A DNA stretch of 64,000 nt. It comes from Salinisphaeraceae bacterium. Lineage in GTDB: Bacteria > Pseudomonadota > Gammaproteobacteria > Nevskiales > Salinisphaeraceae. The notes beneath the pieces are model-generated. The model did not search any database. It saw nothing but the letters and a program-made list of their open reading frames with translations, and was not told where the DNA came from. Positions 1 through 64,000 of this stretch are shown here, piece after piece (within the stretch, counting starts at the first letter, position 1; each line of letters starts with the position of its first letter). The position numbers and the translations under genes are program-made. The stretch spans positions 1-64,000 of the forward strand of contig NYTH01000051.1 of assembly GCA_002683405.1 (NCBI GenBank), written 5' to 3'.

Positions 1-97
1 CCACCGCTTCATCCACACTGCCGGCTACCAGCCCCTCTCCGGCCGGCACGCCGTACTGGGCGAACAGCTGCTTCGCCTGGTATTCATGAACATTCAT
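1..97 (-). CDS. sucC: Succinyl-CoA synthetase beta subunit, 5' part only
   Basis: The first 32 codons of a minus-strand gene that runs off the left edge. The N-terminus begins [18 protein letters not shown], the conserved opening of SucC (ATP-grasp domain). SucC with SucD interconverts succinyl-CoA and succinate in the TCA cycle. An AGGAGGAC ribosome binding site precedes the ATG at 97, which fixes the start. The gene lies 71 bp downstream of phaB in the same direction. A malate-CoA ligase beta subunit has a related N-terminus and cannot be excluded from 32 residues. Confidence 0.85.
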
Positions 98-168
98 TGA
101 GTACGTGTCCTCCTGTATACAAACAGGCGCGGTCCAGCCGCGCCTTGTTCTTGTTTTGACAGTGCGAT

Positions 169-924
169 TTAGTGGATGAAGTGTCCGCCATTGACACTGA
201 AATCGGCGCCGGTAACCCAGCTGGCCTGCTCGGAAGCCAGGAAGGTCACCATGGCGGCGACATCCTCCGGCATGCCGAAACGGCCGGTGGGAATGCCGGC
301 CCGGATCTGCTCGCGGATTTCTTCGGGCACGGCGCGAATCATGGGGCTATCGATATAGCCCGGCGATACGGTGTTCACCGTTACGCCTTTTTTCGCCACC
401 TCCTGCGCCACGGCCATGGTAAAACCATGCACACCGGCCTTGGCCGCCGAGTAGTTGGCCTGGCCGAACTGGCCCTTCTGACCGTTGATCGATGAGATAT
501 TCACCACGCGGCCCCAGCCGCGCGAGCTCATACCTTCAATGACGCACTGCGTGACGTTATAGATGCCGGTCAGGTTTATATCAATGACTGCCTGCCAGTC
601 CGCCGGCGTCATTTTCTTGAGCGGCTTGTCGCGGGTAATGCCAGCAACATTGACCACAATATCAACCGGTCCGAGCTTGCTTTCACCATCCGCAATGGCG
701 TCCTTGGCTTCCTCGTAGTTGGAGACATCGAACTCGAGCAATTCGATCTGGCAGCCTTCGCTCTTTTCTTCAGCCACCAGCTGCTTGGCCACGTCGCGAT
801 GGAAACCGGCGTGGCAGGCCAGCAGCTTGCAGCCGGCACCACCGAGGTAATGACAAACCATGCGTCCAATTGCGCCGTTGGCGCCGGTAATCAGGGCAGT
901 CTTGTCCTTTAATGAAATCTTCAT
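169..924 (-). CDS. phaB: Acetoacetyl-CoA reductase PhaB
   Basis: 251-residue short-chain dehydrogenase that reduces acetoacetyl-CoA to (R)-3-hydroxybutyryl-CoA with NADPH in the cytoplasm, the second step of PHB synthesis. The cofactor-binding glycine motif TGANGAIG is at residues 13-20, NVAG near 92, the catalytic serine in NISS (142-145), and the YxxxK pair at Tyr158/Lys162. The length is normal for PhaB (about 246-250). It lies 62 bp downstream of phaA and completes a phasin-phaC-phaA-phaB set. The sequence alone could also be a FabG 3-oxoacyl-ACP reductase; the context decides for PhaB. Confidence 0.9.
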
Positions 925-986
925 GAATGTTCTGTTGGTCCTTTCTCTTGCGGGTGGATTACGACGTAAAGCAGGCGCCTGGTCGG

Positions 987-2168
987 CTAACGCTCGACCG
1001 CGAGCGCGACGCCCTGCCCGCCGCCAATACAGAGGGTCGCGAGCCCCCTGCTGACTTCACGCTTTTTCATTTCGTGCAGCAGCGTGACCAGGATTCGCGC
1101 CCCGGATGCGCCAATGGGGTGCCCCAGTGCAATGGCGCCACCGTTGACGTTCACCCGCGCCAGATCCCATTTGAGTTCACGGGTGACCGCCAGCGCCTGC
1201 GCCGCAAATGCCTCGTTGGCTTCGACCAGTTCCAGGTCATCCACTGACCATCCGGCCCGGTCGAGACAGCGCTGGGTGGCGGGAACCGGCCCAATGCCCA
1301 TGTAAGCCGGGTCAACGCCGGCATTACCGTAGGCGGCGATGGTGGCCAGCGGTTCAATACCGAGCGCCTGGGCCTTGGCCTCACTGGCGACAACGAGAAT
1401 GGCGGCGCCATCGTTGATACCCGAGGCGTTGGCGGCGGTAACGCTACCGTCCTTCCTGAAAGCGGGACGCAGTCCGGCGAGTCCCTCGGCCGTGACCCCA
1501 GCCCGCGGAAATTCGTCGGTGTCGAAAATCTTCGGGTCGCCCTTACGCTGCGGAATGCTCACGGGAATGATTTCGCTCTTGAAGCGGCCCTCCCCCATGG
1601 CCCGTTCTGCTCGCTGCTGGGAGGTCGCCGCAAACTCGTCCTGCTCCTGGCGAGAAATGCCGTATTTGTCGGCTAGATTCTCGGCCGTCATGCCCATATG
1701 GAAATTGTTGAAGGCATCCCAAAGGCCATCGACGATCATGCTGTCCTTGAGACTGGCGTCGCCCATCTTCGTCCCGTTGCGCGAATTGGGCAGCACATGC
1801 GGCGCCATACTCATGTTTTCCTGGCCGCCAGCCACGATAAGGTCCGCATCACCCAGACAGACCGACTGCGCCGCCAACATGACGGTACGCAGGCCGCTGC
1901 CACAGACCTTGTTGAGGGTCATGGCGGGCACCGAATCAGGAATTCCGGCCTTGATGCTCGCCTGCCGTGCCGGATTCTGCCCCATGCCGGCGGTCAGCAC
2001 CTGACCCAGAATGACCTCGTCGACCTGTTCACTTGGTATGGCGTGCTTCGACAGTAGCGCCTTGATGGTCTCCGCGCCCAGATCAGCTGCCGGCACCGAG
2101 GCCAGGCTGCCGTTGAAACTGCCAATCGCAGTGCGACCCGCCGCAATAATGACGGCTTTCCGTGTCAT
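987..2168 (-). CDS. phaA: Acetyl-CoA acetyltransferase PhaA
   Basis: 393-residue biosynthetic-type thiolase that condenses two acetyl-CoA to acetoacetyl-CoA. The nucleophilic cysteine is in NKVCGSG (Cys89); GHPIGASG carries the active-site His and CIGGGQG the second Cys. The ATG at 2168 is chosen because the protein then begins [16 protein letters not shown] as in the family and is preceded by GGAGGAGA; an in-frame start at 2234 would run into phaC. It sits between phaC and phaB in one operon, supplying the PhaB substrate. Confidence 0.93.
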
Positions 2169-2199
2169 GGTGTCTCCTCCCGATGCCCGGATCGGTGTT

Positions 2200-4068
2200 C
2201 TAGTGAAATACGTAGGTACCGGGGGCCGCGACAATGGAATCGCCCATTTCAGGGGTTGCGGCCTTGTTGCCCGATTTCGACTTGAGCCAGTTCTGCCATT
2301 CCGGCCACCAGGAACCCTGCTCGACCGGCGCGGTCTCCATGAACTCGTCCGGCGACACGTATTTGTCGTCGCCGGCCCACTTCAGCTTCCGAAAGCGGCG
2401 GCGGGGGGGCCCCGGCGGCGTCACGATGCCGGCGTTGTGCCCACCGCTGGTCAGCAGATAGGTAAGCTCCGGCGGCTGGGCCAGCAACACCATCTTGTAG
2501 ACCGAGCGCCAGGGCGCAATGTGATCGGTTTCGGTGCCCACAATGAACATGGGCACGTTGATATCCCGCAGCGCGATGGGTCGTCCATCCACCTCGTAGT
2601 GGCCCTCCGAGAGCTGATTTTCGAGATACAGACGGCGCAGATACTCGCTGTGCATGCGGAAGGGCATGCGCGTTGCGTCAGCATTCCAGGCCATCAGCGG
2701 AATCGACGACATCGACTTGCCCAGGAAGTACGAATCGATAATCGGTGACCAGTACAGGTCGTTCGCCCGCAGCATCTGGAAAGCACCCCCCATCTGCTGT
2801 TCGTTGAGCACCCCGGCTTTGGCCATGGCGCGGTCAAGCAGGGCCAATTGCGCTTCATGGGTAAATAGCCGAAGTTCGCCCGCCAGCTTGAAGTCAGCCT
2901 GCGCGGCGAGCAGCGTCAGCGAGGCCAGTCGATCGTCTCCGTCTCGGGCCATGGTAGCGGCAGTGATGGACGTGAGCGTGCCCCCCACGCAGTAGCCCAT
3001 CAGGTGAACCTTCTGGTCCGGCACAATCTCACCGATGGCATCCAGCGCCGCCATTGGGCCAAGCCGGCGGTAGTCGTCCATGCCAACGTCGCGATCCGCC
3101 GGCCCGGGATTGCGCCAGGAGATGATGAATACGGTGTGCCCCTGGTCGCGCAGGTACGCCACCATGGATTGATCCTCGGCCAGATCGAGCACGTAGTACT
3201 TCATGATCCAGGCCGGCGTGATCAGCACGGGCTCGGGATGAACCCGCGCCGTGGTCGGCCTGTACTGAATCAGCTCGATGAGGTCGTTGCGGAAAACCAC
3301 CTCGCCGTCCGTTACCGCCAGATTCTCGCCCACCCGGAACGCTTTCAGCGCTGCGGGCTTGCGCTTGGTGACCGAGCCGTACACGTCACGGGCCAGGTTG
3401 CGGATGCCCCGCAACAAATTCCCGCCTTTCTGCTCCCGCGTCACACGCAGAACTTCCGGATTGAGGAGCGGGAAGTTGCTGGGCGCGACCGTATCCAGCA
3501 AGCGCTCTGTAAAAAACGCTACGAGCGTCGAGTTCACGTCGTTGACGCCTGGCACATCACGTGTGGCATTGCGCCACCAGTTACGCCGCGCCAGATAAGA
3601 CTGCTCAAGAAACGCGAAGGGCGCCTTGTTCCAGCCGTCGTCGGCAAACCGGCGGTCTCCCTTCTCAGCCCGAATCAGGCGCTCGACCTCCGCCCCTCGC
3701 AACAGCCGAGCCACATTCCGAAGCTCTCTGGCCTGCAGGCCGACACGCTGCTCCATCAGCTGCGCGACCTTGCCAGGGCAGGTGCCCAGGTGCATGAGCC
3801 AATCGGCGTAGGCGAGCGCCAGACTCCCCAGGGGCAAACCGCCGGTACTTCTTGCCAGCGCAGCACCGAAGGCATCATCCAGCGTCTTGGCAAGTTCGTC
3901 GCTGATGACGGGCCCAGACGCAACACCGGCCGCTCGTGCGGCCGGCGTCTGTTGCGTGCCGGGCAAACTTGACTGCGCAGTACCGCTCCCCTCTTTCAAG
4001 ATGGGCGAAACCTTGGCAGACCTGCCGTTTCCGCTTTCGCGTGTAGTGGTTTGCAACTTCGCCGCCAT
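2200..4068 (-). CDS. phaC: Class I-like poly(3-hydroxyalkanoate) polymerase PhaC
   Basis: 622 residues, slightly longer than usual class I PHA synthases (about 590) because of a roughly 50-residue low-complexity N-terminus. It polymerises (R)-3-hydroxyacyl-CoA on the PHA granule surface. The lipase-like box GYCVGG places the catalytic Cys at about 360; Asp515 (TETDHIAPW) and His544 (SGGHNAGI) complete the triad. The PhaC N-domain spans about 110-280 and the alpha/beta hydrolase fold about 280-590. Only 6 bp separate it from the phasin gene upstream, and no strong ribosome binding site is seen, so translation may be coupled. Class I versus another single-subunit class is inferred from the lack of phaE/phaR partners. 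Confidence 0.92.
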
Positions 4069-4074
4069 GTCGAA

Positions 4075-4449
4075 TCAGGCTGCTGCCGTGGCGTCCCGAG
4101 TGGCCGCCTCTGCATTCATCAATGACTCCGAGAGCTTGACCTGCGTGAGCGCCAGCCCTACGCCGGACTCGAAGATTCGCGTCATGAAAGTCAAGCCGGA
4201 ATCGGTCAGCCTCTCGCCCAACTCTTCCTGCAGGTCGTACAGCTCGGTCGCGCTCTCCTCGGCCGCGTCAGAAAAGAACGAGTCAAAATGATCGGCACAG
4301 GCCACGGCCCAGTCAGCCTGAGCATCGAGCACTTCGCCGGACGTTCGTGCCAGGGCGTCGAAACCCTGCAGCTGCAATTGAAAAAGATCGCCACCACGCT
4401 CGATCAAAGCAGAGGCGCCCGTTCCCAGACTGTCAATGAAGTTTTTCAT
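4075..4449 (-). CDS. Phasin-like PHA granule protein
   Basis: 124-residue, largely helical acidic protein with the phasin-like pattern of amphipathic helices (repeated AxTSGEVLDAQ and LQEELGERL stretches), no signal peptide and an Ala-rich tail. Phasins coat PHA granules and control their number. The assignment rests on this composition and on its place as the first gene of the pha operon, 6 bp before phaC. No signature motif is decisive, so a general PHA-associated protein is the safer label. A candidate promoter and a regulatory motif lie upstream. Confidence 0.65.
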   Translation of the reverse strand: MKNFIDSLGTGASALIERGGDLFQLQLQGFDALARTSGEVLDAQADWAVACADHFDSFFSDAAEESATELYDLQEELGERLTDSGLTFMTRIFESGVGLALTQVKLSESLMNAEAATRDATAAA

Positions 4450-4524
4450 ATACGCTCCATTCCGTTGTTTACAACGCTATTTATAAACACACATCTTTTT
4501 TTTCGACGTGTGACCGTATTTCGT

Positions 4525-4553
4525 ATCATAATGCAGTGCAGCAATTCAGGTAA
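4525..4553 (-). promoter_or_regulatory. Candidate sigma-70 promoter of the pha operon
   Basis: On the minus strand TTACCT (4548-4553) and TATGAT (4525-4530) are separated by 17 bp, about 75 bp upstream of the phasin ATG. The -10 box is good and the -35 weak. A motif shared with the paa promoter (4514-4527) overlaps its downstream edge. Predicted from sequence only. Confidence 0.4.
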
Positions 4554-4699
4554 TCCTAGTTTCCCGCATTTGACATATGCGTATTAAGAATAACTGAACA
4601 CAGATTCATTCCACATAAGCGCTGCTGGCCCGCGTAGTGAACAGGCTCTGATCGCGCCGGGATGAAACCACGTGAATTTGCTGATTTACGGGTATTACG

Positions 4700-5671
4700 A
4701 TGCTGTCGCAGCCTGATAGGTCAATTCGCCAGGACAGACAAAACCTCATGCCAGCCTTGACATCGGCCCCGTTCCGCAAGCGTTTCTGTCTCAGCGGGTT
4801 GCTCGTGCTACAAGTCTTCTGCGCGAGCTGGGCGGATACCGATCACTCGCAGCCCTCGATCATCGCTTTCGAATCATTTAAGGGGCAGACCGTGATACCG
4901 GTCAGCGTAGGCGCCGGCTCGGCTCACGCATTTCTCTTCGATACGGGACTGACCCAGGGCAATATCCTGTCGGCGGACCTGGCGCGCGCACTGGATATAA
5001 AGCCGACCCGTCAGGTCAAGTTGTCGGACAGCAGCGGCCAAGCGCGCGCGGTGGATGTCGCGATGATTGATACCGTGTCCGTGGGCCCGGTCACGCTGCA
5101 CAACGCGCCGTTTGCGCTTATGCCGTTGCCAGCCGCACTGAGTCGTCGGCCGGACGGCCCCGACATCGTCGGCGTAATGGGCGCACCGCTATTGAAGGAC
5201 GCTGTGGTCTGCCTGGATTATCAGAACAAGCGAATCATGCGGTGGTCGCCGGCCGCCACCTTCAGCGCTGGCCAACGACGCCGGCTGCCGCTCGAATTCC
5301 TTCACGATCAACCCACGATCACCATTGATATTGACGGTCTACGGGCCACCGTCGTGGTCGATACCGGGAGCAACGGCGGCGTCCAGCTCTTTCCCGCGTT
5401 CGCCCGCGCCCACGACCTGGGCACGAAATACCCCGGTCTGCGTCAGACAAAGAGCTTGTCCGGGCACGGTCAGATATCTCAGAGCTACCAAGGTACTGCG
5501 CGTCGCGTCACGCTCGGCGACGACGTCAAATACCCGAATATTCCCCTGGCTATCATTCCTCAGAGCTTCCCGCCTGCCTGGGGAATCGACGGCCTGATTG
5601 GCGCCGGATTTCTCTCGCGCCTCGCCCCCTGTCTTGACGAGCCCAGTGAAGGCTTCTACTGGACGCCATAG
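4700..5671 (+). CDS. Exported retropepsin-like aspartic protease
   Basis: 323 residues with two aspartyl-protease half-domains: FDTGLTQG near residue 78 and VVDTGSNGG near 220, each carrying the D-T-G catalytic motif followed by hydrophobic strand patterns. A pair of such motifs in one chain resembles pepsin-type duplication of a retropepsin fold. A signal peptide ends near CASWADT. The ATG at 4700 gives a long n-region; a second ATG at 4748 gives a more typical signal peptide (MPALTSAPFRKRF...) and may be the true start. Neither has a strong ribosome binding site. The substrate is unknown, and it could be a non-proteolytic family member. It is divergent from the pha operon. Confidence 0.65.
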   Translation: MLSQPDRSIRQDRQNLMPALTSAPFRKRFCLSGLLVLQVFCASWADTDHSQPSIIAFESFKGQTVIPVSVGAGSAHAFLFDTGLTQGNILSADLARALDIKPTRQVKLSDSSGQARAVDVAMIDTVSVGPVTLHNAPFALMPLPAALSRRPDGPDIVGVMGAPLLKDAVVCLDYQNKRIMRWSPAATFSAGQRRRLPLEFLHDQPTITIDIDGLRATVVVDTGSNGGVQLFPAFARAHDLGTKYPGLRQTKSLSGHGQISQSYQGTARRVTLGDDVKYPNIPLAIIPQSFPPAWGIDGLIGAGFLSRLAPCLDEPSEGFYWTP

Positions 5672-5717
5672 CAGCAGCACCACGTCCGCCGCTTTGCCTT
5701 AACGTGAATACTCGTCA

Positions 5718-5752
5718 GCTTTCCAGGCGCAGGTCTGGAAAGCGAATGCTTT
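5718..5752 (+). terminator. Possible intrinsic terminator after the protease gene
   Basis: A 9-bp inverted repeat, GCTTTCCAG / CTGGAAAGC (5718-5726, 5735-5743), 46 bp after the stop, followed by GAATGCTTTT. The T-run is short and displaced, so termination is uncertain. Confidence 0.4.
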
Positions 5753-5885
5753 TCCTGAATGAGCGCTGAGCGGACGACCTGCTTATCGCCCCTTTCACGG
5801 ACTGCGGTGACTACCGATACCAAACGCAGCAATGTCGGACTACTGTTCAAGATAGACGGGGGCCGGCTTATAAGGAGCGAGAAAC

Positions 5886-6233
5886 ATGAGAAAGTCAGCA
5901 CTACTGTTTGCCGTGGCCATGGTCCTATCCGCCACCGCACACGCGGAAAAGGAGAAAATGGCCTCGGAGAAATCGTTCGACGTGAACAAGGACGGTTTTA
6001 TTGATAAGGAGGAAGCCGGCGAGGCGGTTGAAGCATTCGGTGATTTCGACAAGGATAGTGACGGCAAGCTGACGCTGGAACAGTTCCAGGAAGCCATGAG
6101 CAAACGCAAGCTTGACGGCGCTGACACCCCCGGAGATACCACGCTCAAGACGCCAGACGATAAGAAAGGCGAGCCCGCTGACGTGCCGCCCAAGGCACAA
6201 CCTGCCAAGCCGGGTTCCGAGCCCACTAAATAA
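5886..6233 (+). CDS. Secreted EF-hand calcium-binding protein
   Basis: 115 residues. A cleavable signal peptide (MRKSALLFAVAMVLSATAHA) is followed by two EF-hand loops, DVNKDGFIDKEE near residues 37-48 and DKDSDGKLTLEQ near 59-70, both with the D-x-D/N-x-D-G pattern and a Glu near position 12. A Lys/Pro-rich, likely disordered tail ends the protein. It is likely a periplasmic calcium-binding protein of unknown partner. The start is supported by AAGGAG 8 bp before the ATG. It stands alone and converges on the rubredoxin gene, separated by a palindromic hairpin. Confidence 0.8.
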   Translation: MRKSALLFAVAMVLSATAHAEKEKMASEKSFDVNKDGFIDKEEAGEAVEAFGDFDKDSDGKLTLEQFQEAMSKRKLDGADTPGDTTLKTPDDKKGEPADVPPKAQPAKPGSEPTK

Positions 6234-6256
6234 CTTGTCGAATTGACGGCATGTAA

Positions 6257-6283
6257 GAGTCAGGCCGCCGCGCGGCCTGACTC
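6257..6283. terminator. Bidirectional hairpin between convergent genes
   Basis: A perfect 11-bp inverted repeat, GAGTCAGGCCG / CGGCCTGACTC, with a 5-nt loop, lying between the stop codons of the EF-hand gene and the rubredoxin gene. It has no clear T-tract on either side, but its position fits a shared transcription terminator. Confidence 0.6.
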
Positions 6284-6286
6284 GGC

Positions 6287-6454
6287 TCAGCCAACCACCT
6301 TCTCGAAGTCTTCCTTATCACGCACAGCGCAATCAGGACAGGACCAGTCGTCCGGAATATCCGCCCAGAGCGTGCCCGCTGCGAATCCCTCGTGCGGGTC
6401 ACCCTGTTGCTCGTCGTACTCGTAGTCACAACCCGGGCATCGGTATCGACTCAT
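6287..6454 (-). CDS. Rubredoxin (AlkG-type electron carrier)
   Basis: A 55-residue protein beginning MSRYRCPGCDYEYDEQQGDP. Two C-x2-C iron knuckles are visible, CPGC (residues 6-9) and CPDC (39-42), with the family-typical GTLWADIPDDW segment between. Rubredoxin passes single electrons from rubredoxin reductase to the alkane hydroxylase. It starts 30 bp downstream of alkB on the same strand, so the two are very likely cotranscribed. The gene ends at 6287, just before the hairpin at 6257-6283. The rubredoxin reductase is not in the window. Confidence 0.93.
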   Translation of the reverse strand: MSRYRCPGCDYEYDEQQGDPHEGFAAGTLWADIPDDWSCPDCAVRDKEDFEKVVG

Positions 6455-6483
6455 GTTTATTCCCTTTCGACCAATCCCGATTT

Positions 6484-7674
6484 TTACGCGCCGTAGGCCG
6501 CGCCATGGCGAGCGAGTATTGCCTGCCGCTTGCTAGGCTGGATATTAACCCGGGTGATATCGCCGTCGTAAACCTCCAGCACACGCTTGTCCATGATGGC
6601 GCGCCACAGGGGCGGGATATAGGCGAGCGTGAAGCACAGCGGATAGCCCGAGGGCAGCTCTGGCGCCTTGTCGCTGCGCAGTGCCTGGTAGCAGCGCGTG
6701 GGCCGGGCATGATGGTCGGAATGACGCTGCAGGTGGAAGAGCATGAGATTGGAAACCAGATGATCGGCGTTCCAGGAGTGCTCCGCCTTGCAGCGCTCGT
6801 AGCGGCCGGTTTCGGTCTTCTGTCGCAACAGGCCGTAATGCTCGATGTAATTCGAGGTGGACAGAAACTGCCAGCCCCAGAACGTGGAGATAATGATGAA
6901 GGGAATCAGTACCCAGCCCCAGAGCAGCAGTGCCGTGCCATAGAGCACTGCGGTGATCGCGAAAGACTGCAGCAGTTCGTTCGAAGTGCTCCACACCGAT
7001 TTGTTCTGGCGGGCCAGGCGCGTCTTTTCGTCCGCCCAGGCTCGGCCCAACGCACCTGGTATTTCACGCAGGACGAAGGCGTAGAGCGATTCGCCGAAGC
7101 GCGCAGAGGCCGGATCGCCCGGCGTAGCTACATCCTTGTGGTGCCCGCGGTTGTGCTCGGCCGAAAAATGGCCGTAGGCGGGCACTGCCAGCACGATCTG
7201 CGCAAGGCGTTTCTGATAGCGCTCTTTCTTGTGACCGATCTCGTGACCCACCACCAGCGCCAAGCCGTTGGTCAGGGCAACACCGATAGTCACACCCAGA
7301 TAGCCAACCCAGCCGTAACCCTGCGTCGCGACCGCCCAGGCGGCCACAATCCAGGTAATAAAGAACAGCGGGATGGTTGAATACACCAGGAAACGATAAT
7401 AGTTGTCGTCTTCCAGTGTCGGCACTGCGGCGTCCGGCGGATTCCGCTCGTCGCGGCCAACAATCCAATCGGCGACAGGAAGCGCGACGTACCAGAGGAT
7501 GGGCGTGAACCACAGCCACACCCCCTGCCCCGTCATCGCCTGCAGCCAGATGCCCAGCACAGGCGAAATGGCCACGAAAAGCGGCAGCCACCACCAGTGG
7601 CGCTTTTGGTCATGATATGCGTTCGCCGGGGCTTCGCCGGCCGTTTCCGAATGACTCACAGCAGATTCCTCCAT
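6484..7674 (-). CDS. alkB: Alkane 1-monooxygenase AlkB
   Basis: 396-residue integral membrane non-haem diiron hydroxylase that converts n-alkanes to 1-alkanols. All histidine boxes are present: HEIGHK (H-E-x-G-H-K), EHNRGHHK, and LQRHSDHHA, plus the NYIEHYG segment typical of AlkB. About six hydrophobic membrane segments precede and separate the boxes. ATG 7674 is preferred over an in-frame GTG at 7713. Rubredoxin follows at once, and an AlkS/MalT-like activator is transcribed divergently from 7863. The substrate chain length cannot be read from sequence. The family also contains xylene monooxygenases, but LQRHSDHHA points to alkanes. Confidence 0.95.
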   Translation of the reverse strand: MEESAVSHSETAGEAPANAYHDQKRHWWWLPLFVAISPVLGIWLQAMTGQGVWLWFTPILWYVALPVADWIVGRDERNPPDAAVPTLEDDNYYRFLVYSTIPLFFITWIVAAWAVATQGYGWVGYLGVTIGVALTNGLALVVGHEIGHKKERYQKRLAQIVLAVPAYGHFSAEHNRGHHKDVATPGDPASARFGESLYAFVLREIPGALGRAWADEKTRLARQNKSVWSTSNELLQSFAITAVLYGTALLLWGWVLIPFIIISTFWGWQFLSTSNYIEHYGLLRQKTETGRYERCKAEHSWNADHLVSNLMLFHLQRHSDHHARPTRCYQALRSDKAPELPSGYPLCFTLAYIPPLWRAIMDKRVLEVYDGDITRVNIQPSKRQAILARHGAAYGA

Positions 7675-7862
7675 GGCCCCACGGTCGCGCCAACGCGGGG
7701 ATAGTCGCGGCACCGAGGCCGCCTGATTCTTTTCAAACCTTTACGGGCGCAGAATCATCATGCAGAGAAAGCCTTGCAGGAAACCCGATCCAAGGATGGG
7801 TATTCTGTTGACGTGAGCGGTCGCCGTTTTGACAAGATCGCGCCGAGCAATACAGCCAGACC
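7675..7862. promoter_or_regulatory. Divergent alkB-alkS control region
   Basis: 188 bp between divergent genes. It holds an imperfect dyad with arms CCTTG (7772-7776) and CAAGG (7791-7795), a possible activator site, and TTGACA at 7829-7834 close to the alkS-like start. No convincing -10 for alkB was found, as expected for an activator-dependent promoter. Site assignments are inference. Confidence 0.35.
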
Positions 7863-10622
7863 ATGGTGCAACAGGAAGACTTGATTGCCAGCAAGCTCGA
7901 ACCGCCCGTGCGCGACGCGCGGGCGATTTCGCGCGCTGCGCTGGCGGAGACCGCCCGCGATCTTCTGCGGGCCGGGGGGCTGGTCACGGTCGTGGCGCCG
8001 GGCGGCTCAGGCAAGTCCAGTCTGATGACAGAGCTGCATCAGGCCGTGGCCCAGGAGCAGATCGACGCGAGCTGGCTTGGGCTGGATGCGCAGGACAACG
8101 ACCCGGCAACCTTCGCCCTGTATTTCATCCGTGCGGTGCAAGCTATCGAACCGCGATTTGCGCGGGATGAGCAAACCGCCCTGCGCGCCAATCCGGTGCG
8201 CGATTTTGATGCCCTGTTCGATCTGCTGCACAGCCGTCTGGGTCAGTCCGTGCGACACGCCGTCATCTTCCTGGACGATTTCCAGCACATCTCCGACCAG
8301 CAGATTTTGCGCTTCCTCAATCGCCTGCTGGCGCAACGCCCGTCCGGACTGTCGCTGGTCCTGGCCAGCCGGCATGAATTGCCACTGGAATACGCACGGT
8401 TGCTGGTCGCCGGGCAGGTCGTGGAAATTGGCCCCGAATCGCTCAATTTCAGTCATGCCGAAATGTCGACCTTCCTGGAGCGCTATCACGCCGTTCAACT
8501 TTCCGAATCCGATCTGCAGGCACTTGACGACAGTACCGAAGGCTGGCCCACGGGTGTCCAGCTTATTGGCCTGGCGCTGCGCCGTCACAAAGGGCCGGCA
8601 GCCGACCTGATTCACAGCTTTTCCGGCCGTGACCGCGACCTCACCCGCTATCTCGTCGAATCGATTCTCAAGCTGCAGCCCGAGCGCGTGCGCCAGTTCC
8701 TGCTGCAAACCTCGCCCCTGCGCCGCATGAGCGCCGATCTCTGCATTGCCACCACGGGAAACAGCGACGCACCGGCACTGCTGGAGCAGGTCGGCCAGGC
8801 CAATCTATTCCTTATTTCGCTGGACCGCGAGGGCCGATGGTTTCGCTATCACCATCTGTTCGCCGAGTTCTTGCAGAGCGAATTTCGCCGCCGCGACGAT
8901 GCCGGGTTCCGCCAGACCTGCCTGCGGGCGGCGAACTGGTGCGAGACCCGCGGCTATCCGTCCGAAGCCGTGCGCTACGCGCTGGAGGCCGAGCAGTTCG
9001 AGCAGGCGGTGGATCTTATCGCCCGCAACGCCATGCGCGTGTCGATGTTCGACGGCGATCACTACACGGTGCGCGACTGGATGCGTAATCTGCCCGAAGC
9101 CTACCATCTGCATCGGCCGGAGATTCTGCTCAGTCACGCGTGGTCCTGTGCGTTCTCGCGCGATACGCAGCACGCGCTGGCCCTGTCGCAACAGGCGATC
9201 GACCTGCTTGACTCGGAAGAGGCATCGACCTGGTCACTGTCGGAGGAAGCGCGCGAGCGCTGGCTGCTCTGGGCGTTGAACGTGCAAGCGGCAACCCACG
9301 CCTGTTCCGACGACATCGAGGACTGCATCCGGCGATCCGCTGCGCTGCTGCCTCGGGTGCCTGACAGCGAGCCTTTTTTACTGGCCACGCTGGCCAATTG
9401 TCTGAGCTACAGCTATTTCGCCAGGCGCGAATTCGAAGACAGCCGGCACTACGCACTCATGTCGCACGAGCAGGGGCACCGGGCCGACGCCCACTATCTG
9501 TCGGCGTGGGGCGATTTCCTGCACGGGCTGACGCTGGTTGAATCCGGCAATCTCAACGCCGCAGGCGAACTGGCGCGCAGCGTGCAGAAAGATTCCGAAG
9601 GGCTGGGGCTGGGACAGCGGAGTTACGTGGCAGGCCTGGCGGCGCTGCTCAGTGCCAGCATCGCGATCCAGCGGGGGGATTTCGCCACCACCGCAGAGCA
9701 TATCGACGTTGGCCGTGCCTTCAAGGATATCTTCGGACCGGTGCAGCCCCAGTTGGTTGCCCTGCAGAATGAGGCGCGGCTGCACGTATCCAGGCAGCAA
9801 ACCGAAAAAGCCTATGAGGTATTGCGGGATGGTCAGGTGGCCGCGCTACGTGAGCAGCATCGGCGCCTTTATGTTGCGCTGGCCGTGGAGGAGGCCGCGC
9901 TCCAGCTCACCGCAGATGACGTTGAACGCGCTCGCAATACGTTGCGGCGCACCGGGTTGCTGCCAGCCGATCGCAAATCGAACAGCCTGTCACGAGCGCA
10001 GCGCGATGGGCTCAAGCTGCTGGACGCGGGGGTCCATCTGGCCGAAGGCGATGCCCGACCTGCCCTGCGCTTGCTGACCAGCCTGCAACAGGGGCGAGGT
10101 GCCGAAACCCGCGGTGGTTTCGCGCTAGCGGTAACCACCCACCGGGCCATCGCACTGTGGGACATTGGGAGCGAGAAGGAGGCGGCCCGCCAGTTGGACC
10201 GGGCGCTGGTGGCCGCCGCGGATGAGTTCCATGTTTACCCCATACTGTCCGCCGGCAAGAAGTTGCTGCCCCTGCTCGACTATCTGGCGGAAAAGCGACC
10301 GGCAGCCGCCTCCGAGTCACTAGGCCCCGTACTAGAACTACAAAACTGGCTGAGAGATTATCTGGGCGGATCGACGCATGGACCGCCACCCACTGGCGCC
10401 AGCGCGCCCCAATCCGTGACCGAACGGCCCGAAATTCTGACCAGCCGCGAACTGGAAATATTGCGTCATCTGCAGGCAGGGCTAACCAACCGCCAACTCG
10501 CCGATGGGCTGATACTTTCGGTGCCTACCGTCAAATGGCATTTGCACAATATCTACAGCAAGCTCGGCGTGGGTAATCGCGGCGCCGCCGTCGCCGCGGC
10601 CCTGCGCCAGAACATTCTTTAG
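7863..10622 (+). CDS. alkS: MalT/AlkS-family LuxR-type transcriptional activator
   Basis: 919-residue regulator. The N-terminal STAND ATPase domain has Walker A APGGSGKS (residues 45-52) and Walker B VIFLDDFQH near 136-144. A long helical TPR-like sensor region spans about 400-830. The C-terminal LuxR helix-turn-helix (ILTSRELEILRHLQAG, then TNRQLADGL and VPTVKWHLHNIYSKLGV) is at about 855-915. This architecture is that of MalT and of AlkS, the alkane-responsive activator of alkB. Divergent placement against alkB supports AlkS, although the inducer is not provable from sequence. No strong ribosome binding site precedes the ATG. Confidence 0.85.
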   Translation: MVQQEDLIASKLEPPVRDARAISRAALAETARDLLRAGGLVTVVAPGGSGKSSLMTELHQAVAQEQIDASWLGLDAQDNDPATFALYFIRAVQAIEPRFARDEQTALRANPVRDFDALFDLLHSRLGQSVRHAVIFLDDFQHISDQQILRFLNRLLAQRPSGLSLVLASRHELPLEYARLLVAGQVVEIGPESLNFSHAEMSTFLERYHAVQLSESDLQALDDSTEGWPTGVQLIGLALRRHKGPAADLIHSFSGRDRDLTRYLVESILKLQPERVRQFLLQTSPLRRMSADLCIATTGNSDAPALLEQVGQANLFLISLDREGRWFRYHHLFAEFLQSEFRRRDDAGFRQTCLRAANWCETRGYPSEAVRYALEAEQFEQAVDLIARNAMRVSMFDGDHYTVRDWMRNLPEAYHLHRPEILLSHAWSCAFSRDTQHALALSQQAIDLLDSEEASTWSLSEEARERWLLWALNVQAATHACSDDIEDCIRRSAALLPRVPDSEPFLLATLANCLSYSYFARREFEDSRHYALMSHEQGHRADAHYLSAWGDFLHGLTLVESGNLNAAGELARSVQKDSEGLGLGQRSYVAGLAALLSASIAIQRGDFATTAEHIDVGRAFKDIFGPVQPQLVALQNEARLHVSRQQTEKAYEVLRDGQVAALREQHRRLYVALAVEEAALQLTADDVERARNTLRRTGLLPADRKSNSLSRAQRDGLKLLDAGVHLAEGDARPALRLLTSLQQGRGAETRGGFALAVTTHRAIALWDIGSEKEAARQLDRALVAAADEFHVYPILSAGKKLLPLLDYLAEKRPAAASESLGPVLELQNWLRDYLGGSTHGPPPTGASAPQSVTERPEILTSRELEILRHLQAGLTNRQLADGLILSVPTVKWHLHNIYSKLGVGNRGAAVAAALRQNIL

Positions 10623-11020
10623 ATCAGTACAGCGGCGCATGCGGATCAGGGTCGCTCTACCGCTTGCAATCGCGCCCCATGGAAATAGACTTCCTCCCCG
10701 CGGATAAGCGCGCTGCAGGAGACAAGCCTGCTGTCCCTGTCGACCAGTCGCGTCACATGATCCCCAAACCCTTTTTGATATCAGGACAGCATGAATTCAC
10801 CGGCCTCGACTTTCAAAGGCCTTGTACCGAAATGCTCCCCACCATTTTTCCGGCTTACTGCCACTAAGGGAACGATAGCTGACACCGGCTTGCTCGAACT
10901 GGATAAATCGCATCGAACTCGGCTCCCAATATGAAAATATCGGCCAGAGACCAATGCGGGCATCAACCTCGATGAGCTGCATTGCCGCTATGCGGCATCG
11001 GCTCCGGCAAGACCGGGCCA
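10623..11020. other. Intergenic region, no gene recognised
   Basis: Roughly 400 bp between convergent genes. Short open frames here (for example 10664-10867 on plus, 10781-10966 on minus) have no recognisable motif and no ribosome binding site. No tRNA or repeat is seen. It may hold the 3' end of the alkS-like transcript. Confidence 0.5.
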
Positions 11021-11052
11021 AATAAAAAACCGAGAGCAAAATGCTCTCGGCT
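11021..11052 (-). terminator. Intrinsic terminator of the flavoprotein gene
   Basis: Read on the minus strand: CCGAGAGCA-TTT-TGCTCTCGG followed by TTTTTTATTT. The 9-bp stem, 3-nt loop and T-tract lie about 50 bp after the flavoprotein stop codon. A textbook rho-independent terminator. Confidence 0.9.
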
Positions 11053-11101
11053 TCAGGTACTCGGGGGCAGGCCCACACCGGCCTGCATCAACCTTTTACG
11101 T

Positions 11102-12517
11102 CTAAGCCATGGCCGTCTCGGACTTTTCTTCGCGCGCTTCGACCAACAGGGCCTCCAGCTTCGGAACCGCGGCTTCGATCAACTCGCCCATGGCCTGAAT
11201 GTTCTTGAGCTCTTCGGGATCGTCGAAATCCAGGAGCGGGCTGAACAGGTCAATGCGGGACTCGTTGATCCACTTCACCACTGCGGGCTCGGTCAGCCAG
11301 GCAGCCATGTTCTTGCTGTTCTGGATGGCGCAGCGAATGTAATCGTCGTCGGTGTAGGGCAGCGGAACGGGCTGCGTGAGCTCGTTCTTGCGATCCTCGT
11401 CTGCATCGACGTTGGCTTCCACGTTGCCGATGAAGCCGCCGCTGTAGACCTGCTGACACATGCGAATGGTCTGCAGGGTGATCAGGTTGCCCTCGAAGAC
11501 CTTGGTCATGGGCACTTTGGGCAGACCGTCCGCGGCGCAGTCCACGAACACCGCATTGGCGGGCGTGGGCACCGTGCCCTTCGTCATGGTCATTTCGGTT
11601 GGCGAAGCCGCCTCGATGTAGCCCTTACGCACGATATTCTTCACGCGCCGAAGCTGCTCGAGCTCCAGCGGTGTAAACGTCGCGCAGCGCCAGCGGGTCG
11701 GCTTGATGGAAGGATCCAGACGCACCACCAGACCGGCTTGTTCAATCAGTTCGAAATAGTGCTCGTAATTTTCCGCTTCCAGCGCACACTGGAGCAGATT
11801 GATGGCGTACTGGGTGACCGGGTCACTGAACTTGCGGCCCGGGTCAACGTGGAAGCGGTCGAACATCCAGGCATCGGCCGGCATGATCCAGGTGATGCGC
11901 TCGGGTGCGATACCGTTGGTGAGCAAAAAGAGTATGGCGTCCATGCCGGTTTTTCCGGAACCGACAATCACGAAATTATCGTGGTCCGGCAGCACTTTGG
12001 GCAGCTGGTTGACTGCAATAGCCTTGGCGCCGTCACGAACCTCGAAATCCGGATCGCGCTGCGACGGCACGGTCACGTTAAGGTAAGTGGCGTCCACGAT
12101 TTTCTTGGCGCGAAATTCGTATTCCGTCCCGCAGGTCAGCGATACCGCCTTGCAATCGCCCTTGTAGTCGGTGAGGGGCAAATAGCGCACGCGGTCGGAC
12201 GGCAGAAAGCGGCGCCGCATGACGTTGTCGAAGTAGGCAACCACTTCGCTACCGCTGGCCAACTCGTAGCACCCCTTGTTGAGTCCTACCTCGTCACGCC
12301 GATGACCGCCCAGCTCGGTTGAGTTAACGCCATAACAGGTGGACGTCTGATGCAGACGCACAAACGGGTAGGCATCGTTCCAGTGGCCACCCGGACGGTG
12401 GTTACGATCCAATATAGTGATGGTTGCGTCGGTGTGGGTGATTATCTCGTCGGCAAAGGCCATGCCCATACCGCCGGCACCAATCACAAGATAATCCGAT
12501 TCAATTACTTCAGGCAT
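11102..12517 (-). CDS. FAD/NAD(P)-binding flavoprotein, monooxygenase-like
   Basis: 471 residues with two Rossmann motifs: VIGAGGMGMAFA at about 12-23 (FAD) and VIVGSGKTGMDA near 170-181 (NAD(P)). A GGHWNDAYPFVRLHQ segment follows the first domain, as in class B flavin monooxygenases and related FAD oxidoreductases. The typical BVMO fingerprint is not evident, so the reaction and substrate are unassigned. The start at ATG 12517 has GGTGGAG just upstream; an in-frame GTG at 12526 overlaps that site and is less likely. It is a monocistronic gene between the styrene operon (same strand, 216 bp upstream) and a strong terminator. Confidence 0.7.
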   Translation of the reverse strand: MPEVIESDYLVIGAGGMGMAFADEIITHTDATITILDRNHRPGGHWNDAYPFVRLHQTSTCYGVNSTELGGHRRDEVGLNKGCYELASGSEVVAYFDNVMRRRFLPSDRVRYLPLTDYKGDCKAVSLTCGTEYEFRAKKIVDATYLNVTVPSQRDPDFEVRDGAKAIAVNQLPKVLPDHDNFVIVGSGKTGMDAILFLLTNGIAPERITWIMPADAWMFDRFHVDPGRKFSDPVTQYAINLLQCALEAENYEHYFELIEQAGLVVRLDPSIKPTRWRCATFTPLELEQLRRVKNIVRKGYIEAASPTEMTMTKGTVPTPANAVFVDCAADGLPKVPMTKVFEGNLITLQTIRMCQQVYSGGFIGNVEANVDADEDRKNELTQPVPLPYTDDDYIRCAIQNSKNMAAWLTEPAVVKWINESRIDLFSPLLDFDDPEELKNIQAMGELIEAAVPKLEALLVEAREEKSETAMA

Positions 12518-12733
12518 AGTCTCCACCTCTCAGACAGGTTTGCATTCCCTCTCGCTCCAGTCATGCCGGAGCTCGATCTTTCTCGCTCAACTGCGCTCAG
12601 GCCGGCGCCTCGGCGCAAATCTTAACACTCGTCAGGCATTTGATACTATTTTTTCGTTGCACTCTTAATTTGAATATCATTTATGAAGTCTCGTGACAGC
12701 TGAAACTAGTTCGGCAGGTCCGAGGACTCGCAT

Positions 12734-14389
12734 TCAGTAGTGCGGCGCGTAGGTCATCGAGTCGATTCTCGCTTCGAGCTCGGTCCTCGTCCGGGGCTCT
12801 GCAAGCGCGTCGTCGACGGCCTGTTGCGCCACGGCTATTGCGATGTCGCGACACACCCTGCGAATCCGCCGCAACGGCGGGTAAAGCGCCCCCGCCTCCA
12901 GCTCGATTGGGTAGACCTGGTCTGCCAGCACCTCGGCGGCCCGTAGAAACATGTGTTCGGAAACGTGCGAAGCACACGCTGCCAGGGCACCCATGCCCAC
13001 GCCGGGGAAGATGTAGACGTTGTTCCCCTGCGCCGGCCGACGCATGACGCCATTGATCTCGACCGGTGCAAAAGGGCTACCGCTCGCGAACAACGCTCTC
13101 CCGTCGCTCCATGAATAAGCCTGTTCGGCGGTGCATTCGGAGCGGGAAGTGGGATTGGACAGCGCAAAGATAACCGGACGCGCGTTGTGTTCTGCCATGG
13201 CCTGAACGACCGCTTGCGAAAACACGCCGGGCACGCCGGTGGCGCCAATCAGCATATGCGGGCGGAAATGGCGGATGGACTCGAGCAGCCCGCCGTCAGG
13301 CAAGTCTTTGGCAAACACCTTCCGCTCGGGCGCCAGATCGCTTCGGCGTGTCGTGAGCAAGCCATCCACATCGGTCAAGGCAATGCGGGCGCGGGCTTCG
13401 TGCTCAGGCAACCCCCGAGCCATCAGCGCCTTGAGCGTCAGTCCGGCCGTGCCGAGCGCGGCCGACCCGGCCCCCGCAAACAGAATCCGCATCTCTTCCA
13501 GCGGCGTTTCAAGCGCCCGGGCCGCGCCCAGCAGGCCAGCCAGCGTGACAGCCGCAGTGCCCTGAATATCGTCGTTGAAGCAACGGTAGCGATCGCGGTA
13601 CTGCTTCAGAAAGCGGAAGGCATTGGAGGATTCGAAATCCTCGAACTGGATCAGCGCATCGGGGAACCGCTGCGCGGCAGCCTGCATGAATTCGTCAACC
13701 AGCGCGTCGTAGCCAGGCCCGGTCACCCGCTTGCGCGGTAGCCCCAGATACAGCGGATCGGCCAGTAGTGCCTCATTATTGGTCCCGGCATCAATTACTA
13801 CAGGTAAACACTTGTGCGGGTGCACGCCCGCACAGGCGGTATACAACGCCAGTTTGCCCACCGGAATACCCATGCCGTTGGCGCCCAGGTCACCCAGGCC
13901 GAGAATGCGCTGGCCGTCAGTCACCACAATCACCGCGACATCGTCTTCGGGCCAGTTCCGCAACAACTGGTCTACACGGCCGAGGTCGTCCAGGCTCACG
14001 AACAGACCGCGCGGCTCCCGGAAGATATGGGCGTAGCGCAGACAGGCCTCCCCCACCGTCGGGGTGTAGACCAGGGGCATGATTTCATCGATGTTGTCGA
14101 TCAGCGTGCGGAAGAACAGACGCTCGTTGCGGTTCTGCAGGGCCACGAGAAGAATGTACTTTTCGAGCGGGGACGGCTTGGCCCGCAGATTCTCCATGAT
14201 GCGGTCCACCTGATGCTGCATCGTCATGACGCGCGGCGGCAGCAGACCCCGCAGTCCATGGCGATCACGTTCTTCCTCGGTGAACGCCGTGCCCTTGGTC
14301 ACCCTTGCGTCCTGCAGCCGCGCCAGACCACGCAGCTCATCCGGATTGGATGACGGGGAATCGCTAATGGGGGTCACCGCAGCTTTCAC
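12734..14389 (-). CDS. maeA: NAD-dependent malic enzyme
   Basis: 551 residues, the length of the large NAD-type malic enzymes (SfcA/MaeA). It decarboxylates malate to pyruvate with NAD+. Visible motifs: YTPTVGEAC with the catalytic Tyr, the GLGDLGANGMGI segment, EDFESSNAF and FNDDIQGTAAV with metal ligands, and FAGAGSAALG for the dinucleotide. The GTG start at 14389 overlaps the TGA of paaH (GTGA), so translation is probably coupled. It is the last gene of the sty-paaH operon, where it could convert C4 acid derived from phenylacetate-generated succinyl-CoA to pyruvate. Confidence 0.93.
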   Translation of the reverse strand: MKAAVTPISDSPSSNPDELRGLARLQDARVTKGTAFTEEERDRHGLRGLLPPRVMTMQHQVDRIMENLRAKPSPLEKYILLVALQNRNERLFFRTLIDNIDEIMPLVYTPTVGEACLRYAHIFREPRGLFVSLDDLGRVDQLLRNWPEDDVAVIVVTDGQRILGLGDLGANGMGIPVGKLALYTACAGVHPHKCLPVVIDAGTNNEALLADPLYLGLPRKRVTGPGYDALVDEFMQAAAQRFPDALIQFEDFESSNAFRFLKQYRDRYRCFNDDIQGTAAVTLAGLLGAARALETPLEEMRILFAGAGSAALGTAGLTLKALMARGLPEHEARARIALTDVDGLLTTRRSDLAPERKVFAKDLPDGGLLESIRHFRPHMLIGATGVPGVFSQAVVQAMAEHNARPVIFALSNPTSRSECTAEQAYSWSDGRALFASGSPFAPVEINGVMRRPAQGNNVYIFPGVGMGALAACASHVSEHMFLRAAEVLADQVYPIELEAGALYPPLRRIRRVCRDIAIAVAQQAVDDALAEPRTRTELEARIDSMTYAPHY

Positions 14390-15915
14390 GCCGTCGCACC
14401 TGCGTGAAACAGACTGCCGGTGGTCGCCATGCGGCGCAGGCGCGGGGACGGGCGATAGCGATCATCTCCGTAGACAGCCTGCAGGTTCTGCAGCACGCGG
14501 AGCACGAACCCGTTGCCGACCGCATCGGCCCAGGCCAGCGGGCCACGCGGATAGTTGACGCCGAAACACATCGCATCGTCGACCCCGGCGGCCGAACATA
14601 TGCCTTCGTTCACGGCGCTGGCCCCTTCATTGGCCAGCATGGCGACGGTACGCAGCACCAGAAGAGCCGGCACGTCATCAAGCTGGCTGACCTGCATGCC
14701 GGCTGCCTGAAAGACGGCCGCAGCCGTCTGGATCGCATCATCCCCGACTGGGTCGGCAGGCGCGATCGCGATGCGTAAGCAGCTAGCATAGTCGAGCGCA
14801 AGATCGAACAGCACCAGATTATCCGCCGCTTCCTCGGCGGCCCGTTCGGTCGCCAACCGGCCATCGCTGAGCGCAAGATGAACGCCATCGCCAAGAATCG
14901 TCTCGGCCGATCCTTCGCGGCGGGACACCGATATGCCGGCTTTCTCGAGTCGCTCAGCCAGCGGCAGCAGCATTCCCCGGGTCTCGATCTCGAGCGCGGC
15001 CGGCGCGGGCCCTGGCGGTATTATGCTGGGCTCCTCCGAGACAGCGTCGCTGTCGTATTCGTAGAAGCCGCGACCGCTTTTGCGACCTAGATGACCGGCA
15101 TCAACCAGCTCCTGCTGGACCAGCGAAGGCCGGAACCGCGGATCGCTGTCAAAGGCGGCGAACACGGTACGCGTGACCTTGTAGTTCACGTCCTGGCCGA
15201 TCAGGTCGGTCAGCTGACAGGCGCCCATTCGGAACCCCCCGCACTCACGCATCAGCGCATCCGCGGTGACGGCGTTGCACGCCTGCTGCTCGAGCAGATT
15301 CAGTGTTTCGGCGTAAAACGGGCGGGCCACCCGGTTCACGATGAATCCGGGCGTATTGCGCGCCATGACCGGCTTCTTGGCCCAGGCGGTCATGGTGTTG
15401 AACGCGCATTCGGCCACGTCAGGATCGGTCGCCAGTCCGGGCACCACTTCAACGAGTTTCATCACCGGGGCCGGGTTGAAGAAATGCAGCCCCACGAACT
15501 GCTGCGGACGCGATAGCGACGAGGCAATGCGGGTCACCGACAGCGACGATGTATTCGTCGCGAGGATGGTGGCTTCCCCGCAGATATCCTCCAGATCGGC
15601 AAACAGCGCCTGCTTGACGGCCAGGTCCTCGACGATGGCCTCGATGACCAGTGCCGCATCCGACAGCTCGGATAGATCGGTGGCGACGGCAATCCTGCCG
15701 ATCACTGCCGCCTTGTCAGCCTCGTCAATCTTGCCCTTGGCAACGCGACCGGCAAGTTGGCTGTCGATGCCGTCCCGGCCTTTCCCCGCTGCGCCCGCCT
15801 GGACATCAAAGAGCTTGACCGTGTGGCCGGCCTGGGCCGCCACCTGCGCGATGCCGGCACCCATCGTGCCCGCGCCTATGACGGCGATCGTCTGTTCCTG
15901 CTGTAGCGAATTCAT
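14386..15915 (-). CDS. paaH: 3-hydroxyadipyl-CoA dehydrogenase PaaH
   Basis: 509-residue 3-hydroxyacyl-CoA dehydrogenase with a Rossmann motif VIGAGTMGAGIAQ near residues 12-24, the NTSSLSVT and HFFNPAPVMKLVEVV segments, and two C-terminal helical HAD domains (about 190-290 and 400-500). The double C-domain form is typical of PaaH, which oxidises 3-hydroxyadipyl-CoA with NAD+ late in phenylacetate degradation. ATG 15915 gives the family-type N-terminus; 15930 is an alternative. Unusually, it is separated from the main paa operon and sits behind styABC. A 3-hydroxybutyryl-CoA dehydrogenase role is possible but less likely. Confidence 0.85.
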   Translation of the reverse strand: MNSLQQEQTIAVIGAGTMGAGIAQVAAQAGHTVKLFDVQAGAAGKGRDGIDSQLAGRVAKGKIDEADKAAVIGRIAVATDLSELSDAALVIEAIVEDLAVKQALFADLEDICGEATILATNTSSLSVTRIASSLSRPQQFVGLHFFNPAPVMKLVEVVPGLATDPDVAECAFNTMTAWAKKPVMARNTPGFIVNRVARPFYAETLNLLEQQACNAVTADALMRECGGFRMGACQLTDLIGQDVNYKVTRTVFAAFDSDPRFRPSLVQQELVDAGHLGRKSGRGFYEYDSDAVSEEPSIIPPGPAPAALEIETRGMLLPLAERLEKAGISVSRREGSAETILGDGVHLALSDGRLATERAAEEAADNLVLFDLALDYASCLRIAIAPADPVGDDAIQTAAAVFQAAGMQVSQLDDVPALLVLRTVAMLANEGASAVNEGICSAAGVDDAMCFGVNYPRGPLAWADAVGNGFVLRVLQNLQAVYGDDRYRPSPRLRRMATTGSLFHAGATA

Positions 15916-16043
15916 CTCACCTGATTGCATGATCGAAAGAAGGGTTTGAATCGCGGCGCTCACGCCGCCGTGGAAAAACCGCTCGGGGCCAGCAGGGCCG
16001 CTCGGCAACCGTGTCCGGCGCCGGCGACCCCGAGGCCCGGGCG

Positions 16044-16529
16044 TTATTGGCTGGACGCGGGCTGCGTAACTGCGCGCCAGCCGATGATGGTCATCACGAC
16101 GATGGCGATGGCGCCAAAAATCGCCGCCGGTGCCAGACCGATCCAGCTCCAGAGGCTAGCTGCACCGAGATGCGTATCGCTATAGGCCAGGGCCCGGTTG
16201 TCGGAGAAGTTTGAACCGATATAGAACAGCACGTTGGCCCAGCCGTCCCCCACGATCAGCCAGCCCAGCAGCTTCGCGGTCTTCTCCTTGAAATCAATGG
16301 CCGGCAGAACAAGCGCCACGCCAATCACCATCAAGCCGTTCAGTACGGGCGCCGAGTGCATGATCTTCCAGCCGCGTTCCGAACCCGGCAGCTGAAATTC
16401 GATGATGTAGCCCGGAATGATTTCAAACCCGCCCACGATGAACATCCAGTAACCCACGCCGAACACCAGCGTGGAAAGCATCATCAGCACGCCGTGGCCG
16501 AACCATTTCTTCTGGGTATCCTTAAGCAT
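16044..16529 (-). CDS. styC: Styrene-oxide isomerase StyC
   Basis: 161-residue integral membrane protein with about four hydrophobic helices. Its N-terminal half carries the StyC signatures WFGHGVLMMLSTLVFGVGYW, GGFEIIPGYIIEF, HSAPVLNGLMVIGVALVLP and DGWANVLFYIGSNFSDNRAL. StyC isomerises styrene oxide to phenylacetaldehyde without an external reductant. ATG 16529 is fixed by GGAGGAGA immediately upstream and by family length (about 169); longer in-frame extensions are rejected. It lies 106 bp downstream of styB in the styrene operon. Confidence 0.93.
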   Translation of the reverse strand: MLKDTQKKWFGHGVLMMLSTLVFGVGYWMFIVGGFEIIPGYIIEFQLPGSERGWKIMHSAPVLNGLMVIGVALVLPAIDFKEKTAKLLGWLIVGDGWANVLFYIGSNFSDNRALAYSDTHLGAASLWSWIGLAPAAIFGAIAIVVMTIIGWRAVTQPASSQ

Positions 16530-16635
16530 CAACTTCTCCTCCTTATCAAGGCTTTCACGCCTTCTTTGATTACAGTCAATAACGAGCGTCAGCTCATATT
16601 CAGGTATTCCAATGCCAGGCTGCGCCGAGGTTCGA

Positions 16636-17166
16636 TTATCCGAGCCGTCTGGACCGCGCGACCAGAGGTGCGCCCTCGTCATGGTCACAAGCCGCTATTT
16701 CGGAGATGAACAGCTTGTATTCATCCAGCGAGACGGTCCGTACGACGCGACACTCAAACCACGCCAGGCACTTCGGCAACACCGGCACATGGCCACGCAT
16801 GGTGAACCCGGGGGCGAATTCCGACGTCGACGCGCGGCCGCAATCGTCGTAGTAGTCCTTCTGATCCTGCGCCAACACGCTCAACCCGAAATGGCCGCTG
16901 CGGGTAATCAAGCGCTGCGTGCGGCCCGCGGTCATACCGAGCATCAGCGTGGGAGGCGCCGCCGCGATGGCGGTGAGGCTGGATACGGCCATGGCGCGAA
17001 CGCCCCCCAGTTCCTCGTCAATACAGGCGGCCAGCGCGACACCGGTCCGGAACTTGGCGATTGCCCTGTCAAAGTGGTTTGTATCCAGGCGCAGCGGACC
17101 CGCCGCCGCACTCGTCCGGCCTCGCAACAGGGCCGCGCCCGGCAACGTGCTTGTCCCGCCCGACAT
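16636..17166 (-). CDS. styB: Styrene monooxygenase flavin reductase StyB
   Basis: 176-residue flavin reductase of the FMN-binding split-barrel family that supplies reduced FAD to StyA. The segments FDRAIAKFRTGVALAACI, AMAVSSLTAIAAAPPTLMLG and LAWFECRVVRTVSLDEYKLF match StyB/HpaC-type reductases. The ATG shares its A with the TGA of styA (TGATG), so the proteins are translationally coupled, as in known styAB operons. The roughly 20 residues ahead of the conserved domain vary from known StyB proteins. In-frame starts further upstream lie inside styA and are rejected. Confidence 0.9.
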   Translation of the reverse strand: MSGGTSTLPGAALLRGRTSAAAGPLRLDTNHFDRAIAKFRTGVALAACIDEELGGVRAMAVSSLTAIAAAPPTLMLGMTAGRTQRLITRSGHFGLSVLAQDQKDYYDDCGRASTSEFAPGFTMRGHVPVLPKCLAWFECRVVRTVSLDEYKLFISEIAACDHDEGAPLVARSRRLG

Positions 17167-18443
17167 CAGGAGACCCGGCAGCATCGCGGCGCAGTAGCCG
17201 AGGCCGGCACGACGGTGTGCATTGCCGCCCATTGATGCATGCGAGCGGGGCTGGCGAAGCAATTCCACTGACGCTCCGGATAGTTGAAATTGTCAGTGAA
17301 TTCGTCGCGCATGCTCTGGCTGCTCTCGAGCGCCTCGAAAACGTTCTGCAGCTCCGTGGGCATGTCCACCAGATGCGAGAGCAGATAGTTCGTCCAGCGG
17401 TTTGCACAAAAGATGCGCTCGTTCCTCAGGCCGTCCACCTGCTCCATGAATCGGCGATCGAACACCCCGCTGTCGCGAATCGCCTCACCCATCACCCACG
17501 CCGCATGGGACGCAAGATTGGCTCCCTGGCCTGTCATCGGATCCACCAACGCGTGGACATCGCCGAGTGTCGGGATGACGCGATCATCATCCTGCCTGAT
17601 ATGGCTCACACGCACTGTCGGCGTAAAGCCGCCCTGCAGGAGATCCGAGGCGCCACCGGCGAGATCGAATTCGGCCGGGTCAAGGCGCTCCATGATGGGG
17701 CTGTAGTGCTCCTCCAGCGATCGCATGAGGTTGTCCAGAAACGCGCGCGGATTCTCGGCATAGGACTGCCGAGAGAGACCGGCCAGTTCGCCGTCGGGGA
17801 CGTTTTCGATGACCAGCGCCGTGCACATGCCATCAAAGCTCAGGGTGGGAATCTCTATCATCTCGCCGTGACCCGGCGAGAAGTACATGGTCACCGCCGA
17901 CGACTCGCGCGGCCGAATACCCCTGAACAGACCCGCGCAGAGAAGCCGAAGCGGCTTGTCGTGATGTGACTCCCGTTCGTCGCGCTTGAACAGGTTGCGG
18001 GTCGCGCCGCGACCGGTGCTGACCACGACCAGGTCATGCAGCCTGTGCAGCGCATGCAAGCGCGCACTGTCCACATCCTGATAGACGATTTTTCCGCCCA
18101 TTGCCTCGAAATCTTCCATCAGTCGCGGATGGTAAATACGATAATCCACTGCGCGGCTGGGCTCTTCGTAGCGTCCGTAAAACTCGCGTGGGCGCTCCCC
18201 GTTGACGAAGTAATGATGACCGAAATACCCGTATTCCTCAGCCGGCCAGTGGTACACGCCGAGGGCCCGCTCTCGCTCAAGCGTCACGTGGTGATGGGCA
18301 ACCGTATTCAATATCCTTCCCCGCCGAACCTGATCCGGCGTGCGCGAGGTGTACAGCGTGCAGTCGATTCCTTCACCGCGAAGGAACAATCCAAGGTGCA
18401 GACCGGCGGTGCCCGCACCGACGATGCCGATGTCTTTCCCCAT
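17166..18443 (-). CDS. styA: Styrene monooxygenase, FAD-dependent oxygenase StyA
   Basis: 425-residue two-component flavin monooxygenase that epoxidises styrene to (S)-styrene oxide using FADH2 from StyB. The N-terminal FAD motif is GIVGAGTAGLHLGLFLR; other StyA hallmarks are LNTVAHHHVTLERE, EYGYFGHHYFV, SRAVDYRIYHPRLM, SFSPGHGEMIEIPTLSF-like text (here YFSPGHGEMIEIPTLSF) and DEFTDNFNYPERQW near the C-terminus. ATG 18443 gives the canonical N-terminus; 18467 is an alternative without a better ribosome binding site. First gene of the operon, divergent from a LysR-type gene rather than from the usual StySR two-component genes. Confidence 0.95.
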   Translation of the reverse strand: MGKDIGIVGAGTAGLHLGLFLRGEGIDCTLYTSRTPDQVRRGRILNTVAHHHVTLERERALGVYHWPAEEYGYFGHHYFVNGERPREFYGRYEEPSRAVDYRIYHPRLMEDFEAMGGKIVYQDVDSARLHALHRLHDLVVVSTGRGATRNLFKRDERESHHDKPLRLLCAGLFRGIRPRESSAVTMYFSPGHGEMIEIPTLSFDGMCTALVIENVPDGELAGLSRQSYAENPRAFLDNLMRSLEEHYSPIMERLDPAEFDLAGGASDLLQGGFTPTVRVSHIRQDDDRVIPTLGDVHALVDPMTGQGANLASHAAWVMGEAIRDSGVFDRRFMEQVDGLRNERIFCANRWTNYLLSHLVDMPTELQNVFEALESSQSMRDEFTDNFNYPERQWNCFASPARMHQWAAMHTVVPASATAPRCCRVS

Positions 18444-18533
18444 GTGCCTATACTCCCGGGCGCACATCTAATGAATCTTGTGTGAATCTGCCCATCCGAA
18501 AGATGCCCCAGCGTGGCGGGAAGTTAAACAGGG

Positions 18534-18561
18534 TTGGCGTACTATAATTTATTCTTATAAT
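18534..18561 (+). promoter_or_regulatory. Promoter of the LysR gene, probably giving leaderless mRNA
   Basis: TTGGCG (18534-18539), a 16-bp spacer, and a perfect TATAAT (18556-18561). The predicted +1 falls at or next to the ATG at 18568, and no ribosome binding site is present, so the transcript may be leaderless. A second TATAAT at 18543-18548 is poorly spaced from any -35. The styA promoter must lie in the same 124-bp divergent gap but was not located. Confidence 0.5.
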
Positions 18562-18567
18562 GCATGA

Positions 18568-19452
18568 ATGGATAGTACACGACCCTTTCACATCTTCGTG
18601 CGGATATTCGAGGTAGGCAGCTTCTCTGCGGTTGCCCGCGAGCTCGAGCTTTCCCAATCGACAGTCAGCAAACAGCTGGCCGCGCTGGAGGCGCATCTAG
18701 GCGTTCGGCTTTTCACACGCACGACCCGGCAGCTGACGCCCACCAACGAAGCCATCGAGCTCTACGAGTCGGTCAAGCAAATGCTCGACACGACCGAAGT
18801 CATTAGGACACGCGACCGACAGACCAGCGCCGCCAGCGGCACCTTGAAGCTGAGCCTCCCGGGCGCGTTCGGCCGCCAGAAAATCATCCCCATTCTGCCG
18901 GAGTTTCTGGCGCTGTATCCCAATCTGTCGGTCGATATTTCGCTGACAGACAGGATGGTCGACTTGGTCGCGGAAGGCATCGAACTGGCCATACGACTGG
19001 GCGACTTGAGTTCCAGCAGCCTTGTCGCCCGGCGAATCGGATCGTACTCCCAGCATCTTCTGGCCAGCCAGAAATATATTGACCAGCACGGGCGCCCTGC
19101 CGATCCCGGACAGCTGAGCGAGCACAATTGCGTGGTGTATGGCCACGCCGCCACCACGGCGCGCTGGACCTTCGATTCGGAATTTGGCCATCACGCGGTC
19201 GACGTGCAGGGCCGGGTATCCGCCGATGACGCCGAAGCGCTCTACCGACTGGTCTGCGACGACGTCGGCATTGGGCTGGTCCCGGACTGGGCTATCAATG
19301 AAAGCGAGAAGGCCGGACGCGTGATTCGCGTGCTGGAAGACTACTACCCGCCGCCGCAGTCCATTCATGCCGTCTTCCTGCAGCGGCATTACCTGCCGCA
19401 ACGGGTGCAGTCGTTCCTCGAATTCGTGACCGACAAACTGAAGGCGAACTGA
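18568..19452 (+). CDS. LysR-family regulator divergent from styA
   Basis: 294 residues. The winged helix-turn-helix is at about 17-60 (GSFSAVARELELSQSTVSKQ, then LEAHLGVRLFTRTTRQLTPT), followed by a periplasmic-binding-protein-like effector domain (about 90-290) containing LVAEGIELAIRLGDL and DDVGIGLVPDWAI, as in the CrgA/PA2206-like LTTR group. Divergent orientation from styA, 124 bp apart, makes it the likely regulator of the styrene operon and of itself. The inducer is unknown; styrene, styrene oxide or phenylacetaldehyde are guesses. An intrinsic terminator follows. Confidence 0.85.
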   Translation: MDSTRPFHIFVRIFEVGSFSAVARELELSQSTVSKQLAALEAHLGVRLFTRTTRQLTPTNEAIELYESVKQMLDTTEVIRTRDRQTSAASGTLKLSLPGAFGRQKIIPILPEFLALYPNLSVDISLTDRMVDLVAEGIELAIRLGDLSSSSLVARRIGSYSQHLLASQKYIDQHGRPADPGQLSEHNCVVYGHAATTARWTFDSEFGHHAVDVQGRVSADDAEALYRLVCDDVGIGLVPDWAINESEKAGRVIRVLEDYYPPPQSIHAVFLQRHYLPQRVQSFLEFVTDKLKAN

Positions 19453-19504
19453 CCGACCCGCTTCGGATCATGCAACACCCGACATTTATTCCTGCTGCGA
19501 TTTC

Positions 19505-19540
19505 CTGCGGCCGATACAGTATTGCCGCAGTTATATTTTT
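19505..19540 (+). terminator. Intrinsic terminator of the LysR gene
   Basis: A 7-bp stem, CTGCGGC (19505-19511) and GCCGCAG (19524-19530), with a 12-nt loop, followed by TTATATTTTT. It lies about 50 bp after the stop codon. The loop itself contains the palindrome ATACAGTAT. Confidence 0.6.
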
Positions 19541-19645
19541 CTGCGTATCATTCAAACATTTAGAGCAGCTTCATAACAGCCTGGCGAGCACGCGCGAAGT
19601 TGGCGTTGCGGGGTTCATCATCGAGACAGGCGGGAGGCAGACACC

Positions 19646-21868
19646 GTGACGAGCAGAGTTGAGCCCGAACAGCCGTCCAGACCGGCCGGTTCGAAGATGC
19701 CGCGCCTGCGACTGATGCGCCGCTGGTATCGCGCGCCGGTTTCGCTGGCCATGCTGGTGGCGGCGATGCTATGTCAGCCCTGGAGCAGTGCGTTCGCGGT
19801 TGATGTCGCCGGACTCATCAGCGAAGTCAGCCGCCTGAACGCGGAAGTGCTCGCGGTAGAGCACCGAATCAAGCCTTTTGCGGTCAGGCAGAGTTATTTG
19901 TATCTCGCGCTGGATGACGATGCGAAAATCCGTCGCGCATCGCTGAAATGGTCGGCAGGCGCCGAGCCGGATGTACGGTTTGAGCTGACGGACGGCAACG
20001 GGCTTCTACCCGAATTGTCACGCGCGCCGATACAGCGGGTATTCACCGAACCGACTCCCTGCAGCGTCACGCTCGTCTGGGTCACCGATGAAGGCGAACG
20101 CAGTGAAACCCGTTCCTGCGAAATACCCGCCATCGATACGAACGACAGCATCGAACTCACCGTGCAGAGGCGCTGGCTGCGCGGGCCTCGTATCGACCTG
20201 ACGCGCTGGCCCGATTTGGCAACCATTTACCCGCCCAACGAACAAGGCGAGGCGATGCTGGCGCCCGTGGCGGAGTTACGGGAAGCAATAGCAGGCCTGG
20301 CCAAGGCGCTGGATGAAGCCGTGGGGCCGCGAGCGAAAGACTCGCGCAGCAAACTGACAGGGTCGATCGGCAGTCTGCCACCCGACCTGCGCTACGAGTT
20401 CCACGCCTGCCGCGAAGGCTCGTCGGCGGCCATGGCGCGTCTGTTCCGGTACCGGGCAACCTATAGCGAAAATCTGCCGGGGGCTTTCTGGCTCGGTTAT
20501 GGCCGCTGCAGCCTGTCGCAGAACCTGGTGCAGGAAGCCGAGGTCGCCTACACGAAACTGTTCGGGCTTCTCGCGCGCGAACAGGTGGTGTACGAACTCG
20601 CATGGCGGATTGCCGAATACTACTACTCCGCCGGCGACCTCAATGAAGCCATGCGGTGGATCGAGACAGACCCGGGCAAAGTGCCGCCGGACATAGAATC
20701 AATGTGGCGCGATCTGCAGTCGCGCATTTACCTCAGCGCCGGGCAGCCCGAGCATGCGGCAAACGTGTTGTCGAGTGGGCGCCACCTCAACGTTGCGGGC
20801 ACCTCCCTGGAGCTCTACGAAGGCCAGGCACTGCATCACGTCATGCGCATGAATTATGCCGTGGCGCTGCACCGAAGCGGCCGGGAGGACGAAGCAATGT
20901 CCGTCCTCGAGCGCGTCGGCACCTCGGCGGCCGATAATGTCGAGGAGCAATCGCTGAAGGCTCGCGCCAATGCGAAACTGGGGTGGCATTTCCTGTCGCA
21001 GGGCTATGGCGGCTCTGCGGTGAAGGTCCTGCATCGAATCCCTCTGGAGGGTCTTTACTCCGACCGCGCCTTGCTGGGCATGGGCTGGGCCATGCTGGCA
21101 CCGCGCGGCGAAGCGCAGCCGCTGGTTAGCGCGCCCGGTTTCGACCGGGCGGCTACGGACCCGCCCGTCACTTCACTGCCCGCCCTGCTCAGGACCGGTG
21201 AAATCGACTGCAGCCAGTACCGGAAAGTAACCGGGTCAATGGATTGCTCGGAACGAGAAGAGTTCCTGGTTGATGAGTTCTCGGATGACGAGACCGAACA
21301 ACTCAAGCGAGCGTTGATCTACTGGCATGAATTGATCGAGCGCGATGACGCCGGGGCAGCGTCGCTGGAAGCGACCCTCGCCGCAGCCAACGGCCACATG
21401 CAACTGGGCGATCTGGCCGCCAGCCAGAGACTTTACAGACAGGCGTCGGACAACGCCCAGTCTCGGATAAACCAATTACAGGCGTTGACCCGACGGCTCG
21501 ATGCCATGGCCGGCATCACGACCCGCCGCGACGCGCAGCGGTTGATCCAGCAACTCAAATCGGCTTACGGACGTGATTTGATGGACTGGAAATCCAGTCA
21601 CGTCTATGTCCGTCTTGTTGAGGCGCTCGAGCAGACAGTGGGTCTTGAGCAGGAGCTCGCCTGGATGCGTCAATCGGAACTGCGCCGCACGCCCATTGCG
21701 CCGGAACTCGGACGCCTGCAGAGCCGGCTCGAGCAGGTGCGCAGACAATTGCCCTCCATCATCATCCAGACAGCCCAGGCGAGCCTGGCGCCCCGGATCG
21801 AGGATTACCGTCTTTACGCGGCTCAAGCCGGGCTGGGTGTCGCGCAGTTCACCGCGGTCAGGCCCTAG
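19646..21868 (+). CDS. Exported TPR-type protein of unknown function
   Basis: 740 residues. An Arg-rich N-terminus leads into a hydrophobic segment (LAMLVAAMLCQPWSSAFAVD, about 36-55), a signal peptide or anchor. A region rich in TPR-like helical pairs spans about 240-460 (AEVAYTKLFGLLAREQVVYELAW, EYYYSAGDLNEAMRWIE), and a helical, Gln/Arg-rich C-terminus spans 560-710. The GTG start is supported by GGGAGG 8 bp upstream. No enzyme motif is visible. It may scaffold an envelope complex; its place between the styrene and phenylacetate operons may be incidental. Confidence 0.6.
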   Translation: MTSRVEPEQPSRPAGSKMPRLRLMRRWYRAPVSLAMLVAAMLCQPWSSAFAVDVAGLISEVSRLNAEVLAVEHRIKPFAVRQSYLYLALDDDAKIRRASLKWSAGAEPDVRFELTDGNGLLPELSRAPIQRVFTEPTPCSVTLVWVTDEGERSETRSCEIPAIDTNDSIELTVQRRWLRGPRIDLTRWPDLATIYPPNEQGEAMLAPVAELREAIAGLAKALDEAVGPRAKDSRSKLTGSIGSLPPDLRYEFHACREGSSAAMARLFRYRATYSENLPGAFWLGYGRCSLSQNLVQEAEVAYTKLFGLLAREQVVYELAWRIAEYYYSAGDLNEAMRWIETDPGKVPPDIESMWRDLQSRIYLSAGQPEHAANVLSSGRHLNVAGTSLELYEGQALHHVMRMNYAVALHRSGREDEAMSVLERVGTSAADNVEEQSLKARANAKLGWHFLSQGYGGSAVKVLHRIPLEGLYSDRALLGMGWAMLAPRGEAQPLVSAPGFDRAATDPPVTSLPALLRTGEIDCSQYRKVTGSMDCSEREEFLVDEFSDDETEQLKRALIYWHELIERDDAGAASLEATLAAANGHMQLGDLAASQRLYRQASDNAQSRINQLQALTRRLDAMAGITTRRDAQRLIQQLKSAYGRDLMDWKSSHVYVRLVEALEQTVGLEQELAWMRQSELRRTPIAPELGRLQSRLEQVRRQLPSIIIQTAQASLAPRIEDYRLYAAQAGLGVAQFTAVRP

Positions 21869-22014
21869 CCTTAGGCCGCTGCCAAGATGACCCGGCCCAC
21901 CCGCTAACCGCAAGGCCTTATTTCATAATCGGCCGGGAGCGATCTGACTGCTTCCCCCACCGCTAGCCGAGTAAAATCGCCGGGGCCCTGTGACGAGCAA
22001 AGAACGCTTCGCGG

Positions 22015-22566
22015 CTATTCATCCACGATAATTGCGTCAACGGTCTGCATGCTGCCGTCCGGGCAAACTGCGGCCAGCGTGACCGCCCCCGGACTAACCA
22101 GCAATTTGTCGAAAGGCAGGTCGACTTCGAACGCGCCGCCGGTCGTTTCCACGCTGAAGCCGAGCGTATTGTCCTGATGCGCCAGGAATCTAACTGTACC
22201 CGGATCCCCCTTGCATTCACCACTGATGCTCACGCCACTGGCCGGCGTTATACGCCGGCTGCTCAGTTTCAGCCTGCTGGCATTCGGATTGATGCCGTTG
22301 CAGCTGCTCGATGCGGTCGTCGTAAAACCTGCCGCACCCTCTTCGGTTGTGAACTTGGCATCAGGCGGCGCGGGCCGCGTGTTCTTAATGCCCTGACACG
22401 GAGCGTCTGCTTTTTCAGGCGTCGAATCGGCTTCCTCCGCTTCCGGCGCGGGCGCCTCAACCGCGCTGGTTGTCTGGGCAACGGCAGCTACCGGAAGCGC
22501 CGACAGGACCAGCATCCCCACCACGCCGGCACCCGACAGCCAGATGCCCCAATGCGTTTGTTTCAT
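22015..22566 (-). CDS. Small secreted protein of unknown function
   Basis: 183 residues. A signal peptide (MKQTHWGIWLSGAGVVGMLV... ending near VAAVAQTT) is followed by a Glu/Pro/Ala-rich linker (28-50) and a compact C-terminal domain with four Cys residues that could form two disulfides. A longer in-frame extension to 22707 overlaps the aldehyde dehydrogenase gene and is rejected; ATG 22566 has GGGGAGAC upstream. It lies 34 bp downstream of the aldehyde dehydrogenase in the same direction, so it may be the last gene of the paa transcript. Function not recognised. Confidence 0.6.
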   Translation of the reverse strand: MKQTHWGIWLSGAGVVGMLVLSALPVAAVAQTTSAVEAPAPEAEEADSTPEKADAPCQGIKNTRPAPPDAKFTTEEGAAGFTTTASSSCNGINPNASRLKLSSRRITPASGVSISGECKGDPGTVRFLAHQDNTLGFSVETTGGAFEVDLPFDKLLVSPGAVTLAAVCPDGSMQTVDAIIVDE

Positions 22567-22600
22567 GACTCGATGTCTCCCCGTGATGCGCCAGCCAACG

Positions 22601-24064
22601 TCAGCTGCTTGCACCAGGCATGAGTACGGTGACCACACGCTCTTCGGTATAGCCCAGCACGCCCGATTTGCCGCACTCGCGCCCCAGGCCACTGGTCTTG
22701 AAGCCACCCCAGGGCAGCCGCCCGTCGATGGGCGCCCAGCAGTTCACACCGATCGCGCCGGCTTCCAGCGATTGTGCCACGCGGTGCGCGCGAGCCAGGT
22801 TGTTTGTCCAGACCGTGCCCGCCAGGCCGTATACCGTATCGTTGGCCAGTCGAATCGCGTCGGCTTCCGTATCGAAAGGAATGATCGTGGCCACAGGCCC
22901 GAAAATTTCCTCGCGCGCAATGGTCATGTCGTTGCTCGCATTGCCAAACACGGTTGGCTTGACGAAGAAGCCCTTGCCCTTTTCAGCCACGCCACCGGCC
23001 ATAAGCTGGGCGCCCTCATCCAGGCCGGACTGGATATACCGATTCACGGTATCGAACTGACCGCGCTTGGCAACCGGCCCCATCTGCACGCCTTCTTCCT
23101 TGGGATCGCCAACCTTGATCGAATCGGCCGCGCCGGCGAGTGCTTTAGAGAACTCATCCGCAATGGACCGCTGTACAAAGATACGAGTACCGGCCGCACA
23201 GACCTGACCCTGGTTGAAAAACACACCCATGGCGCAGCCCTGAACGGCAGCCGCCATATCCGCATCCTCGAACACGATCTGCGGGCTCTTGCCGCCGAGC
23301 TCCATCGCCACGCGTTTGCACTGCGGCGCCACCCGCTGCTGGATTTGCGTGCCGACCTCCGGACTGCCCGTAAAGCTGACCTTGTCGACCAGCGGATGCT
23401 CGCTGAGCGCATTGCCCAGGACCGACCCGCGTCCGATCACAACATTGACAACCCCGTCGGGAATGCCGGCCTCGGTGCACAGCTTGGCGAGATGGAGCGC
23501 CGTGAAAGGCGTTTCGGTAGCCGGCTTGATGACTAGCGTGCAGCCGGCCGCGAGCGCCGGACCAACTTTCCAGGACAGAATCATCAGCGGGGTGTTCCAC
23601 GGCGTAATCGCGGCAACCACACCCACCGGCACGTGCTGCGTATAGGACAGCGTCGGCGTGCCCATATAGCCTGGCGTGGGAATGGTTCGGCCTTCCAGCT
23701 TGTCCGCCCAGCCCGCCGCATGACGCAGTGTGCTGATGGTATTCGGCAGATCAAGCAGCCGAGGCTCGATGGGCGAGCGACCAATGGCGCGGGCGTCCAT
23801 GTCGGCCAGCAACTCTTGGTCGCGCTCGACCAGATCAGCCAGCTTATTGATAAGAATACCGCGCTGCTCGCCGGTCATCTTGGACCATTCGCCACCCTTG
23901 GACTGGGCGTGTGCCGCCTTCACGGCGGCATCGACATCTTCGACGCTGCCTTCGACAGCCGTGGCGTAGATATCCTCGTTCACCGGATCCACCAGTTCGG
24001 TGACGCCGCTGCCGCTGCCGTTGATCGACTGACCGCTGATATAGTGCTGAAGCTGGGTACTCAT
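22601..24064 (-). CDS. styD: Phenylacetaldehyde dehydrogenase-like aldehyde dehydrogenase
   Basis: 487-residue NAD(P)+-dependent aldehyde dehydrogenase. Motifs: ITPWNTPLMILSWKVGPALA, the general-base Glu in MELGGKSPQ, and the nucleophile Cys in FFNQGQVCAAGTRIFV, followed by EEIFGPV. It most resembles phenylacetaldehyde/betaine-type dehydrogenases. In the context of styABC and the paa operon it is the natural StyD/FeaB candidate, converting phenylacetaldehyde to phenylacetate. The substrate is inferred from context. ATG 24064 is fixed by AGGAGGAG upstream. It is 47 bp downstream of paaJ. Confidence 0.8.
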   Translation of the reverse strand: MSTQLQHYISGQSINGSGSGVTELVDPVNEDIYATAVEGSVEDVDAAVKAAHAQSKGGEWSKMTGEQRGILINKLADLVERDQELLADMDARAIGRSPIEPRLLDLPNTISTLRHAAGWADKLEGRTIPTPGYMGTPTLSYTQHVPVGVVAAITPWNTPLMILSWKVGPALAAGCTLVIKPATETPFTALHLAKLCTEAGIPDGVVNVVIGRGSVLGNALSEHPLVDKVSFTGSPEVGTQIQQRVAPQCKRVAMELGGKSPQIVFEDADMAAAVQGCAMGVFFNQGQVCAAGTRIFVQRSIADEFSKALAGAADSIKVGDPKEEGVQMGPVAKRGQFDTVNRYIQSGLDEGAQLMAGGVAEKGKGFFVKPTVFGNASNDMTIAREEIFGPVATIIPFDTEADAIRLANDTVYGLAGTVWTNNLARAHRVAQSLEAGAIGVNCWAPIDGRLPWGGFKTSGLGRECGKSGVLGYTEERVVTVLMPGASS

Positions 24065-24111
24065 TGTTATAACTCCTCCTGCGCCGGCAGGCGATGTGTT
24101 GCCGGTGGGTT

Positions 24112-25317
24112 TTAGATGCGTTCGATAACCATGGCGATACCCTGGCCGACCCCGATGCACATCGTGCACAGGCCATAGCGCCCGCCGTTGTGTTCCAGAT
24201 AATTCAGGGCCGTGGTGGCCAGGCGGATGCCGGATGCGCCCAGCGGATGACCTATGGCGATGGCGCCGCCGTTGGGATTCACGTGCGGCGCGTCATCGGC
24301 CACGCCCAGATCGCGCAGCACGGCCAGCCCCTGTGCGGCAAACGCCTCGTTGAGTTCAATCACGTCCATCTGATCAATCGACAGACCGGCCAGGGCCAGG
24401 GCCTTTTTCGACGCGGGTGACGGACCAAAGCCCATGATGCGCGGCGCCACGCCGGCCACCGCGGACGCGAGAATTCGCGCGCGCGGCTTGAGCCCGTAGG
24501 CATCCACCGCTGCCTGGCTCGCCACGAGCGCGGCGCCGGCGCCATCGTTCACGCCGGAGGCATTACCGGCCGTAATCGTACCGTCGGGCCGCACGATCGG
24601 TTTGAGCCTGGCCAGCGCCGCGGCGTCGGTACCCGGCCGCGGATGCTCGTCACGCTCGAAGATAATCGGATCTTTCTTTCGCTGCGGCACTTCCACGGGC
24701 ACGATTTCGCTTTTGAAAAACCCGGCTTCATCCGCAGCCGCCCAGCGCGCCTGACTGCGCACGGCCAGCGCATCCTGATCCTCCCGCGAGACCTCGAAAT
24801 CGTCGGCCACGTTCTCGGCGGTTTCCGGCATGGAATCGATACCGTATTCCGCTTTCATCTTCGGGTTGACGAAGCGCCAGCCAATGGTGGTGTCGTAGAT
24901 TTCCGCCTTGCGCGAAAAGGCCGAGTCGGCCTTTCCCATCACGAATGGTGCGCGCGACATGCTCTCCACGCCCCCGGCGATCACGAGGTTCATCTCCCCG
25001 CATTTGATGGCGCGGGCCGCCATGGACAGCGTATCCAGACTGGAGCCGCAAAGGCGATTGACCGTACTGCCCGGCACATCGACCGGCAGCCCGGCCAGCA
25101 GACCCGCCATTCGGGCGACATTCCGATTGTCTTCGCCCGCCTGGTTGGCCGAGCCATACAGCAGGTCGTCTACTCTGCTCCAGTCCACGCTGGCGTTGCG
25201 GGCCATGAGCGCCTTGATGGGCACGGCGGCCAGATCGTCGGCCCTGACGGCCGACAGCGTCCCGCCGTAGCGGCCGAATGCCGTGCGAACGGCGTCACAG
25301 ATAAAGGCGTCTTGCAT
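24112..25317 (-). CDS. paaJ: 3-oxoadipyl-CoA / 3-oxo-5,6-dehydrosuberyl-CoA thiolase PaaJ
   Basis: 401-residue thiolase that acts twice in phenylacetate degradation, releasing acetyl-CoA and finally succinyl-CoA. Active-site Cys in [11 protein letters not shown], His in [11 protein letters not shown], and second Cys in [10 protein letters not shown]. The opening [16 protein letters not shown] and the GWRFVNPKM segment are those of PcaF/PaaJ rather than biosynthetic thiolases such as PhaA in this window. It lies 15 bp downstream of paaK. Confidence 0.92.
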
Positions 25318-25332
25318 TGCTCTAGTCTCGTA

Positions 25333-26637
25333 TCAGGCGATATTGCGTTTATCGATTACGCGCTTGGCCTTGCCCACCGAGCGCTCCAGCGATCCACAGC
25401 TTTTCAATTCGATTTCGGCACTGGTGCCGATGTAGCTCTTGATGTTGTTGCGCAGTAGCGCGGCAGCCTCCGCGCCGGTGGGCGAAGACAGGTCCACGCC
25501 CTGGCTCACTTCGACCTGCACCGTGATGCAATCCATATTGCCCTCGCGGCTGACCTCAATGAGATAGTGCGGCGCCAGCTCTGACTGCTTGCAGATGAGC
25601 TCCTCGATCTGTGTGGGAAACACGTTCACACCGCGAATGATGAGCATGTCGTCCGAGCGGCCGGTGATCTTGTCGATACGGCGCATGGAGCGCGCCGTGG
25701 GCGGCAGCAGCCTGGTGAGGTCACGCGTGCAATAGCGGATGACCGGCAGGGCTTCCTTGGTCAGCGAGGTAAAGACCAGTTCGCCCTGCTCGCCATCGGC
25801 GACCGGCTCGCCGGTGTCGGGGTTGATGATTTCCGGATAAAAGTGGTCTTCCCAGACAACCGGGCCGTCCTTGGTTTCCGCGCACTCGCTGGCCACGCCG
25901 GGACCAATCACTTCGGACAACCCGTAGATATCCACCGCGTCGATGCCCACGGCCGACTCGATCTGGTTGCGCATGGCGTTGGTCCAGGGTTCGGCGCCGA
26001 AGATGCCGATCTCCAGCGAACTATCCTTCGGGTCGATCCCCTGACGATGAAACTCGTCGATGAGATTCAGCATGTAGGACGGCGTGACCATCAGTATCCG
26101 CGGCTTGAAATCCATGATCAGCTGAACCTGTTTCTCGGTCTGGCCGCCCGACATGGGCACCACCGTGCAGCCCAGCCGCTCGGCGCCATAGTGCGCGCCC
26201 AAACCGCCCGTAAACAGGCCATAGCCATAGGCGTTGTGCAGGATATCGCCGGGCTGGCCGCCGGCTGCGCGGATGGAGCGGGCCACCAGATTGGACCAGG
26301 TGTCGATGTCGTTGGCGGTGTAGCCCACCACGGTCGGCTTGCCGGTGGTGCCGCTGGAGGCATGCACCCGCACCACCGATTCCCGCGGCACGGCAAACAT
26401 GCCGAAGGGATAGTTGTCGCGCAGATCCTGCTTGACCAGGAACGGGAATTTGGACAGATCGGATAGCTGCTTCAGATCGTCCGGATGAACGCCCGCCGCA
26501 TCAAATGATTTCCGGTAATGGTCGACGTTGTCATAGGCGTGTTTCAACGTCTTCTGCAGGCGCTCGAGTTGAAGGGCCGACAGTTCGTCCCGACTGGCCT
26601 TCTCGATGGCCTCTATCTCGCCGCGATGGTCATTCAC
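25333..26637 (-). CDS. paaK: Phenylacetate-CoA ligase PaaK
   Basis: 434-residue AMP-forming ligase that makes phenylacetyl-CoA from phenylacetate, ATP and CoA. The nucleotide loop is VHASSGTTGKPTVVGY, followed by NAYGYGLFTGGLGAHYGAE-type text, the DIYGLSEVIGPGVA segment and the hinge GRSDDMLIIRGVNVFPTQIE. A GTG at 26637 is chosen because AAGGAGGAT lies at good distance and the length then matches PaaK (about 430-440); the upstream frame overlaps paaI. The gap to paaI is 103 bp. Confidence 0.95.
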   Translation of the reverse strand: MNDHRGEIEAIEKASRDELSALQLERLQKTLKHAYDNVDHYRKSFDAAGVHPDDLKQLSDLSKFPFLVKQDLRDNYPFGMFAVPRESVVRVHASSGTTGKPTVVGYTANDIDTWSNLVARSIRAAGGQPGDILHNAYGYGLFTGGLGAHYGAERLGCTVVPMSGGQTEKQVQLIMDFKPRILMVTPSYMLNLIDEFHRQGIDPKDSSLEIGIFGAEPWTNAMRNQIESAVGIDAVDIYGLSEVIGPGVASECAETKDGPVVWEDHFYPEIINPDTGEPVADGEQGELVFTSLTKEALPVIRYCTRDLTRLLPPTARSMRRIDKITGRSDDMLIIRGVNVFPTQIEELICKQSELAPHYLIEVSREGNMDCITVQVEVSQGVDLSSPTGAEAAALLRNNIKSYIGTSAEIELKSCGSLERSVGKAKRVIDKRNIA

Positions 26638-26740
26638 GTTGTCATCCTCCTTCCCGCAAATCCGTTGCGTTGGTTTATTGATTTCAGCACCGGCCGGCGC
26701 GACTGAATGCCGGCGTGCCTCCTGTGTCTTGCCTGGCCGA

Positions 26741-27184
26741 TTATTCGATAATCGATCCACCTATTTGTCGTGACTTACCTCTGAAAACCGCAATACAGTC
26801 ATTGTTCTGATTGGTCACCCGGATGTCGTAAATGCCACTACGTCCCGCGGTGGCTACCTCGATGGCGGTCGCCTTCAGACGATCCCCTTCGTGCCCGGGC
26901 CCCAGAAATTCGATGCTGCAACCAGCCGCCACGGTGGTCTTGTTGCCTCGGTTGCAGGTGAAGGCGAAAGCCGAATCGGCCAGGGTGAAAATCACGCCGC
27001 CGTGGCAGGTGCCCACGGCCTGCGTCATGTCCGGTCGCACGGTCATGCTGACCACCACACGATCGTCATTGGCCTCTTCCACCACCATGCCGAAGGCCTG
27101 GCTCGCCGCGTCGCGGTCAAACATGGCCGCCACCACGCTTGCGGCCAGGCCGCCCTCGCCATCTTCACCGGATCTGACAGTCAT
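26741..27184 (-). CDS. paaI: Hotdog-fold acyl-CoA thioesterase PaaI
   Basis: 147 residues, the usual size of PaaI. The hotdog signature GTCHGGVIFTLADSAFAFTCN (its catalytic Asp in LADSAFA) is clear. PaaI hydrolyses ring-hydroxylated or dead-end phenylacetyl-CoA intermediates to free trapped CoA. It starts 17 bp after paaG in the same operon. Confidence 0.93.
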   Translation of the reverse strand: MTVRSGEDGEGGLAASVVAAMFDRDAASQAFGMVVEEANDDRVVVSMTVRPDMTQAVGTCHGGVIFTLADSAFAFTCNRGNKTTVAAGCSIEFLGPGHEGDRLKATAIEVATAGRSGIYDIRVTNQNNDCIAVFRGKSRQIGGSIIE

Positions 27185-27201
27185 GCTGGAGCGACCCGCG
27201 T

Positions 27202-27993
27202 TCAGCAGCCGCGGAATTCGGGCTTGCGCTTGTTCATGAAGGCATCTACCCCTTCCGCATAGTCCGCGGTGCGCCCCATCTCGCGCATGGCGTCGCGCTC
27301 GGCGTCCAGGTGCTCATCCAGCGTGTGATCGCCGCTGGCGTATATCAGCCGCTTGGTTTCCGCCAGTCCGCGCGTGGGCGCCACGGCAAGCTGCTCCAGC
27401 AGCTTGTCCACTTCGCTGCCGAAATCTTCATCGGGTATGGCCTTCCAGATCAGGCCCCACGCTTGCGCCTGCTCGGCCGTGAGCACGTCACCCAGCATGG
27501 CCAGCCCCATGGCCCGCGCCGTGCCGACCAGCCGCGGCAGAAAATAACTGCCGCCCGTGTCCGGTAGAAGCCCAAGCTTGCAGAAAGGCTCGATGAATTT
27601 GGCCGAGGACGTAGCCAGCACCAGATCGCAGGCCAGCGCCAGATTGGCCCCCGCGCCCGCGGCCACGCCGTTGACGCCGCATACCACCGGCAGCTTGAGA
27701 CTGCGGATCCGCCGCACCAGCGGCGCGTAGTATTTCTCGACCGACTCGCCCAGATCAGGCGGACCTTCCCCGCCGCTGACCTGGCGGTCGCCCAGATCCT
27801 GACCGGCGCAAAAGCCCTTGCCGGCACCAGTGAGCAGCAGCACGCGGACAGAGTCGTCCTCGGCAACCTGCTTGAGCGCATCAGCCAGCTCTTCATGCAT
27901 GGCCACGTTGAAGCTGTTCAGCTTGTCCGGCCGGTTCAACGTGACGCGGGCAATGCCGCCGCTACGTTCAAAAAGAATATTCTCGTAGGCCAT
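27202..27993 (-). CDS. paaG: 1,2-epoxyphenylacetyl-CoA isomerase PaaG
   Basis: 263-residue enoyl-CoA hydratase/isomerase-fold protein. It isomerises the ring epoxide to the oxepin-CoA and later shifts the double bond. The oxyanion-hole region VNGVAAGAGANLALACDL and the catalytic Asp in GLLPDTGGSYFLPR are typical of PaaG; PaaF has Glu instead. GGAGGAGA precedes the ATG. It lies 39 bp downstream of paaZ. A separate PaaF hydratase is not found in the window. Confidence 0.9.
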   Translation of the reverse strand: MAYENILFERSGGIARVTLNRPDKLNSFNVAMHEELADALKQVAEDDSVRVLLLTGAGKGFCAGQDLGDRQVSGGEGPPDLGESVEKYYAPLVRRIRSLKLPVVCGVNGVAAGAGANLALACDLVLATSSAKFIEPFCKLGLLPDTGGSYFLPRLVGTARAMGLAMLGDVLTAEQAQAWGLIWKAIPDEDFGSEVDKLLEQLAVAPTRGLAETKRLIYASGDHTLDEHLDAERDAMREMGRTADYAEGVDAFMNKRKPEFRGC

Positions 27994-28032
27994 GGTCTCC
28001 TCCCGTGCCTGTGATTCCGATTGCGATGATGC

Positions 28033-30087
28033 TCAGGCGTTTTCTTCCGGAGGCGGGCCTTCCTTGGTGGCGACCATGGTAAGCACGTCATACTGCGCCA
28101 CGAGTTCGTCGTTCTGGTTGGTCACCACCGTGTCCCAGCGCACTTCGCCGTAGCCGGCGCCTTCGCGCAGGCTCTTTTCCTTGCAGGTCAGGGTGACGTT
28201 GAGGTCATCGCCGGGATAGGCCGGCGTCATGAACCGCAGGTTGTCCACGCCATAGTTGGCGAGCACGGGGCCAGGGTTGGGCTCGACAAACAGGCCGGCC
28301 GCAATCGAGACAATGTAGTAGCCGTGTGCCACGCGGCCATCGAAGAAGGGATTGGCCTTGGCGGCCTCCTCGTCCATGTGGGCATAGAAGGTGTCGCCGG
28401 TGAACTCGGCGAAATGCTCGATATCTTCCAGCGTGACCGGGCGCGGACCGGCCTTGACCGTATCGCCGATCTCCAGCACGTCGAAGTTCTTGCGGAAAGG
28501 ATGTTCGCCTTCGGTCCGCTTGGCGCCTGGCATCCAGCGACCCGTAGCAGCCGCGATGGTTTCTGGCGAGCCTTGCAAAGCGGTGCGCTGCATGAAGTGG
28601 TACACGCCACGCACGCCGCCGAGCTCTTCGCCACCGCCGGCGCGACCGGGGCCACCATGCACCAGATGCGGCATGGGTGAGCCGTGACCGGTTGATTCCT
28701 TCGCGCAGTCGCGATTGACCAGAAGCATGCGGCCGTGATGCGAGGCGGCGCCCAGCACCATGTCGCGCGCGAAGCTGTTGTCGTAGGTGAAGACCGAACC
28801 CACCAGCGAGCCCTGCCCCTTGCGCGCCAGCAGAGCGGCTTCTTCCACATCGCTGTACGGCATGACCGTGGACACCGGGCCGAAGGCCTCGATGTCATGC
28901 ACTTCGTTGCGATTGATCGGATCGGCGCAGTGCAGCAGCAGCGGCGACATAAAGGCGCCCTTCTCGCCATCCGCATCCCTCGGATCACAGTGGTCCGGAT
29001 CGCCGTAAACCAGTTCGGCGGCGGCGCCGAGCTCAGCGACCTTCTGCCGCACTTCGCTGCGCTGATCCAGGCTCGATAGCGCCCCCAGCGTTACGCCCTC
29101 GACCGCCGGATGACCCAACACGACCTTCTGCTCGATACGCTTGCGGATGGCCTCTATAACCGGCTCGACCAGATTCTTCGGCACGATCGCGCGGCGAATG
29201 GCGGTGCACTTCTGGCCCGCCTTGGTGGTCATTTCCTTGACCACTTCCTTCACATACAGATCGAACTCCGGGCTGCCCGGTTCTGCATCGGGGCCGAGAA
29301 TCGAGCAGTTGAGCGAATCCGCCTCCATGGCAAAGCGCGTGCTGTTGGCGATGACGTTGGGATGTGCCCGCAGCTTCTGGCCAGTGCTGGCCGAACCGGT
29401 GAAGGTCACAATGTCCTGCCCGGTGACGTGATCAAGCAGGTCACCCACGCCGCCGCAGATAAGCTGCAGCGCACCCTCGGGCAGGATATTGGCTTCCAGC
29501 ATGCGGCGAACCACCGCCTCAGTCAGATAGGAAGTCTGGCTCGCGGGCTTGACGATACCCGGCACACCGGCCAGCAGGTTGCAGGCCAGCTTTTCCATCA
29601 TGCCCCAGCAGGGAAAATTGTAGGCGTTGATGTGGACGGCCGCGCCCTCCAGGGGCACGCGAATGTGCTGACCGATAAAAGTGCCGTGGCGGGACAGCGG
29701 CTCATGCGGGCCGTCGACGACTACCTTGGCGTTCGGCAGCTCACGTCGGCCCTTGCCGCTGTACACGAAGAAGGTGCCGAAGCCGCCGTCTATATCCACC
29801 ATGGAATCGACTTTGGTGGCGCCCGTCTCGTAGGACAGCTTGTAGAACTCTTCCTTGTATTGCGACAGGTGCTTGGCCAGTTCCTTGAGCATCAGCGCAC
29901 GCTGATGAAAGGTGTACTGCCGCAGCGCCGGGCCGCCCGTCTCGCGGGCGTAGTGAAGCATGCCGGCGTAGTCGAGACCGCCGCGGGCAATCTCGGCCAC
30001 GGGTTCACCGGTCACGGCGCTGGCGAGCGTCGTGGTGTTGTTGTCGCCGTTCTGCCATTCGCCCTGGGCGTAACTCTGCAGTCGCAT
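28033..30087 (-). CDS. paaZ: Bifunctional oxepin-CoA hydrolase / semialdehyde dehydrogenase PaaZ
   Basis: 684 residues, the full two-domain length. The N-terminal aldehyde dehydrogenase domain (1-530) has TFTGSASTGQKLR, Cys in KAGQKCTAIRRAIVP, and FGPVSTVMPY. The C-terminal MaoC-type (R)-hydratase domain (about 550-680) has FAEFTGDTFYAHMDEEAA and RVAHGYYIVSIAAGLFVEP. PaaZ opens the oxepin ring and oxidises the resulting aldehyde. AGAGGAGA precedes the ATG. A 187-bp gap with an unusual repeat separates it from paaE upstream. Confidence 0.95.
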   Translation of the reverse strand: MRLQSYAQGEWQNGDNNTTTLASAVTGEPVAEIARGGLDYAGMLHYARETGGPALRQYTFHQRALMLKELAKHLSQYKEEFYKLSYETGATKVDSMVDIDGGFGTFFVYSGKGRRELPNAKVVVDGPHEPLSRHGTFIGQHIRVPLEGAAVHINAYNFPCWGMMEKLACNLLAGVPGIVKPASQTSYLTEAVVRRMLEANILPEGALQLICGGVGDLLDHVTGQDIVTFTGSASTGQKLRAHPNVIANSTRFAMEADSLNCSILGPDAEPGSPEFDLYVKEVVKEMTTKAGQKCTAIRRAIVPKNLVEPVIEAIRKRIEQKVVLGHPAVEGVTLGALSSLDQRSEVRQKVAELGAAAELVYGDPDHCDPRDADGEKGAFMSPLLLHCADPINRNEVHDIEAFGPVSTVMPYSDVEEAALLARKGQGSLVGSVFTYDNSFARDMVLGAASHHGRMLLVNRDCAKESTGHGSPMPHLVHGGPGRAGGGEELGGVRGVYHFMQRTALQGSPETIAAATGRWMPGAKRTEGEHPFRKNFDVLEIGDTVKAGPRPVTLEDIEHFAEFTGDTFYAHMDEEAAKANPFFDGRVAHGYYIVSIAAGLFVEPNPGPVLANYGVDNLRFMTPAYPGDDLNVTLTCKEKSLREGAGYGEVRWDTVVTNQNDELVAQYDVLTMVATKEGPPPEENA

Positions 30088-30152
30088 ACTGTCTCCTCTA
30101 TTCGTTGCTATTCAGCCTCGTCGCAAATCCCCGTTCACGATAAGGCGAAAAA

Positions 30153-30266
30153 TTCACCACATAGACACGAAGGGCACAAAGGGTGAGTTGATTCTTACTT
30201 CGTACTCTTTGTGCTTTTTGTGGCTGGAAGTTTCTTTCTCTGTGCCTCTGTGGCTTTCTTCGTGCC
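30153..30266. repeat. Hairpin-rich intergenic repeat in the paaE-paaZ gap
   Basis: Imperfect repeated units with opposite orientations: CACGAAGGGCACAAAG on the left, then CTCTTTGTGC, CTTTTTGTGG, CTCTGTGCCTCTGTGG and CTTCGTGCC on the right. GCACAAAG and CTTTGTGC can pair. The text differs sharply in composition from the flanking genes and resembles the CACAGAGGCACAGAG-type dispersed repeats found in many environmental genomes (family recalled, not searched). Only one copy is seen in this window. Its role in the paa transcript is unknown. Confidence 0.6.
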
Positions 30267-30274
30267 GTTTTCAG

Positions 30275-31363
30275 TTACGTTTCCTGATCAAAATCCAGCG
30301 TGAGCGTGTCGCTCAGCGGGAAGCTCTGGCAGGACAGGGCGAATCCGCGCTCGATCTCGTAGTCTTCCAGCGCATAGGCCGCGTTCATGTCGATTTCGCC
30401 CTCGGTCACCTTGCAGCGGCAGGTGGAGCACACCCCCGCCTTGCAGGAAAAAGGCAGCTCGATGCCGTGCTCGGCAGCCGCGTCCAGCAGGCTGAGTTTG
30501 GGATTGTCGTAGGCGAAACTGCGGCGCCGTCCCTCCAGCACCACGCTGACTTCGCAGGTGCCTTCCAGCGCGCGGGCCTCTTCAGCCGCGCCGGCATCGG
30601 CGCGGGCGCTGGCCTCCTCAACGCTGGTGGCAAACATTTCCTGCTTGATCGATTCCCTGGGCACGCCGTGCTCGATCAGCACGTTCTTGACGTCCTGCAT
30701 CATCGACAGCGGGCCACAGCTGAAGGACATGTCGATATCTTTCGGGTCGATCCAGGTTTTCAGCAGCGCCTCAATGCGCTCGCGATCAATGCGACCGTGA
30801 AACAGCTCGATGTCGAGCTCTTCACGGCTGAGGATGAAGATGATGCGGAACCGGTCGAGGTAGCGGTCCTTCAGATCCTCAAGCTCTTCCTTGAACAGCA
30901 CGCTGCTGGCCGACCGGTTGCCGTACACCAGCGTGAAGCGGCTTTTCGGCTCGGCCATCAGCGTGGTCTTGATGATCGACAGGATCGGCGTGATGCCGCT
31001 GCCGGCCGCAAACGCCACGTAGCTCTTCTCGTTGTCCTCGGCCAGATCCGAACGGAAACGGCCCGACGGCGCCATGACCTCCAGATCCATGCCGGCCTTG
31101 AGTTCGTCGTTAATCCAGTTCGAAAACTTGCCGCCGGCCACGCGCTTCACCGCCACCCGCAAACAGTTGTCCTGCACGGCGGAACAGATGGAATAGCTGC
31201 GGCGTAATTCTTCGCCGGCCACGTCGGCCTTGAGCGTAAGGTGCTGGCCCTGCTCGTAGACAAACTCGTCCCGCAGCGCCTGAGGAACGTCGAACACCAC
31301 GGACACGGAATCGCGCGTCTGCGGCTGCACGGCCGCCACTTTCAAGGATCTGAATTGGTTCAT
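30275..31363 (-). CDS. paaE: Phenylacetyl-CoA epoxidase reductase PaaE
   Basis: 362-residue ferredoxin-NADP+ reductase type protein that feeds electrons from NADPH to the PaaA diiron centre. The FAD domain holds RSYSICSA, the NADP domain AGSGITPILSIIKT and FSCGPLSMM, and the C-terminal plant-type 2Fe-2S domain CKAGVCSTCRCKV with a later ALSCQ. Length and domain order match PaaE. It is 39 bp downstream of paaD. Confidence 0.95.
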   Translation of the reverse strand: MNQFRSLKVAAVQPQTRDSVSVVFDVPQALRDEFVYEQGQHLTLKADVAGEELRRSYSICSAVQDNCLRVAVKRVAGGKFSNWINDELKAGMDLEVMAPSGRFRSDLAEDNEKSYVAFAAGSGITPILSIIKTTLMAEPKSRFTLVYGNRSASSVLFKEELEDLKDRYLDRFRIIFILSREELDIELFHGRIDRERIEALLKTWIDPKDIDMSFSCGPLSMMQDVKNVLIEHGVPRESIKQEMFATSVEEASARADAGAAEEARALEGTCEVSVVLEGRRRSFAYDNPKLSLLDAAAEHGIELPFSCKAGVCSTCRCKVTEGEIDMNAAYALEDYEIERGFALSCQSFPLSDTLTLDFDQET

Positions 31364-31402
31364 TGGAGCCGACTCCCCGCCAGCCGCACCCGAGTGCTTT
31401 AT

Positions 31403-31948
31403 CTAATGTGTCTTGAAATAGTCGAAAGGCTCGCCGCAATGGTTGCAGCGATACAGCGCCTTGCATGGCGTCGAGCCGAACTGGCTGACCACACGCGTAT
31501 CGCCGGCATTGCATTGCGGACAGGTCACACCGCTCGTCTGCGACTTGCGTGCCAGAATGGCGCTGATATCGATGACCTGCTCGTTCCGGTCACTCCGCGC
31601 CGGCGGCGCGATGCCGTAGCCGCGCAATTGCTCGCGGCCACGCTCGGTGAGCCAGTCGGTGGTCCAGGCGGGTGACAACTGGGTGTCCACCCGGTAGCGC
31701 TTGACGCCCTTTGCGGCAATGGCCTCGCCAATGCTCTCCCGGATGACGTGGAGCGCCGGGCACCCCGAATAGGTCGGCGTCATGACGACTACCAGCTCAT
31801 CGCCTTCCCAGCGCACATCTCGAATAATCCCCAGATCGATGACCGATATCACCGGTATTTCCGGGTCCGGCACGTCGTCCAGCCAGGCCCATACCTCATC
31901 CAGTGTCGGTGACGCATCAGGCGCTGCCGATTTCACGCTCTCGCTCAT
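31403..31948 (-). CDS. paaD: Phenylacetyl-CoA epoxidase maturation protein PaaD
   Basis: 181 residues. An N-terminal DUF59/MIP18-like domain (DEVWAWLDDVPDPEIPVISV ... TPTYSGCPALHVI) is followed by a C-terminal Cys pattern (CPQC ... CNHCGEPFDYF) that looks like a metal-binding ribbon. PaaD is needed for epoxidase activity and is thought to assist metal-centre assembly. It lies 15 bp after paaC. Confidence 0.92.
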   Translation of the reverse strand: MSESVKSAAPDASPTLDEVWAWLDDVPDPEIPVISVIDLGIIRDVRWEGDELVVVMTPTYSGCPALHVIRESIGEAIAAKGVKRYRVDTQLSPAWTTDWLTERGREQLRGYGIAPPARSDRNEQVIDISAILARKSQTSGVTCPQCNAGDTRVVSQFGSTPCKALYRCNHCGEPFDYFKTH

Positions 31949-31963
31949 CGGAACAGTCTCCGT

Positions 31964-32716
31964 CTACCAGTGTGCGTCCGGATGCGCCCGGCGCAGACTC
32001 TGCATTTCCGCCAGCAGGTAGCTCAGATGTTCGCTGTGCTGGTTTCGCGCCATGCCGAACCGCTGTTCCGGCCCGGAGGGCAGCTCCAGCGTGGCGTCCG
32101 CAAACACCGATTCGATGTGTATCTGCCAGTGCTTGCGCAGCGCGCTGAGATCAACGATATCGCCTTCGGCCGCCAGCGCGCGCTCCGCGTCGTCGCCGGT
32201 AAACATCTCGGCCACGAAATCCCAGAGAAAGTCCGCCGCATTCTGCACGCGCCGGTGACTTTCCTCGGTACCGTCACCCAGCCGCAATACCCAGTCGCTG
32301 CTCCGCTTGACGTGGTAGCTGACCTCCTTGATGGACTTCTGCGCAATTTCCCGGATGCGCTCGTCGCCGGATTCGCACAAACCCGCCAGCACCTGGTAGT
32401 GCCAGACGTCATAGAAGAACTGCCGGATGATCGTGTCGCCGAAATCACCGTTCGGCTGCTCGACCAGCACCAGGTTGCGAAACTGCTCGGGCGCGCGGAA
32501 GTACGCCAGCTGATCGGCGTCGCGGCCCTCGCCCTCGAGCTCACCGGCGTAGTCCAGCCAGTATTGCGCCTGGCCAATCAGGTCCAGCGCGACGTTTGTG
32601 GTCGCAATATCCTCTTCCAGGGCCGGTCCGTGACCGCACCATTCGGACAGCCGCTGGCCCAGGATCAGGGCGCTGTCGCCCATACGCAGTAGAAACTGAA
32701 TTTTCGTCTTAGACAT
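31964..32716 (-). CDS. paaC: Phenylacetyl-CoA epoxidase structural subunit PaaC
   Basis: 250-residue ferritin-like helical subunit. It pairs with PaaA to form the catalytic core but lacks the full diiron ligand set. Segments GDSALILGQRLSEWCGHGPA, YLDYAGELEGEGRDADQLAYFR and VSYHVKRSSDWVLRLGDGTEES match PaaC. It lies 7 bp downstream of the small cupin-like gene that separates it from paaB. Confidence 0.93.
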   Translation of the reverse strand: MSKTKIQFLLRMGDSALILGQRLSEWCGHGPALEEDIATTNVALDLIGQAQYWLDYAGELEGEGRDADQLAYFRAPEQFRNLVLVEQPNGDFGDTIIRQFFYDVWHYQVLAGLCESGDERIREIAQKSIKEVSYHVKRSSDWVLRLGDGTEESHRRVQNAADFLWDFVAEMFTGDDAERALAAEGDIVDLSALRKHWQIHIESVFADATLELPSGPEQRFGMARNQHSEHLSYLLAEMQSLRRAHPDAHW

Positions 32717-32723
32717 CTATCTT

Positions 32724-33134
32724 CTATCCTGCGGGTTGATCGCCCACGACAATCACGAATTTGCGAAACGGCGCGTGTACCGTCCATCGCTGCAGCGTGC
32801 CCTGCTCGTAGGTGTAGGCATCGCCCTCGCGCAGTGATTGCGTCTGCACGACTTCGTAGTTCTGGTCGAGAAACTCGATCGTGGCGCTGCCTTCCAGCAC
32901 CAACCCCGTTTCGTCGCCCAGCGGCATGTCATATAGCGGTGAAACACCCGGCTCGACACGCCAGAAACCCACCGCATGAAATTTTCCGGATGCGGATTCG
33001 CTCCGCATAAGGTGGATCTCGCCGAAGCGGGACGTACCGTCGCCGTCTGCCGCCGGATAGTCGAAAGGCGCGTAATCGAGCGGCGCATCGGTGTTGATGA
33101 CCGAGTACAGCCGGTTGATAGCTTCCGTATTCAT
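32724..33134 (-). CDS. Cupin-like small protein inside the paa operon
   Basis: 136 residues with a beta-rich cupin-type pattern: GFWRVEPGVSPLYDMPLGDETGLV, VLEGSATIEFL, then LREGDAYTYEQGTLQRWTVH. It resembles DUF861/EutQ-type sensors or enzymes. Classical metal-binding histidines are mostly missing, so it may be a binding rather than catalytic protein. ATG 33134 has CAGGGGA upstream. It is tightly placed between paaB (60 bp) and paaC (7 bp), where known paa operons have nothing, which suggests a role in the epoxidase complex or its regulation. Function inferred only from position. Confidence 0.65.
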   Translation of the reverse strand: MNTEAINRLYSVINTDAPLDYAPFDYPAADGDGTSRFGEIHLMRSESASGKFHAVGFWRVEPGVSPLYDMPLGDETGLVLEGSATIEFLDQNYEVVQTQSLREGDAYTYEQGTLQRWTVHAPFRKFVIVVGDQPAG

Positions 33135-33194
33135 GATTGCCGTCCCCTGCTGATTCATCGATGGCTTCGCCACAACGCGAGGCGGGCGCAGCCG

Positions 33195-33476
33195 TTACAT
33201 GCCTTTTATTTCGTCGGGCATGGGGAAGAACGTCGGGTGCCGGTAAACCTTGGAGCGGGCCGGGTCGTAAAGCGGCGCCTTCTCGCCGGGGCTCGAGGCC
33301 ACCACTTCGGCGGAAGGAACCACCCAGATGCTCACGCCCTCGTTGCGCCGCGTATAGACGTCGCGTGCATTCTCGATCGCCATTTCGGCGTCAACAGCGT
33401 GCAGACTGCCCACGTGCTTGTGCGCCAGACCGTGCTGGCTGCGAATGAATATTTCCCAAAGCGGCCACTCTTTCAT
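33195..33476 (-). CDS. paaB: Phenylacetyl-CoA epoxidase subunit PaaB
   Basis: 93 residues, the usual size of PaaB. The opening KEWPLWEIFIRSQHGLAHKH and HVGSLHAVDAEMAIENARDV are diagnostic. PaaB bridges the PaaAC dimers of the multicomponent epoxidase. ATG 33476 is fixed by GGAGGAG immediately upstream; the longer frame to 33539 is rejected. It lies 87 bp downstream of paaA. Confidence 0.95.
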   Translation of the reverse strand: MKEWPLWEIFIRSQHGLAHKHVGSLHAVDAEMAIENARDVYTRRNEGVSIWVVPSAEVVASSPGEKAPLYDPARSKVYRHPTFFPMPDEIKGM

Positions 33477-33563
33477 GCGCTCCTCCAGAGCCTGTTCCTG
33501 CCGACGAGGCGTACGCCTGTTCCGGCGCTGGCCCGGCAAATCCTGAATTGAATATTCGTCCGG

Positions 33564-34568
<1,005 letters not shown>

Positions 34569-34624
34569 AATTGCTCCTCGGCAGAAACAGCCAAATAAAT
34601 GCATGGCTGTAGTAGCTTGCTTGA

Positions 34625-34653
34625 ATTTTGCGATACTTTTTTTTCTCTGTCAA
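34625..34653 (-). promoter_or_regulatory. Sigma-70 promoter of the paa operon
   Basis: On the minus strand a perfect TTGACA (34648-34653), a 17-bp spacer, and CAAAAT (34625-34630), 57 bp upstream of the paaA ATG. The half-site CGATAC (34631-34636) lies in the spacer, where a repressor would block RNA polymerase. Confidence 0.6.
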
Positions 34654-34669
34654 CCCGTTTTTCGTATCG
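34631..34669. promoter_or_regulatory. Candidate PaaX operator
   Basis: The inverted repeat CGATAC (34631-34636) and GTATCG (34664-34669), 27 bp apart centre gap, brackets the -35 box of the paa promoter. It lies in the 189-bp gap between paaA and paaX. It does not match the E. coli PaaX consensus as I recall it, so assignment to this PaaX-like protein is inference. Confidence 0.4.
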
Positions 34670-34757
34670 TTTTTATTTTGCAACTCGCTCTTCGGATTAT
34701 TGGCATGACGCGCGGCATACGGTAGCCTGCGACAAGCAAGTTGTCGGACAAAACGCT

Positions 34758-35711
34758 ATGGGCCCGGTAGTAACATCGATTCTTGAGGCTGCCGCGCCTC
34801 GCTCCAAATCACTGATCGTTTCTCTGCTGGGTGATTCAATCAAGCCTCGAGGCGGGGCGTTCTGGCTGGGCACCCTCATATCAGCTTGCGAGCCATTCGA
34901 CATTAATGAAAGAGCCGTTCGCACCAGCGTGCAGCGACTGAGCCGGGACGGCTGGCTGCAATCAGAGCGAGTCGGACGCAAGAGTCGATACGCGCTCACC
35001 CGGGAAGGCGGCGCCCGGATTGATCAGGCAAGCCCCCGGATGTACAGCCCGCCGATCGAGGCATGGGACGGGACCTGGACCGTGGCCTTCGCCCCCCCGG
35101 GTTCTCTTCAGGCCTGGGAGCGATCGCAGCTGCGCAAATACCTGGAATGGGAGGGTTATACGATGGCTGCCTCGGGCGTGTTTCTACACCCCTTGGGTAG
35201 TGCCGACTCACTCAACGAAATCCTGGGAGAGCTGAACCTCGCGAACGACGTGTTCGTGTTCTCGGCGCGATCAATTGAAGCCGTATCGGCACTGGGGCTT
35301 TGCGACGGCGTGGTTCAGTTCTGGGATCTCAACGAAGCAAGCGACCGCTACCTGCACTTCCTGAGCGTTTTCGACCCGGTGGCCAGACAACTCGGACAAG
35401 CGCCGGGCGAGTTTTCCGACATGGATCTGTTCCAGATAAGGCTGCTGGCCATCCATGCGTTTCGACGCGCATCGCTCCACGCGCCCCGGCTCCCGGCCGC
35501 TTTATATCCGAACGGCTGGCCGGGCCTGGACGCGTATCATTTGTGCAAAAAGATTTACAGCCATAGTTGGCAGGCTGCAGAGCAGTACCTTGACCGTCTG
35601 TACGCTGAGCAGGAAGAGCGTCCGAAGCCGCCATCTGCTTATTTCTACACTCGCTTTGGCGGCCTCGCCGCCCACGATGACGAGGGCGCTCTGAGCTCTG
35701 CTGCCGGCTGA
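34758..35711 (+). CDS. paaX: PaaX-like phenylacetate operon repressor
   Basis: 317 residues, the PaaX length. The N-terminal winged helix (about 15-85: SLIVSLLGDSIKPRGGAFWL, RAVRTSVQRLSRDGWLQSER) is followed by the middle domain with WDGTWTVAFAPPG and a C-terminal PaaX domain with LAIHAFRRASLHAPRLPAALYPNGWPG-like text. PaaX represses paa genes and is released by phenylacetyl-CoA. It is divergent from paaA, and a start at ATG 34758 fits the family better than longer frames. It converges with the DUF1329 gene 30 bp away. Confidence 0.92.
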   Translation: MGPVVTSILEAAAPRSKSLIVSLLGDSIKPRGGAFWLGTLISACEPFDINERAVRTSVQRLSRDGWLQSERVGRKSRYALTREGGARIDQASPRMYSPPIEAWDGTWTVAFAPPGSLQAWERSQLRKYLEWEGYTMAASGVFLHPLGSADSLNEILGELNLANDVFVFSARSIEAVSALGLCDGVVQFWDLNEASDRYLHFLSVFDPVARQLGQAPGEFSDMDLFQIRLLAIHAFRRASLHAPRLPAALYPNGWPGLDAYHLCKKIYSHSWQAAEQYLDRLYAEQEERPKPPSAYFYTRFGGLAAHDDEGALSSAAG

Positions 35712-35741
35712 ACAACTCTTGATCGCACCGCGCGGCTGCCC

Positions 35742-37109
35742 TCAGGTCGTGCCCCACGCGCGTATGGCGTTCTGGGTCAGATAGTCGTCGAAAATATACG
35801 AATCGTTTACCCGGGTTGAGTGCGACGCATCCAGTTCCTTGACCTGCTCAAGGCGGCTGATCCGTCCGGTCTGAAAATCGAATGCGTGCAGATAGCACCA
35901 GGACCAGTAGGGGTGATCGCCGTCCATGAACTGCTCGCCATCCTGGTCATAGAGCCCGTAGCAGCCGTCAAACGACTTGAACGGCTTGCCGGCGCGATCG
36001 TAGGTCACCATCGCAACGGGCATCAGATTACGCGCATCGAACCACACGCGTTTCTTGCCTACCGGCGCTCTGGAAAATTTCACCGGCTCGGCCTCAACCA
36101 CGATGGTCTCGGGCACCAGTTCAACCACACTTTCAAAAAAGCTCTGACCCTTGGGTCCGCCGTGCACCGCATGGGCCCAGTTGTCGTTCTTCGGCTTCCA
36201 ACCACCCGAGACGCCGGCCAGCAGGGGCTGCCGGCCCACAATTTTGTAGTTACCCCAGGTATGCAGCGGGTCGCCCGCGGCCCAGGCGTCGGAGAGATAC
36301 AGGCAGGAACCCGGAACCAGCGGTTCGAATCGCTGATTGGTGGGGAACTGACGAATGCGCCGGAAGTCCGGAACATACCCGTACAGGAAAGGATACTGGT
36401 GCTGGTCGTACGGCCAGATGTTGAGAAACGAAGTGCCGGCATGCGACACCGGCGACGTGAAAATAACGGAATTGAAGCGCAACTTGTCCAGATGTTCGGA
36501 CCAGTACGGCTTCGGATCCATACTCACTCTGGCAACGGGGGCGAGTTCCGCCCAGACCAGGTCATACTGATAGTCAACCTCTCCCGACGTGTCGACGTCG
36601 TATTCACGAATCGCGTAAACGCTGGCGTCGTGTCGCCCCCAGCTGAGGGTCAGGCCGGCGAAATATTCAAGAGCCGACTCCGGCTCGGGGAAGGGATTAC
36701 CGCCGATCCAGGGTTTGCCCCTGTCGTCGACCACGTTCATCTGTTCGTCGAACCGCGCCTTGCCCTTGTTACGCAGGGTCGCTTCCTGGTACTCCCACGG
36801 ACCGAGTCGCATGTAATCCGTAGTCTGCGGAACAACCCTCAGGCGCCGGCCCATTTCCGCCACGTGCATATACTTGGCAGGCTCAAGCAAATCCTTGACG
36901 CTCTCCACATTGTCGGCGGTTATCTCGTCGCCTTCGGCGACAGCGCCACCGGAGTAGTCCGATAATGACTTGAGTTCGTCGGGATACGCTTTATCAATCT
37001 TGCCCTCGGACGCCATGGCGCTCCACAAGGGCGTGAAACCCAGGCTGGCCAGCGTCCCCGCGGAAGCGTGCTTCAGCAGCGTGCGTCTGTCATATCGTCG
37101 TATATGCAT
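35742..37109 (-). CDS. DUF1329 exported lipoprotein-carrier-like protein (copy 1)
   Basis: 455 residues. A twin-arginine-like leader (RRYDRRTLLKHASAGTLASLG) suggests export of a folded protein. The body has DUF1329 features: YPFLYGYVPDFRRIRQFPTNQRFEPLVPGS, DAWAAGDPLHTWGNYKIVGR and KKRVWFDARNLMPV. DUF1329 proteins are thought to have a LolA/LolB-like fold that could bind lipidic molecules (recalled). A paralogue lies at 40533-41915. ATG 37109 has GGTGGAG upstream. A strong terminator hairpin sits just before it, after the DUF1302 gene, so expression may be lower than that of its neighbours. Confidence 0.85.
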   Translation of the reverse strand: MHIRRYDRRTLLKHASAGTLASLGFTPLWSAMASEGKIDKAYPDELKSLSDYSGGAVAEGDEITADNVESVKDLLEPAKYMHVAEMGRRLRVVPQTTDYMRLGPWEYQEATLRNKGKARFDEQMNVVDDRGKPWIGGNPFPEPESALEYFAGLTLSWGRHDASVYAIREYDVDTSGEVDYQYDLVWAELAPVARVSMDPKPYWSEHLDKLRFNSVIFTSPVSHAGTSFLNIWPYDQHQYPFLYGYVPDFRRIRQFPTNQRFEPLVPGSCLYLSDAWAAGDPLHTWGNYKIVGRQPLLAGVSGGWKPKNDNWAHAVHGGPKGQSFFESVVELVPETIVVEAEPVKFSRAPVGKKRVWFDARNLMPVAMVTYDRAGKPFKSFDGCYGLYDQDGEQFMDGDHPYWSWCYLHAFDFQTGRISRLEQVKELDASHSTRVNDSYIFDDYLTQNAIRAWGTT

Positions 37110-37123
37110 AACGGGCTCCACCA

Positions 37124-37155
37124 TAAAAAAATCCAGTGGACCAGATGGCCCACTG
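37124..37155 (-). terminator. Intercistronic terminator or attenuator
   Basis: Minus strand: CAGTGG, a loop region of 10 nt that can partly pair (CCA/TGG), CCACTG, GA, then TTTTTTT. It lies between the DUF1302 stop (37214) and the DUF1329 start (37109), with the T-run only about 15 bp from that start codon. Partial termination would lower expression of the second DUF1329 gene. Confidence 0.7.
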
Positions 37156-37213
37156 CAAGGCCTCCCCGAGGGAGTTAGAACGGAGAGGGTGAGGAGAGTC
37201 GACTTGCGTCAGG

Positions 37214-39343
37214 CTAGAATTGATACGTAAACCTGAACACCAGTTCATCCGCGAAATCGATACGGCGCACCACGTTTTCGGTCGGCTCGCCGTGCAGGTC
37301 GCCATCGACGTAGTTGTAAAGCACTTCAACCACCTTGCCGCCACCCGGGTTGTACTGCAGGCCCGGCTGAATCAGCAGGCCGCCCTTGATGTCGTACAGT
37401 GCCGCCCACTCGATAACGAAGCGGCGGTTTGGCGTTGGCTGAAAGCCTGCGAACACGAAGTAGTTCGAGCTGCCGATACCGTCCGGAATGGTCGGGTCAC
37501 TGCCATCTTCATCGTTGCCGCTATAGCCGCTCAGATGCAGACCGACCAGGTCGCTTTCGCTGCGGTACTGGTACTGGAATACCAGGTAGGCCGCCGGGTA
37601 GGCCGCCGACCACCGAGTCCACTTCTCGGCCACGAAGGACGCGATGGTCTCGTCGGCGGTCAGGTAGTCCTTGCTCAGGCCCGGGTCGGTGAAGACGCGG
37701 TCGGGGGTGTACTGGACTTCCAGGTTCAGAATGATCGAGTCGAGCCAGGTGTTTTCGCTGCTGGTGACATAGCTGCCGCCCAGGCCAAAGACATCTTCAC
37801 GCTCGTAGTCGCGCTCGATATTACCACGCAAACCGCCCATCGGCCCGCCACCCTGGAAGAAGGTGTCTAGCTCGTTGCGCGCCTGCTCGAGATTGAAGGC
37901 TTCGGCGCCATAGATATCCTGCATGGCCGGAAAATCGAGAATTGCGTTGTTGAGCGCCTCGAAACCGTTGACCCGCACGCCGCCAGCCACCGCGAACCAA
38001 TCCTGCGAGGTGGCCGCGCCGGTCGGACCCGCCGCGATCGGCGCGTTGGCGAAGGCTTCATCGATCGTGTCGTAAAGGGCGCAGGTCGTGGGCGAGTAGT
38101 TATCGCCGCCGCAAAGCGCGTCGTAGCCCGGCTCTGACGGCGACAGCTTCGCCTCGTACGCGGCCGTCACGATTTCGCCGACCGGGCCATACAGGCCCTT
38201 GTTCACGCCGGATTTCGTCCACCGGATCACGCCCAGCGGATTGTAGCGATGCGCGTACACCGCCTGCCATCCCCATGTGCCGTAGTCAGCCTTTATACGA
38301 AAGCCGGCATCCAGCTCAGTATCGTAACCACCCTCATAGTAGTTATCGAAGGGCTTGTTGAAGCCGGTGGGGATAACGTTATACGGCGTGTTCGGGTTGG
38401 GCAGAATGCTCGGCTGAAATTTCTTGACGAAAAAATCGCCGAGAATATTGTTGGTCAACTGATAGGTAGCCCGGACCGACAGTGCGGGTACGCGCTTGTC
38501 CGAGAATTCTTCAATCGCCCGATCCAGAATGAGGTGACGGCGGAAGTCCAGGCCGTTGGGAATATCCAGCGTGCGGAAGAAGATACTGCTACCCCAGGCG
38601 ATGGTCTGGTTACCCATACGCAGGGTCAGATCGCCGGACTTGTACTCCACCTGGAAGGTGGGCAGGTCAATCATGTAATGCTCACCCGCGATCTCGAGCG
38701 GATTGAGGTTCTTGTCGCCGTCCCGACCCTTGGCCTCGAAGTAGTTCACATCGTAATCGGGTGCCTGACCGCCCGTGAAACCGCCGGCGATGTCGTTGAC
38801 GCTGTCGGTCTCGAACTCGTCGTACCAGCCCGGGTCGTACAGCGCGCGCATGCGCACATCGAGTTTCCAGTTGCGGGTGAACCGCGTCGTCATCGTGCCT
38901 TCAAGACGGAACTGCAGATAGTTCAGGTCGTCATCGGGGCGCGGCACGCTGTCGCTGCGGCGGAACTGATCCATGACGCCGGGAATCGGCGTGGTCCAGT
39001 AACCGGGACTGGGCGTACCGGGGTCCTGGCCGGTTATGCCTGCAATGGCGCCAGTCAGGGCCGCGAGGGCACCGGGGTCCACCACGCCACCGGGCACAAT
39101 GGTGCCGGGATCGGTGAATGCCGGCGGGAAATAGGCCTGGCGGGTAATCTCGGTATCGGAATAGGGCTGGTTACCCTGGTTGTAGAAATTCTGCGTATTG
39201 GACGTACGGATAGCCACGTCCGTCCTCAAAATACCCTGGAACACGGTGCTGTCCCAGAGCTCCTTGAATATGCCCGCACTGCTGATCGCAGGTGTCGCGG
39301 CCAGGGCCGCAGCCAGCCCGAATGTACCCAGTTTACTTGTCAT
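37214..39343 (-). CDS. DUF1302 outer-membrane beta-barrel protein
   Basis: 709 residues with a signal peptide (MTSKLGTFGLAAALAATPAISSAG). The rest alternates strands with Gly/Asn/Asp-rich turns and ends in ELVFRFTYQF, the terminal aromatic residue expected of an outer-membrane barrel. DUF1302 hallmarks include LTLRMGNQTIAWGSSIFFRTLDIPN and FRIKADYGTWGWQAVYAHR. It could form an outer-membrane channel or receptor for hydrophobic substrates (inference). It is third to fourth in a cluster with RND, DUF1329 and YCF48 genes. Start ATG 39343. Confidence 0.85.
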   Translation of the reverse strand: MTSKLGTFGLAAALAATPAISSAGIFKELWDSTVFQGILRTDVAIRTSNTQNFYNQGNQPYSDTEITRQAYFPPAFTDPGTIVPGGVVDPGALAALTGAIAGITGQDPGTPSPGYWTTPIPGVMDQFRRSDSVPRPDDDLNYLQFRLEGTMTTRFTRNWKLDVRMRALYDPGWYDEFETDSVNDIAGGFTGGQAPDYDVNYFEAKGRDGDKNLNPLEIAGEHYMIDLPTFQVEYKSGDLTLRMGNQTIAWGSSIFFRTLDIPNGLDFRRHLILDRAIEEFSDKRVPALSVRATYQLTNNILGDFFVKKFQPSILPNPNTPYNVIPTGFNKPFDNYYEGGYDTELDAGFRIKADYGTWGWQAVYAHRYNPLGVIRWTKSGVNKGLYGPVGEIVTAAYEAKLSPSEPGYDALCGGDNYSPTTCALYDTIDEAFANAPIAAGPTGAATSQDWFAVAGGVRVNGFEALNNAILDFPAMQDIYGAEAFNLEQARNELDTFFQGGGPMGGLRGNIERDYEREDVFGLGGSYVTSSENTWLDSIILNLEVQYTPDRVFTDPGLSKDYLTADETIASFVAEKWTRWSAAYPAAYLVFQYQYRSESDLVGLHLSGYSGNDEDGSDPTIPDGIGSSNYFVFAGFQPTPNRRFVIEWAALYDIKGGLLIQPGLQYNPGGGKVVEVLYNYVDGDLHGEPTENVVRRIDFADELVFRFTYQF

Positions 39344-39411
39344 GATTGAACCCCGGTTCTCCTGTGATTTTTGCAACGCGCCGGGTCCGTGCGACCGGCA
39401 GCGTCTCCTCC

Positions 39412-40446
39412 CTAGTAAGGCAGCTGCACTATCCGCCCTGAATGACCGACCGCCAGCAACTTGCCGACCTTCTGCGCGTTACCGGCCTGTACCAGATCGA
39501 CATACCAGCTTGTCGCCATGTCGTTGCCCTTGTCGGCGCGCCACGACTGGCCGGCATCCTCGCTGTAGAACGCCACACGCATGCCGGTCACCGCCATCTT
39601 GCTGCCGTCCATTAACGCCACCGCGAAAAGATTGGCGTCATCGGGGGCGCTGATGTCTTGCCAGGTCGCGCCATAGTCTGCGGTGCGAAGCAGCAACCCT
39701 GACTGACCGACCGCCATACCTACCCCGTCTTCGCCGATCTTCAGATCAAAGACACTGGGGCTGATGGTTTCGATATTTGATTCACCGCGGTGACCCACGC
39801 ACCAGCTGTGGCCCTCATCCACCGAATAGACGATGTAGCCAACCTCCCCGCCCAGAACCACGGCGCCCGAGTCGGTCACCTGCACGGTGTAAAGGCTGGG
39901 CTCCAGCAGCGCCTGATTCATGCCGCCGCCGCCCTGTTCGATGTCGATCAGACCTTCCCAGTCCGGCGCGGCAGCAATCCATTTTCTGCCTGCGTTTTCG
40001 GTTCTCAATACGGTGCCGAACGCGCCCACGATGTAGCCGAGACCGTTCGCATTCATATCGATTTGCAGCAGGCGCTCCTTGGTCCCGCTCGAGACGGTCT
40101 CCCACGCCCCATTGCTCTCACGGCGCAGGATGAGACCCTGCTGCCCGATGGCGACAATCACGCCATCCACGGCCACCACGCCCAACAGCGCCAATTGCGT
40201 AGGCGCCTGCTCGGAGGTCCAGCTTGCGCCGCCGTCCTCGGTAATCAGCACTTCGCCCAACTCGCCTACCGCCACGCCGAAGTCGTCTTCCATGGCGATA
40301 CTGAAAACGCGGTCATGGGCGATACCGTCCTGGAGGACGGAATAATCGGAATTCTCTTGTTTGGCCTCTTGTGCAGAGACCGCGCCAACAACCGCAAAAA
40401 CAAGCAGTGCGGCGCGCAAAATTTTTGATGACAGGTTGTTTTTCAT
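39412..40446 (-). CDS. YCF48/BNR-repeat periplasmic protein
   Basis: 344 residues with a signal peptide (ILRAALLVFAVVGAVSAQE). Repeated beta-propeller blades read GVAVGELGEVLITEDGGASW, GYIVGAFGTVLRTENAGRKW, GMAVGQSGLLLRTADYGATW and VAFYSEDAGQSW, the YCF48/HCF136-type photosynthesis-system stability repeat also common in non-phototrophs. It may be an assembly or scaffold factor for the cluster's envelope complex. ATG 40446 has only a weak GGGGTC site. A longer open frame to 40908 runs through the upstream DUF1329 gene and is rejected. Confidence 0.8.
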   Translation of the reverse strand: MKNNLSSKILRAALLVFAVVGAVSAQEAKQENSDYSVLQDGIAHDRVFSIAMEDDFGVAVGELGEVLITEDGGASWTSEQAPTQLALLGVVAVDGVIVAIGQQGLILRRESNGAWETVSSGTKERLLQIDMNANGLGYIVGAFGTVLRTENAGRKWIAAAPDWEGLIDIEQGGGGMNQALLEPSLYTVQVTDSGAVVLGGEVGYIVYSVDEGHSWCVGHRGESNIETISPSVFDLKIGEDGVGMAVGQSGLLLRTADYGATWQDISAPDDANLFAVALMDGSKMAVTGMRVAFYSEDAGQSWRADKGNDMATSWYVDLVQAGNAQKVGKLLAVGHSGRIVQLPY

Positions 40447-40532
40447 TGACCCCAACTCGGCTCCAGCCAGAAACCGCGGGCGGGCATCCCGCCCGCGGCC
40501 ACAGACTTGCAGATACTCCTTCGCTGTCGAAC

Positions 40533-41915
40533 CTAGACGGTACCAAGCGCCTGAATGGCACCCTGCGTGCAGTAGGTCTCGTACAGCCAGTCCTGATCCG
40601 CGGCGAAGCGACCTTCGATGCCGGTACCGCGTTCGGCGTTGTGAGTCCGCGACTGACGCTTGGACTGATGGTCGTAGATCATCACGTAAGTCCAGGACCA
40701 GGCCGGATCCTTGCCGTTCCAGCCGGGCACCATCTGGTCGCCCTTCTTGAACTGGGCGAAAGCCATCTCGAAGTTGGCCCACAGCTTGCCCTGCTTGTCG
40801 TAACGCACGGCCGCACAGACCTGGCTGTTGCGGGTGTCGACGTAGACACGCTTCTTGCTGATCGGTGAACGCGGGAAGGCAGTCGGTTCGCACTCGACCA
40901 CGATACATTCCGGGGTCATCTCGTATTCGGTTTCCCAGAACTTGTTGTTGCTGGCCTGCTCGACCGGCTCCCAGTTTTCGCGATCAATATTCACGTTGCC
41001 GTTCCAGGCGCCCAGCATCGGCTTGCGCTCGATGATCTTGTAGTTACCCCAGGTGAGGTAGGGGTCACCGGCACCCCAGGGGTCCGTCAGGAACCAGGTG
41101 GAGCCCGGAATGAGCGGCTCGAAACGCTGGTTGGCCGGGAACTGACGCACGCGACGGAACTGCGGCAGGTAGCCGTAAAGCTCCGGAATCTTGCGTTGGT
41201 CGTACGGCCAGTTGCTCAGGAACGCCGTGCCGCGCACGTCCTGCGACGAGGCGAAGTACACCGACTGGCGACGAATCTCGTTTTCGTGCCCGGGGTAGGC
41301 CTTGCCGTCCAGACGGCCCTGCATCTGCAGCTCAACCCACTGGAAGTCGTAGCGGAATTCAAGCTTGCCGTCGCCGTTGAAATCCCACTGCTGAATGGCG
41401 TAGCAGTTGGCGTCCGCACGGCCCCAGCTCATGGCGAGGTTGGCCCAGGTTTCCTGACCGGTTTTCGGGTTCGGAAACGGCAGACCGCCACCGTAGGGCT
41501 TGCCGGACTGAGTCACCACGTTGCCGGTTTCGCTATCCAGCTTGGCCTCATTGCCAGGCTTCAGGTTGTTCATCGTGGCTTCGTAGTAGCCTGCGTTGAA
41601 CATCTTGGAGATGTCGCGCTCCGGCGCCTTGATGCGGATCTCTCGACCTTCTTCCTTGATCTGCAGGTAGGCGCTGTCGTCGAGCAGATGCTTGATGTCC
41701 TCGACATTGTCCTTGGTGATCATGTCACCCGGCTTGAATTTGCCCTTGGTCTGGGCTTCAACGGACCAGAGCTCATCCGGCCAAGCCTTTTGGACATCGG
41801 TGTCCTGCGCCATGGCCATGCCGTACGGCATGAGAACGCCGGCACCGGCACCCATGGCCGTATTCTGCAGCAGCTTGCGACGGCCGTAATCGATATCGTA
41901 TTTGCGAATGTGCAT
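40533..41915 (-). CDS. DUF1329 exported protein (copy 2)
   Basis: 460 residues, paralogous to 35742-37109. It has a twin-arginine-like leader (YGRRKLLQNTAMGAGAG). Shared DUF1329 blocks: YGYLPQFRRVRQFPANQRFEP, LTDPWGAGDPYLTWGNYKII and KKRVYVDTRNSQVCAAVRYD. The two copies agree in layout throughout, so a duplication within the cluster is likely. ATG 41915 has CGGAGGG upstream. It lies between the RND and YCF48 genes. Confidence 0.85.
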   Translation of the reverse strand: MHIRKYDIDYGRRKLLQNTAMGAGAGVLMPYGMAMAQDTDVQKAWPDELWSVEAQTKGKFKPGDMITKDNVEDIKHLLDDSAYLQIKEEGREIRIKAPERDISKMFNAGYYEATMNNLKPGNEAKLDSETGNVVTQSGKPYGGGLPFPNPKTGQETWANLAMSWGRADANCYAIQQWDFNGDGKLEFRYDFQWVELQMQGRLDGKAYPGHENEIRRQSVYFASSQDVRGTAFLSNWPYDQRKIPELYGYLPQFRRVRQFPANQRFEPLIPGSTWFLTDPWGAGDPYLTWGNYKIIERKPMLGAWNGNVNIDRENWEPVEQASNNKFWETEYEMTPECIVVECEPTAFPRSPISKKRVYVDTRNSQVCAAVRYDKQGKLWANFEMAFAQFKKGDQMVPGWNGKDPAWSWTYVMIYDHQSKRQSRTHNAERGTGIEGRFAADQDWLYETYCTQGAIQALGTV

Positions 41916-42078
41916 ATCACCCTCCGGTTGCACTTACTTGTCCAGGCAATTGCCTGGTCGATCGTCAAGTCTCAGCCGAGCATCAGCCCGGTCCCTCGTG
42001 GCTGGGTCTTCTTTTATTGCTCACCGGTGGCGAGCCGCGCACCGCCCCTGACCCTCAAGGCGGCGCGAATTCAAAAAA

Positions 42079-44550
42079 TCAGGATGACGTGACTGTCGCG
42101 CCCGGCACCGATGGCGAGTCATCATCAACGCGCCGCGCACCAGTCCAGTGGGACAAATCCACGTTCTCGCCAACAATCAAGTCGTCCCGCTCGATGAACT
42201 TCGGCTTGATCAGCCACACGAGCAGCGGCAGCACGATCAGCGCGAGGAACATGTTGATGAGCATGACCGCCGAAAGCAGCAGCCCCATATCGGCCATGAA
42301 CTTCAGATCGGACAGGAAATACCAGGGCAGGATGCCGATGAGCATGACGAAGGCCGTGAACATGATGGCCTTGCCCGTTGTGGTAATAGACGCCGTCAGG
42401 GTCTTACCGAGGTCCTTGTCCTGCGCCGAGTACTCCTCGACGATACGGGACAGCAAATAGATGCCGTAATCGATGCCGACACCCACACCGAGCACCGCCA
42501 CCATTACGGAGTTGATGTCCAGCCCCACCCCCAGGAAGTACATGGCGGCCGTGAGGAAAAAGTTCGCCAGCGTGACCGGGATCAGGACGATAAAGGCTGC
42601 AACAATGGATCGATAAGCAAAGGTCGCAATGACCAGGATCGCCGCCGCGAGGCAGGCCAGGATTAACCAGTGATAGCGCACCACGACCTGATTGCTGGCC
42701 TCCTGCAGGGCAATCGTCCCGGATGCCAGCAGCACCTTGAAACCGGGGTGGTCTTCGCCAACCGCCTCGACCGCCTTGCGTGCCGTGGCCAGCGCCGCGT
42801 CGATGGTTTCCTGCTTGTTGTCGCGATAAAACAGGGAAACAGTGGAGTCCTGGAAGTTGAAATCGCTGACGCCGGCAAAGTTGATCGGATTCTGACCAAA
42901 GGTCACACCCACCCGGGCGCCCGTAACTGCCTTGTCTTCCGGGTCCATCGGCAACCATTTGGGATGCCCGCCCGACAACAGCCGATTACCCCGCTCGAGA
43001 TAATCAGAAAAGGAGATCGTGGTGCGTGCCGGGATGGGCTCGGCATTTTCCGCAATGTGCTGAATTTTCTTGGACACGCGATAGGCGTCGGCCGTACTGG
43101 CCGTGCGCAGCTGCATGTCGTCATCGTCTTTCGAGTCGAGAATGATCTCGAGGGAGTTCACGCCCGGGAAATGCCCGTTGATAGCGCGAACCGCGGTGTT
43201 GTAGTCCGATTCAGGCCAGAGCAGGTTGCTTCCCTCGACCGGATTGCCAATCTTGATCTGGAAGGCAAAGAAGATGGCCGCAGCCGACAATATCACCGAC
43301 ACGACGGTCGTCATCCGCGCGGTACGCCCCTGTACCAGGTTGGCGATTTGCGTCAGCAGGCCGCGCTGCAAGCGGTGAATCCCCTTCTCCTCGCCCTTGC
43401 CGACGATATCGTCAACGTTTTTGGGGGTCGGCAGATAGGACAGCAGAACCGAAATGAGAATGACGCCGGTGGGAATGATGCAGATGGCCCACCATCCGCA
43501 GAAGAGCGCGAAACGCTGCATGGCCGGCAGCGGCGCGATGCCGATGAACATGATGCCCAGGGCGTCGGTAATAATGCCCAGCACACTCGGCGCCATCATT
43601 ACCCCCATGGTGATTTCGGCCGACTGTCGCTTGCTGTCGACGTGCCCCAGAATTTCGTAGAAGCGCTCCGTGAACTGAACCGAGTGCGAGAAGGTTCGCG
43701 CCACCAGCAGCAGAGGCACAATCATCAGCAGCGGCTCGATCGGCGACCCAATCCAGCCCACCAGCCCGAAGCCCCAGACGGCAGCCACCGCACTACAGAT
43801 AATCGGCACCAGCACGCCCGTAACATTTCGCATGTAGAACGCCAGCGCCAGAACCAGCAGCAGCAGCGTCACGCCAAAGATTTCGTAGGTCTGCTCCTGG
43901 AGCTTGTACACCCACCCCGTCAGCATCGGCTGACCGGCCAGATAGATTTCGTGCGCATCGTCCTCGGCGGCCTGAGTCAGCTTGCGCACCTCGCGCCAGA
44001 CCTGCCCGTACTCGAGCAGATGCTCATGGAATGCCACGTTGATCAGCGTGGCGGTATGATCGGGCGACACCAGATAACCGCTGGCCGATGGCGATCGCTC
44101 GACGCGGCGCTCGATGTCCCGCAGCTGCTCAGCCGCCGTGGGGACGCTGTCATCCATCACCGGCCGCATTTCCACGCCGTAAGGCGTGGCTTCGGCATAA
44201 GTGACTTTCTCCGTGGTAATCGAGATCAGGCGTTCGTGGTAAACGCCGGGTATGAGGTCGAGATTCTTCGTCAGATCCCAGACCTTCTGAAGCGTCTGCT
44301 CGTTATAGATATCCTCGCCGTCGGTGCGCTTGACCATCACCATGACGTTGAGGGGGTTACCAAAATTCGGATGCTGCTTGAACACCTGCACGAAAGGATC
44401 GTCGGCCGGAAGCAGATCGGAGAAGATCGTCCGTATTTCTACGCCCGGGATACCGGCCGCAAATGCCACCGTCGTGGCCACGAAGAAGCCCGCCACCCAG
44501 GCGCGCCTGTCCATAAGCCACTTGGACATACGAAAACGAAACGAATCCAT
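42079..44550 (-). CDS. MMPL/HpnN-type RND transporter
   Basis: 823-residue inner-membrane protein with the RND layout: a short N-terminal helix near 15-40, a large periplasmic loop to about 220, six helices (about 225-400, with RTFSHSVQFTERF and ILISVLLSYL), a second periplasmic loop, and a second helix set from about 640 (VAVLGVGVGIDYGIYLLSRI, TTTGKAIMFTAFVMLIGILPW, AVMLINMFLALIVLPLL). It belongs to the predicted exporters of the RND superfamily (COG1033) rather than to drug pumps. GGAGGAG precedes the ATG. First gene of the envelope cluster. Substrate unknown; lipids or hydrophobic aromatics are candidates. Confidence 0.85.
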   Translation of the reverse strand: MDSFRFRMSKWLMDRRAWVAGFFVATTVAFAAGIPGVEIRTIFSDLLPADDPFVQVFKQHPNFGNPLNVMVMVKRTDGEDIYNEQTLQKVWDLTKNLDLIPGVYHERLISITTEKVTYAEATPYGVEMRPVMDDSVPTAAEQLRDIERRVERSPSASGYLVSPDHTATLINVAFHEHLLEYGQVWREVRKLTQAAEDDAHEIYLAGQPMLTGWVYKLQEQTYEIFGVTLLLLVLALAFYMRNVTGVLVPIICSAVAAVWGFGLVGWIGSPIEPLLMIVPLLLVARTFSHSVQFTERFYEILGHVDSKRQSAEITMGVMMAPSVLGIITDALGIMFIGIAPLPAMQRFALFCGWWAICIIPTGVILISVLLSYLPTPKNVDDIVGKGEEKGIHRLQRGLLTQIANLVQGRTARMTTVVSVILSAAAIFFAFQIKIGNPVEGSNLLWPESDYNTAVRAINGHFPGVNSLEIILDSKDDDDMQLRTASTADAYRVSKKIQHIAENAEPIPARTTISFSDYLERGNRLLSGGHPKWLPMDPEDKAVTGARVGVTFGQNPINFAGVSDFNFQDSTVSLFYRDNKQETIDAALATARKAVEAVGEDHPGFKVLLASGTIALQEASNQVVVRYHWLILACLAAAILVIATFAYRSIVAAFIVLIPVTLANFFLTAAMYFLGVGLDINSVMVAVLGVGVGIDYGIYLLSRIVEEYSAQDKDLGKTLTASITTTGKAIMFTAFVMLIGILPWYFLSDLKFMADMGLLLSAVMLINMFLALIVLPLLVWLIKPKFIERDDLIVGENVDLSHWTGARRVDDDSPSVPGATVTSS

Positions 44551-44847
44551 TAAAACTCCTCCTGTCCGACGCTTGGCTGACTGCTCGCGGGCAGCCTGGC
44601 CGTCAGCGCATCCCCTTTATCGTTATTCAATGCCTGCAGTATATTCTGCAACTCGCAATACGGTACTTATTTATTGCATTGCGCAGCAAAACTGTATCAA
44701 ACTGCCAGGCGATGTCACACAACCATAGCGAATGTAAGTTATTCGTCAATGGAATTAATCGAGCCCTGACCGACATCTGCACAAGCAGATAATCATTTTT
44801 GAGGCTCCTTATAAAACACACGACCCTGCGAGAAAGGACAGAAGGCA
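44551..44847. promoter_or_regulatory. Divergent control region before the RND gene
   Basis: 297 bp, AT-richer than the flanks. It contains the dyad TGCAG-TATATT-CTGCA (44635-44650) overlapping a possible minus-strand -10 (TATACT, 44638-44643), and TATAAA about 33 bp upstream of the plus-strand gene at 44848. No gene is recognised here. The dyad may be an operator for an unlinked regulator. Confidence 0.4.
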
Positions 44848-45873
44848 ATGAACAGACAAATCATCCTGGCCGAGCGGCCGCGCTATCTGATGCCCACCCA
44901 CAATTGCTTTGAATTACGGCAGGCACCAGTGCCCGCGCCGAGCGATGGCGAAGTCCTTATCAGAACGCTCTGGCTGGCGCTGGATCCGTATCTGCATGGC
45001 CGGATGAAGCGCATCAACTCTCAGGCGCAACCGGTTGCCATCGGCGACGTCATGGTCGGCGCAACCGTCGGTCGGGTACAGACATCCAACCACCCCGACT
45101 TCAGCGAGAACGACCTCGTTGTCGGCTTCTGGGGCTGGCAGGACTACTGCGTTTCGAACGGCAGCCGCATCATGAAGCTGCAAACCGAACTCGAGCGCAG
45201 CCATCCCTCCTACGCGCTGGGCGCCATGAGCCGGGTCAGTGGGCTGGGTGCCTATATTTCCATGTTGCACGTGGCCAAACCGAAGCCCGGTGAAACCGTC
45301 GTGATCGGTGCCGCCACCGGCGGCGTGGGCCAGATCGCCGGTCAGCTCGCGAAGATGGAGGGCGCACGCGTGGTCGGTTACGCCGGCTCGCCCGAGAAGT
45401 GCGACTTCGCGGTCAAGGAACTCGGTTTTGACGCCTGCGTGTGCCACCGCGATCCCGATTTCGGCGAGGCGCTGCGAGACGCCTGCGCCGAGGGCGTGCA
45501 CGTTTACCTGGAATCAGTGGGTGGCGAACCGATGGATCATGTACTGCCGCTGCTTAACCACTATGCGCGTGTTCCCGTCATGGGCCTCATCGCACAATGG
45601 TCAACCGGCGGCACGAACGCCAACGACACGCGGATGGCGTTTCTTACCCAGGTCATGGCCAAGAGGCTGCGGGTCGAAGGTGTTATCTCGAACGATTTTT
45701 TCCAGAGTCATTTCCGTGACTTTCAAACCGAAATGGCGAACTGGATCACAACCAAGCAGATCAAAATCGTGGAACACGTCGTGGACGGGCTGGAGCATGC
45801 CCCCCGCGCTCTGCAAGGGATGTTCCAGACCGGGCAGCATATGGGCAAACTCGTGGTCAAGGTAAGCGAGTAG
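44848..45873 (+). CDS. Zinc-independent MDR oxidoreductase (CurA/LTB4DH-like)
   Basis: 341 residues of the prostaglandin-reductase/CurA family that reduces alpha,beta-unsaturated ketones or aldehydes with NADPH. The N-domain has LWLALDPYLHGRMK, typical of this group, and the cofactor motif is GAATGGVGQIAGQLAK near 152-167. No zinc-binding Cys/His set is present. AAAGGACAGAAGG precedes the ATG. It is first of three same-strand genes with the unknown secreted protein and SGNH hydrolase. The natural substrate is unknown. Confidence 0.85.
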   Translation: MNRQIILAERPRYLMPTHNCFELRQAPVPAPSDGEVLIRTLWLALDPYLHGRMKRINSQAQPVAIGDVMVGATVGRVQTSNHPDFSENDLVVGFWGWQDYCVSNGSRIMKLQTELERSHPSYALGAMSRVSGLGAYISMLHVAKPKPGETVVIGAATGGVGQIAGQLAKMEGARVVGYAGSPEKCDFAVKELGFDACVCHRDPDFGEALRDACAEGVHVYLESVGGEPMDHVLPLLNHYARVPVMGLIAQWSTGGTNANDTRMAFLTQVMAKRLRVEGVISNDFFQSHFRDFQTEMANWITTKQIKIVEHVVDGLEHAPRALQGMFQTGQHMGKLVVKVSE

Positions 45874-45912
45874 CAGTCAGCTCGCTCGAACAGCATTTAG
45901 AGGAGTTTCACC

Positions 45913-47349
45913 ATGCACAAGGTCTTTTTCTCGCTAGCGTTCATCTGCCAGGCTTTTCTTGCTGCCGGCGCGTTGGCCCAGGCGCAACGCGTGGGTCCCG
46001 ATGATGGTGCAAAGGATAATGTGCAGGATATGGTGGCCGCCCATCTGAAGACCTGCCCGGCCCGCTACGCGCGCATCATAAAGCGCGTCGACGAGGCCGA
46101 TACCGCGGATGCCAGCTTCTACTCGGTGCCGGACTACCCCTGGATCCGCGGCAATCGATTTCTCGCGTCCTACGTCGGCCATTTCGAGAACGAGCTGGAA
46201 CTGACCACCTGGCTGTCTCAGCTGCGGGATAACGAGGGCTACGCCCGGAATATCGAACTGCGTAATGCCGGCCTGAGTGATGCGGAACGCCGCGAAACGC
46301 TGGACAACCTGCGCGTATGTGCCGTGTGGCTATCGATTGATCGCGTCTTCAATCCCGATACCGAGGAAGCATTCATCGATGCCACGCTGGAGGGCGCCCG
46401 CGTGAAGGCGGCCGACCATGCCCCCATTTCCGCCCGTCAGCAGAAAAAAATCGCGCAGGACATTGATCGCCGTTTTAATTCGCAGCCCGAAAAGACCCCG
46501 GTCACCGAATGGCGGGTAGCCCGGCCGGAGGGGATGATGTCGCCCAGCGAAGTGTTTGCGCTCTACCGCGACCTGCCCCGAGACGCGCTTGGCCGTATCG
46601 GTATGTTCCACACAGCCTGGAATGCGCTGGCGCATCACTACGCGCCGGTCTGGCTCATCCATACGCAGACCCAGGCCGACGTTCCGGGCGCGCCGACGAT
46701 CGATGCGGCCGGCAACACGCGCATCAACCGGGAGACCCCAACTGTTTACTGGCACATTACCTATACGCGAGTTGAATCCAGAGCGGTGCCGCAGATCAAT
46801 TATGTGGTGTTCTTCGGCGACGACGCCGGCCAGCCAGAGAACGGACAGGTCTGGCGTATTACCTTGAATCAGCAGGGTCAGCCGGTTGTGTACGAGTCGA
46901 TGCGGCTGGACGGCACCGAACATCTGTGGTTCCCCGCTACCGCGATGAGAGTTCGCGAAGACGTCGACCCGACCGTGCCTCAATCCGTGGCCGGGACCGG
47001 CATTGCCGCAACGCGAATGCTTTCCGACACGCATCAGGTCTATCGCGTCGCCACTCAGGCTACCTATGAGGCTGCGGATTATCGCCGGTATACCCTGGCA
47101 CCCTATGATGATCTGCTGACGCTGGAAACCGGCCCGAATCGAAGCGCCAGCCTGTTCGATGCTAAGGGCCGGTTGAAGGGCGCCAAACGGACCGGGCAAC
47201 GCAACCCGCCGATGCGCCAACTCGGCTCGCATTCACTTGCGCCGGGCGAGCCTTTCTTTTTTGATGATCCGAACCTGTTCGACGCCAATTTCGCGCTGCT
47301 GGAACCAGCCTCTGACGCCAATATGACCGACACCAGCGCGTCGCGCTAA
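45913..47349 (+). CDS. Secreted protein of unknown family
   Basis: 478 residues with a signal peptide (MHKVFFSLAFICQAFLAAG, cut near ALAQAQ). The N-terminal 200 residues are helical with a single C-x-C region near the start of the mature protein; a beta-rich segment around 250-370 (VYWHITYTRVESRAVPQINYVVFFGDD) suggests a compact domain. GAGGAG precedes the ATG. It lies 39 bp downstream of the MDR gene and 10 bp before the SGNH gene, so it may act with them in processing an ester or ketone. No enzyme motif recognised. Confidence 0.6.
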   Translation: MHKVFFSLAFICQAFLAAGALAQAQRVGPDDGAKDNVQDMVAAHLKTCPARYARIIKRVDEADTADASFYSVPDYPWIRGNRFLASYVGHFENELELTTWLSQLRDNEGYARNIELRNAGLSDAERRETLDNLRVCAVWLSIDRVFNPDTEEAFIDATLEGARVKAADHAPISARQQKKIAQDIDRRFNSQPEKTPVTEWRVARPEGMMSPSEVFALYRDLPRDALGRIGMFHTAWNALAHHYAPVWLIHTQTQADVPGAPTIDAAGNTRINRETPTVYWHITYTRVESRAVPQINYVVFFGDDAGQPENGQVWRITLNQQGQPVVYESMRLDGTEHLWFPATAMRVREDVDPTVPQSVAGTGIAATRMLSDTHQVYRVATQATYEAADYRRYTLAPYDDLLTLETGPNRSASLFDAKGRLKGAKRTGQRNPPMRQLGSHSLAPGEPFFFDDPNLFDANFALLEPASDANMTDTSASR

Positions 47350-47359
47350 CAATCCTGTT

Positions 47360-48031
47360 GTGGCCGGTCGGCGCGGCACACGGCTAGCCCACCATCTTCG
47401 GATGCTCTGGGTCGCGGTGACGCTCCCGGTCATTCTGTCCTGCCAGGCGCCAATCAAAGACGTATCGCGACTCCAGCATCATCAGGCGCCGCCGATTCTC
47501 GCATTCGGGGACAGCCTGACTGCCGGGATTGGCGGCTCTGGGACGAGTTACCCGCGCGTGCTCGAGGGCCTGCTCCACCGAACGGTCATCAACGTCGGTG
47601 TACCGGGCGACACGACTGCATCCGCACAGCCGCGCTGGATGGCGACACTCCACCAGACACGGCCCGACGTGGTACTCCTGTGTCTGGGCGTGAACGATTT
47701 TGTCCGAGGCGTTCCGCCGGACCGCATGCGCGCGGAGCTATCAGGCATGCTGCAAGCGGCCTCTGACGATCCGAACACGGCGGGCATTCGAATCATCGTC
47801 CTGTCGGTTCCGGCGCCCGGGGCCATGGCGCCCCACCCGCTCTACGCAGGGCTGACCCGTGAACACGCCAACGCGGAGATCAGCCACGCCATGTCCGACG
47901 CGCTGTTAAACCCGCTACTCAAGGCCGACCCGGTTCACTTGAACCGCGCAGGCTATGAGCAGGTGGCGCAGCTTTTACAGCAGCAACTCCGGCGCAAAAA
48001 AAATGCGCCGGGCAAATACCCGGCGCATTGA
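47360..48031 (+). CDS. SGNH-family esterase/lipase, possible lipoprotein
   Basis: 223 residues. Block I FGDSLTAGIG carries the nucleophile Ser, block II has NVGVPGDTT, block III LCLGVNDFV with the Asn, and block V DPVHLNRAGY with the Asp and His. This is the TesA-like arylesterase/thioesterase pattern. A lipobox-like LPVILSC near residue 28 suggests an outer-membrane lipoprotein. The GTG at 47360 or ATG at 47402 may be the start; neither has a good ribosome binding site. Its last codons coincide with the terminator of the opposing gene. Confidence 0.75.
   Translation: MAGRRGTRLAHHLRMLWVAVTLPVILSCQAPIKDVSRLQHHQAPPILAFGDSLTAGIGGSGTSYPRVLEGLLHRTVINVGVPGDTTASAQPRWMATLHQTRPDVVLLCLGVNDFVRGVPPDRMRAELSGMLQAASDDPNTAGIRIIVLSVPAPGAMAPHPLYAGLTREHANAEISHAMSDALLNPLLKADPVHLNRAGYEQVAQLLQQQLRRKKNAPGKYPAH
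47996..48029 (-). terminator. Intrinsic terminator within the end of the SGNH gene
   Basis: The perfect 11-bp stem AATGCGCCGGG / CCCGGCGCATT (48002-48012, 48019-48029) with a 6-nt loop is followed on the minus strand by a run of T (47996-48003). It lies about 35 bp after the stop of the low-complexity secreted protein gene and overlaps the last codons of the SGNH gene. Confidence 0.9.
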
Positions 48032-48063
48032 TAATGAACGGTCCCGCGAGAGGACCGATAGTC

Positions 48064-48552
48064 TTAGAGGGTCGGCAGAGCCGGCAGAGCGGGCAAGGCG
48101 CCCAGACCCGGCAATGTCGGCAGGCCCGGAGCCGCTCCCAGACCGGGCAGAGCCGGCAGGGTGTCAAGACCCGGAAGGGTCGGCAGCGCGCCCAAACCCG
48201 GCAGACCATCAAAGCTGGCGGCGTCGACCAGATCAATACCGGTCAGCGCGCCCACCAGATCGAGATAAACCACACCGGAAGGCGGCGGAATCTGCCCGGC
48301 CAGCACTTCGGTAACAATTGACTGGCCAGCCAGCATGTTGTTGCCAATGGTGTCCAGGCCCGCAGCGCCCAGGCCGCTTGCGACGCCCAAACCAGGCAGG
48401 GGCAGCTGATCGGTCACCACGCTAGCCGGGCCGTCCAGCAGCATGCCGCCAGTTCTGACGAGCGAGGACACGGGCGCCAGCGGGTTCTGAGCGAATGCCG
48501 GGGCGGCCGTCAGCGCGGCGACAGCGAAAGTGGCAAGGGTCATTTTCTTCAT
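48064..48552 (-). CDS. Secreted LPGLG-repeat protein
   Basis: 162 residues. The signal peptide (MKKMTLATFAVAALTAAPAFAQ) is followed by a hydrophobic middle and a C-terminal low-complexity region (about 115-162) of short units such as GLPGLGALPTLPGLDTLPAL. The units recur every 9-12 residues and contain almost only L, P, G, A and T. ATG 48552 is fixed by GGAGGAGA. Possible surface-active, matrix or self-assembling protein; function unknown. The strong terminator and own promoter region suggest substantial expression. Confidence 0.75.
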   Translation of the reverse strand: MKKMTLATFAVAALTAAPAFAQNPLAPVSSLVRTGGMLLDGPASVVTDQLPLPGLGVASGLGAAGLDTIGNNMLAGQSIVTEVLAGQIPPPSGVVYLDLVGALTGIDLVDAASFDGLPGLGALPTLPGLDTLPALPGLGAAPGLPTLPGLGALPALPALPTL

Positions 48553-48576
48553 GGAATCTCCTCCAGTGGTGTTCAT

Positions 48577-48945
48577 TCAGGGTGTCAGTAACGTCGCAAC
48601 AATTGCAGCATGGCCCCGGCGACCCGTCTGTAGGTCCCGGACGCCTGTTCTTGTAGGAAATATACTACGGCTTAATGGCCTGATTACGCTAGACTGTATC
48701 ATGACATGAACGCGAGCGACTGCGCCAGCCGCCGCTGCAACCATTCCCGCGGGCACACTGCGCAGCCCGCTGAAAACCCGTTAAGTGACGCCCCCAGCCG
48801 CTAAGCAATGCCCCCTTGGCAAGCGCCCGCCGCAGGCCGCCAGAGGCGCTATACCCTTCTCTGCAAATCCGGGGTGTATGGGTTAGAGTCGCCTGCCGTC
48901 GACCGGCCTGGCCGGCGCTGAACAACTATCGAGGAGCTCACGGAC
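48577..48945. other. Divergent intergenic region
   Basis: 369 bp between divergent genes. It has a TATATT-type box near 48660 that may serve the minus-strand gene, and CCGGCCTGGCCGG near 48902, a short hairpin before the aldehyde dehydrogenase start. A short open frame on the minus strand (48689-48925) has no motif. No RNA gene is recognised. Confidence 0.4.
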
Positions 48946-50376
48946 ATGGATAACGCAGATCGCTTTTTCATCAACGGTAGCTGGGTCGCCCCCAAGGGCG
49001 ATCAGACGCACGACGTGATCAACCCGGCCACGGAAGCCGTGGTCGCCACGATCAGCCTGGGCAGCCGGGACGACGTGAACGATGCCGTGGCCGCGGCCAA
49101 GGCGGCCTTCCCGGCATTCGCGGCGACCTCGATCGACGAAAGACTGGCGCTGCTCGACCGGATTATCGAGGGCTACAAGGCCCGCATGGGCGAGCTTGCG
49201 GAGGCTATTTCCAGCGAAATGGGGGCACCCGCCTCCCTGGCGCAGAAAGCCCAGGCGCCGGCGGGGCTGGGTCACTTCATGTCGGCCCGCAAGGCGCTGG
49301 CGGAGTTTCAGGCCGAGGAAAACCAGGGCAAATCGCTGGTGGTGCGCGAGCCCATTGGCGTGTGCGCCTTCATCACGCCCTGGAACTGGCCCATGAATCA
49401 GATCAGCTGCAAGGTGGCTCCGGCCATCGCCGCCGGCTGCACCTGCGTGCTCAAGCCCAGCGAGATGGCGCCGCTGGACGCCCTGGTGCTGGCCGACATT
49501 CTCGACGAGGCTGGCGTGCCGGCGGGCGTGTTCAACCTGGTGAACGGCGACGGGCCGACCGTGGGTCAGGCCCTGGCCGAGCATCCGGATGTCGACCTGA
49601 TCTCGTTCACGGGTTCCACGCGCGCCGGCGTCCAGGTGGCCAAGTCCGCCGCCGACACGGTCAAGCGTGTGCAGCAGGAGCTGGGCGGCAAATCTCCGAA
49701 CATCATCCTGCCCGATGCCGACCTGAAGAAGGCCGTCAAGGGCGGCGTAATGGGCATGATGGGCAATACCGGCCAGTCCTGCAACGCCCCGTCGCGCATG
49801 TTCGTGCACGCCGATCAGTATGACGAGGCCGTCGAGATCGCCCGGACCACGGCCGAACGGATTCGCGTGGGCGACCCGACGGATGAAGAGACCGTGATGG
49901 GCCCGGTGGCCAGCCGCATTCAGCATCAGCGCGTGCTGGAGTACATCCGGAAGGGCATCGACGAGGGCGCGCGTCTGGTCACCGGCGGCGCCGAGGCGCC
50001 CGAAGGCCTGGACACGGGCTACTACATACGACCCACCGTATTTGCGGATGTGCGTGGCGACATGACCATCGTGAAAGAGGAAATCTTCGGCCCGGTGCTC
50101 ACGATCATCCGCTATGACAGCGAGGATGAAGCCATCGACATGGCCAACGACACGCCCTACGGCCTGTCGGCCTACGTCTGGTCCGGGGACGCCGCCCACG
50201 CGCGTCAGGTGGCCGGCCGGCTGCGGGCCGGTATGGTGCATATCAACGGGGCCGCGCTGGACCCGGCTGCGCCGTTTGGCGGCTACAAGCAGTCCGGCAA
50301 CGGCCGCGAATGGGGCGCCTATGGCCTCGACGAGTTTTTCGAGATCAAGGCCATCATGGGTTACGAAGCCGCCTGA
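48946..50376 (+). CDS. Aldehyde dehydrogenase family protein
   Basis: 476-residue NAD(P)+ aldehyde dehydrogenase. FITPWNWPMNQISCKVAPAI, the base Glu in QELGGKSPN, and the nucleophile Cys in NTGQSCNAPSRMFV are clear, followed by EEIFGPVLTII. It resembles the broad-range AldA/betaine-type group. GAGGAG precedes the ATG. A thiolase-like gene follows after 17 bp, suggesting a joint role in acyl or aldehyde breakdown. Substrate not predictable. Confidence 0.9.
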   Translation: MDNADRFFINGSWVAPKGDQTHDVINPATEAVVATISLGSRDDVNDAVAAAKAAFPAFAATSIDERLALLDRIIEGYKARMGELAEAISSEMGAPASLAQKAQAPAGLGHFMSARKALAEFQAEENQGKSLVVREPIGVCAFITPWNWPMNQISCKVAPAIAAGCTCVLKPSEMAPLDALVLADILDEAGVPAGVFNLVNGDGPTVGQALAEHPDVDLISFTGSTRAGVQVAKSAADTVKRVQQELGGKSPNIILPDADLKKAVKGGVMGMMGNTGQSCNAPSRMFVHADQYDEAVEIARTTAERIRVGDPTDEETVMGPVASRIQHQRVLEYIRKGIDEGARLVTGGAEAPEGLDTGYYIRPTVFADVRGDMTIVKEEIFGPVLTIIRYDSEDEAIDMANDTPYGLSAYVWSGDAAHARQVAGRLRAGMVHINGAALDPAAPFGGYKQSGNGREWGAYGLDEFFEIKAIMGYEAA

Positions 50377-50393
50377 TCCGACGGACCGTGAGC

Positions 50394-51890
50394 ATGGATA
50401 CACGAACCCCGGTGCTGGTCGGCGTGGGCGAGCTGGCGGATCGCGTTCGCGATCCGTCGCAGGGCAAGGAGCCGTTGACGCTCATGGCGGAGGCGCTGCG
50501 GGCGGCCGAGGCCGACGCCGGCGCTTCGCTTCTGGGCGATGTCGACTCGCTCGACGTCATCGAGGAATTTTCCTGGCCCTATTTCGATGCGCCGGCGCTG
50601 CTGAGCGAGCGCATCGGCGCCCGACCGGCCCGGGCCGTGTACGGCGTGACCGGCGGGGAAAGCCCCGTACGCTACATCCATGAGGCCGCCATCCGCATTG
50701 CCCGCGGCGAGAGCGAGATCGCGGCCGTGGCGGGCGCCGAAGCGCAGTACACAGCGGCCGCGGCGCAAAAGACGGGCATCGAGCTGCCCTGGGCCCCGCG
50801 CGACAACAGCCGGACGCTGGAGGGCGGCGACTATCTGTCGCCGGTGGTCTGGAAACACCAGGCAGTCTGGCCCACGCAGGTCTATCCCTTCTACGACAAC
50901 GCCGCGCAGGCCGCCTGGGGTCAGACGCAGCGTGAAGCGCTGAATGAGTCGGGTGAGGTCTGGGCCGACTTCGCGGCGGTCGCTGCGCAGCGGTCCACCG
51001 CCTGGGTCAAATCGGCCCCCTCGGCCGACGCCATCACCACGCCGGACGCCGGCAACCGTCTGATCGCCTGGCCCTACACCAAGTCCATGGTGGCGAACCC
51101 GCTGGTCAATCAGGGCGCGGCCGTCATTCTCACCAGTCTGGGCAAGGCCCGGGCACTGGGCATCGACGAATCGAAGCTGGTATTCATTCTGGGCGGCGCC
51201 CAGGCCAACGAGCCCAGGGACTATCTGGCACGAGACCAGTTTCACGCCTCGCATGCCCAGGATGTCGTGCTGGAAACCGCCGTGGCTGTGGCCGGCGGCG
51301 CAGATGGTGGGGTGTTCTCCCATCTGGAGCTTTACAGCTGCTTTCCCTGCGTGCCCAAGATGGCGCGCCGCACGCTTGGCCTGCCGCGCAATGCCCGCAT
51401 GACCGTCACCGGGGGATTGAGCTTCTTCGGTGCGCCCCTGAACAGCTACATGCTGCACGCCGCAGTCAACATGGTTCAGGCGCTGCGCGACTCGGGCGAG
51501 CTCGGCCTGCTCTATGGCCAGGGCGAGTATGTCACCAAGCACCACGCGCTCGTGCTCTCGAGACAGGCGCCGGACAGCGCCGAGCCGGCCTATCATCAAT
51601 TGACCGACGGGGCCGACGCCCGCCGCGGCGACGTACCTGAAATGATTGATGATTACGACGGCGCGGCCGAGCTGGAAACCTTCACGGTGAGTTACGACCG
51701 TGAGGGTCAGCCGGCCTTCGGTATCGTGATTGCCCGCACGCCGGACGGCCGGCGTCTCATGGCGCGCGTGCCCGCGTCGGACGAGGCCACGATTCGCCGC
51801 CTGACCGACCTGGACGGCTCGCCCATCGGGCTGGCCGGCCGCGTGAACCGGCTGAACGAAGAGCTGCTGGGCTGGACCGCCGCAGCCTGA
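50394..51890 (+). CDS. Thiolase-superfamily protein (SCP2-thiolase/acetyltransferase-like)
   Basis: 498 residues. The opening RTPVLVGVGELADRV and the later LELYSCFPCVPKMARRTLGL and VTGGLSFFGAPLNSYMLHA place it in the non-canonical thiolase group, close to the SCP-x-type acetyl-CoA acetyltransferases. The CGSG-type Cys motif of PhaA/PaaJ is absent; the active-site Cys is probably in the SCFPC segment, and a C-terminal OB/DUF35-like extension follows. It could act on acyl-CoA in a fatty or branched acid pathway. ATG 50394 (or GTG 50388) is chosen; the longer frame overlaps the upstream gene. Confidence 0.75.
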   Translation: MDTRTPVLVGVGELADRVRDPSQGKEPLTLMAEALRAAEADAGASLLGDVDSLDVIEEFSWPYFDAPALLSERIGARPARAVYGVTGGESPVRYIHEAAIRIARGESEIAAVAGAEAQYTAAAAQKTGIELPWAPRDNSRTLEGGDYLSPVVWKHQAVWPTQVYPFYDNAAQAAWGQTQREALNESGEVWADFAAVAAQRSTAWVKSAPSADAITTPDAGNRLIAWPYTKSMVANPLVNQGAAVILTSLGKARALGIDESKLVFILGGAQANEPRDYLARDQFHASHAQDVVLETAVAVAGGADGGVFSHLELYSCFPCVPKMARRTLGLPRNARMTVTGGLSFFGAPLNSYMLHAAVNMVQALRDSGELGLLYGQGEYVTKHHALVLSRQAPDSAEPAYHQLTDGADARRGDVPEMIDDYDGAAELETFTVSYDREGQPAFGIVIARTPDGRRLMARVPASDEATIRRLTDLDGSPIGLAGRVNRLNEELLGWTAAA

Positions 51891-51899
51891 GGCCGTTGC

Positions 51900-53060
<1,161 letters not shown>

Positions 53061-53067
53061 ACGCTTG

Positions 53068-56000
53068 CTACGCCTGCGCGGGAGCGGGCGCCTCCTTGTT
53101 GTCGGGCAGCGCGTCGTGATCTTCGCCGAGCAGCATGTACATGGCCGGTACGACAAACAGCGTGAACAGTGTACCGAACCCCATACCCGTCGCGATCACC
53201 AGACCCATCGAGAAGCGGGCCTCGGCGCCGGCGCCGGTGGCCACGATCAGCGGCACAACGCCAAACACCGTCGAGGCTGTCGTCATGAGAATTGGCCGCA
53301 GACGCAGGCTGGCGGCTTCTTCCACCGCCTCACGCTTGCTGCGCCCCTGCTCGCGCTGCAGCTGGTTGGCAAATTCCACGATAAGAATGCCGTGCTTGGC
53401 GATCAGGCCGATGAGCGTGATGAGGCCCACCTGCGTGTAGATGTTGATGGAGGTCAGCCCCAGCGTCAGAAACACCAGCGCGCCGGCCACCGACATGGGC
53501 ACGCTCACCAGGATGATCAGCGGATCGCGGAACGACTCGAACTGCGCCGCCAGCACCAGAAAGATGATGATGATGGCGAAGAAGAAGGTGAAGACCAGAC
53601 TGCTGCCCTCTTCCACGAACTGCCGGGAAATGCCCGAGTAATCCGCCTTGTAGCCCGACGGGAACACCTCGTCCGCAGCATTCTGCAGAAAGCCGAGCGC
53701 CTGACCAATGGACACGCCGGGTGCCGGCACGCCCTGCAGCGTGGCGGCGTTGAGCTGCTGGAAGCGCTTGAGCTGACGCGGCTCTACCGAGCGCTCCAGG
53801 GTGACCAGGCTCGACATGGGCACCAGCTCACCGGAGGCGCTGCGCGTGTAGTAGTCGTTCAGCTGGTCCGGGGTGTAGCGATCGGCGCGAACCACCTGCG
53901 GAATGACCTTGTAGCTGCGTCCCTGAATCGCAAAGCGGTTGACGTAGTTGCCGCCCAGCATGGTGGCCAGGTCGGCGCCGATCTGGGACATGGTAATGCC
54001 CAGCGCAGCGGCCTTGGCGCGATCTACCGTCACTTCATATTGCGGGCGGTCGAAGTTCAGATCGAGCTGGGTGAAGACGAACAGCCCGGATTCCTGCGCC
54101 CGCTTCTGCATCTCCTGCGAGACCTGGTTAAGCTGCTCGGCGCCCTGCGTCGTGCCAATCACGAACTGCACCGGTAGACCACCGCCGCTACCCGGCAGCG
54201 GCGGGCGTTCGAATACCGCGATCTCGGCCCCGGCCACCCCGTTCACCTTTTCCTGCAGCTCGGGCTTGATCTGCATCTGTGTGCGTTCCCGGTCACTCCA
54301 GGGCTTGAGCTTCATGCCGGAGATGGTGGTGCTGGGCGATCCGGGTGCCCCGCCGGCGCCCACGCCCATGATCATGAAGAAATCGTTGGTCTCGGGGATG
54401 GTGTAGTACAGCCGCTGCAGCTCTTCGGTGTACAGCCGCGAGTGCTCCAGCGAGGCGTACGGCGCCGTGGTGGTCAGCGTGAACAGGATGCTCTGGTCCT
54501 CCACCGGGGCCAGCTCCTTCTGCGCACCGTCGAACAGGAAATAGCAGGAACCGAGCACCACGGCGGCGAACAGGTAGGTCACCGGCCGCGTGTCCAGCGA
54601 GCCGTGCAGGCGCCGCTGGTAGAAGCCCTGCAGCGAATCGAACCGCCGGTCCAGCCAGTGGGTGAAACCGCCCTCGCTCTCGTCGCGCTTGAGCAGCTTC
54701 GAGCACAGCATGGGTGACAGCGTGAGCGCCACGATGCCGGAAATGAGCACGGCGCCCGCCAGCGTAAAGGCAAACTCCGAGAACAGGCTGCCCGTCAGCC
54801 CGCCGGTGAAGCCGATGGGCAGATACACCACAACAAGCGTCAGCGACATGGCCACGATGGGCGTGGCCAGTTCACGCGCGCCCTGGATGGCGGCGTCAAA
54901 GGGTTTCATGCCCTCTTCCACGTGCCGATGGATGTTCTCCACGATCACGATGGCGTCATCCACCACCAGGCCGATGGCGAGCACCAGCGCGAGCAGGGTG
55001 AGCAGGTTGATCGAAAACCCCAGCAGCAGCATCACCATGCCCACGCCCACCAGCGCCAGCGGCATGGCGATGACCGGTATGGCCACGGTTCGCAGCGAGC
55101 CGAGGAAGAGAAAAATGACCACCGTAACGATCAGCAGCGTAATGCCCAGCGTGAAGATCCCCTCGCCGATGGCGTCTTCGATGTATTCGGTAGCGTCGTA
55201 AACGATCACGCCGTTGAGTGCGTCCGGAAAATCCGCCTGCAGATCGGGCCACTTTTCACGCACGGCCTGGATGACCGTCAACTCGTTGGCGGTCGGCAGC
55301 ACCGAGATGCCGATGTAGGGCCCCTCGTTGCCGTCGTGAATGGCGGCGGTTTCATAGCCTTCCGCGCCAAGCACCACGGTGCCCAGATCACCCAGCCTGA
55401 CCTGATTGCCGTCGACTTCCTTGACCACCAGATCCTCGAACTGCGACTTGCTGTGCAGATCGGTCGAGGCCGTCAGGTTGATCGCGACCATGTCGCCCTT
55501 GGTCTGGCCCACGGCCGCCAGGAAATTGTTCTGCGTCAACCGGGCCCGCACGTCCGACGGCGTCAGGCCAAAGGCCGCCAGCCGCTCGGGCTGCAGCCAG
55601 ATGCGCATGGCGAAACGGCGGCCACCGATGATCTCCGCCTTCTGTACGCCCGCCACTGTCGACAGCTCGGGAACGACCACTCGCGTGAGATAGTCGGTAA
55701 TCTCGTTGTTTTCCAGCTCTTCGCTGGTAAAACTCATGTACATCGAGGCGGTGGCATCGCCCACCTGCACGTCGATGACCGGATCCTCCGATTCGGCCGG
55801 CAGATCGGACCGCACCTTGTTGACCTTGGAGGTGATCTGCGTGAGCGCCTCGTTGGGCGGATAGTTCAGCTCCAGAAACGCCTGAATCGACGACACGCCC
55901 TGGATACTGGTGGAGGTGAGATAGTCGATGCCGTCCGCCCCCGCAATCTCCTGCTCGAGCGGGGTGGTGATGAAGCCCTTGATCAGCTCCGCGTCGGCGC

Positions 56001-56157
56001 CGACGTAGGTCGTCTGAACCGATATGACCGCCTTGTCTGATCGCGGAAACTCGCGCACGTTCAGCGAGTTGTAGGCGCGAAAGCCGATCAGCAGAATCAG
56101 CAGGCTCACCACGGAGGCGAGCACCGGCCGCTGGATGAAGATGTCTGTAAATTTCAT
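53068..56157 (-). CDS. RND multidrug efflux pump, inner-membrane subunit
   Basis: 1029 residues of the HAE-1 RND family. The opening FTDIFIQRPVLASVVSLLIL is typical. The TM4 proton-relay pair is in LAIGLVVDDAIVIVENIHRH, and the second half repeats the layout (LTLGLTSINIYTQVGLITLI, GLIAKHGILIVEFANQLQ). Twelve helices and two large periplasmic loops. It exports drugs, solvents or fatty compounds with the adjacent adaptor and TolC-like channel. It starts 9 bp after the adaptor stop. Confidence 0.95.
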   Translation of the reverse strand: MKFTDIFIQRPVLASVVSLLILLIGFRAYNSLNVREFPRSDKAVISVQTTYVGADAELIKGFITTPLEQEIAGADGIDYLTSTSIQGVSSIQAFLELNYPPNEALTQITSKVNKVRSDLPAESEDPVIDVQVGDATASMYMSFTSEELENNEITDYLTRVVVPELSTVAGVQKAEIIGGRRFAMRIWLQPERLAAFGLTPSDVRARLTQNNFLAAVGQTKGDMVAINLTASTDLHSKSQFEDLVVKEVDGNQVRLGDLGTVVLGAEGYETAAIHDGNEGPYIGISVLPTANELTVIQAVREKWPDLQADFPDALNGVIVYDATEYIEDAIGEGIFTLGITLLIVTVVIFLFLGSLRTVAIPVIAMPLALVGVGMVMLLLGFSINLLTLLALVLAIGLVVDDAIVIVENIHRHVEEGMKPFDAAIQGARELATPIVAMSLTLVVVYLPIGFTGGLTGSLFSEFAFTLAGAVLISGIVALTLSPMLCSKLLKRDESEGGFTHWLDRRFDSLQGFYQRRLHGSLDTRPVTYLFAAVVLGSCYFLFDGAQKELAPVEDQSILFTLTTTAPYASLEHSRLYTEELQRLYYTIPETNDFFMIMGVGAGGAPGSPSTTISGMKLKPWSDRERTQMQIKPELQEKVNGVAGAEIAVFERPPLPGSGGGLPVQFVIGTTQGAEQLNQVSQEMQKRAQESGLFVFTQLDLNFDRPQYEVTVDRAKAAALGITMSQIGADLATMLGGNYVNRFAIQGRSYKVIPQVVRADRYTPDQLNDYYTRSASGELVPMSSLVTLERSVEPRQLKRFQQLNAATLQGVPAPGVSIGQALGFLQNAADEVFPSGYKADYSGISRQFVEEGSSLVFTFFFAIIIIFLVLAAQFESFRDPLIILVSVPMSVAGALVFLTLGLTSINIYTQVGLITLIGLIAKHGILIVEFANQLQREQGRSKREAVEEAASLRLRPILMTTASTVFGVVPLIVATGAGAEARFSMGLVIATGMGFGTLFTLFVVPAMYMLLGEDHDALPDNKEAPAPAQA

Positions 56158-56166
56158 GACGCGGCG

Positions 56167-57297
56167 CTAGTAGTTTCGGGCCTGGCCGACTTCGGCCTTG
56201 TTCTCGGGCAGCACTTCGTTGTCGATGATCAAACGGTCGCCGCCGCGCAGCTTGATCTGCCCGGCCACGACCACTTCATCACCGGCGTCCACGCCACTGA
56301 CGATCTGCACCTGGTCGCCCCGCGTTTCGCCGGTGCGCACGTTGACGCGCTTGGACCGCTTCTCGGGCTCGCCGCCGCCCTCCGGCGTTTGCTCGACCAC
56401 CTTGAAAACGGTGTCGCCGTAGGGGTTATAGGCAATCGCGGTCTGCGGCAGCGTGATGACTTCGTTGGTCTGGTTCTGCAGCAGCTCGACGCGTCCGAAC
56501 ATGCCCGGCTTCAGGCGACCGTCGGGGTTGTCCAGCTGGGCGCGCAGATCAAATGACCGGGTCCCGGCCGCCACCTTGGGGCTGATGGCCACGACTTCAC
56601 CCTTGAACGTGCCGTCCAGACCCTCCAGCAGCAGCTCGACTTGCTGGCCAACCGCGGCCTTGTCAAACTGCTGTTGCGGCAGCGTGAAGTCCAGATAGAT
56701 CGGGTCCAGCGTCTGCAGCGTGACGATGGTGGCACCCGGGTCCAGATACTCACCCAGGTCCACCTGGCGCAGACCCAGCACACCGGCGAACGGCGCATTG
56801 ATGGTCTTCTTGTTGATGGCCGCCTGCTTGGCCTGAACCGCGGCGCCAGCGTTGTCGTATTCGGCCTGGGCCATATCCAGGTCGGACTGCGAGCCGACGT
56901 TGCGCTCGCGTAGCCGGCGCTTGCGCTCCAGCGTCTGACGCGAGAGCTCACGCTGGGCTTTCAGACCCTGCAGCTCGGCGACTTCGGTTGACGTGTCCAG
57001 CGACAGCAGCAGGGCACCATGCTCCACCTGCTCGCCCGAATCGAAGGCCAACCGCGCCACCTTGCCCGGCACTTCGGCCGTCACATCGACCCCCTGCACC
57101 GCGCGCAGGCTGCCGGTGCTTCTCAGACTGGGCTGCCAGGTCTGCTTTTCGGCGGTCATGGTTGCCACGGTAACGGGTGGCGCTTTCTGATTCGCCAGAA
57201 ATTCCGCCGTTTTCATGTTCACGAAGGCCTTCCAGCCGAAGATGCCGCCAAACACGATGAGCAGGGCGAGCACCATGATGACCATGCGCTTTTTCAT
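56167..57297 (-). CDS. RND efflux periplasmic adaptor (MFP)
   Basis: 376 residues. An N-terminal hydrophobic anchor (MVIMVLALLIVFGGIFGWKAF), a lipoyl/barrel region (RAVQGVDVTAEVPGKVARLAFDSGEQVEHG and its return strand INAPFAGVLGLRQVDLGEYLDPG) and a helical hairpin between them define the HlyD/AcrA-type adaptor. It links the inner-membrane pump to the outer channel. It lies 6 bp downstream of the TolC-like gene. Confidence 0.95.
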   Translation of the reverse strand: MKKRMVIMVLALLIVFGGIFGWKAFVNMKTAEFLANQKAPPVTVATMTAEKQTWQPSLRSTGSLRAVQGVDVTAEVPGKVARLAFDSGEQVEHGALLLSLDTSTEVAELQGLKAQRELSRQTLERKRRLRERNVGSQSDLDMAQAEYDNAGAAVQAKQAAINKKTINAPFAGVLGLRQVDLGEYLDPGATIVTLQTLDPIYLDFTLPQQQFDKAAVGQQVELLLEGLDGTFKGEVVAISPKVAAGTRSFDLRAQLDNPDGRLKPGMFGRVELLQNQTNEVITLPQTAIAYNPYGDTVFKVVEQTPEGGGEPEKRSKRVNVRTGETRGDQVQIVSGVDAGDEVVVAGQIKLRGGDRLIIDNEVLPENKAEVGQARNY

Positions 57298-57303
57298 TCG
57301 CTG

Positions 57304-58764
57304 TTATCCCTTCTGGCTGTCCACGGGGGCAGATGCACCGGCCGGCACACGATCGGTCGCGGCCGGCTCTTCCGGCGTCGACGGCAGTTCCGGGCCGATC
57401 AGGGCGCGGTCAAGCTGCGCCAGATCGGCCTCTCCAAGCACGCCGGCATAGAGTTTCAGGTTCAGTACGGCAGACAGGTACTGATAGCGCGCCTCGGCGC
57501 GATCGGTGAGCGCCTGGTAGCGATTGCGACGGGCAGCCAGCACATCGGCCTGCGTGCGCTCGCCCACCTCGAAGCCGGCTTCGGTCGCTTCCAGCGCGGT
57601 GTTGGCAGACTCGAGCGCCTTGTCCAGCGCGTTGACCCGCCGGATGCTGCTGCGCACCAGGTTGAAGCTGTTGCGCACCAGAATATGCACATCGCGTACC
57701 TCGACATCCCGGTTGGCCAGCGAGGCCCGGTAGCGCGCGCGGCTCTCGCGCAATTCCGACAGACTGCGTCCGCCGGCGAACGGCGTCCACGTCGCTTCCA
57801 CGCCGAGCGCCTTGTCGCGGCTGGCGCTGCCGTACACGAAGTCTTCCTGGTCGGTGTCGGAGACGCTCGCCACCAGGTCGAGATCGGGCAGGAATGCCGA
57901 TTTGCGGCGCGAGATTTCGTCCTCGGCGATCTCTTCCTGCTCGCGCGCAATGAGAATGCGCGAATTCTTCTCGTTGGCCAGGTCAATCCAGCCTTCCGCC
58001 GTATCCGGCCGCGGCAGGTCAAGCGGCATCTGCTCCACCAGACTCGGCAGATCCATGTACCAGTGGCCGGTCAGGCGGGCCAGTTCCTCGCGCTGCTCGT
58101 TCAATTCGCGCTCGGCCTCGATGACGCGGGTCTCGGCCAGGTCGAACGCGGCCTGCGCCTCGCGCAGCCCGGTGACCGCCGTTTCCCCGACTTCATAGCG
58201 CACCTGGGCGGTTTCGAGGTCTTCAGCCAGCGCCTTGCGTTCGGCCCGGGAGAAACGCAGCCGGTCGGCGACTGCCAGAAACTGCAAGTAATAGGTGGCG
58301 CAGCGATGAATCAGCAGCTTGTACTCGGCGCGATAGGTCAGATACGCCACATCGGCCTGCGCCCGGCCCTGGCTGAGCGTGGCCGGGATGGCCCAGTTGA
58401 ACAGCGGCTGGCGCAGTTCGACATTCCAGGTCTGCGAGTCGAAGCGATCGGAAAAGGGCGCGGTCGGGCCGGGCGCCCCGCCCGCACCGCCACCGCCGCC
58501 CTGGGTGGGTCGGTCGGAAAACGGCGTGGCGCGCACATCCCGCTCTACCCGGTTGTAGGCGGCGCCGGCGCTGAGGGTGGGCAGCACCACAGACCGGGCC
58601 TGTGGATAGGCCTCTTCACCGGCTTCACGCTCAGCCAGGGCGGCCTGATACTGCGCGTCATGATCCTTGGCCAGGGTCAGCAGTTCCATGAGCGAGCCGT
58701 CAGCCACGCCCGCGGGTGCGTAGACAAGCAGCGCCATCAGCGCCGGGAGGGACATGGCCTTCAT
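57304..58764 (-). CDS. TolC-family outer-membrane efflux channel
   Basis: 486 residues with a signal peptide (MSLPALMALLVYAPAGVADG). Two internally repeated OEP domains are seen, with long coiled-coil helices (QYQAALAEREAGEEAYPQAR, and RVNALDKALESANTALEATEAG). The start codon overlaps the TetR stop (ATGA), so the regulator and channel are coupled. Outer partner of the RND pump. Confidence 0.93.
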   Translation of the reverse strand: MKAMSLPALMALLVYAPAGVADGSLMELLTLAKDHDAQYQAALAEREAGEEAYPQARSVVLPTLSAGAAYNRVERDVRATPFSDRPTQGGGGGAGGAPGPTAPFSDRFDSQTWNVELRQPLFNWAIPATLSQGRAQADVAYLTYRAEYKLLIHRCATYYLQFLAVADRLRFSRAERKALAEDLETAQVRYEVGETAVTGLREAQAAFDLAETRVIEAERELNEQREELARLTGHWYMDLPSLVEQMPLDLPRPDTAEGWIDLANEKNSRILIAREQEEIAEDEISRRKSAFLPDLDLVASVSDTDQEDFVYGSASRDKALGVEATWTPFAGGRSLSELRESRARYRASLANRDVEVRDVHILVRNSFNLVRSSIRRVNALDKALESANTALEATEAGFEVGERTQADVLAARRNRYQALTDRAEARYQYLSAVLNLKLYAGVLGEADLAQLDRALIGPELPSTPEEPAATDRVPAGASAPVDSQKG

Positions 58765-59375
58765 GAGGTTTCCTGGCTGTCGGTCTTCACGCTGAACAGC
58801 ATGGTGGACAGATATTCCACATAGCCGTCCAGATCATCCTGAAATTCCGAGTCGGGGAAGTGACGCATGACGTTGCGGCAGTGAAAGCGCATGACGTTGG
58901 CGGCCATGAGCATGAAAGCCACGAACGCGGCCCGCTGACCGCTGCCCAGGCCCAGACTGCGCACCATTTCGATCATCGCCTGAAAATGATCTCCGAAAAC
59001 TTCCTCCGCCAACTCCTGTCCCTGCCGCGGCGACGAAAACATGACTTCCCGCATGATCAGCCGCGCGCGCTCCGGATCTTCCTCGAGCAGGTTGTAGTGC
59101 AGCCGGATCGCCTCTCGCAGGCGCTCGCAGCCTTCGGCGTCGCTTTCCGTGACCGCGCGCATGTTCAGCTCGGAGCGGTCCACCGCGCCGCGCATGACGG
59201 CAAAATACAGACGCTGCTTGTTGCCGAAATGGTGGAACACGTTCGTTTTCCCCGAGCCGGCGCGTTCGGCAATGGCCGATACCGACACAGCGTCAAAACC
59301 TTTTTCGGCAAACAATTCCTTGGCGGCGCCGAGAATGTCTTCTGCACCGCCGTGCTCTTTCGATTCGGATTCCAT
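58761..59375 (-). CDS. TetR/AcrR-family repressor of the efflux operon
   Basis: 204 residues. The N-terminal HTH spans about 12-58 (GAAKELFAEKGFDAVSVSAI, GSGKTNVFHHFGNKQRLYFA), followed by a helical ligand-binding domain. It is first in the efflux operon and overlaps the TolC-like gene. A GACCGACCGGTC-type palindrome at 59395-59407 just upstream of its ATG is a likely operator, which implies autoregulation. Confidence 0.93.
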   Translation of the reverse strand: MESESKEHGGAEDILGAAKELFAEKGFDAVSVSAIAERAGSGKTNVFHHFGNKQRLYFAVMRGAVDRSELNMRAVTESDAEGCERLREAIRLHYNLLEEDPERARLIMREVMFSSPRQGQELAEEVFGDHFQAMIEMVRSLGLGSGQRAAFVAFMLMAANVMRFHCRNVMRHFPDSEFQDDLDGYVEYLSTMLFSVKTDSQETS

Positions 59376-59394
59376 CCGGGCCCCCTGACAGCTT

Positions 59395-59407
59395 GGACCG
59401 ACCGGTC
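59395..59407. promoter_or_regulatory. Candidate TetR operator
   Basis: GGACCGACCGGTC lies about 20 bp before the ATG of the TetR gene. Its ACCGGT core is palindromic, and ACCGACCGGT-type sites are common upstream of TetR-family genes (recalled). Predicted. Confidence 0.5.
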
Positions 59408-59772
59408 AGTGCGCGATGGTAATTGCTTGTTCGATCAGAGGCAAGCCGGAGGGCTGCGCAGGGCCCATTCGGCCCAGAGACAGCGGTCGAGCAACCGGCC
59501 AACGCGCTGGCACGCCCGCCATGCTGCTACAGCGCGCCCGTTCCAACCACCGTTCCCGGCGGCTACGGCGAACCCGTCAGGGCCTGGCGCTGGGACAGCG
59601 CCATCGCGGCCAAGTTCGCTTCGCATGGGCGCCCACCGACCGTGATCACGGCTGCGTCGGCCCGTCTTGTCAAACGAACACCGCATTCTCGTCATTGGAC
59701 CGCGTTGTCTTGGCGCGCGCATAATTGACTGTTGCATCAACCCGTTCCCATTCCAGCCAGAGACAATTGCCG
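59408..59772. other. Intergenic region between tetR and folE
   Basis: About 365 bp. Open frames here (for example 59423-59728 on plus) lack motifs, ribosome binding sites and family resemblance. The promoters for folE and the efflux operon must lie here. No RNA gene is seen. Confidence 0.45.
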
Positions 59773-60369
59773 ATGCCTGATGACGAGATGAACGCCGCCC
59801 GCACAACCACCCGCGAAGAAGCCATGGATGCGGTGAAGGTGCTCTTGCGCTGGGCTGGCGAGGATCCTGACCGGGAAGGCCTGCTGGATACACCGGCGCG
59901 GGTGGCCGATGCCTACCGCGAATATTTTCGGGGGTACGAGGAAGACCCCACCGCCTACCTGCAGCGGACGTTCGAGCAGGTGGGCGGATACGACGAGATC
60001 GTCCTGCTCCGCGACATCCCGTTTCACTCCCACTGCGAACACCACATGGCGCTCATCGCCGGCAAGGCGCACGTGGCCTATCTGCCGCGCGACCGGGTGG
60101 TCGGCATTTCCAAGCTGGCCCGGGTGGTGCACGCCTTCGCGCACCGCCTGCAGGTCCAGGAGCGGCTGACGGCGGAAATCGCGGACTGCATTCAGACTGC
60201 ACTGGAGCCTTACGGCGTGGCCGTGATCGTGGAAGCCACGCACGCCTGCATGAGCTGCCGCGGCGTCGAGACGCCGGGCGTCAGCATGAAGACCAGTCGC
60301 ATGATGGGCGTCTTCCGAAAAAGCGACAAGAGCCGCTCAGAGGTCCTTCAGCTCATCAACAACCGCTGA
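59773..60369 (+). CDS. folE: GTP cyclohydrolase I
   Basis: 198 residues, family length. It converts GTP to dihydroneopterin triphosphate for folate and pterin synthesis. Zinc and catalytic motifs are clear: [30 protein letters not shown], the QERLTAEIA helix, and [12 protein letters not shown] 59773 is preferred to an in-frame TTG at 59725; 59788 is another option. Stands alone, convergent with an alpha/beta hydrolase (24 bp). Confidence 0.95.
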
Positions 60370-60393
60370 GTCCGGACCGGCCACCGGCCTGCT

Positions 60394-61242
60394 TCAGAGC
60401 CGATTGCGCGCCAGAAAGTCCAGCAGCCCGCTGTTGAAGGCGTCGTTGGAATCCCCCACCACCATGTGCCCGGCGCCGGAGACATCCACAACCTCCAGCT
60501 GCGGCAGCATCTGACGGAACTCCGCCACGCCGGCATCGCTGACGATATCGCTCCGTGTACCCCGGATGAGCATCACCGGCACACTGATCCCGTCCTTCAC
60601 GCTCGACATGCGGTCCGCCAGCGAAGGCGGCGGCTCCGGCCGATCATCCTGTTCCAGCATCTTCGGATCCCAGTGCCAGTACAGTCGGCCGTTCTCGCCG
60701 CGTCGCAGATTCTTCATCAGGCCACTCGGGTCGCGCGGTCGCGGGCGGTGGGGATAATACTCGCAGACCGCATCGGCGGCCTCTTCCACCGTGGCAAACC
60801 CCTCGGGATAGGCCCGCATGAACGCCAGGATCCTGTCCGCGCCGGCCTGCTCCACGCGGGGCACCAGATCGACCATGACCAGCGCGCCGATGCCGGCCGA
60901 CCGCGTTGCGCCCGCCAGATAGAACGCGGTGGCCGCGCCCATCGAGGCGCCCACGAGCGTGGGCGGCGTCTCCAGCGTATCGATGATGGCCTGCAAATCC
61001 GCCGCCAGCACGGGCAGCGTGTAGTCGCCGTCCGGCGACCAGCCGCTCTCGCCGTGACCCCGCGCATCGTAGCTGATGACGTGGTAACCGGCCGCCACCA
61101 GCGCGTCGAAAGCACCGCGCCAGGAGTGCCGCGTCTGGCCGCCACCGTGCAGGAGAATCACCGCAGCGCCCTCGACGTGACCGCCGATGTCCGCGACGAG
61201 TTGAACAGCCTTCTGGCCGGTATAGCGCTTCACCTGGGACAT
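60394..61242 (-). CDS. Alpha/beta hydrolase
   Basis: 282 residues. The oxyanion region is ILLHGGGQTRHSW, the nucleophile elbow is LVGASMGAATAF (Ser), the acid is probably in LIRGTRSDIVSD, and the His is in SGAGHMVVGDSND. Resembles the epoxide hydrolase/haloperoxidase-like group (SYDARGHGESGWS). It could hydrolyse an ester or C-C bond; the substrate is unknown. Confidence 0.85.
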   Translation of the reverse strand: MSQVKRYTGQKAVQLVADIGGHVEGAAVILLHGGGQTRHSWRGAFDALVAAGYHVISYDARGHGESGWSPDGDYTLPVLAADLQAIIDTLETPPTLVGASMGAATAFYLAGATRSAGIGALVMVDLVPRVEQAGADRILAFMRAYPEGFATVEEAADAVCEYYPHRPRPRDPSGLMKNLRRGENGRLYWHWDPKMLEQDDRPEPPPSLADRMSSVKDGISVPVMLIRGTRSDIVSDAGVAEFRQMLPQLEVVDVSGAGHMVVGDSNDAFNSGLLDFLARNRL

Positions 61243-61784
61243 GCATTCCGCCTCGACTTGATGACAACCGCACTGGCGGTCTGCAGGCGGGCCGCAGCCG
61301 ATGCTGGCCCGTCCCGGACGCGCCGCAGGCGGCGCGCTACTCTAGCATTTCGACCACGACGGCCCGACTCGGCACAGTGGCATTGGCCTCTATGCTGTAA
61401 GCCGGTCGTTGCGACTCGGGCGGAAGTAATTCTTGGGGTTCTGGATCGTTCGGAATATTTCCTGCCCACCGGCGGCGCTATAAAGCTGCTGTTTATAAAC
61501 GGGAAATGGTAGCCACGGCTGCTACCACATAAATATCATAAACTATTGTTTTGTAACGCATTATATATAATGGATATTTTTTTACCCCTATATTTACCCC
61601 TGGGTTTCTAAGCTTCCCGTAAATTGAGTATTGACCACGTCCAGAACTGCGAGATAATTCCAGTGCGGTCTACAACCGTCTGATTCAGTCTAAATCAGCC
61701 AGCTAAACGCCAGTGAATATCGCGACACATGTCGCCCTGGTCCACGAAAAATTTCGTGGTTGTTTTGCCCACTGGTTTACGACA
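61243..61784. other. Putative mobile-element left boundary
   Basis: A 540-bp gap in which composition changes from GC-rich to AT-rich near 61500. It contains a 7-bp hairpin (TGGTAGC/GCTACCA, 61507-61527), an AT-rich block with TATAAT (61566-61571), the direct repeat TTTACCCCT at 61581-61589 and 61593-61601, and an 18-bp palindrome CCACGAAA-AA-TTTCGTGG (61742-61759). Such TACCCC repeats are reminiscent of sequences beside integrase genes and att sites (recalled). No integrase or tRNA is present here. Confidence 0.5.
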
Positions 61785-61991
61785 ATGAATTCAGAGACAA
61801 CTCAAAAGTTTTTAACCGTCCGGGATGTTGCCGAACGATATTCCCTGGGCGTGAGTACCGTTTGGCAAAAAACTGGATCCGGTGAAATTCCATCGCCAGT
61901 ACAGTTGACGGCACGAACCACCCGCTGGCGGCTCAGCGATCTGGTTGCGTGGGAGTCGACGCGCCCCCTAATAACCGAAAACAGAAACTAA
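61785..61991 (+). CDS. AlpA-like helix-turn-helix regulator
   Basis: 68 residues when started at ATG 61785, the usual AlpA size; a GTG at 61713 would add 24 residues. The sequence KFLTVRDVAERYSLGVSTVW, then GEIPSPVQLTARTTRWRLSDLVAW, is the MerR-like wHTH of AlpA/excisionase proteins that regulate integrase genes of prophages and integrative elements. An 18-bp palindrome lies 26 bp upstream and may be its operator. First gene of the mobile segment. Confidence 0.85.
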   Translation: MNSETTQKFLTVRDVAERYSLGVSTVWQKTGSGEIPSPVQLTARTTRWRLSDLVAWESTRPLITENRN

Positions 61992-61993
61992 AA

Positions 61994-62023
61994 AGCCGGG
62001 TCCACCATACTGGCGGCCCGGCT
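61994..62023 (+). terminator. Hairpin after the AlpA-like gene
   Basis: AGCCGGG (61994-62000) and CCCGGCT (62017-62023), with a 16-nt loop, begin 3 bp after the stop. No T-tract follows, and another small hairpin (GCGCA/TGCGC) is adjacent. A terminator or processing structure is possible. Confidence 0.4.
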
Positions 62024-62100
62024 CGCGCATTGCAGTGCGCGTAGATCGTAATGTCCTGAGATCGGACTAATTAATTCTAGCACGGCTCCCAGATGTGAGC

Positions 62101-62122
62101 CCGGCTCCGACAACGGAGCCGG
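62101..62122 (+). promoter_or_regulatory. Hairpin that buries the ribosome binding site of the replication gene
   Basis: CCGGCTCCG-ACAA-CGGAGCCGG, a perfect 9-bp stem with a 4-nt loop, ends 2 bp before the ATG at 62125. The GGAG (62115-62118) that would act as ribosome binding site is inside the 3' arm, so folding would block translation initiation. Structural prediction only. Confidence 0.6.
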
Positions 62123-62124
62123 TC

Positions 62125-63459
62125 ATGCAATCTCTTGCAGTTTATGAACGGGGGCAGACCATTGCGACCCCGATGGAACACTATCGTCTGCTGCACCCGC
62201 AGCAGCGTGGCGTTGTAATTGCACTCGAACAATCGAACGCTCGGGGTAGCTCGCCCGGAAACTGGCACAAACTGAGGGCCGATGACCATCACACCTCGGA
62301 GCTTCGGCTCGCCGCGTTGGCCCATAAAAAAAACGCGTTCATTACTCCAAACGAGTTTTACGGTTGGCGCAGGGTTGGGCTGACCAATCGACTGTGCGCA
62401 TGCTGGGTTGATATCGATAATTTTACTGACCTGGACGGAGCACTGGACGGTGTAATGGCAGCAAAATTGCCCCAGCCGTCATTCATCATGCGCAGCGGCA
62501 CCGGCCTGCACCTGTACTGGCTGCTCGACTCGATGCCACCAGAAACACTGGGTACGTGGCAGCGTGTTCAGAATGCCATCATTAGCGGGTTAGCCGAGCA
62601 GATAGGCGTGGCCCAACGCGGCAAAAATCGTGGCGGCGTCGACCGCTGCGCCAGAGACGCCGCTCGCATCATGCGGCTAGCCGGGTCAATTCATTCTGGG
62701 ACAAACCGCGTCGTGACTGGCGAGATAATTACCGGCGAACGCTGGACCCTGCACGAGCTGGCGAACGAGGTATTAGGTTATCGAAAGCCTGGCTGGCAGC
62801 GAACAACCCGCCACAGCAAATCGCGGCGGATCAGCTTTTCTGCCGAAAAGGTCAGGCGGCAGGGTCTGCTATTGCCTCACCACCGGGGCATCATTTCGTG
62901 GTGGTCGGTTGTCTATAAGGACCTCCTGCTAATTGCTCGATCACAGCCCAACGCAAAAATTCCCGACGGATACCGTGACATTTGGTTGCACCTCGCAACC
63001 GTCGCTGCCTCCTGGTTCGCGGAGGCAGAGGCACTTCGCGATGAATCTCTCTGGCTCGCAGGGAAATTCACCAACCTCGATCTATCCTCAGCCGAGCGAT
63101 ACATGACCAGCACCGTTGAACGAGCAGAGCGCGCTGCGATGGGGGAGACGATAGAGTGGAGAGGTGAACAGCGGGATAGTCGCTATTATTATCAACGCCG
63201 CACACTACGACATCTGCTCAGCCCGCTGATTTCAGATGAGTCTCAGCTGAGAGCTATTATCAGCGATGAATTACGTGCCGAACGTCGTCGTCTGAGCAAA
63301 CGCAAAGGCAAACAGCCGCTAAGGCAAAATGCCCCTATCGAATGTCGGCACAGGGCTTCCGAACTAGCACAATCGGGGGTACCGGTCAGCACAATCGCCG
63401 ACCTGCTCGGTTACCCTAGATCCACAGTCTCAGGCTGGTTGCAAAGCATTTCTAAGTGA
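62125..63459 (+). CDS. Primase-like replication protein of the mobile element
   Basis: 444 residues. The region around residue 90-135 reads CACWVDIDNF, then SFIMRSGTGLHLYWLLD, matching the archaeo-eukaryotic primase pattern D-x-D (Asp96/Asp98) followed by S-G-x-G-x-H (His129). A middle region with ARDAARIMRLAGSIHSGTN is common in such Rep/primase proteins. The C-terminus (about 410-444: ASELAQSGVPVSTIADLLGYPRSTVSG) is a helix-turn-helix. It probably initiates replication of an integrated or plasmid-like element. ATG 62125 is preferred over GTG 62095. Confidence 0.7.
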   Translation: MQSLAVYERGQTIATPMEHYRLLHPQQRGVVIALEQSNARGSSPGNWHKLRADDHHTSELRLAALAHKKNAFITPNEFYGWRRVGLTNRLCACWVDIDNFTDLDGALDGVMAAKLPQPSFIMRSGTGLHLYWLLDSMPPETLGTWQRVQNAIISGLAEQIGVAQRGKNRGGVDRCARDAARIMRLAGSIHSGTNRVVTGEIITGERWTLHELANEVLGYRKPGWQRTTRHSKSRRISFSAEKVRRQGLLLPHHRGIISWWSVVYKDLLLIARSQPNAKIPDGYRDIWLHLATVAASWFAEAEALRDESLWLAGKFTNLDLSSAERYMTSTVERAERAAMGETIEWRGEQRDSRYYYQRRTLRHLLSPLISDESQLRAIISDELRAERRRLSKRKGKQPLRQNAPIECRHRASELAQSGVPVSTIADLLGYPRSTVSGWLQSISK

Positions 63460-63475
63460 TTTTGGCAGCCCTTCC

Positions 63476-63943
63476 TCAGGAGGGCTTGCCATTGGGATGT
63501 TCAATTTTTCCGCTTTTAACCCGTAACCAGAACCCCCTCGGAGGCCGGGCTATCGCCCATTTTTTGCACCTGTTTGCGATTCCAACACCGGAGACCCCGA
63601 ATTCAGCTGCCAACTGCGATACCGGTTTCGTCCACACCAATCGTTCGAGCTCCGCCCGGCTAACGGAATCCCACTCACCCCAACGGGGATGCTCCGCTCG
63701 CAATGTTTCACGACGGTCGGCCTCGGCCCGCCTCGCCTCTTGCATGCGCCTTTCATCCGCCTCCTCAGCATTTTTAAGAAGCCGATGAATGCTGGGATCC
63801 GGTTCAGGTCCGTATTTAGCCAGAATCGGACGATATTGCAGCAATACCTGCGCGTGCTCCTCTGCCACGAAATGGATAAGTGCCCGCATGCTCCTAATCT
63901 CAAATACATAGTCGGACCGGAGGGTGGGCAATACACCAGTCAT
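63476..63943 (-). CDS. HTH protein of the mobile element
   Basis: 155 residues. A charged helical N-half (coiled-coil-like EEADERRMQEARRAEADRRE near 60-80) is followed by LERLVWTKPVSQLAAEFGVSGVGIANRCKKW and IARPPRGFWLR, a short DNA-binding module often found in phage, plasmid and genomic-island proteins. It converges with the replication gene (16 bp). The start is uncertain: ATG 63943, or ATG 63889 with TAGGAG just ahead. Function unknown, probably regulatory. Confidence 0.65.
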   Translation of the reverse strand: MTGVLPTLRSDYVFEIRSMRALIHFVAEEHAQVLLQYRPILAKYGPEPDPSIHRLLKNAEEADERRMQEARRAEADRRETLRAEHPRWGEWDSVSRAELERLVWTKPVSQLAAEFGVSGVGIANRCKKWAIARPPRGFWLRVKSGKIEHPNGKPS

Positions 63944-64000
63944 TGAGGAATGCCACTCGCGCAGTCCGTCCGAGGCTCCAGAAACCTCCGCGCACCATAA

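Follow-up and report, generated by a model that had tools for sequence, protein, structure and literature searches.

A conserved five-gene RND-DUF1329-YCF48-DUF1302-DUF1329 operon in a Salinisphaeraceae bacterium, proposed to handle apolar pathway substrates in the manner of AmeABCD

Little is known about the ways in which Gram-negative bacteria that degrade hydrocarbons move oily, membrane-dissolved substrates or keep them out. AmeABCD of Castellaniella defragrans, an HAE3-type RND set that carries out the efflux of apolar monoterpenes (PMC6394551), is the only set of its kind with a dedicated mutant study in the literature surveyed. Deletion of ame makes cells sensitive to apolar monoterpenes, reduces growth on them and increases the accumulation of Nile Red; growth on perillyl alcohol, aldehyde and acid is unharmed, and acetate restored growth at low limonene (PMC6394551). 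In Pseudomonas putida, PP_0765/PP_0766 and PP_2018/PP_2019 are all required for growth on Tween20 (PMC10866462), and the 'Nanopod' gene cluster of the benzene degrader ORM2a is highly expressed during benzene degradation (PMC13101534). DUF1302 and DUF1329 proteins have been detected in the nanopods of Delftia, structures after which the benzene-degrader cluster was named, and a Delftia strain with a DUF1329 deletion reportedly grows less well on phenanthrene (as cited in PMC13101534). Additionally, a five-gene cassette is carried by plasmid RPME01 (NC_008826) of Methylibium petroleiphilum PM1, with no function described for it in the literature surveyed.

The locus considered here lies in a window of 64,000 nucleotides (the whole stretch of DNA that was analysed) from a Salinisphaeraceae bacterium. 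The initial annotation held that its five envelope genes form a set with no assigned function, which is wrong for sets of this kind, given the phenotype or expression data for AmeABCD (PMC6394551), the P. putida set (PMC10866462) and the 'Nanopod' cluster (PMC13101534). Its description of five genes on one strand, with their families, is borne out by the coordinates and by Pfam matches that exceed the curated cut-offs for all five proteins (23.1 bits in the case of DUF1329). The genes are adjacent and all read from the minus strand (35742 to 44550), in the order RND, DUF1329-A, YCF48, DUF1302, DUF1329-B:

44551..44847, no strand assigned: divergent intergenic region 5' of the RND gene, in which the minus strand has two weak promoter-like matches (44749-44722 and 44718-44691; consensus matches only)
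42079..44550, minus strand: RND (MMPL/HAE3-like) inner-membrane transporter, 823 aa, first gene of the cassette; Pfam MMPL, 73 bits
40533..41915, minus strand: DUF1329-A, candidate periplasmic LolA-like carrier with Tat signal MHIRKYDIDYGRRKLLQ; Pfam DUF1329, 164 bits
39412..40446, minus strand: YCF48/BNR propeller, 344 aa, with signal peptide; Pfam PSII_BNR (YCF48), 51 bits
37214..39343, minus strand: candidate DUF1302 outer-membrane protein, likely ATG start at 39343, TTG at 39376; Pfam DUF1302, 70 bits
37134..37155, minus strand: intrinsic-terminator-like hairpin of 9 pairs with a GATTTTTTT tail, between DUF1302 and DUF1329-B
35742..37124, minus strand: DUF1329-B, second candidate LolA-like carrier, with Tat signal MHIRRYDRRTLLK and likely ATG start at 37109; Pfam DUF1329, 177 bits

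The probable start of DUF1329-A is at 41915, the open reading frame reaching further to a GTG at 41933. For YCF48 the listed start lay too far upstream; the likely one is at 40446 (MKNNLSS..., a signal peptide), so that this gene does not overlap DUF1329-A.

The five genes form a conserved operon. Their identical order was found in 24 surveyed gene blocks as well as on the PM1 plasmid, partial versions occur in many further blocks, and the RND gene stands without the other cassette genes in about 20; a single genome holds up to nine RND matches. Thus, the neighbourhood survey that the initial annotation had called for found the co-occurrence of the five genes to be kept, rather than the lack of it that was to count against the trafficking hypothesis.

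The RND protein carries the motifs ARxFSHxVQ in TM4 and GVGIDYGIY in TM10, and its intramembrane DY pair is conserved in 83 of 83 sequences. The best NCBIfam match is TIGR00921 (HAE3), at 152 bits and under the cut-off of 352 for that family. The profiles of HpnN, BstA and MmpL3 (hopanoid, sterol and mycolate transporters), with which the RND superfamily is shared, give weak matches to part of the protein only, far under their cut-offs (23-44 bits against 750-1400). In the RND tree the protein falls in a 12-member clade with a support of 100. It is homologous to AmeD (E 3e-50), with which it shares the SHxVQ motif of TM4 and the DY motif of TM10; membership of the AmeD lineage was nevertheless rejected, since the two are only 25% identical and the window protein belongs to a separate, fully supported lineage, although long branches leave its exact placement unsure. 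AmeD itself groups with two other RND proteins encoded in the window's own genome (39% identity).

Both DUF1329 proteins have the features of Tat substrates, i.e., a conserved twin-arginine motif, kept in 49/50 relatives of DUF1329-A and 35/36 of DUF1329-B, and a translocase gene (TatC) in the same genome. Their earlier reading as Tat-like is therefore right, and strongly so. The two are ancient paralogues sorted by operon position: the DUF1329-B clade has a support of 100 and the A-position proteins form a group, and on this tree a recent local duplication was rejected as the source of the second copy. When A and B were compared for specific active-site residues, just two positions discriminated between them, both conservative. 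The two had also been put forward as candidates for a LolA/B fold, which agrees with Pfam LolA_like matches that reach or exceed the cut-off over a short stretch (36.7 bits for DUF1329-A, at the cut-off for DUF1329-B); structure prediction did not confirm it, the AlphaFold model of DUF1329-A, built on the window's own proteins and AmeB only, being unusable (pLDDT 36). A sequence search for solved DUF1329 structures returned a single weak match (E 0.09). Likewise, the outer-membrane barrel ascribed to the DUF1302 protein comes from its family match and not from prediction, the corresponding AlphaFold model (window's own protein and AmeA only) also being unusable, at pLDDT 25.

The hairpin upstream of DUF1329-B recurs at 15 of the 32 DUF1302-to-DUF1329-B junctions, compared with 0.45 in shuffles, and at 0-1 of most other junctions. 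Lying behind this internal terminator-like element, DUF1329-B is probably made at a level unlike that of the other four genes.

As in the case of Ame, the cassette adjoins an apolar-hydrocarbon pathway: the window holds styA (above the curated cut-off), alkB and the paa genes of the phenylacetate pathway. Among the 11 nearest relatives of the RND protein, nine are encoded near toluene-monooxygenase-type diiron oxygenase genes (PF02332), one of which was sampled (L062) and matches the ToMO alpha subunit with an E of 8e-248; the remaining two lie near alkB and a MalT/LuxR regulator. Of 53 diiron oxygenase clusters, 12 have a gene of this RND lineage at a distance of 10 kb or less, about tenfold over the 1.16 expected. 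The idea that AlkB generally accompanies the lineage was rejected, as 2 of some 150 AlkB genes surveyed lie near a cassette, which is about chance by a rough estimate. Elsewhere in the lineage many neighbourhoods encode acyl-CoA or ketone-type pathways, and the cargo may accordingly vary. The initial annotation further stated that the window lacks any dedicated styrene, phenylacetate or alkane transporter. A FadL-type channel was indeed not found within the window; the statement has to be qualified by a TetR-linked AcrB/MFP/OEP pump at 53068-59375 and by FadL/TodX-type channels elsewhere in the genome, which was screened family by family.

Trafficking of a hydrophobic substrate, as originally hypothesized, is the best-supported role for the cassette, and its link to aromatic and alkene oxidation holds in the relatives. 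The reading that we favor, with moderate confidence and by analogy with AmeABCD, is that the five genes encode an envelope-spanning, proton-driven machine for the apolar substrate of the neighboring pathway, the cargo being styrene or similar aromatics and possibly alkanes. Cargo, direction, the pairing of the parts and energy coupling are all inferred. The RND protein would extract styrene, related monoaromatics or possibly alkanes from the inner membrane at the expense of the proton motive force, and the two LolA-like DUF1329 proteins, exported by Tat already folded, would ferry the substrate across the periplasm. The YCF48 propeller may help to couple pump and carrier, with the DUF1302 protein as the putative outer-membrane end. 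On balance, the machine would likely expel hydrocarbon dissolved in the membrane or keep its level down, allowing the monooxygenase of the first step to work without damage to the membrane. Phenylacetate, which the earlier hypothesis had included, is by analogy an unlikely cargo, because the ame deletion spared growth on perillyl alcohol, aldehyde and acid. The cassette is predicted to yield a phenotype on apolar hydrocarbons and none on phenylacetate.

The same parts could in principle work inward: the DUF1302 protein would hand the substrate to the DUF1329 carriers and these to the monooxygenase in the inner membrane, a transfer driven or gated by the RND protein. Such an uptake machine appears unlikely. 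The need for the P. putida members on Tween20 and the impaired phenanthrene growth reported, at second hand, for the Delftia DUF1329 deletion fit uptake and tolerance alike; the window's want of a FadL-type channel would suit uptake, although such channels are encoded elsewhere in the genome. By contrast, the ame deletion causes a tolerance defect with more cellular Nile Red and rescue by acetate at low limonene. The RND pumps known from this superfamily work outward, and small aromatics diffuse across membranes; both points speak against uptake.

Rather improbable is the view that each copy of the cassette traffics a different lipid or acyl compound, in membrane remodelling or the handling of fatty acyl or wax-type products, with the aromatic pathways as incidental neighbors. 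Thiolases, acyl-CoA ligases and CoA-transferases in several neighbourhoods and the up to nine RND matches per genome are consistent with it, as is the weak but detectable relatedness of the RND protein to lipid transporters of the HpnN, BstA and MmpL3 type; yet the scores fall far below the cut-offs of those families, and the window's own RND clade lies consistently near hydrocarbon oxygenases, beyond chance for the diiron enzymes. Very little probability attaches to a stress or assembly module that transports no pathway substrate, e.g., one for outer-membrane vesicle or nanopod formation. The DUF1302 and DUF1329 proteins of Delftia nanopods and the name of the benzene-degrader cluster speak for it, whereas the invariant intramembrane DY pair points to transport and the DUF1329 protein of the nanopods shares only 21% identity with that of the benzene degrader (PMC13101534).

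The cassette belongs to a kind already known from a terpene degrader, within which it forms a branch apart, with a gene order of its own and a pair of unusual carriers. A bolder version of the favored reading, which we put forward only tentatively and as possible, is that of a second, separately evolved hydrocarbon-trafficking machine, in which two specialized LolA-like shuttles, folded in the cytoplasm, exported by Tat and differently dosed through the internal terminator, would hand on the apolar substrate and so connect the inner membrane with the outer-membrane protein beside the first-step oxygenase. In one bacterial order the lineage is common and present in multiple copies, with links to toluene-type, styrene and alkane oxygenases; its distinguishing features, two Tat-exported DUF1329 proteins and an internal hairpin, are clear and testable.

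Compared with the systems described above, the cassette resembles AmeABCD in bringing four component families together beside a hydrocarbon pathway and in having a homologous YCF48 protein (29% identity to AmeC, E 7e-15); AmeB and AmeA are barely recognizable from DUF1329-A (23%, E 0.005) and DUF1302 (E 0.002), respectively. It differs in its order, which in C. defragrans is DUF1302-DUF1329-YCF48-RND, in its two DUF1329 paralogues instead of one, in their Tat signals, the N-terminus of AmeB being of the Sec type, and in the terminator-like hairpin just before the fifth gene. By parts list, the P. putida set (DUF1302, DUF1329, a periplasmic protein and an RND-type pump) is also similar, although it is split over two loci with a single DUF1329. 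The ORM2a cluster comprises DUF1329, YCF48, an MMPL transporter and a porin-like protein, but belongs to an anaerobe, includes universal-stress-type proteins and has no second DUF1329 listed. The PM1 plasmid has the identical five-gene order in two inverted copies, at 49% identity for RND and 57% for DUF1329-B, close to an alkane monooxygenase, rubredoxins and a LuxR-type regulator; it differs in that it comes from another bacterial group, is plasmid-borne, has one DUF1302 copy split by an insertion sequence, and carries a DUF1329-A copy that groups at the base of the B clade.

The initial annotation had described five same-strand genes at 35742-44550, and this was borne out: all lie on the minus strand, with families assigned by Pfam.

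Minus strand, RND protein: Pfam MMPL, over the curated cut-off
Minus strand, DUF1329-A (before YCF48) and DUF1329-B (last gene, after DUF1302): Pfam DUF1329, over the curated cut-off, plus LolA_like
Minus strand, propeller (YCF48): Pfam PSII_BNR, over the curated cut-off
Minus strand, outer-membrane candidate: Pfam DUF1302, over the curated cut-off

Taking likely starts, the genes are spaced by ~70-165 bases, and 30 bases separate the last of them from the end of a convergent PaaX-like gene. For YCF48, a start at 40908 was rejected, 40446 being the better one.

This cassette is a conserved operon. The exact RND-1329-YCF48-1302-1329 order occurs in 24 blocks among the fetched loci and, without the last gene, in 15, some blocks being cut off at contig or fetch ends; in other fetched blocks the RND gene comes last, and in 20 it stands alone. 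For this survey, ORFs were called simply, loci were picked through their RND match, one order was sampled unevenly and the trees were quick ones. The sole good plasmid match, in Methylibium petroleiphilum PM1, carries the same five-gene order in two inverted copies, located near alkane 1-monooxygenase, rubredoxins and a LuxR-type regulator. Of 100 genomes sampled from the window's order and its neighbours, 59 match the RND at E 1e-60, and strong matches of the window's lineage (over ~300 bits, mostly over 50% identical) number 122 genes in 46 genomes. No genome among the 16 sampled from the window's own family carries this lineage, and E 1e-130 is reached in only 6/369 genomes of an even sample of the class, the window's own counted. 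In the window's genome, another contig carries a second cassette of the same lineage, and there are further RNDs of that lineage. This second cassette (L013, contig C38, 205-11815) has a B-type DUF1329 that is 61% identical and an additional DUF1329 upstream. Two same-lineage RND genes (L056 and L057, contigs C33 and C6) stand alone, with no DUF1302, DUF1329 or YCF48 nearby; on C33, FadL/TodX-type channel genes lie on both sides within ~9 kb.

The two DUF1329 proteins are distinct paralogues by position: in a 104-row tree, operon position splits them with the fewest possible changes. DUF1329-B forms a clade with support 100, PM1 copies included, and the PM1 A copies are placed at its base. Both carry Tat signals: 49/50 of the A and 35/36 of the B proteins keep the twin arginine, and TatC was found in the window's genome. 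Unlike these, AmeB (the DUF1329 protein of Castellaniella defragrans) and the other DUF1329 proteins inspected from outside the lineage have Sec-type-looking N-termini, with a signal peptide lacking the twin arginine.

One junction within the operon carries an additional element.

37134-37155, minus strand: terminator-like hairpin inside the operon, directly before DUF1329-B

Such hairpins occur at 15/32 DUF1302-to-DUF1329-B junctions, versus 0.45 in shuffles, and at 0/44, 1/56, 0/11 and 6/55 (1.05 expected) of the remaining junction types. Their stems vary in sequence among relatives and mostly end 9-39 bases upstream of the likely DUF1329-B start codon, therefore leaving little space for a separate promoter; the hairpin thus probably serves either to terminate transcription in part or to stabilise mRNA 3' ends.

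The window also carries AlkB and phenylacetyl-CoA genes.

6484-7713, minus strand: AlkB alkane monooxygenase (closest solved structure 8sbb, E 2.8e-139)
7863-10622, plus strand: MalT/LuxR-type regulator, divergent from AlkB
17166-18467, minus strand: StyA, styrene monooxygenase, over the NCBIfam curated cut-off
22601-24169: aldehyde dehydrogenase
~24-35 kb: paa genes

StyA, the aldehyde dehydrogenase and the paa genes suggest a styrene-to-phenylacetate route. In the RND tree, the window's protein falls within a 12-member clade (support 100). Nine relatives in this clade have diiron oxygenase genes (PF02332) nearby; in one case, L062, an alpha subunit was sampled and proved to match toluene/o-xylene monooxygenase (E 8e-248). 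Close to the remaining two are a MalT/LuxR regulator and an AlkB that shares 55-60% identity with that of the window. Across the survey, 12/53 diiron oxygenase clusters lie <=10 kb from a lineage RND versus 1.16 expected, or 10/18 versus 1.12 by genome, the genomes being related and the events not independent. AlkB in general showed no enrichment near this RND lineage in the survey, and other clades of the lineage adjoin acyl-CoA and ketone-type genes. The pairing of AlkB and MalT/LuxR regulator families next to the cassette, as in those two relatives, recurs on the PM1 plasmid.

Elsewhere in the window, 53068-59375 (minus strand) encodes an AcrB-type pump with its membrane-fusion and outer-membrane efflux proteins and a TetR regulator, which together make up a classical tripartite efflux operon. 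An exported protein of 478 aa at 45913-47349 (plus strand) has no match in Pfam or NCBIfam; a relative (27%) adjoins an RND gene in another surveyed locus (L063, 11865-13397).

The kind of system represented by the cassette is already known. In C. defragrans, AmeABCD comprises DUF1302, DUF1329, YCF48 and an HAE3 RND, and deletion mutants tolerate apolar monoterpenes less well and grow less on them, with no such effect for perillyl alcohol, aldehyde or acid; when de-energised, their cells accumulate more Nile Red (PMC6394551). A comparable but split set is needed for Tween20 in P. putida (PMC10866462), and a DUF1329/YCF48/MMPL cluster is highly expressed in a benzene degrader (PMC13101534); deletion of a Delftia DUF1329 reportedly impairs growth on phenanthrene (as told in PMC13101534). 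By analogy with Ame, the RND protein would extract apolar substrate from the inner membrane, the DUF1329 proteins would act as its carriers, YCF48 would provide coupling and DUF1302 would pass the substrate outward. Because of the Ame phenotype and the RND mechanism, we favour export or limitation of membrane hydrocarbon over uptake as the probable role.

AmeABCD was located through a published deletion primer, and its gene lengths agree. The window RND is 25% identical to AmeD (E 3e-50), YCF48 29% to AmeC and DUF1329-A 23% to AmeB (E 0.005), while DUF1302 matches AmeA at E 0.002. In the RND tree, AmeD groups, on long branches, with two other RNDs of the window's genome, apart from the window's protein, which by sequence represents a separate lineage. 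Since all of them have SHxVQ in TM4 and a DY pair in TM10, it is plausible that the window's lineage and AmeD share one mechanism.

Follow-up and report, generated by a model that had tools for sequence, protein, structure and literature searches.

AlpA-like, primase-like and HTH genes in AT-rich DNA at the right end of this stretch raise the question of whether a mobile element begins there and, if so, of what kind. An earlier note proposed the edge of an uncharacterised integrated element that, with no integrase on this side, might be inverted, decayed or extended rightward. The window (the whole stretch analyzed, 64,000 nucleotides) ends within its contig, which continues to 99,165 bp. With high confidence, the region belongs to a genomic island of ∼33.1 kb inserted at the tRNA-Met 3′ end, and forms its integrase-distal end.

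Boundaries of the island

The island and its ends comprise the following features.
Contig 61504–94656: whole island, ∼33.1 kb
61504–64000, no strand: portion of the island within the window, with limits taken from the integrase, tRNA, repeats and TTTACCCC sites
61504–61521, no strand: distal attachment repeat of 18 bp, identical to contig 94639–94656
61507–61527, no strand: inverted repeat TGGTAGC-7 bp-GCTACCA, overlapping the attachment repeat
61581–61600, plus strand: paired TTTACCCC sites at 12-bp spacing, candidate arm-type integrase sites for this end
Contig 93249–94532: P4-type tyrosine integrase with a full-length frame, adjoining tRNA-Met
Contig 94642–94717: tRNA-Met gene

The attachment repeat at contig 94639–94656 consists of the last 15 bases of tRNA-Met plus three bases, and is perfectly matched (18 of 18 bp) at the opposite boundary, as is characteristic of islands in tRNA genes. 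It is the longest direct repeat found when 60300–62400 is compared with 92800–99165; the next is 13 bp. The inverted repeat that overlaps it is a candidate for core-type integrase sites flanking a 7-bp overlap. At the far end, the integrase has the Pfam domains Arm-DNA-bind_3 (1.1e-22), Phage_int_M (2.8e-22) and Phage_integrase (1e-12), and a protein with the first and last of these beside a tRNA gene is the hallmark of a P4-type island. Hence, of the options in the earlier note, the rightward extension was borne out, as was the edge itself. An integrase and a second repeat copy, which the note had suggested seeking right of position 64000, were both found, but the copy is the tRNA 3′ end and not TTTACCCCT. 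The latter was ruled out as the attachment repeat: the tRNA 3′ end is found at the island ends, and TTTACCCC lies inside both.

Composition changes at the boundary. The island has a GC content of 56.5% (0.565) versus 0.651 and 0.636 in its flanks, and the 500-bp bin directly right of the boundary has 46.8% compared to 61–68% over the 6.5 kb on its left, in agreement with the AT-rich DNA noted earlier. The possibility that the contig is itself a plasmid owning the replication gene was rejected; its ends do not overlap and its outer 3 kb share no 21-mer. The right flank, with tRNA-Met, ychF, a PRPP-synthetase-like gene (identified by eye) and tRNA-Gln, likewise counts against a plasmid. Separately, imperfect 28-bp repeats at positions 6407 and 9447 of L002, with 71% identity, were considered as ends of a 3-kb sub-element, an idea set aside in favour of the 18-bp ends.

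Presence in relatives is patchy. The earlier note had named conservation of these genes at the same place in all relatives as the outcome that would speak against an insertion, and such conservation was not observed. The replication gene is in none of the 84 other genomes of the order that were searched, and while tRNA-Met is beside ychF in all 16 family relatives, none of their 16 tRNA-Met flanks (∼1.5 kb examined; <0.2 kb in L132) has a match to the island integrase. In the island's contig, nothing matches the ORFs that adjoin tRNA-Met in relatives. No exact empty site is present among the 85 genomes searched, in which the source genome is the sole member of its genus.

The direct repeats reported in the earlier note are present as TTTACCCC at 61581 and 61593, with partners at contig 94483 and 94519, near the integrase start; four of the six copies in the 99-kb contig are at the two island ends. 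They are most likely arm-type sites of the integrase, because they recur beside the integrase start and the motif is also paired just inside the distal end of an island in another genome. Across 30 integrase upstreams, TACCCC/GGGGTA occurs at 27 sites, where the remaining sequence of these loci would predict 4.6. The motif is present in 9 of the 30 and missing from 21, including that of the best-scoring homologue (L072), itself at tRNA-Met. Among tRNA-Met cases, L075, L077 and L078 have TACCCC in a layout like that of the island, and L072, L073, L076, L086, L092 and L098 do not. A tRNA-Leu island (G280) has a 15-bp att copy and, ∼60–70 bp inside, two TACCCC-type sites spaced 12 bp apart as here; of the five related islands tested, the other four gave no recognisable distal end.

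Genes at the integrase-distal end

Inside the attachment repeat, the window has the following features.
61742–61759, no strand: palindrome with 8-bp arms, 25 bp upstream of the alpA ATG
61785–61991, plus strand: alpA-like excisionase/regulator gene, 68 aa from ATG or 92 aa from GTG at 61713
62095–63459, plus strand: rep, encoding an AEP primase-polymerase-type plasmid replication protein with a C-terminal HTH; likely start 62125
62101–62122, plus strand: hairpin with 9-bp arms, whose GGAG (62115–62118) precedes the likely rep start codon (ATG, 62125)
63476–64000, minus strand: 3′ part of a gene (contig 63476–64477) for a 333-aa protein with a C-terminal HTH-like region and plasmid matches

All three kinds of genes expected from the earlier note were found. 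The AlpA-like ORF matches PHROG 66, "excisionase and transcriptional regulator" (7.8e-9), and is just below cut-off for Pfam HTH_17 (1.3e-5; 25.8 of 27 bits) and Phage_AlpA (0.0012; 19.1 of 21 bits), and below it for NCBIfam (15.4 of 28.8 bits). The palindrome upstream is possibly an operator. It and the hairpin are the two palindromes of the earlier note. Both are present, but only modestly above chance, as at least one such repeat occurs in 27 of 200 block shuffles. The rep leader folds at z −4.4, with none of 200 shuffles equally stable, and its hairpin may have a regulatory role.

Rep is a 454-aa protein with an N-terminal AEP domain and a C-terminal HTH, and its ORF matches the PHROG category DNA polymerase/primase (3.4e-5). 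Relatives are on 257 plasmid records, with a best identity of 43%, and in 179 of them one place covers at least 80%; many of the plasmid matches listed bear the name RepB-domain or replication protein, and others are called hypothetical. Homologous plasmid Reps include those of Methylomarinovum (43%) and Acidithiobacillus caldus (38%), whereas records from Aeromonas and Klebsiella are distant matches only (Klebsiella 23% among the matches listed). Residues D106, D108 and H139, which we take to be the AEP DxD...H motif, are invariant in all 13 sequences of an alignment (A2) made of 12 of 42 rep loci from genome contigs and the window's own; L039, further Chromatium copies, a fragment and more distant sequences are outside this alignment. 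The predicted fold of Rep superimposes on S-2L PrimPol (Z 18.4, 2.6 Å over 176) and on the RepB′ primase (Z 13.9, 3.2 Å over 173), a comparison that does not by itself exclude families unlisted in it. In the model, the fold of this primase-like product is that of an AEP primase-polymerase; with this motif and relatives annotated as plasmid replication proteins, it has features of RepB-type proteins.

Neither an iteron array nor a clear oriV was recognised near rep. The 3′ end of the gene has a single 10-bp repeat with 22-bp spacing, and at least one such pair occurs in 138 of 2,000 codon shuffles of rep, near chance level; the same origin analysis of 15 other rep loci revealed no common repeat position.

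The 333-aa protein belongs to no Pfam or NCBIfam family, and searching the PDB by sequence gave no hit at E values up to 1. Over its last ∼60 residues it resembles proteins on 34 plasmid records, one of which, L011, matches weakly over most of the length (26% identity). Its structure, predicted from the single sequence, has a mean pLDDT of 46.

One other proteobacterial element (L036/G450), at tRNA-Thr with 48-bp repeats, has the order att-HTH-rep at one end and an integrase at the opposite one. The genome of L036 has no Arm-DNA-bind_3 match and the nearby integrase is another tyrosine recombinase. Its small HTH ORF, directly before rep, matches phrog_597 (4.9e-5) and PHROG 66 (3.5e-4) and no HTH family in Pfam or NCBIfam. 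When plus-strand upstream ORFs of eight rep loci were inspected by eye, L036 was the only one with a small HTH ORF directly ahead of rep; L033 has an HTH_17 gene ∼900 bp upstream, and no upstream HTH ORF was seen in the other six.

Cargo, mobility and origin of the island

Far from being uncharacterised, as the earlier note had it, the element is largely characterisable by its defence cargo and plasmid-type Rep. Predicted anti-phage cargo is the bulk of the island and includes a RES-Xre toxin-antitoxin pair, Wadjet, Dsr1, PDC-S27 and type III restriction-like genes. A cluster of such genes on an integrative element is like the defence islands described in the available part of PMC10121019, from which this island is set apart only by its gene combination and its mobile backbone.

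Active tyrosine recombinases have a complete set of catalytic residues. The integrase retains the box I Arg, box II Arg, following His and Tyr, but the box II (HxxR) His is replaced by Ala, leaving the set incomplete; HGFR or HGWR is present in all 29 homologues with loci. Current mobility of the island is doubtful because the box II histidine has been lost, and the integrase may be disabled. The replacement bears on the mobility of the island and not on its origin.

The island could have descended from an integrative conjugative or mobilisable element that lost its transfer genes, a history compatible with the reading as a tRNA-Met island, though one we consider possible rather than probable. 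The 268-aa protein adjoining the integrase matches MobC_subf (1.6e-9), far below cut-off (37 of 200 bits), and the similarly built L036 element has a stronger MobC match (3.3e-54; 184 of 200 bits). The two proteins, however, match each other at only 2e-4, plasmids yielded no match to the 268-aa protein, and no relaxase or secretion genes were recognised among the island proteins scanned, with the libraries applied differing between ORFs.

It is unlikely that alpA-rep and the 333-aa gene are instead left over from another integrated plasmid or an earlier insertion that became fixed at the island's edge, outside of a working backbone in which the integrase moves the cargo only. The plasmid relatives of Rep, the partial ones of the 333-aa protein, and the lack of a visible oriV are what such a remnant predicts, and these genes have a GC content of 55–58% versus 67% in the neighbouring RES-Xre genes. 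But the attachment repeat and arm-like sites are left of alpA-rep, so the repeat-bounded element includes it; the same order recurs in L036/G450, and the alpA-like, rep and 333-aa frames are all open. A P4-like satellite mobilised by a helper phage, suggested by the P4-type integrase domains, AlpA-like regulator and primase gene, is highly improbable: P4 alpha is a primase-helicase, whereas Rep is of the plasmid AEP type, differs in architecture, neighbours a 333-aa protein without a family, has no match among 50,697 phage records and, in one pattern scan of viral contigs, one patterned stretch with no confirmed relative (none for the 333-aa protein), and defence genes fill much of the 33 kb; the PHROG scan covered the three left-end proteins.

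A plasmid-type replication gene in a tRNA island

The tRNA-Met island is well formed and of a familiar type, and its edge bears a plasmid-like replication gene. VPI-2 (IntV2/VefA) is a tRNA island with a P4 integrase and an AlpA-family directionality factor, and it is alike in its tRNA insertion, tyrosine integrase and AlpA-like small genes, of which vefB marks the island end; unlike in VPI-2 as described in the available text (PMC3014918), the AlpA-like gene here is succeeded by an AEP Rep of plasmid type, and the integrase is without the box II His. SGI1 is likewise a chromosomal island with a plasmid-type replication initiator, an IncN2/N3-related RepA that reportedly lets SGI1 persist for a time in plasmid form (available part of PMC7826253). 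The two differ in initiator type and in site (trmE for SGI1), and replication of the island here is a proposal from sequence. In layout, a small HTH regulator gene upstream of Rep and in the same direction resembles repA-repB of the IncU plasmid RA3, but repA of RA3 is of the Cro/cI type, not AlpA, and the long DR1/DR2 repeats and oriV at the 3′ end of repB have no recognised counterpart here (PMC9455977, in the portion available). This likeness is one of gene layout.

We propose that the integrase would bind TTTACCCC via its N-terminal arm domain and cut in the tRNA-derived core, with AlpA acting as a recombination directionality factor and/or activator. After excision, int and alpA-rep would point away from each other on either side of attP, and replication of the circle would be primed by Rep, stabilising it as RepA does SGI1. 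More speculatively, and rather unlikely in full, alpA-rep could be an exchangeable "excise-and-replicate" end cassette common to elements of different integrase families. An AlpA-type switch directly inside att would drive an AEP Rep, a hairpin over the ribosome site would gate translation, and excision would be coupled to plasmid-like copying of the circle; loss of the catalytic His would have frozen the cassette here, leaving a defence island with a potentially fireable replicon.

The island links a set of defence genes to a mobile backbone that can be identified and whose ends are defined, making excision directly testable, and provides concrete candidate arm-type sites for one group of P4-type integrases. 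It also suggests that plasmid-type AEP rep genes serve as replication modules of tRNA-integrated islands, comparable to RepA in SGI1.

Island boundaries and insertion site

The island was delimited by reading contig C51 (99,165 bp in total, the window being its first 64 kb) onward to the right. At 61.5 kb GC content falls from ~65% to 47%, in agreement with the AT-rich boundary proposed in the earlier note, and the AlpA-like, primase-like, and HTH genes, repeats, and palindromes it described were all found where it had placed them. The main features are:

61785 (ATG): AlpA-like gene, alpA; HTH_17 and Phage_AlpA matches narrowly below Pfam cut-offs, PHROG excisionase family at 7.8e-9
62095-63459: primase-like gene, rep; likely ATG 62125
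63476-64477: converging gene with an HTH-like C-terminus, truncated by the window end
93249-94532, minus strand: P4-type tyrosine integrase, from domain matches

Rightward extension, one of three options in the earlier note, holds, as the integrase lies beside a tRNA-Met gene with a matching 18-bp end. This direct repeat, AAATGGTAGCCACGGCTG, is at 61504-61521 and 94639-94656 and is the longest between zones 60300-62400 and 92800-99165 (the runner-up is 13 bp). Because it lies at both boundaries, the limits of the island are fixed at 33,153 bp (GC of 0.565 vs. 0.651 and 0.636 in the flanks). The right copy is the 3′ end of the tRNA-Met gene (94642-94717). An integrase and second repeat, which the earlier note proposed to look for, were found to the right, but the repeat marking the ends is the tRNA 3′ end and not TTTACCCC. 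The left copy sits within TGGTAGC-CACGGCT-GCTACCA, which looks like two inverted candidate core-type sites flanking a 7-bp overlap. The stretch is very probably the bounded edge of an integrated island, a familiar kind of element; our confidence is slightly reduced because the closest integrase homologue lacks the arm-like motif. Among the titles and abstracts listed by the literature searches, none describes this island or an alpA-AEP-rep cassette.

The earlier note reasoned that conservation of these genes at the same place in all relatives would refute an insertion. A search of 84 other genomes from the order found rep in none of them. In 16 of 16 family relatives, tRNA-Met adjoins ychF and the island integrase has no match in the flank examined (∼1.5 kb; <0.2 kb in locus L132). 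In at least 11 of the 16, an AarF/UbiB-like kinase ORF, named by eye, adjoins tRNA-Met. The comparison gave no exact empty site, since none of the ORFs read beside the tRNA-Met genes of relatives has a match in contig C51. In family relative G084 (locus L139), a different integrase-like ORF, recognized by eye, lies downstream of tRNA-Met beside ychF; as the two are unrelated, the tRNA-Met site may be used repeatedly, as a hotspot.

Candidate arm-type sites

The repeat TTTACCCC/GGGGTAAA has six copies in the 99-kb contig, four of which lie at one or other end of the island:

61581 and 61593: left end
94483 (reverse) and 94519: right end, adjoining the integrase start

Of 369 genomes in the class, 57 (own genome included) have integrase homologues at E 1e-60, and 30 loci, own locus among them, formed the comparison set. 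Upstream of these integrases TACCCC/GGGGTA was observed 27 times, where the remainder of these loci would predict 4.6; it is present in nine upstream regions and absent from 21. Three other tRNA-Met cases (L075, L077, and L078) have the site layout of the island, and six further ones, including the best-scoring homologue (L072), lack the site. The search for distal ends covered nine stretches, several ending at contig ends, and five related islands. A clear distal att was present in G280 only, where 15 bp of the tRNA-Leu end recur and a pair of GGGGTA sites, spaced by 12 bp, lies ∼60-70 bp inside this copy; window equivalents are at 59 and 71 bp. No convincing distal repeat was found within the sequence examined in G252, G140, G430, and G105. 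The best reading of these patterns is that TTTACCCC-type repeats are putative arm-type sites for this integrase subgroup.

The alpA-rep module and its relatives

Relatives of the rep product (Rep) were found by tblastn in 257 plasmid records, 179 with a single place spanning ≥80% of the query, and in none of 50,697 phage records. The top plasmid relatives are in Methylomarinovum IN45P (43% identity) and Acidithiobacillus caldus (38%), and 42 rep loci were confirmed across genome contigs, several on named plasmids. The Rep profile matches the AEP domain of S-2L PrimPol (2.7e-7). A predicted structure (mean pLDDT 77.5, built from 13 sequences) resembles S-2L PrimPol (Z 18.4, 2.6 Å, 176 residues) and the RepB′ primase (Z 13.9, 3.2 Å, 173 residues), most matches falling in N-terminal residues 24-228; residues 406-454 form a small predicted HTH, best matched by Tn3 resolvase (Z 7.6 over 44 residues). 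IncU plasmid RA3 is described as having an oriV with repeats at the repB 3′ end, after repA-repB (PMC9455977). No such repeats stand out near rep. The alpA-rep leader is more structured than expected (z -4.4), and a hairpin with 9-bp arms encloses GGAG six bases ahead of the likely rep ATG, which suggests that rep translation may be regulated through the hairpin.

Among eight other rep loci read, a small HTH ORF is directly upstream of rep only in L036 (a Proteobacteria MAG, G450; PHROG excisionase family, 3.5e-4); in L033 an HTH gene is ∼900 bp away, and the remaining six showed none. In L036, rep starts ∼0.8 kb from a tRNA-Thr gene end, of which an exact 48-bp copy lies 14.9 kb further along the contig; a tyrosine-integrase domain match ends ∼0.64 kb inside this copy, and a MobC-like gene follows rep (3.3e-54, 184 of 200 bits). 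Because genome G450 has no Arm-DNA-bind_3 match, this integrase is of another kind than that of the island. An att-HTH-rep arrangement at one end with an integrase at the other occurs with two integrase types, in two cases. Separately, Thioclava indica (L054, 5833-11165) has a distant rep followed by an HTH_17 gene (5.8e-6, narrowly below cut-off) and, by eye, by two long ORFs that resemble recombinases, and is perhaps another integrative replicon.

Cargo and predicted mobility

To the right of the window the island carries these genes, cargo among them:

RES-Xre
67375-75532: segment with Wadjet operon jetABCD
76627-78705: UvrD-type helicase gene, adjoining PDC-S27 and Dsr1
PDC-S27
Dsr1
Type III methyltransferase
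NYN protein
Type III restriction subunit (weak match, 5e-5)
MobC-like protein (below cut-off)

At its N terminus the helicase matches a HigB-like toxin (Pfam 3.5e-5, below cut-off). A further repeat, at 66329-66424 (L002, own contig, 11330-11425), 67341-67417, and 75533-75573, is found three times in the genome (E up to 1), always inside the island; two of the copies match over 82 bp (90%), and the third has a 41-bp match (95%). It matches no plasmid, and its 19-bp core matches no viral contig. The copies flank the Wadjet segment and a gene at 66466-67245, and are possibly cargo cassette boundaries. That gene is AT-rich (39% GC in a 500-bp bin within it); its 259-aa product, whose start looks by eye like a signal peptide, is not convincingly placed in a family by NCBIfam or PADLOC.

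Circularization would place int and alpA-rep back to back around attP. AlpA would direct excision: in VPI-2, VefA, which is AlpA-like as is the alpA product, is reported essential for excision (PMC3014918). Rep would then copy the excised circle. Like the island, SGI1 has a plasmid-type replication protein, RepA, and copying of its excised form is reported for SGI1 (PMC7826253).

Box II is HGFR or HGWR in all 29 integrase homologues and AGFR in the island integrase, which keeps the Arg residues of boxes I and II, the His that follows, and the Tyr. The box II histidine is usually important in tyrosine recombinases, and its replacement by Ala suggests that the island may be fixed or its integrase weakened. 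What is notable in the island is this altered integrase together with a plasmid-type AEP Rep within the end module.
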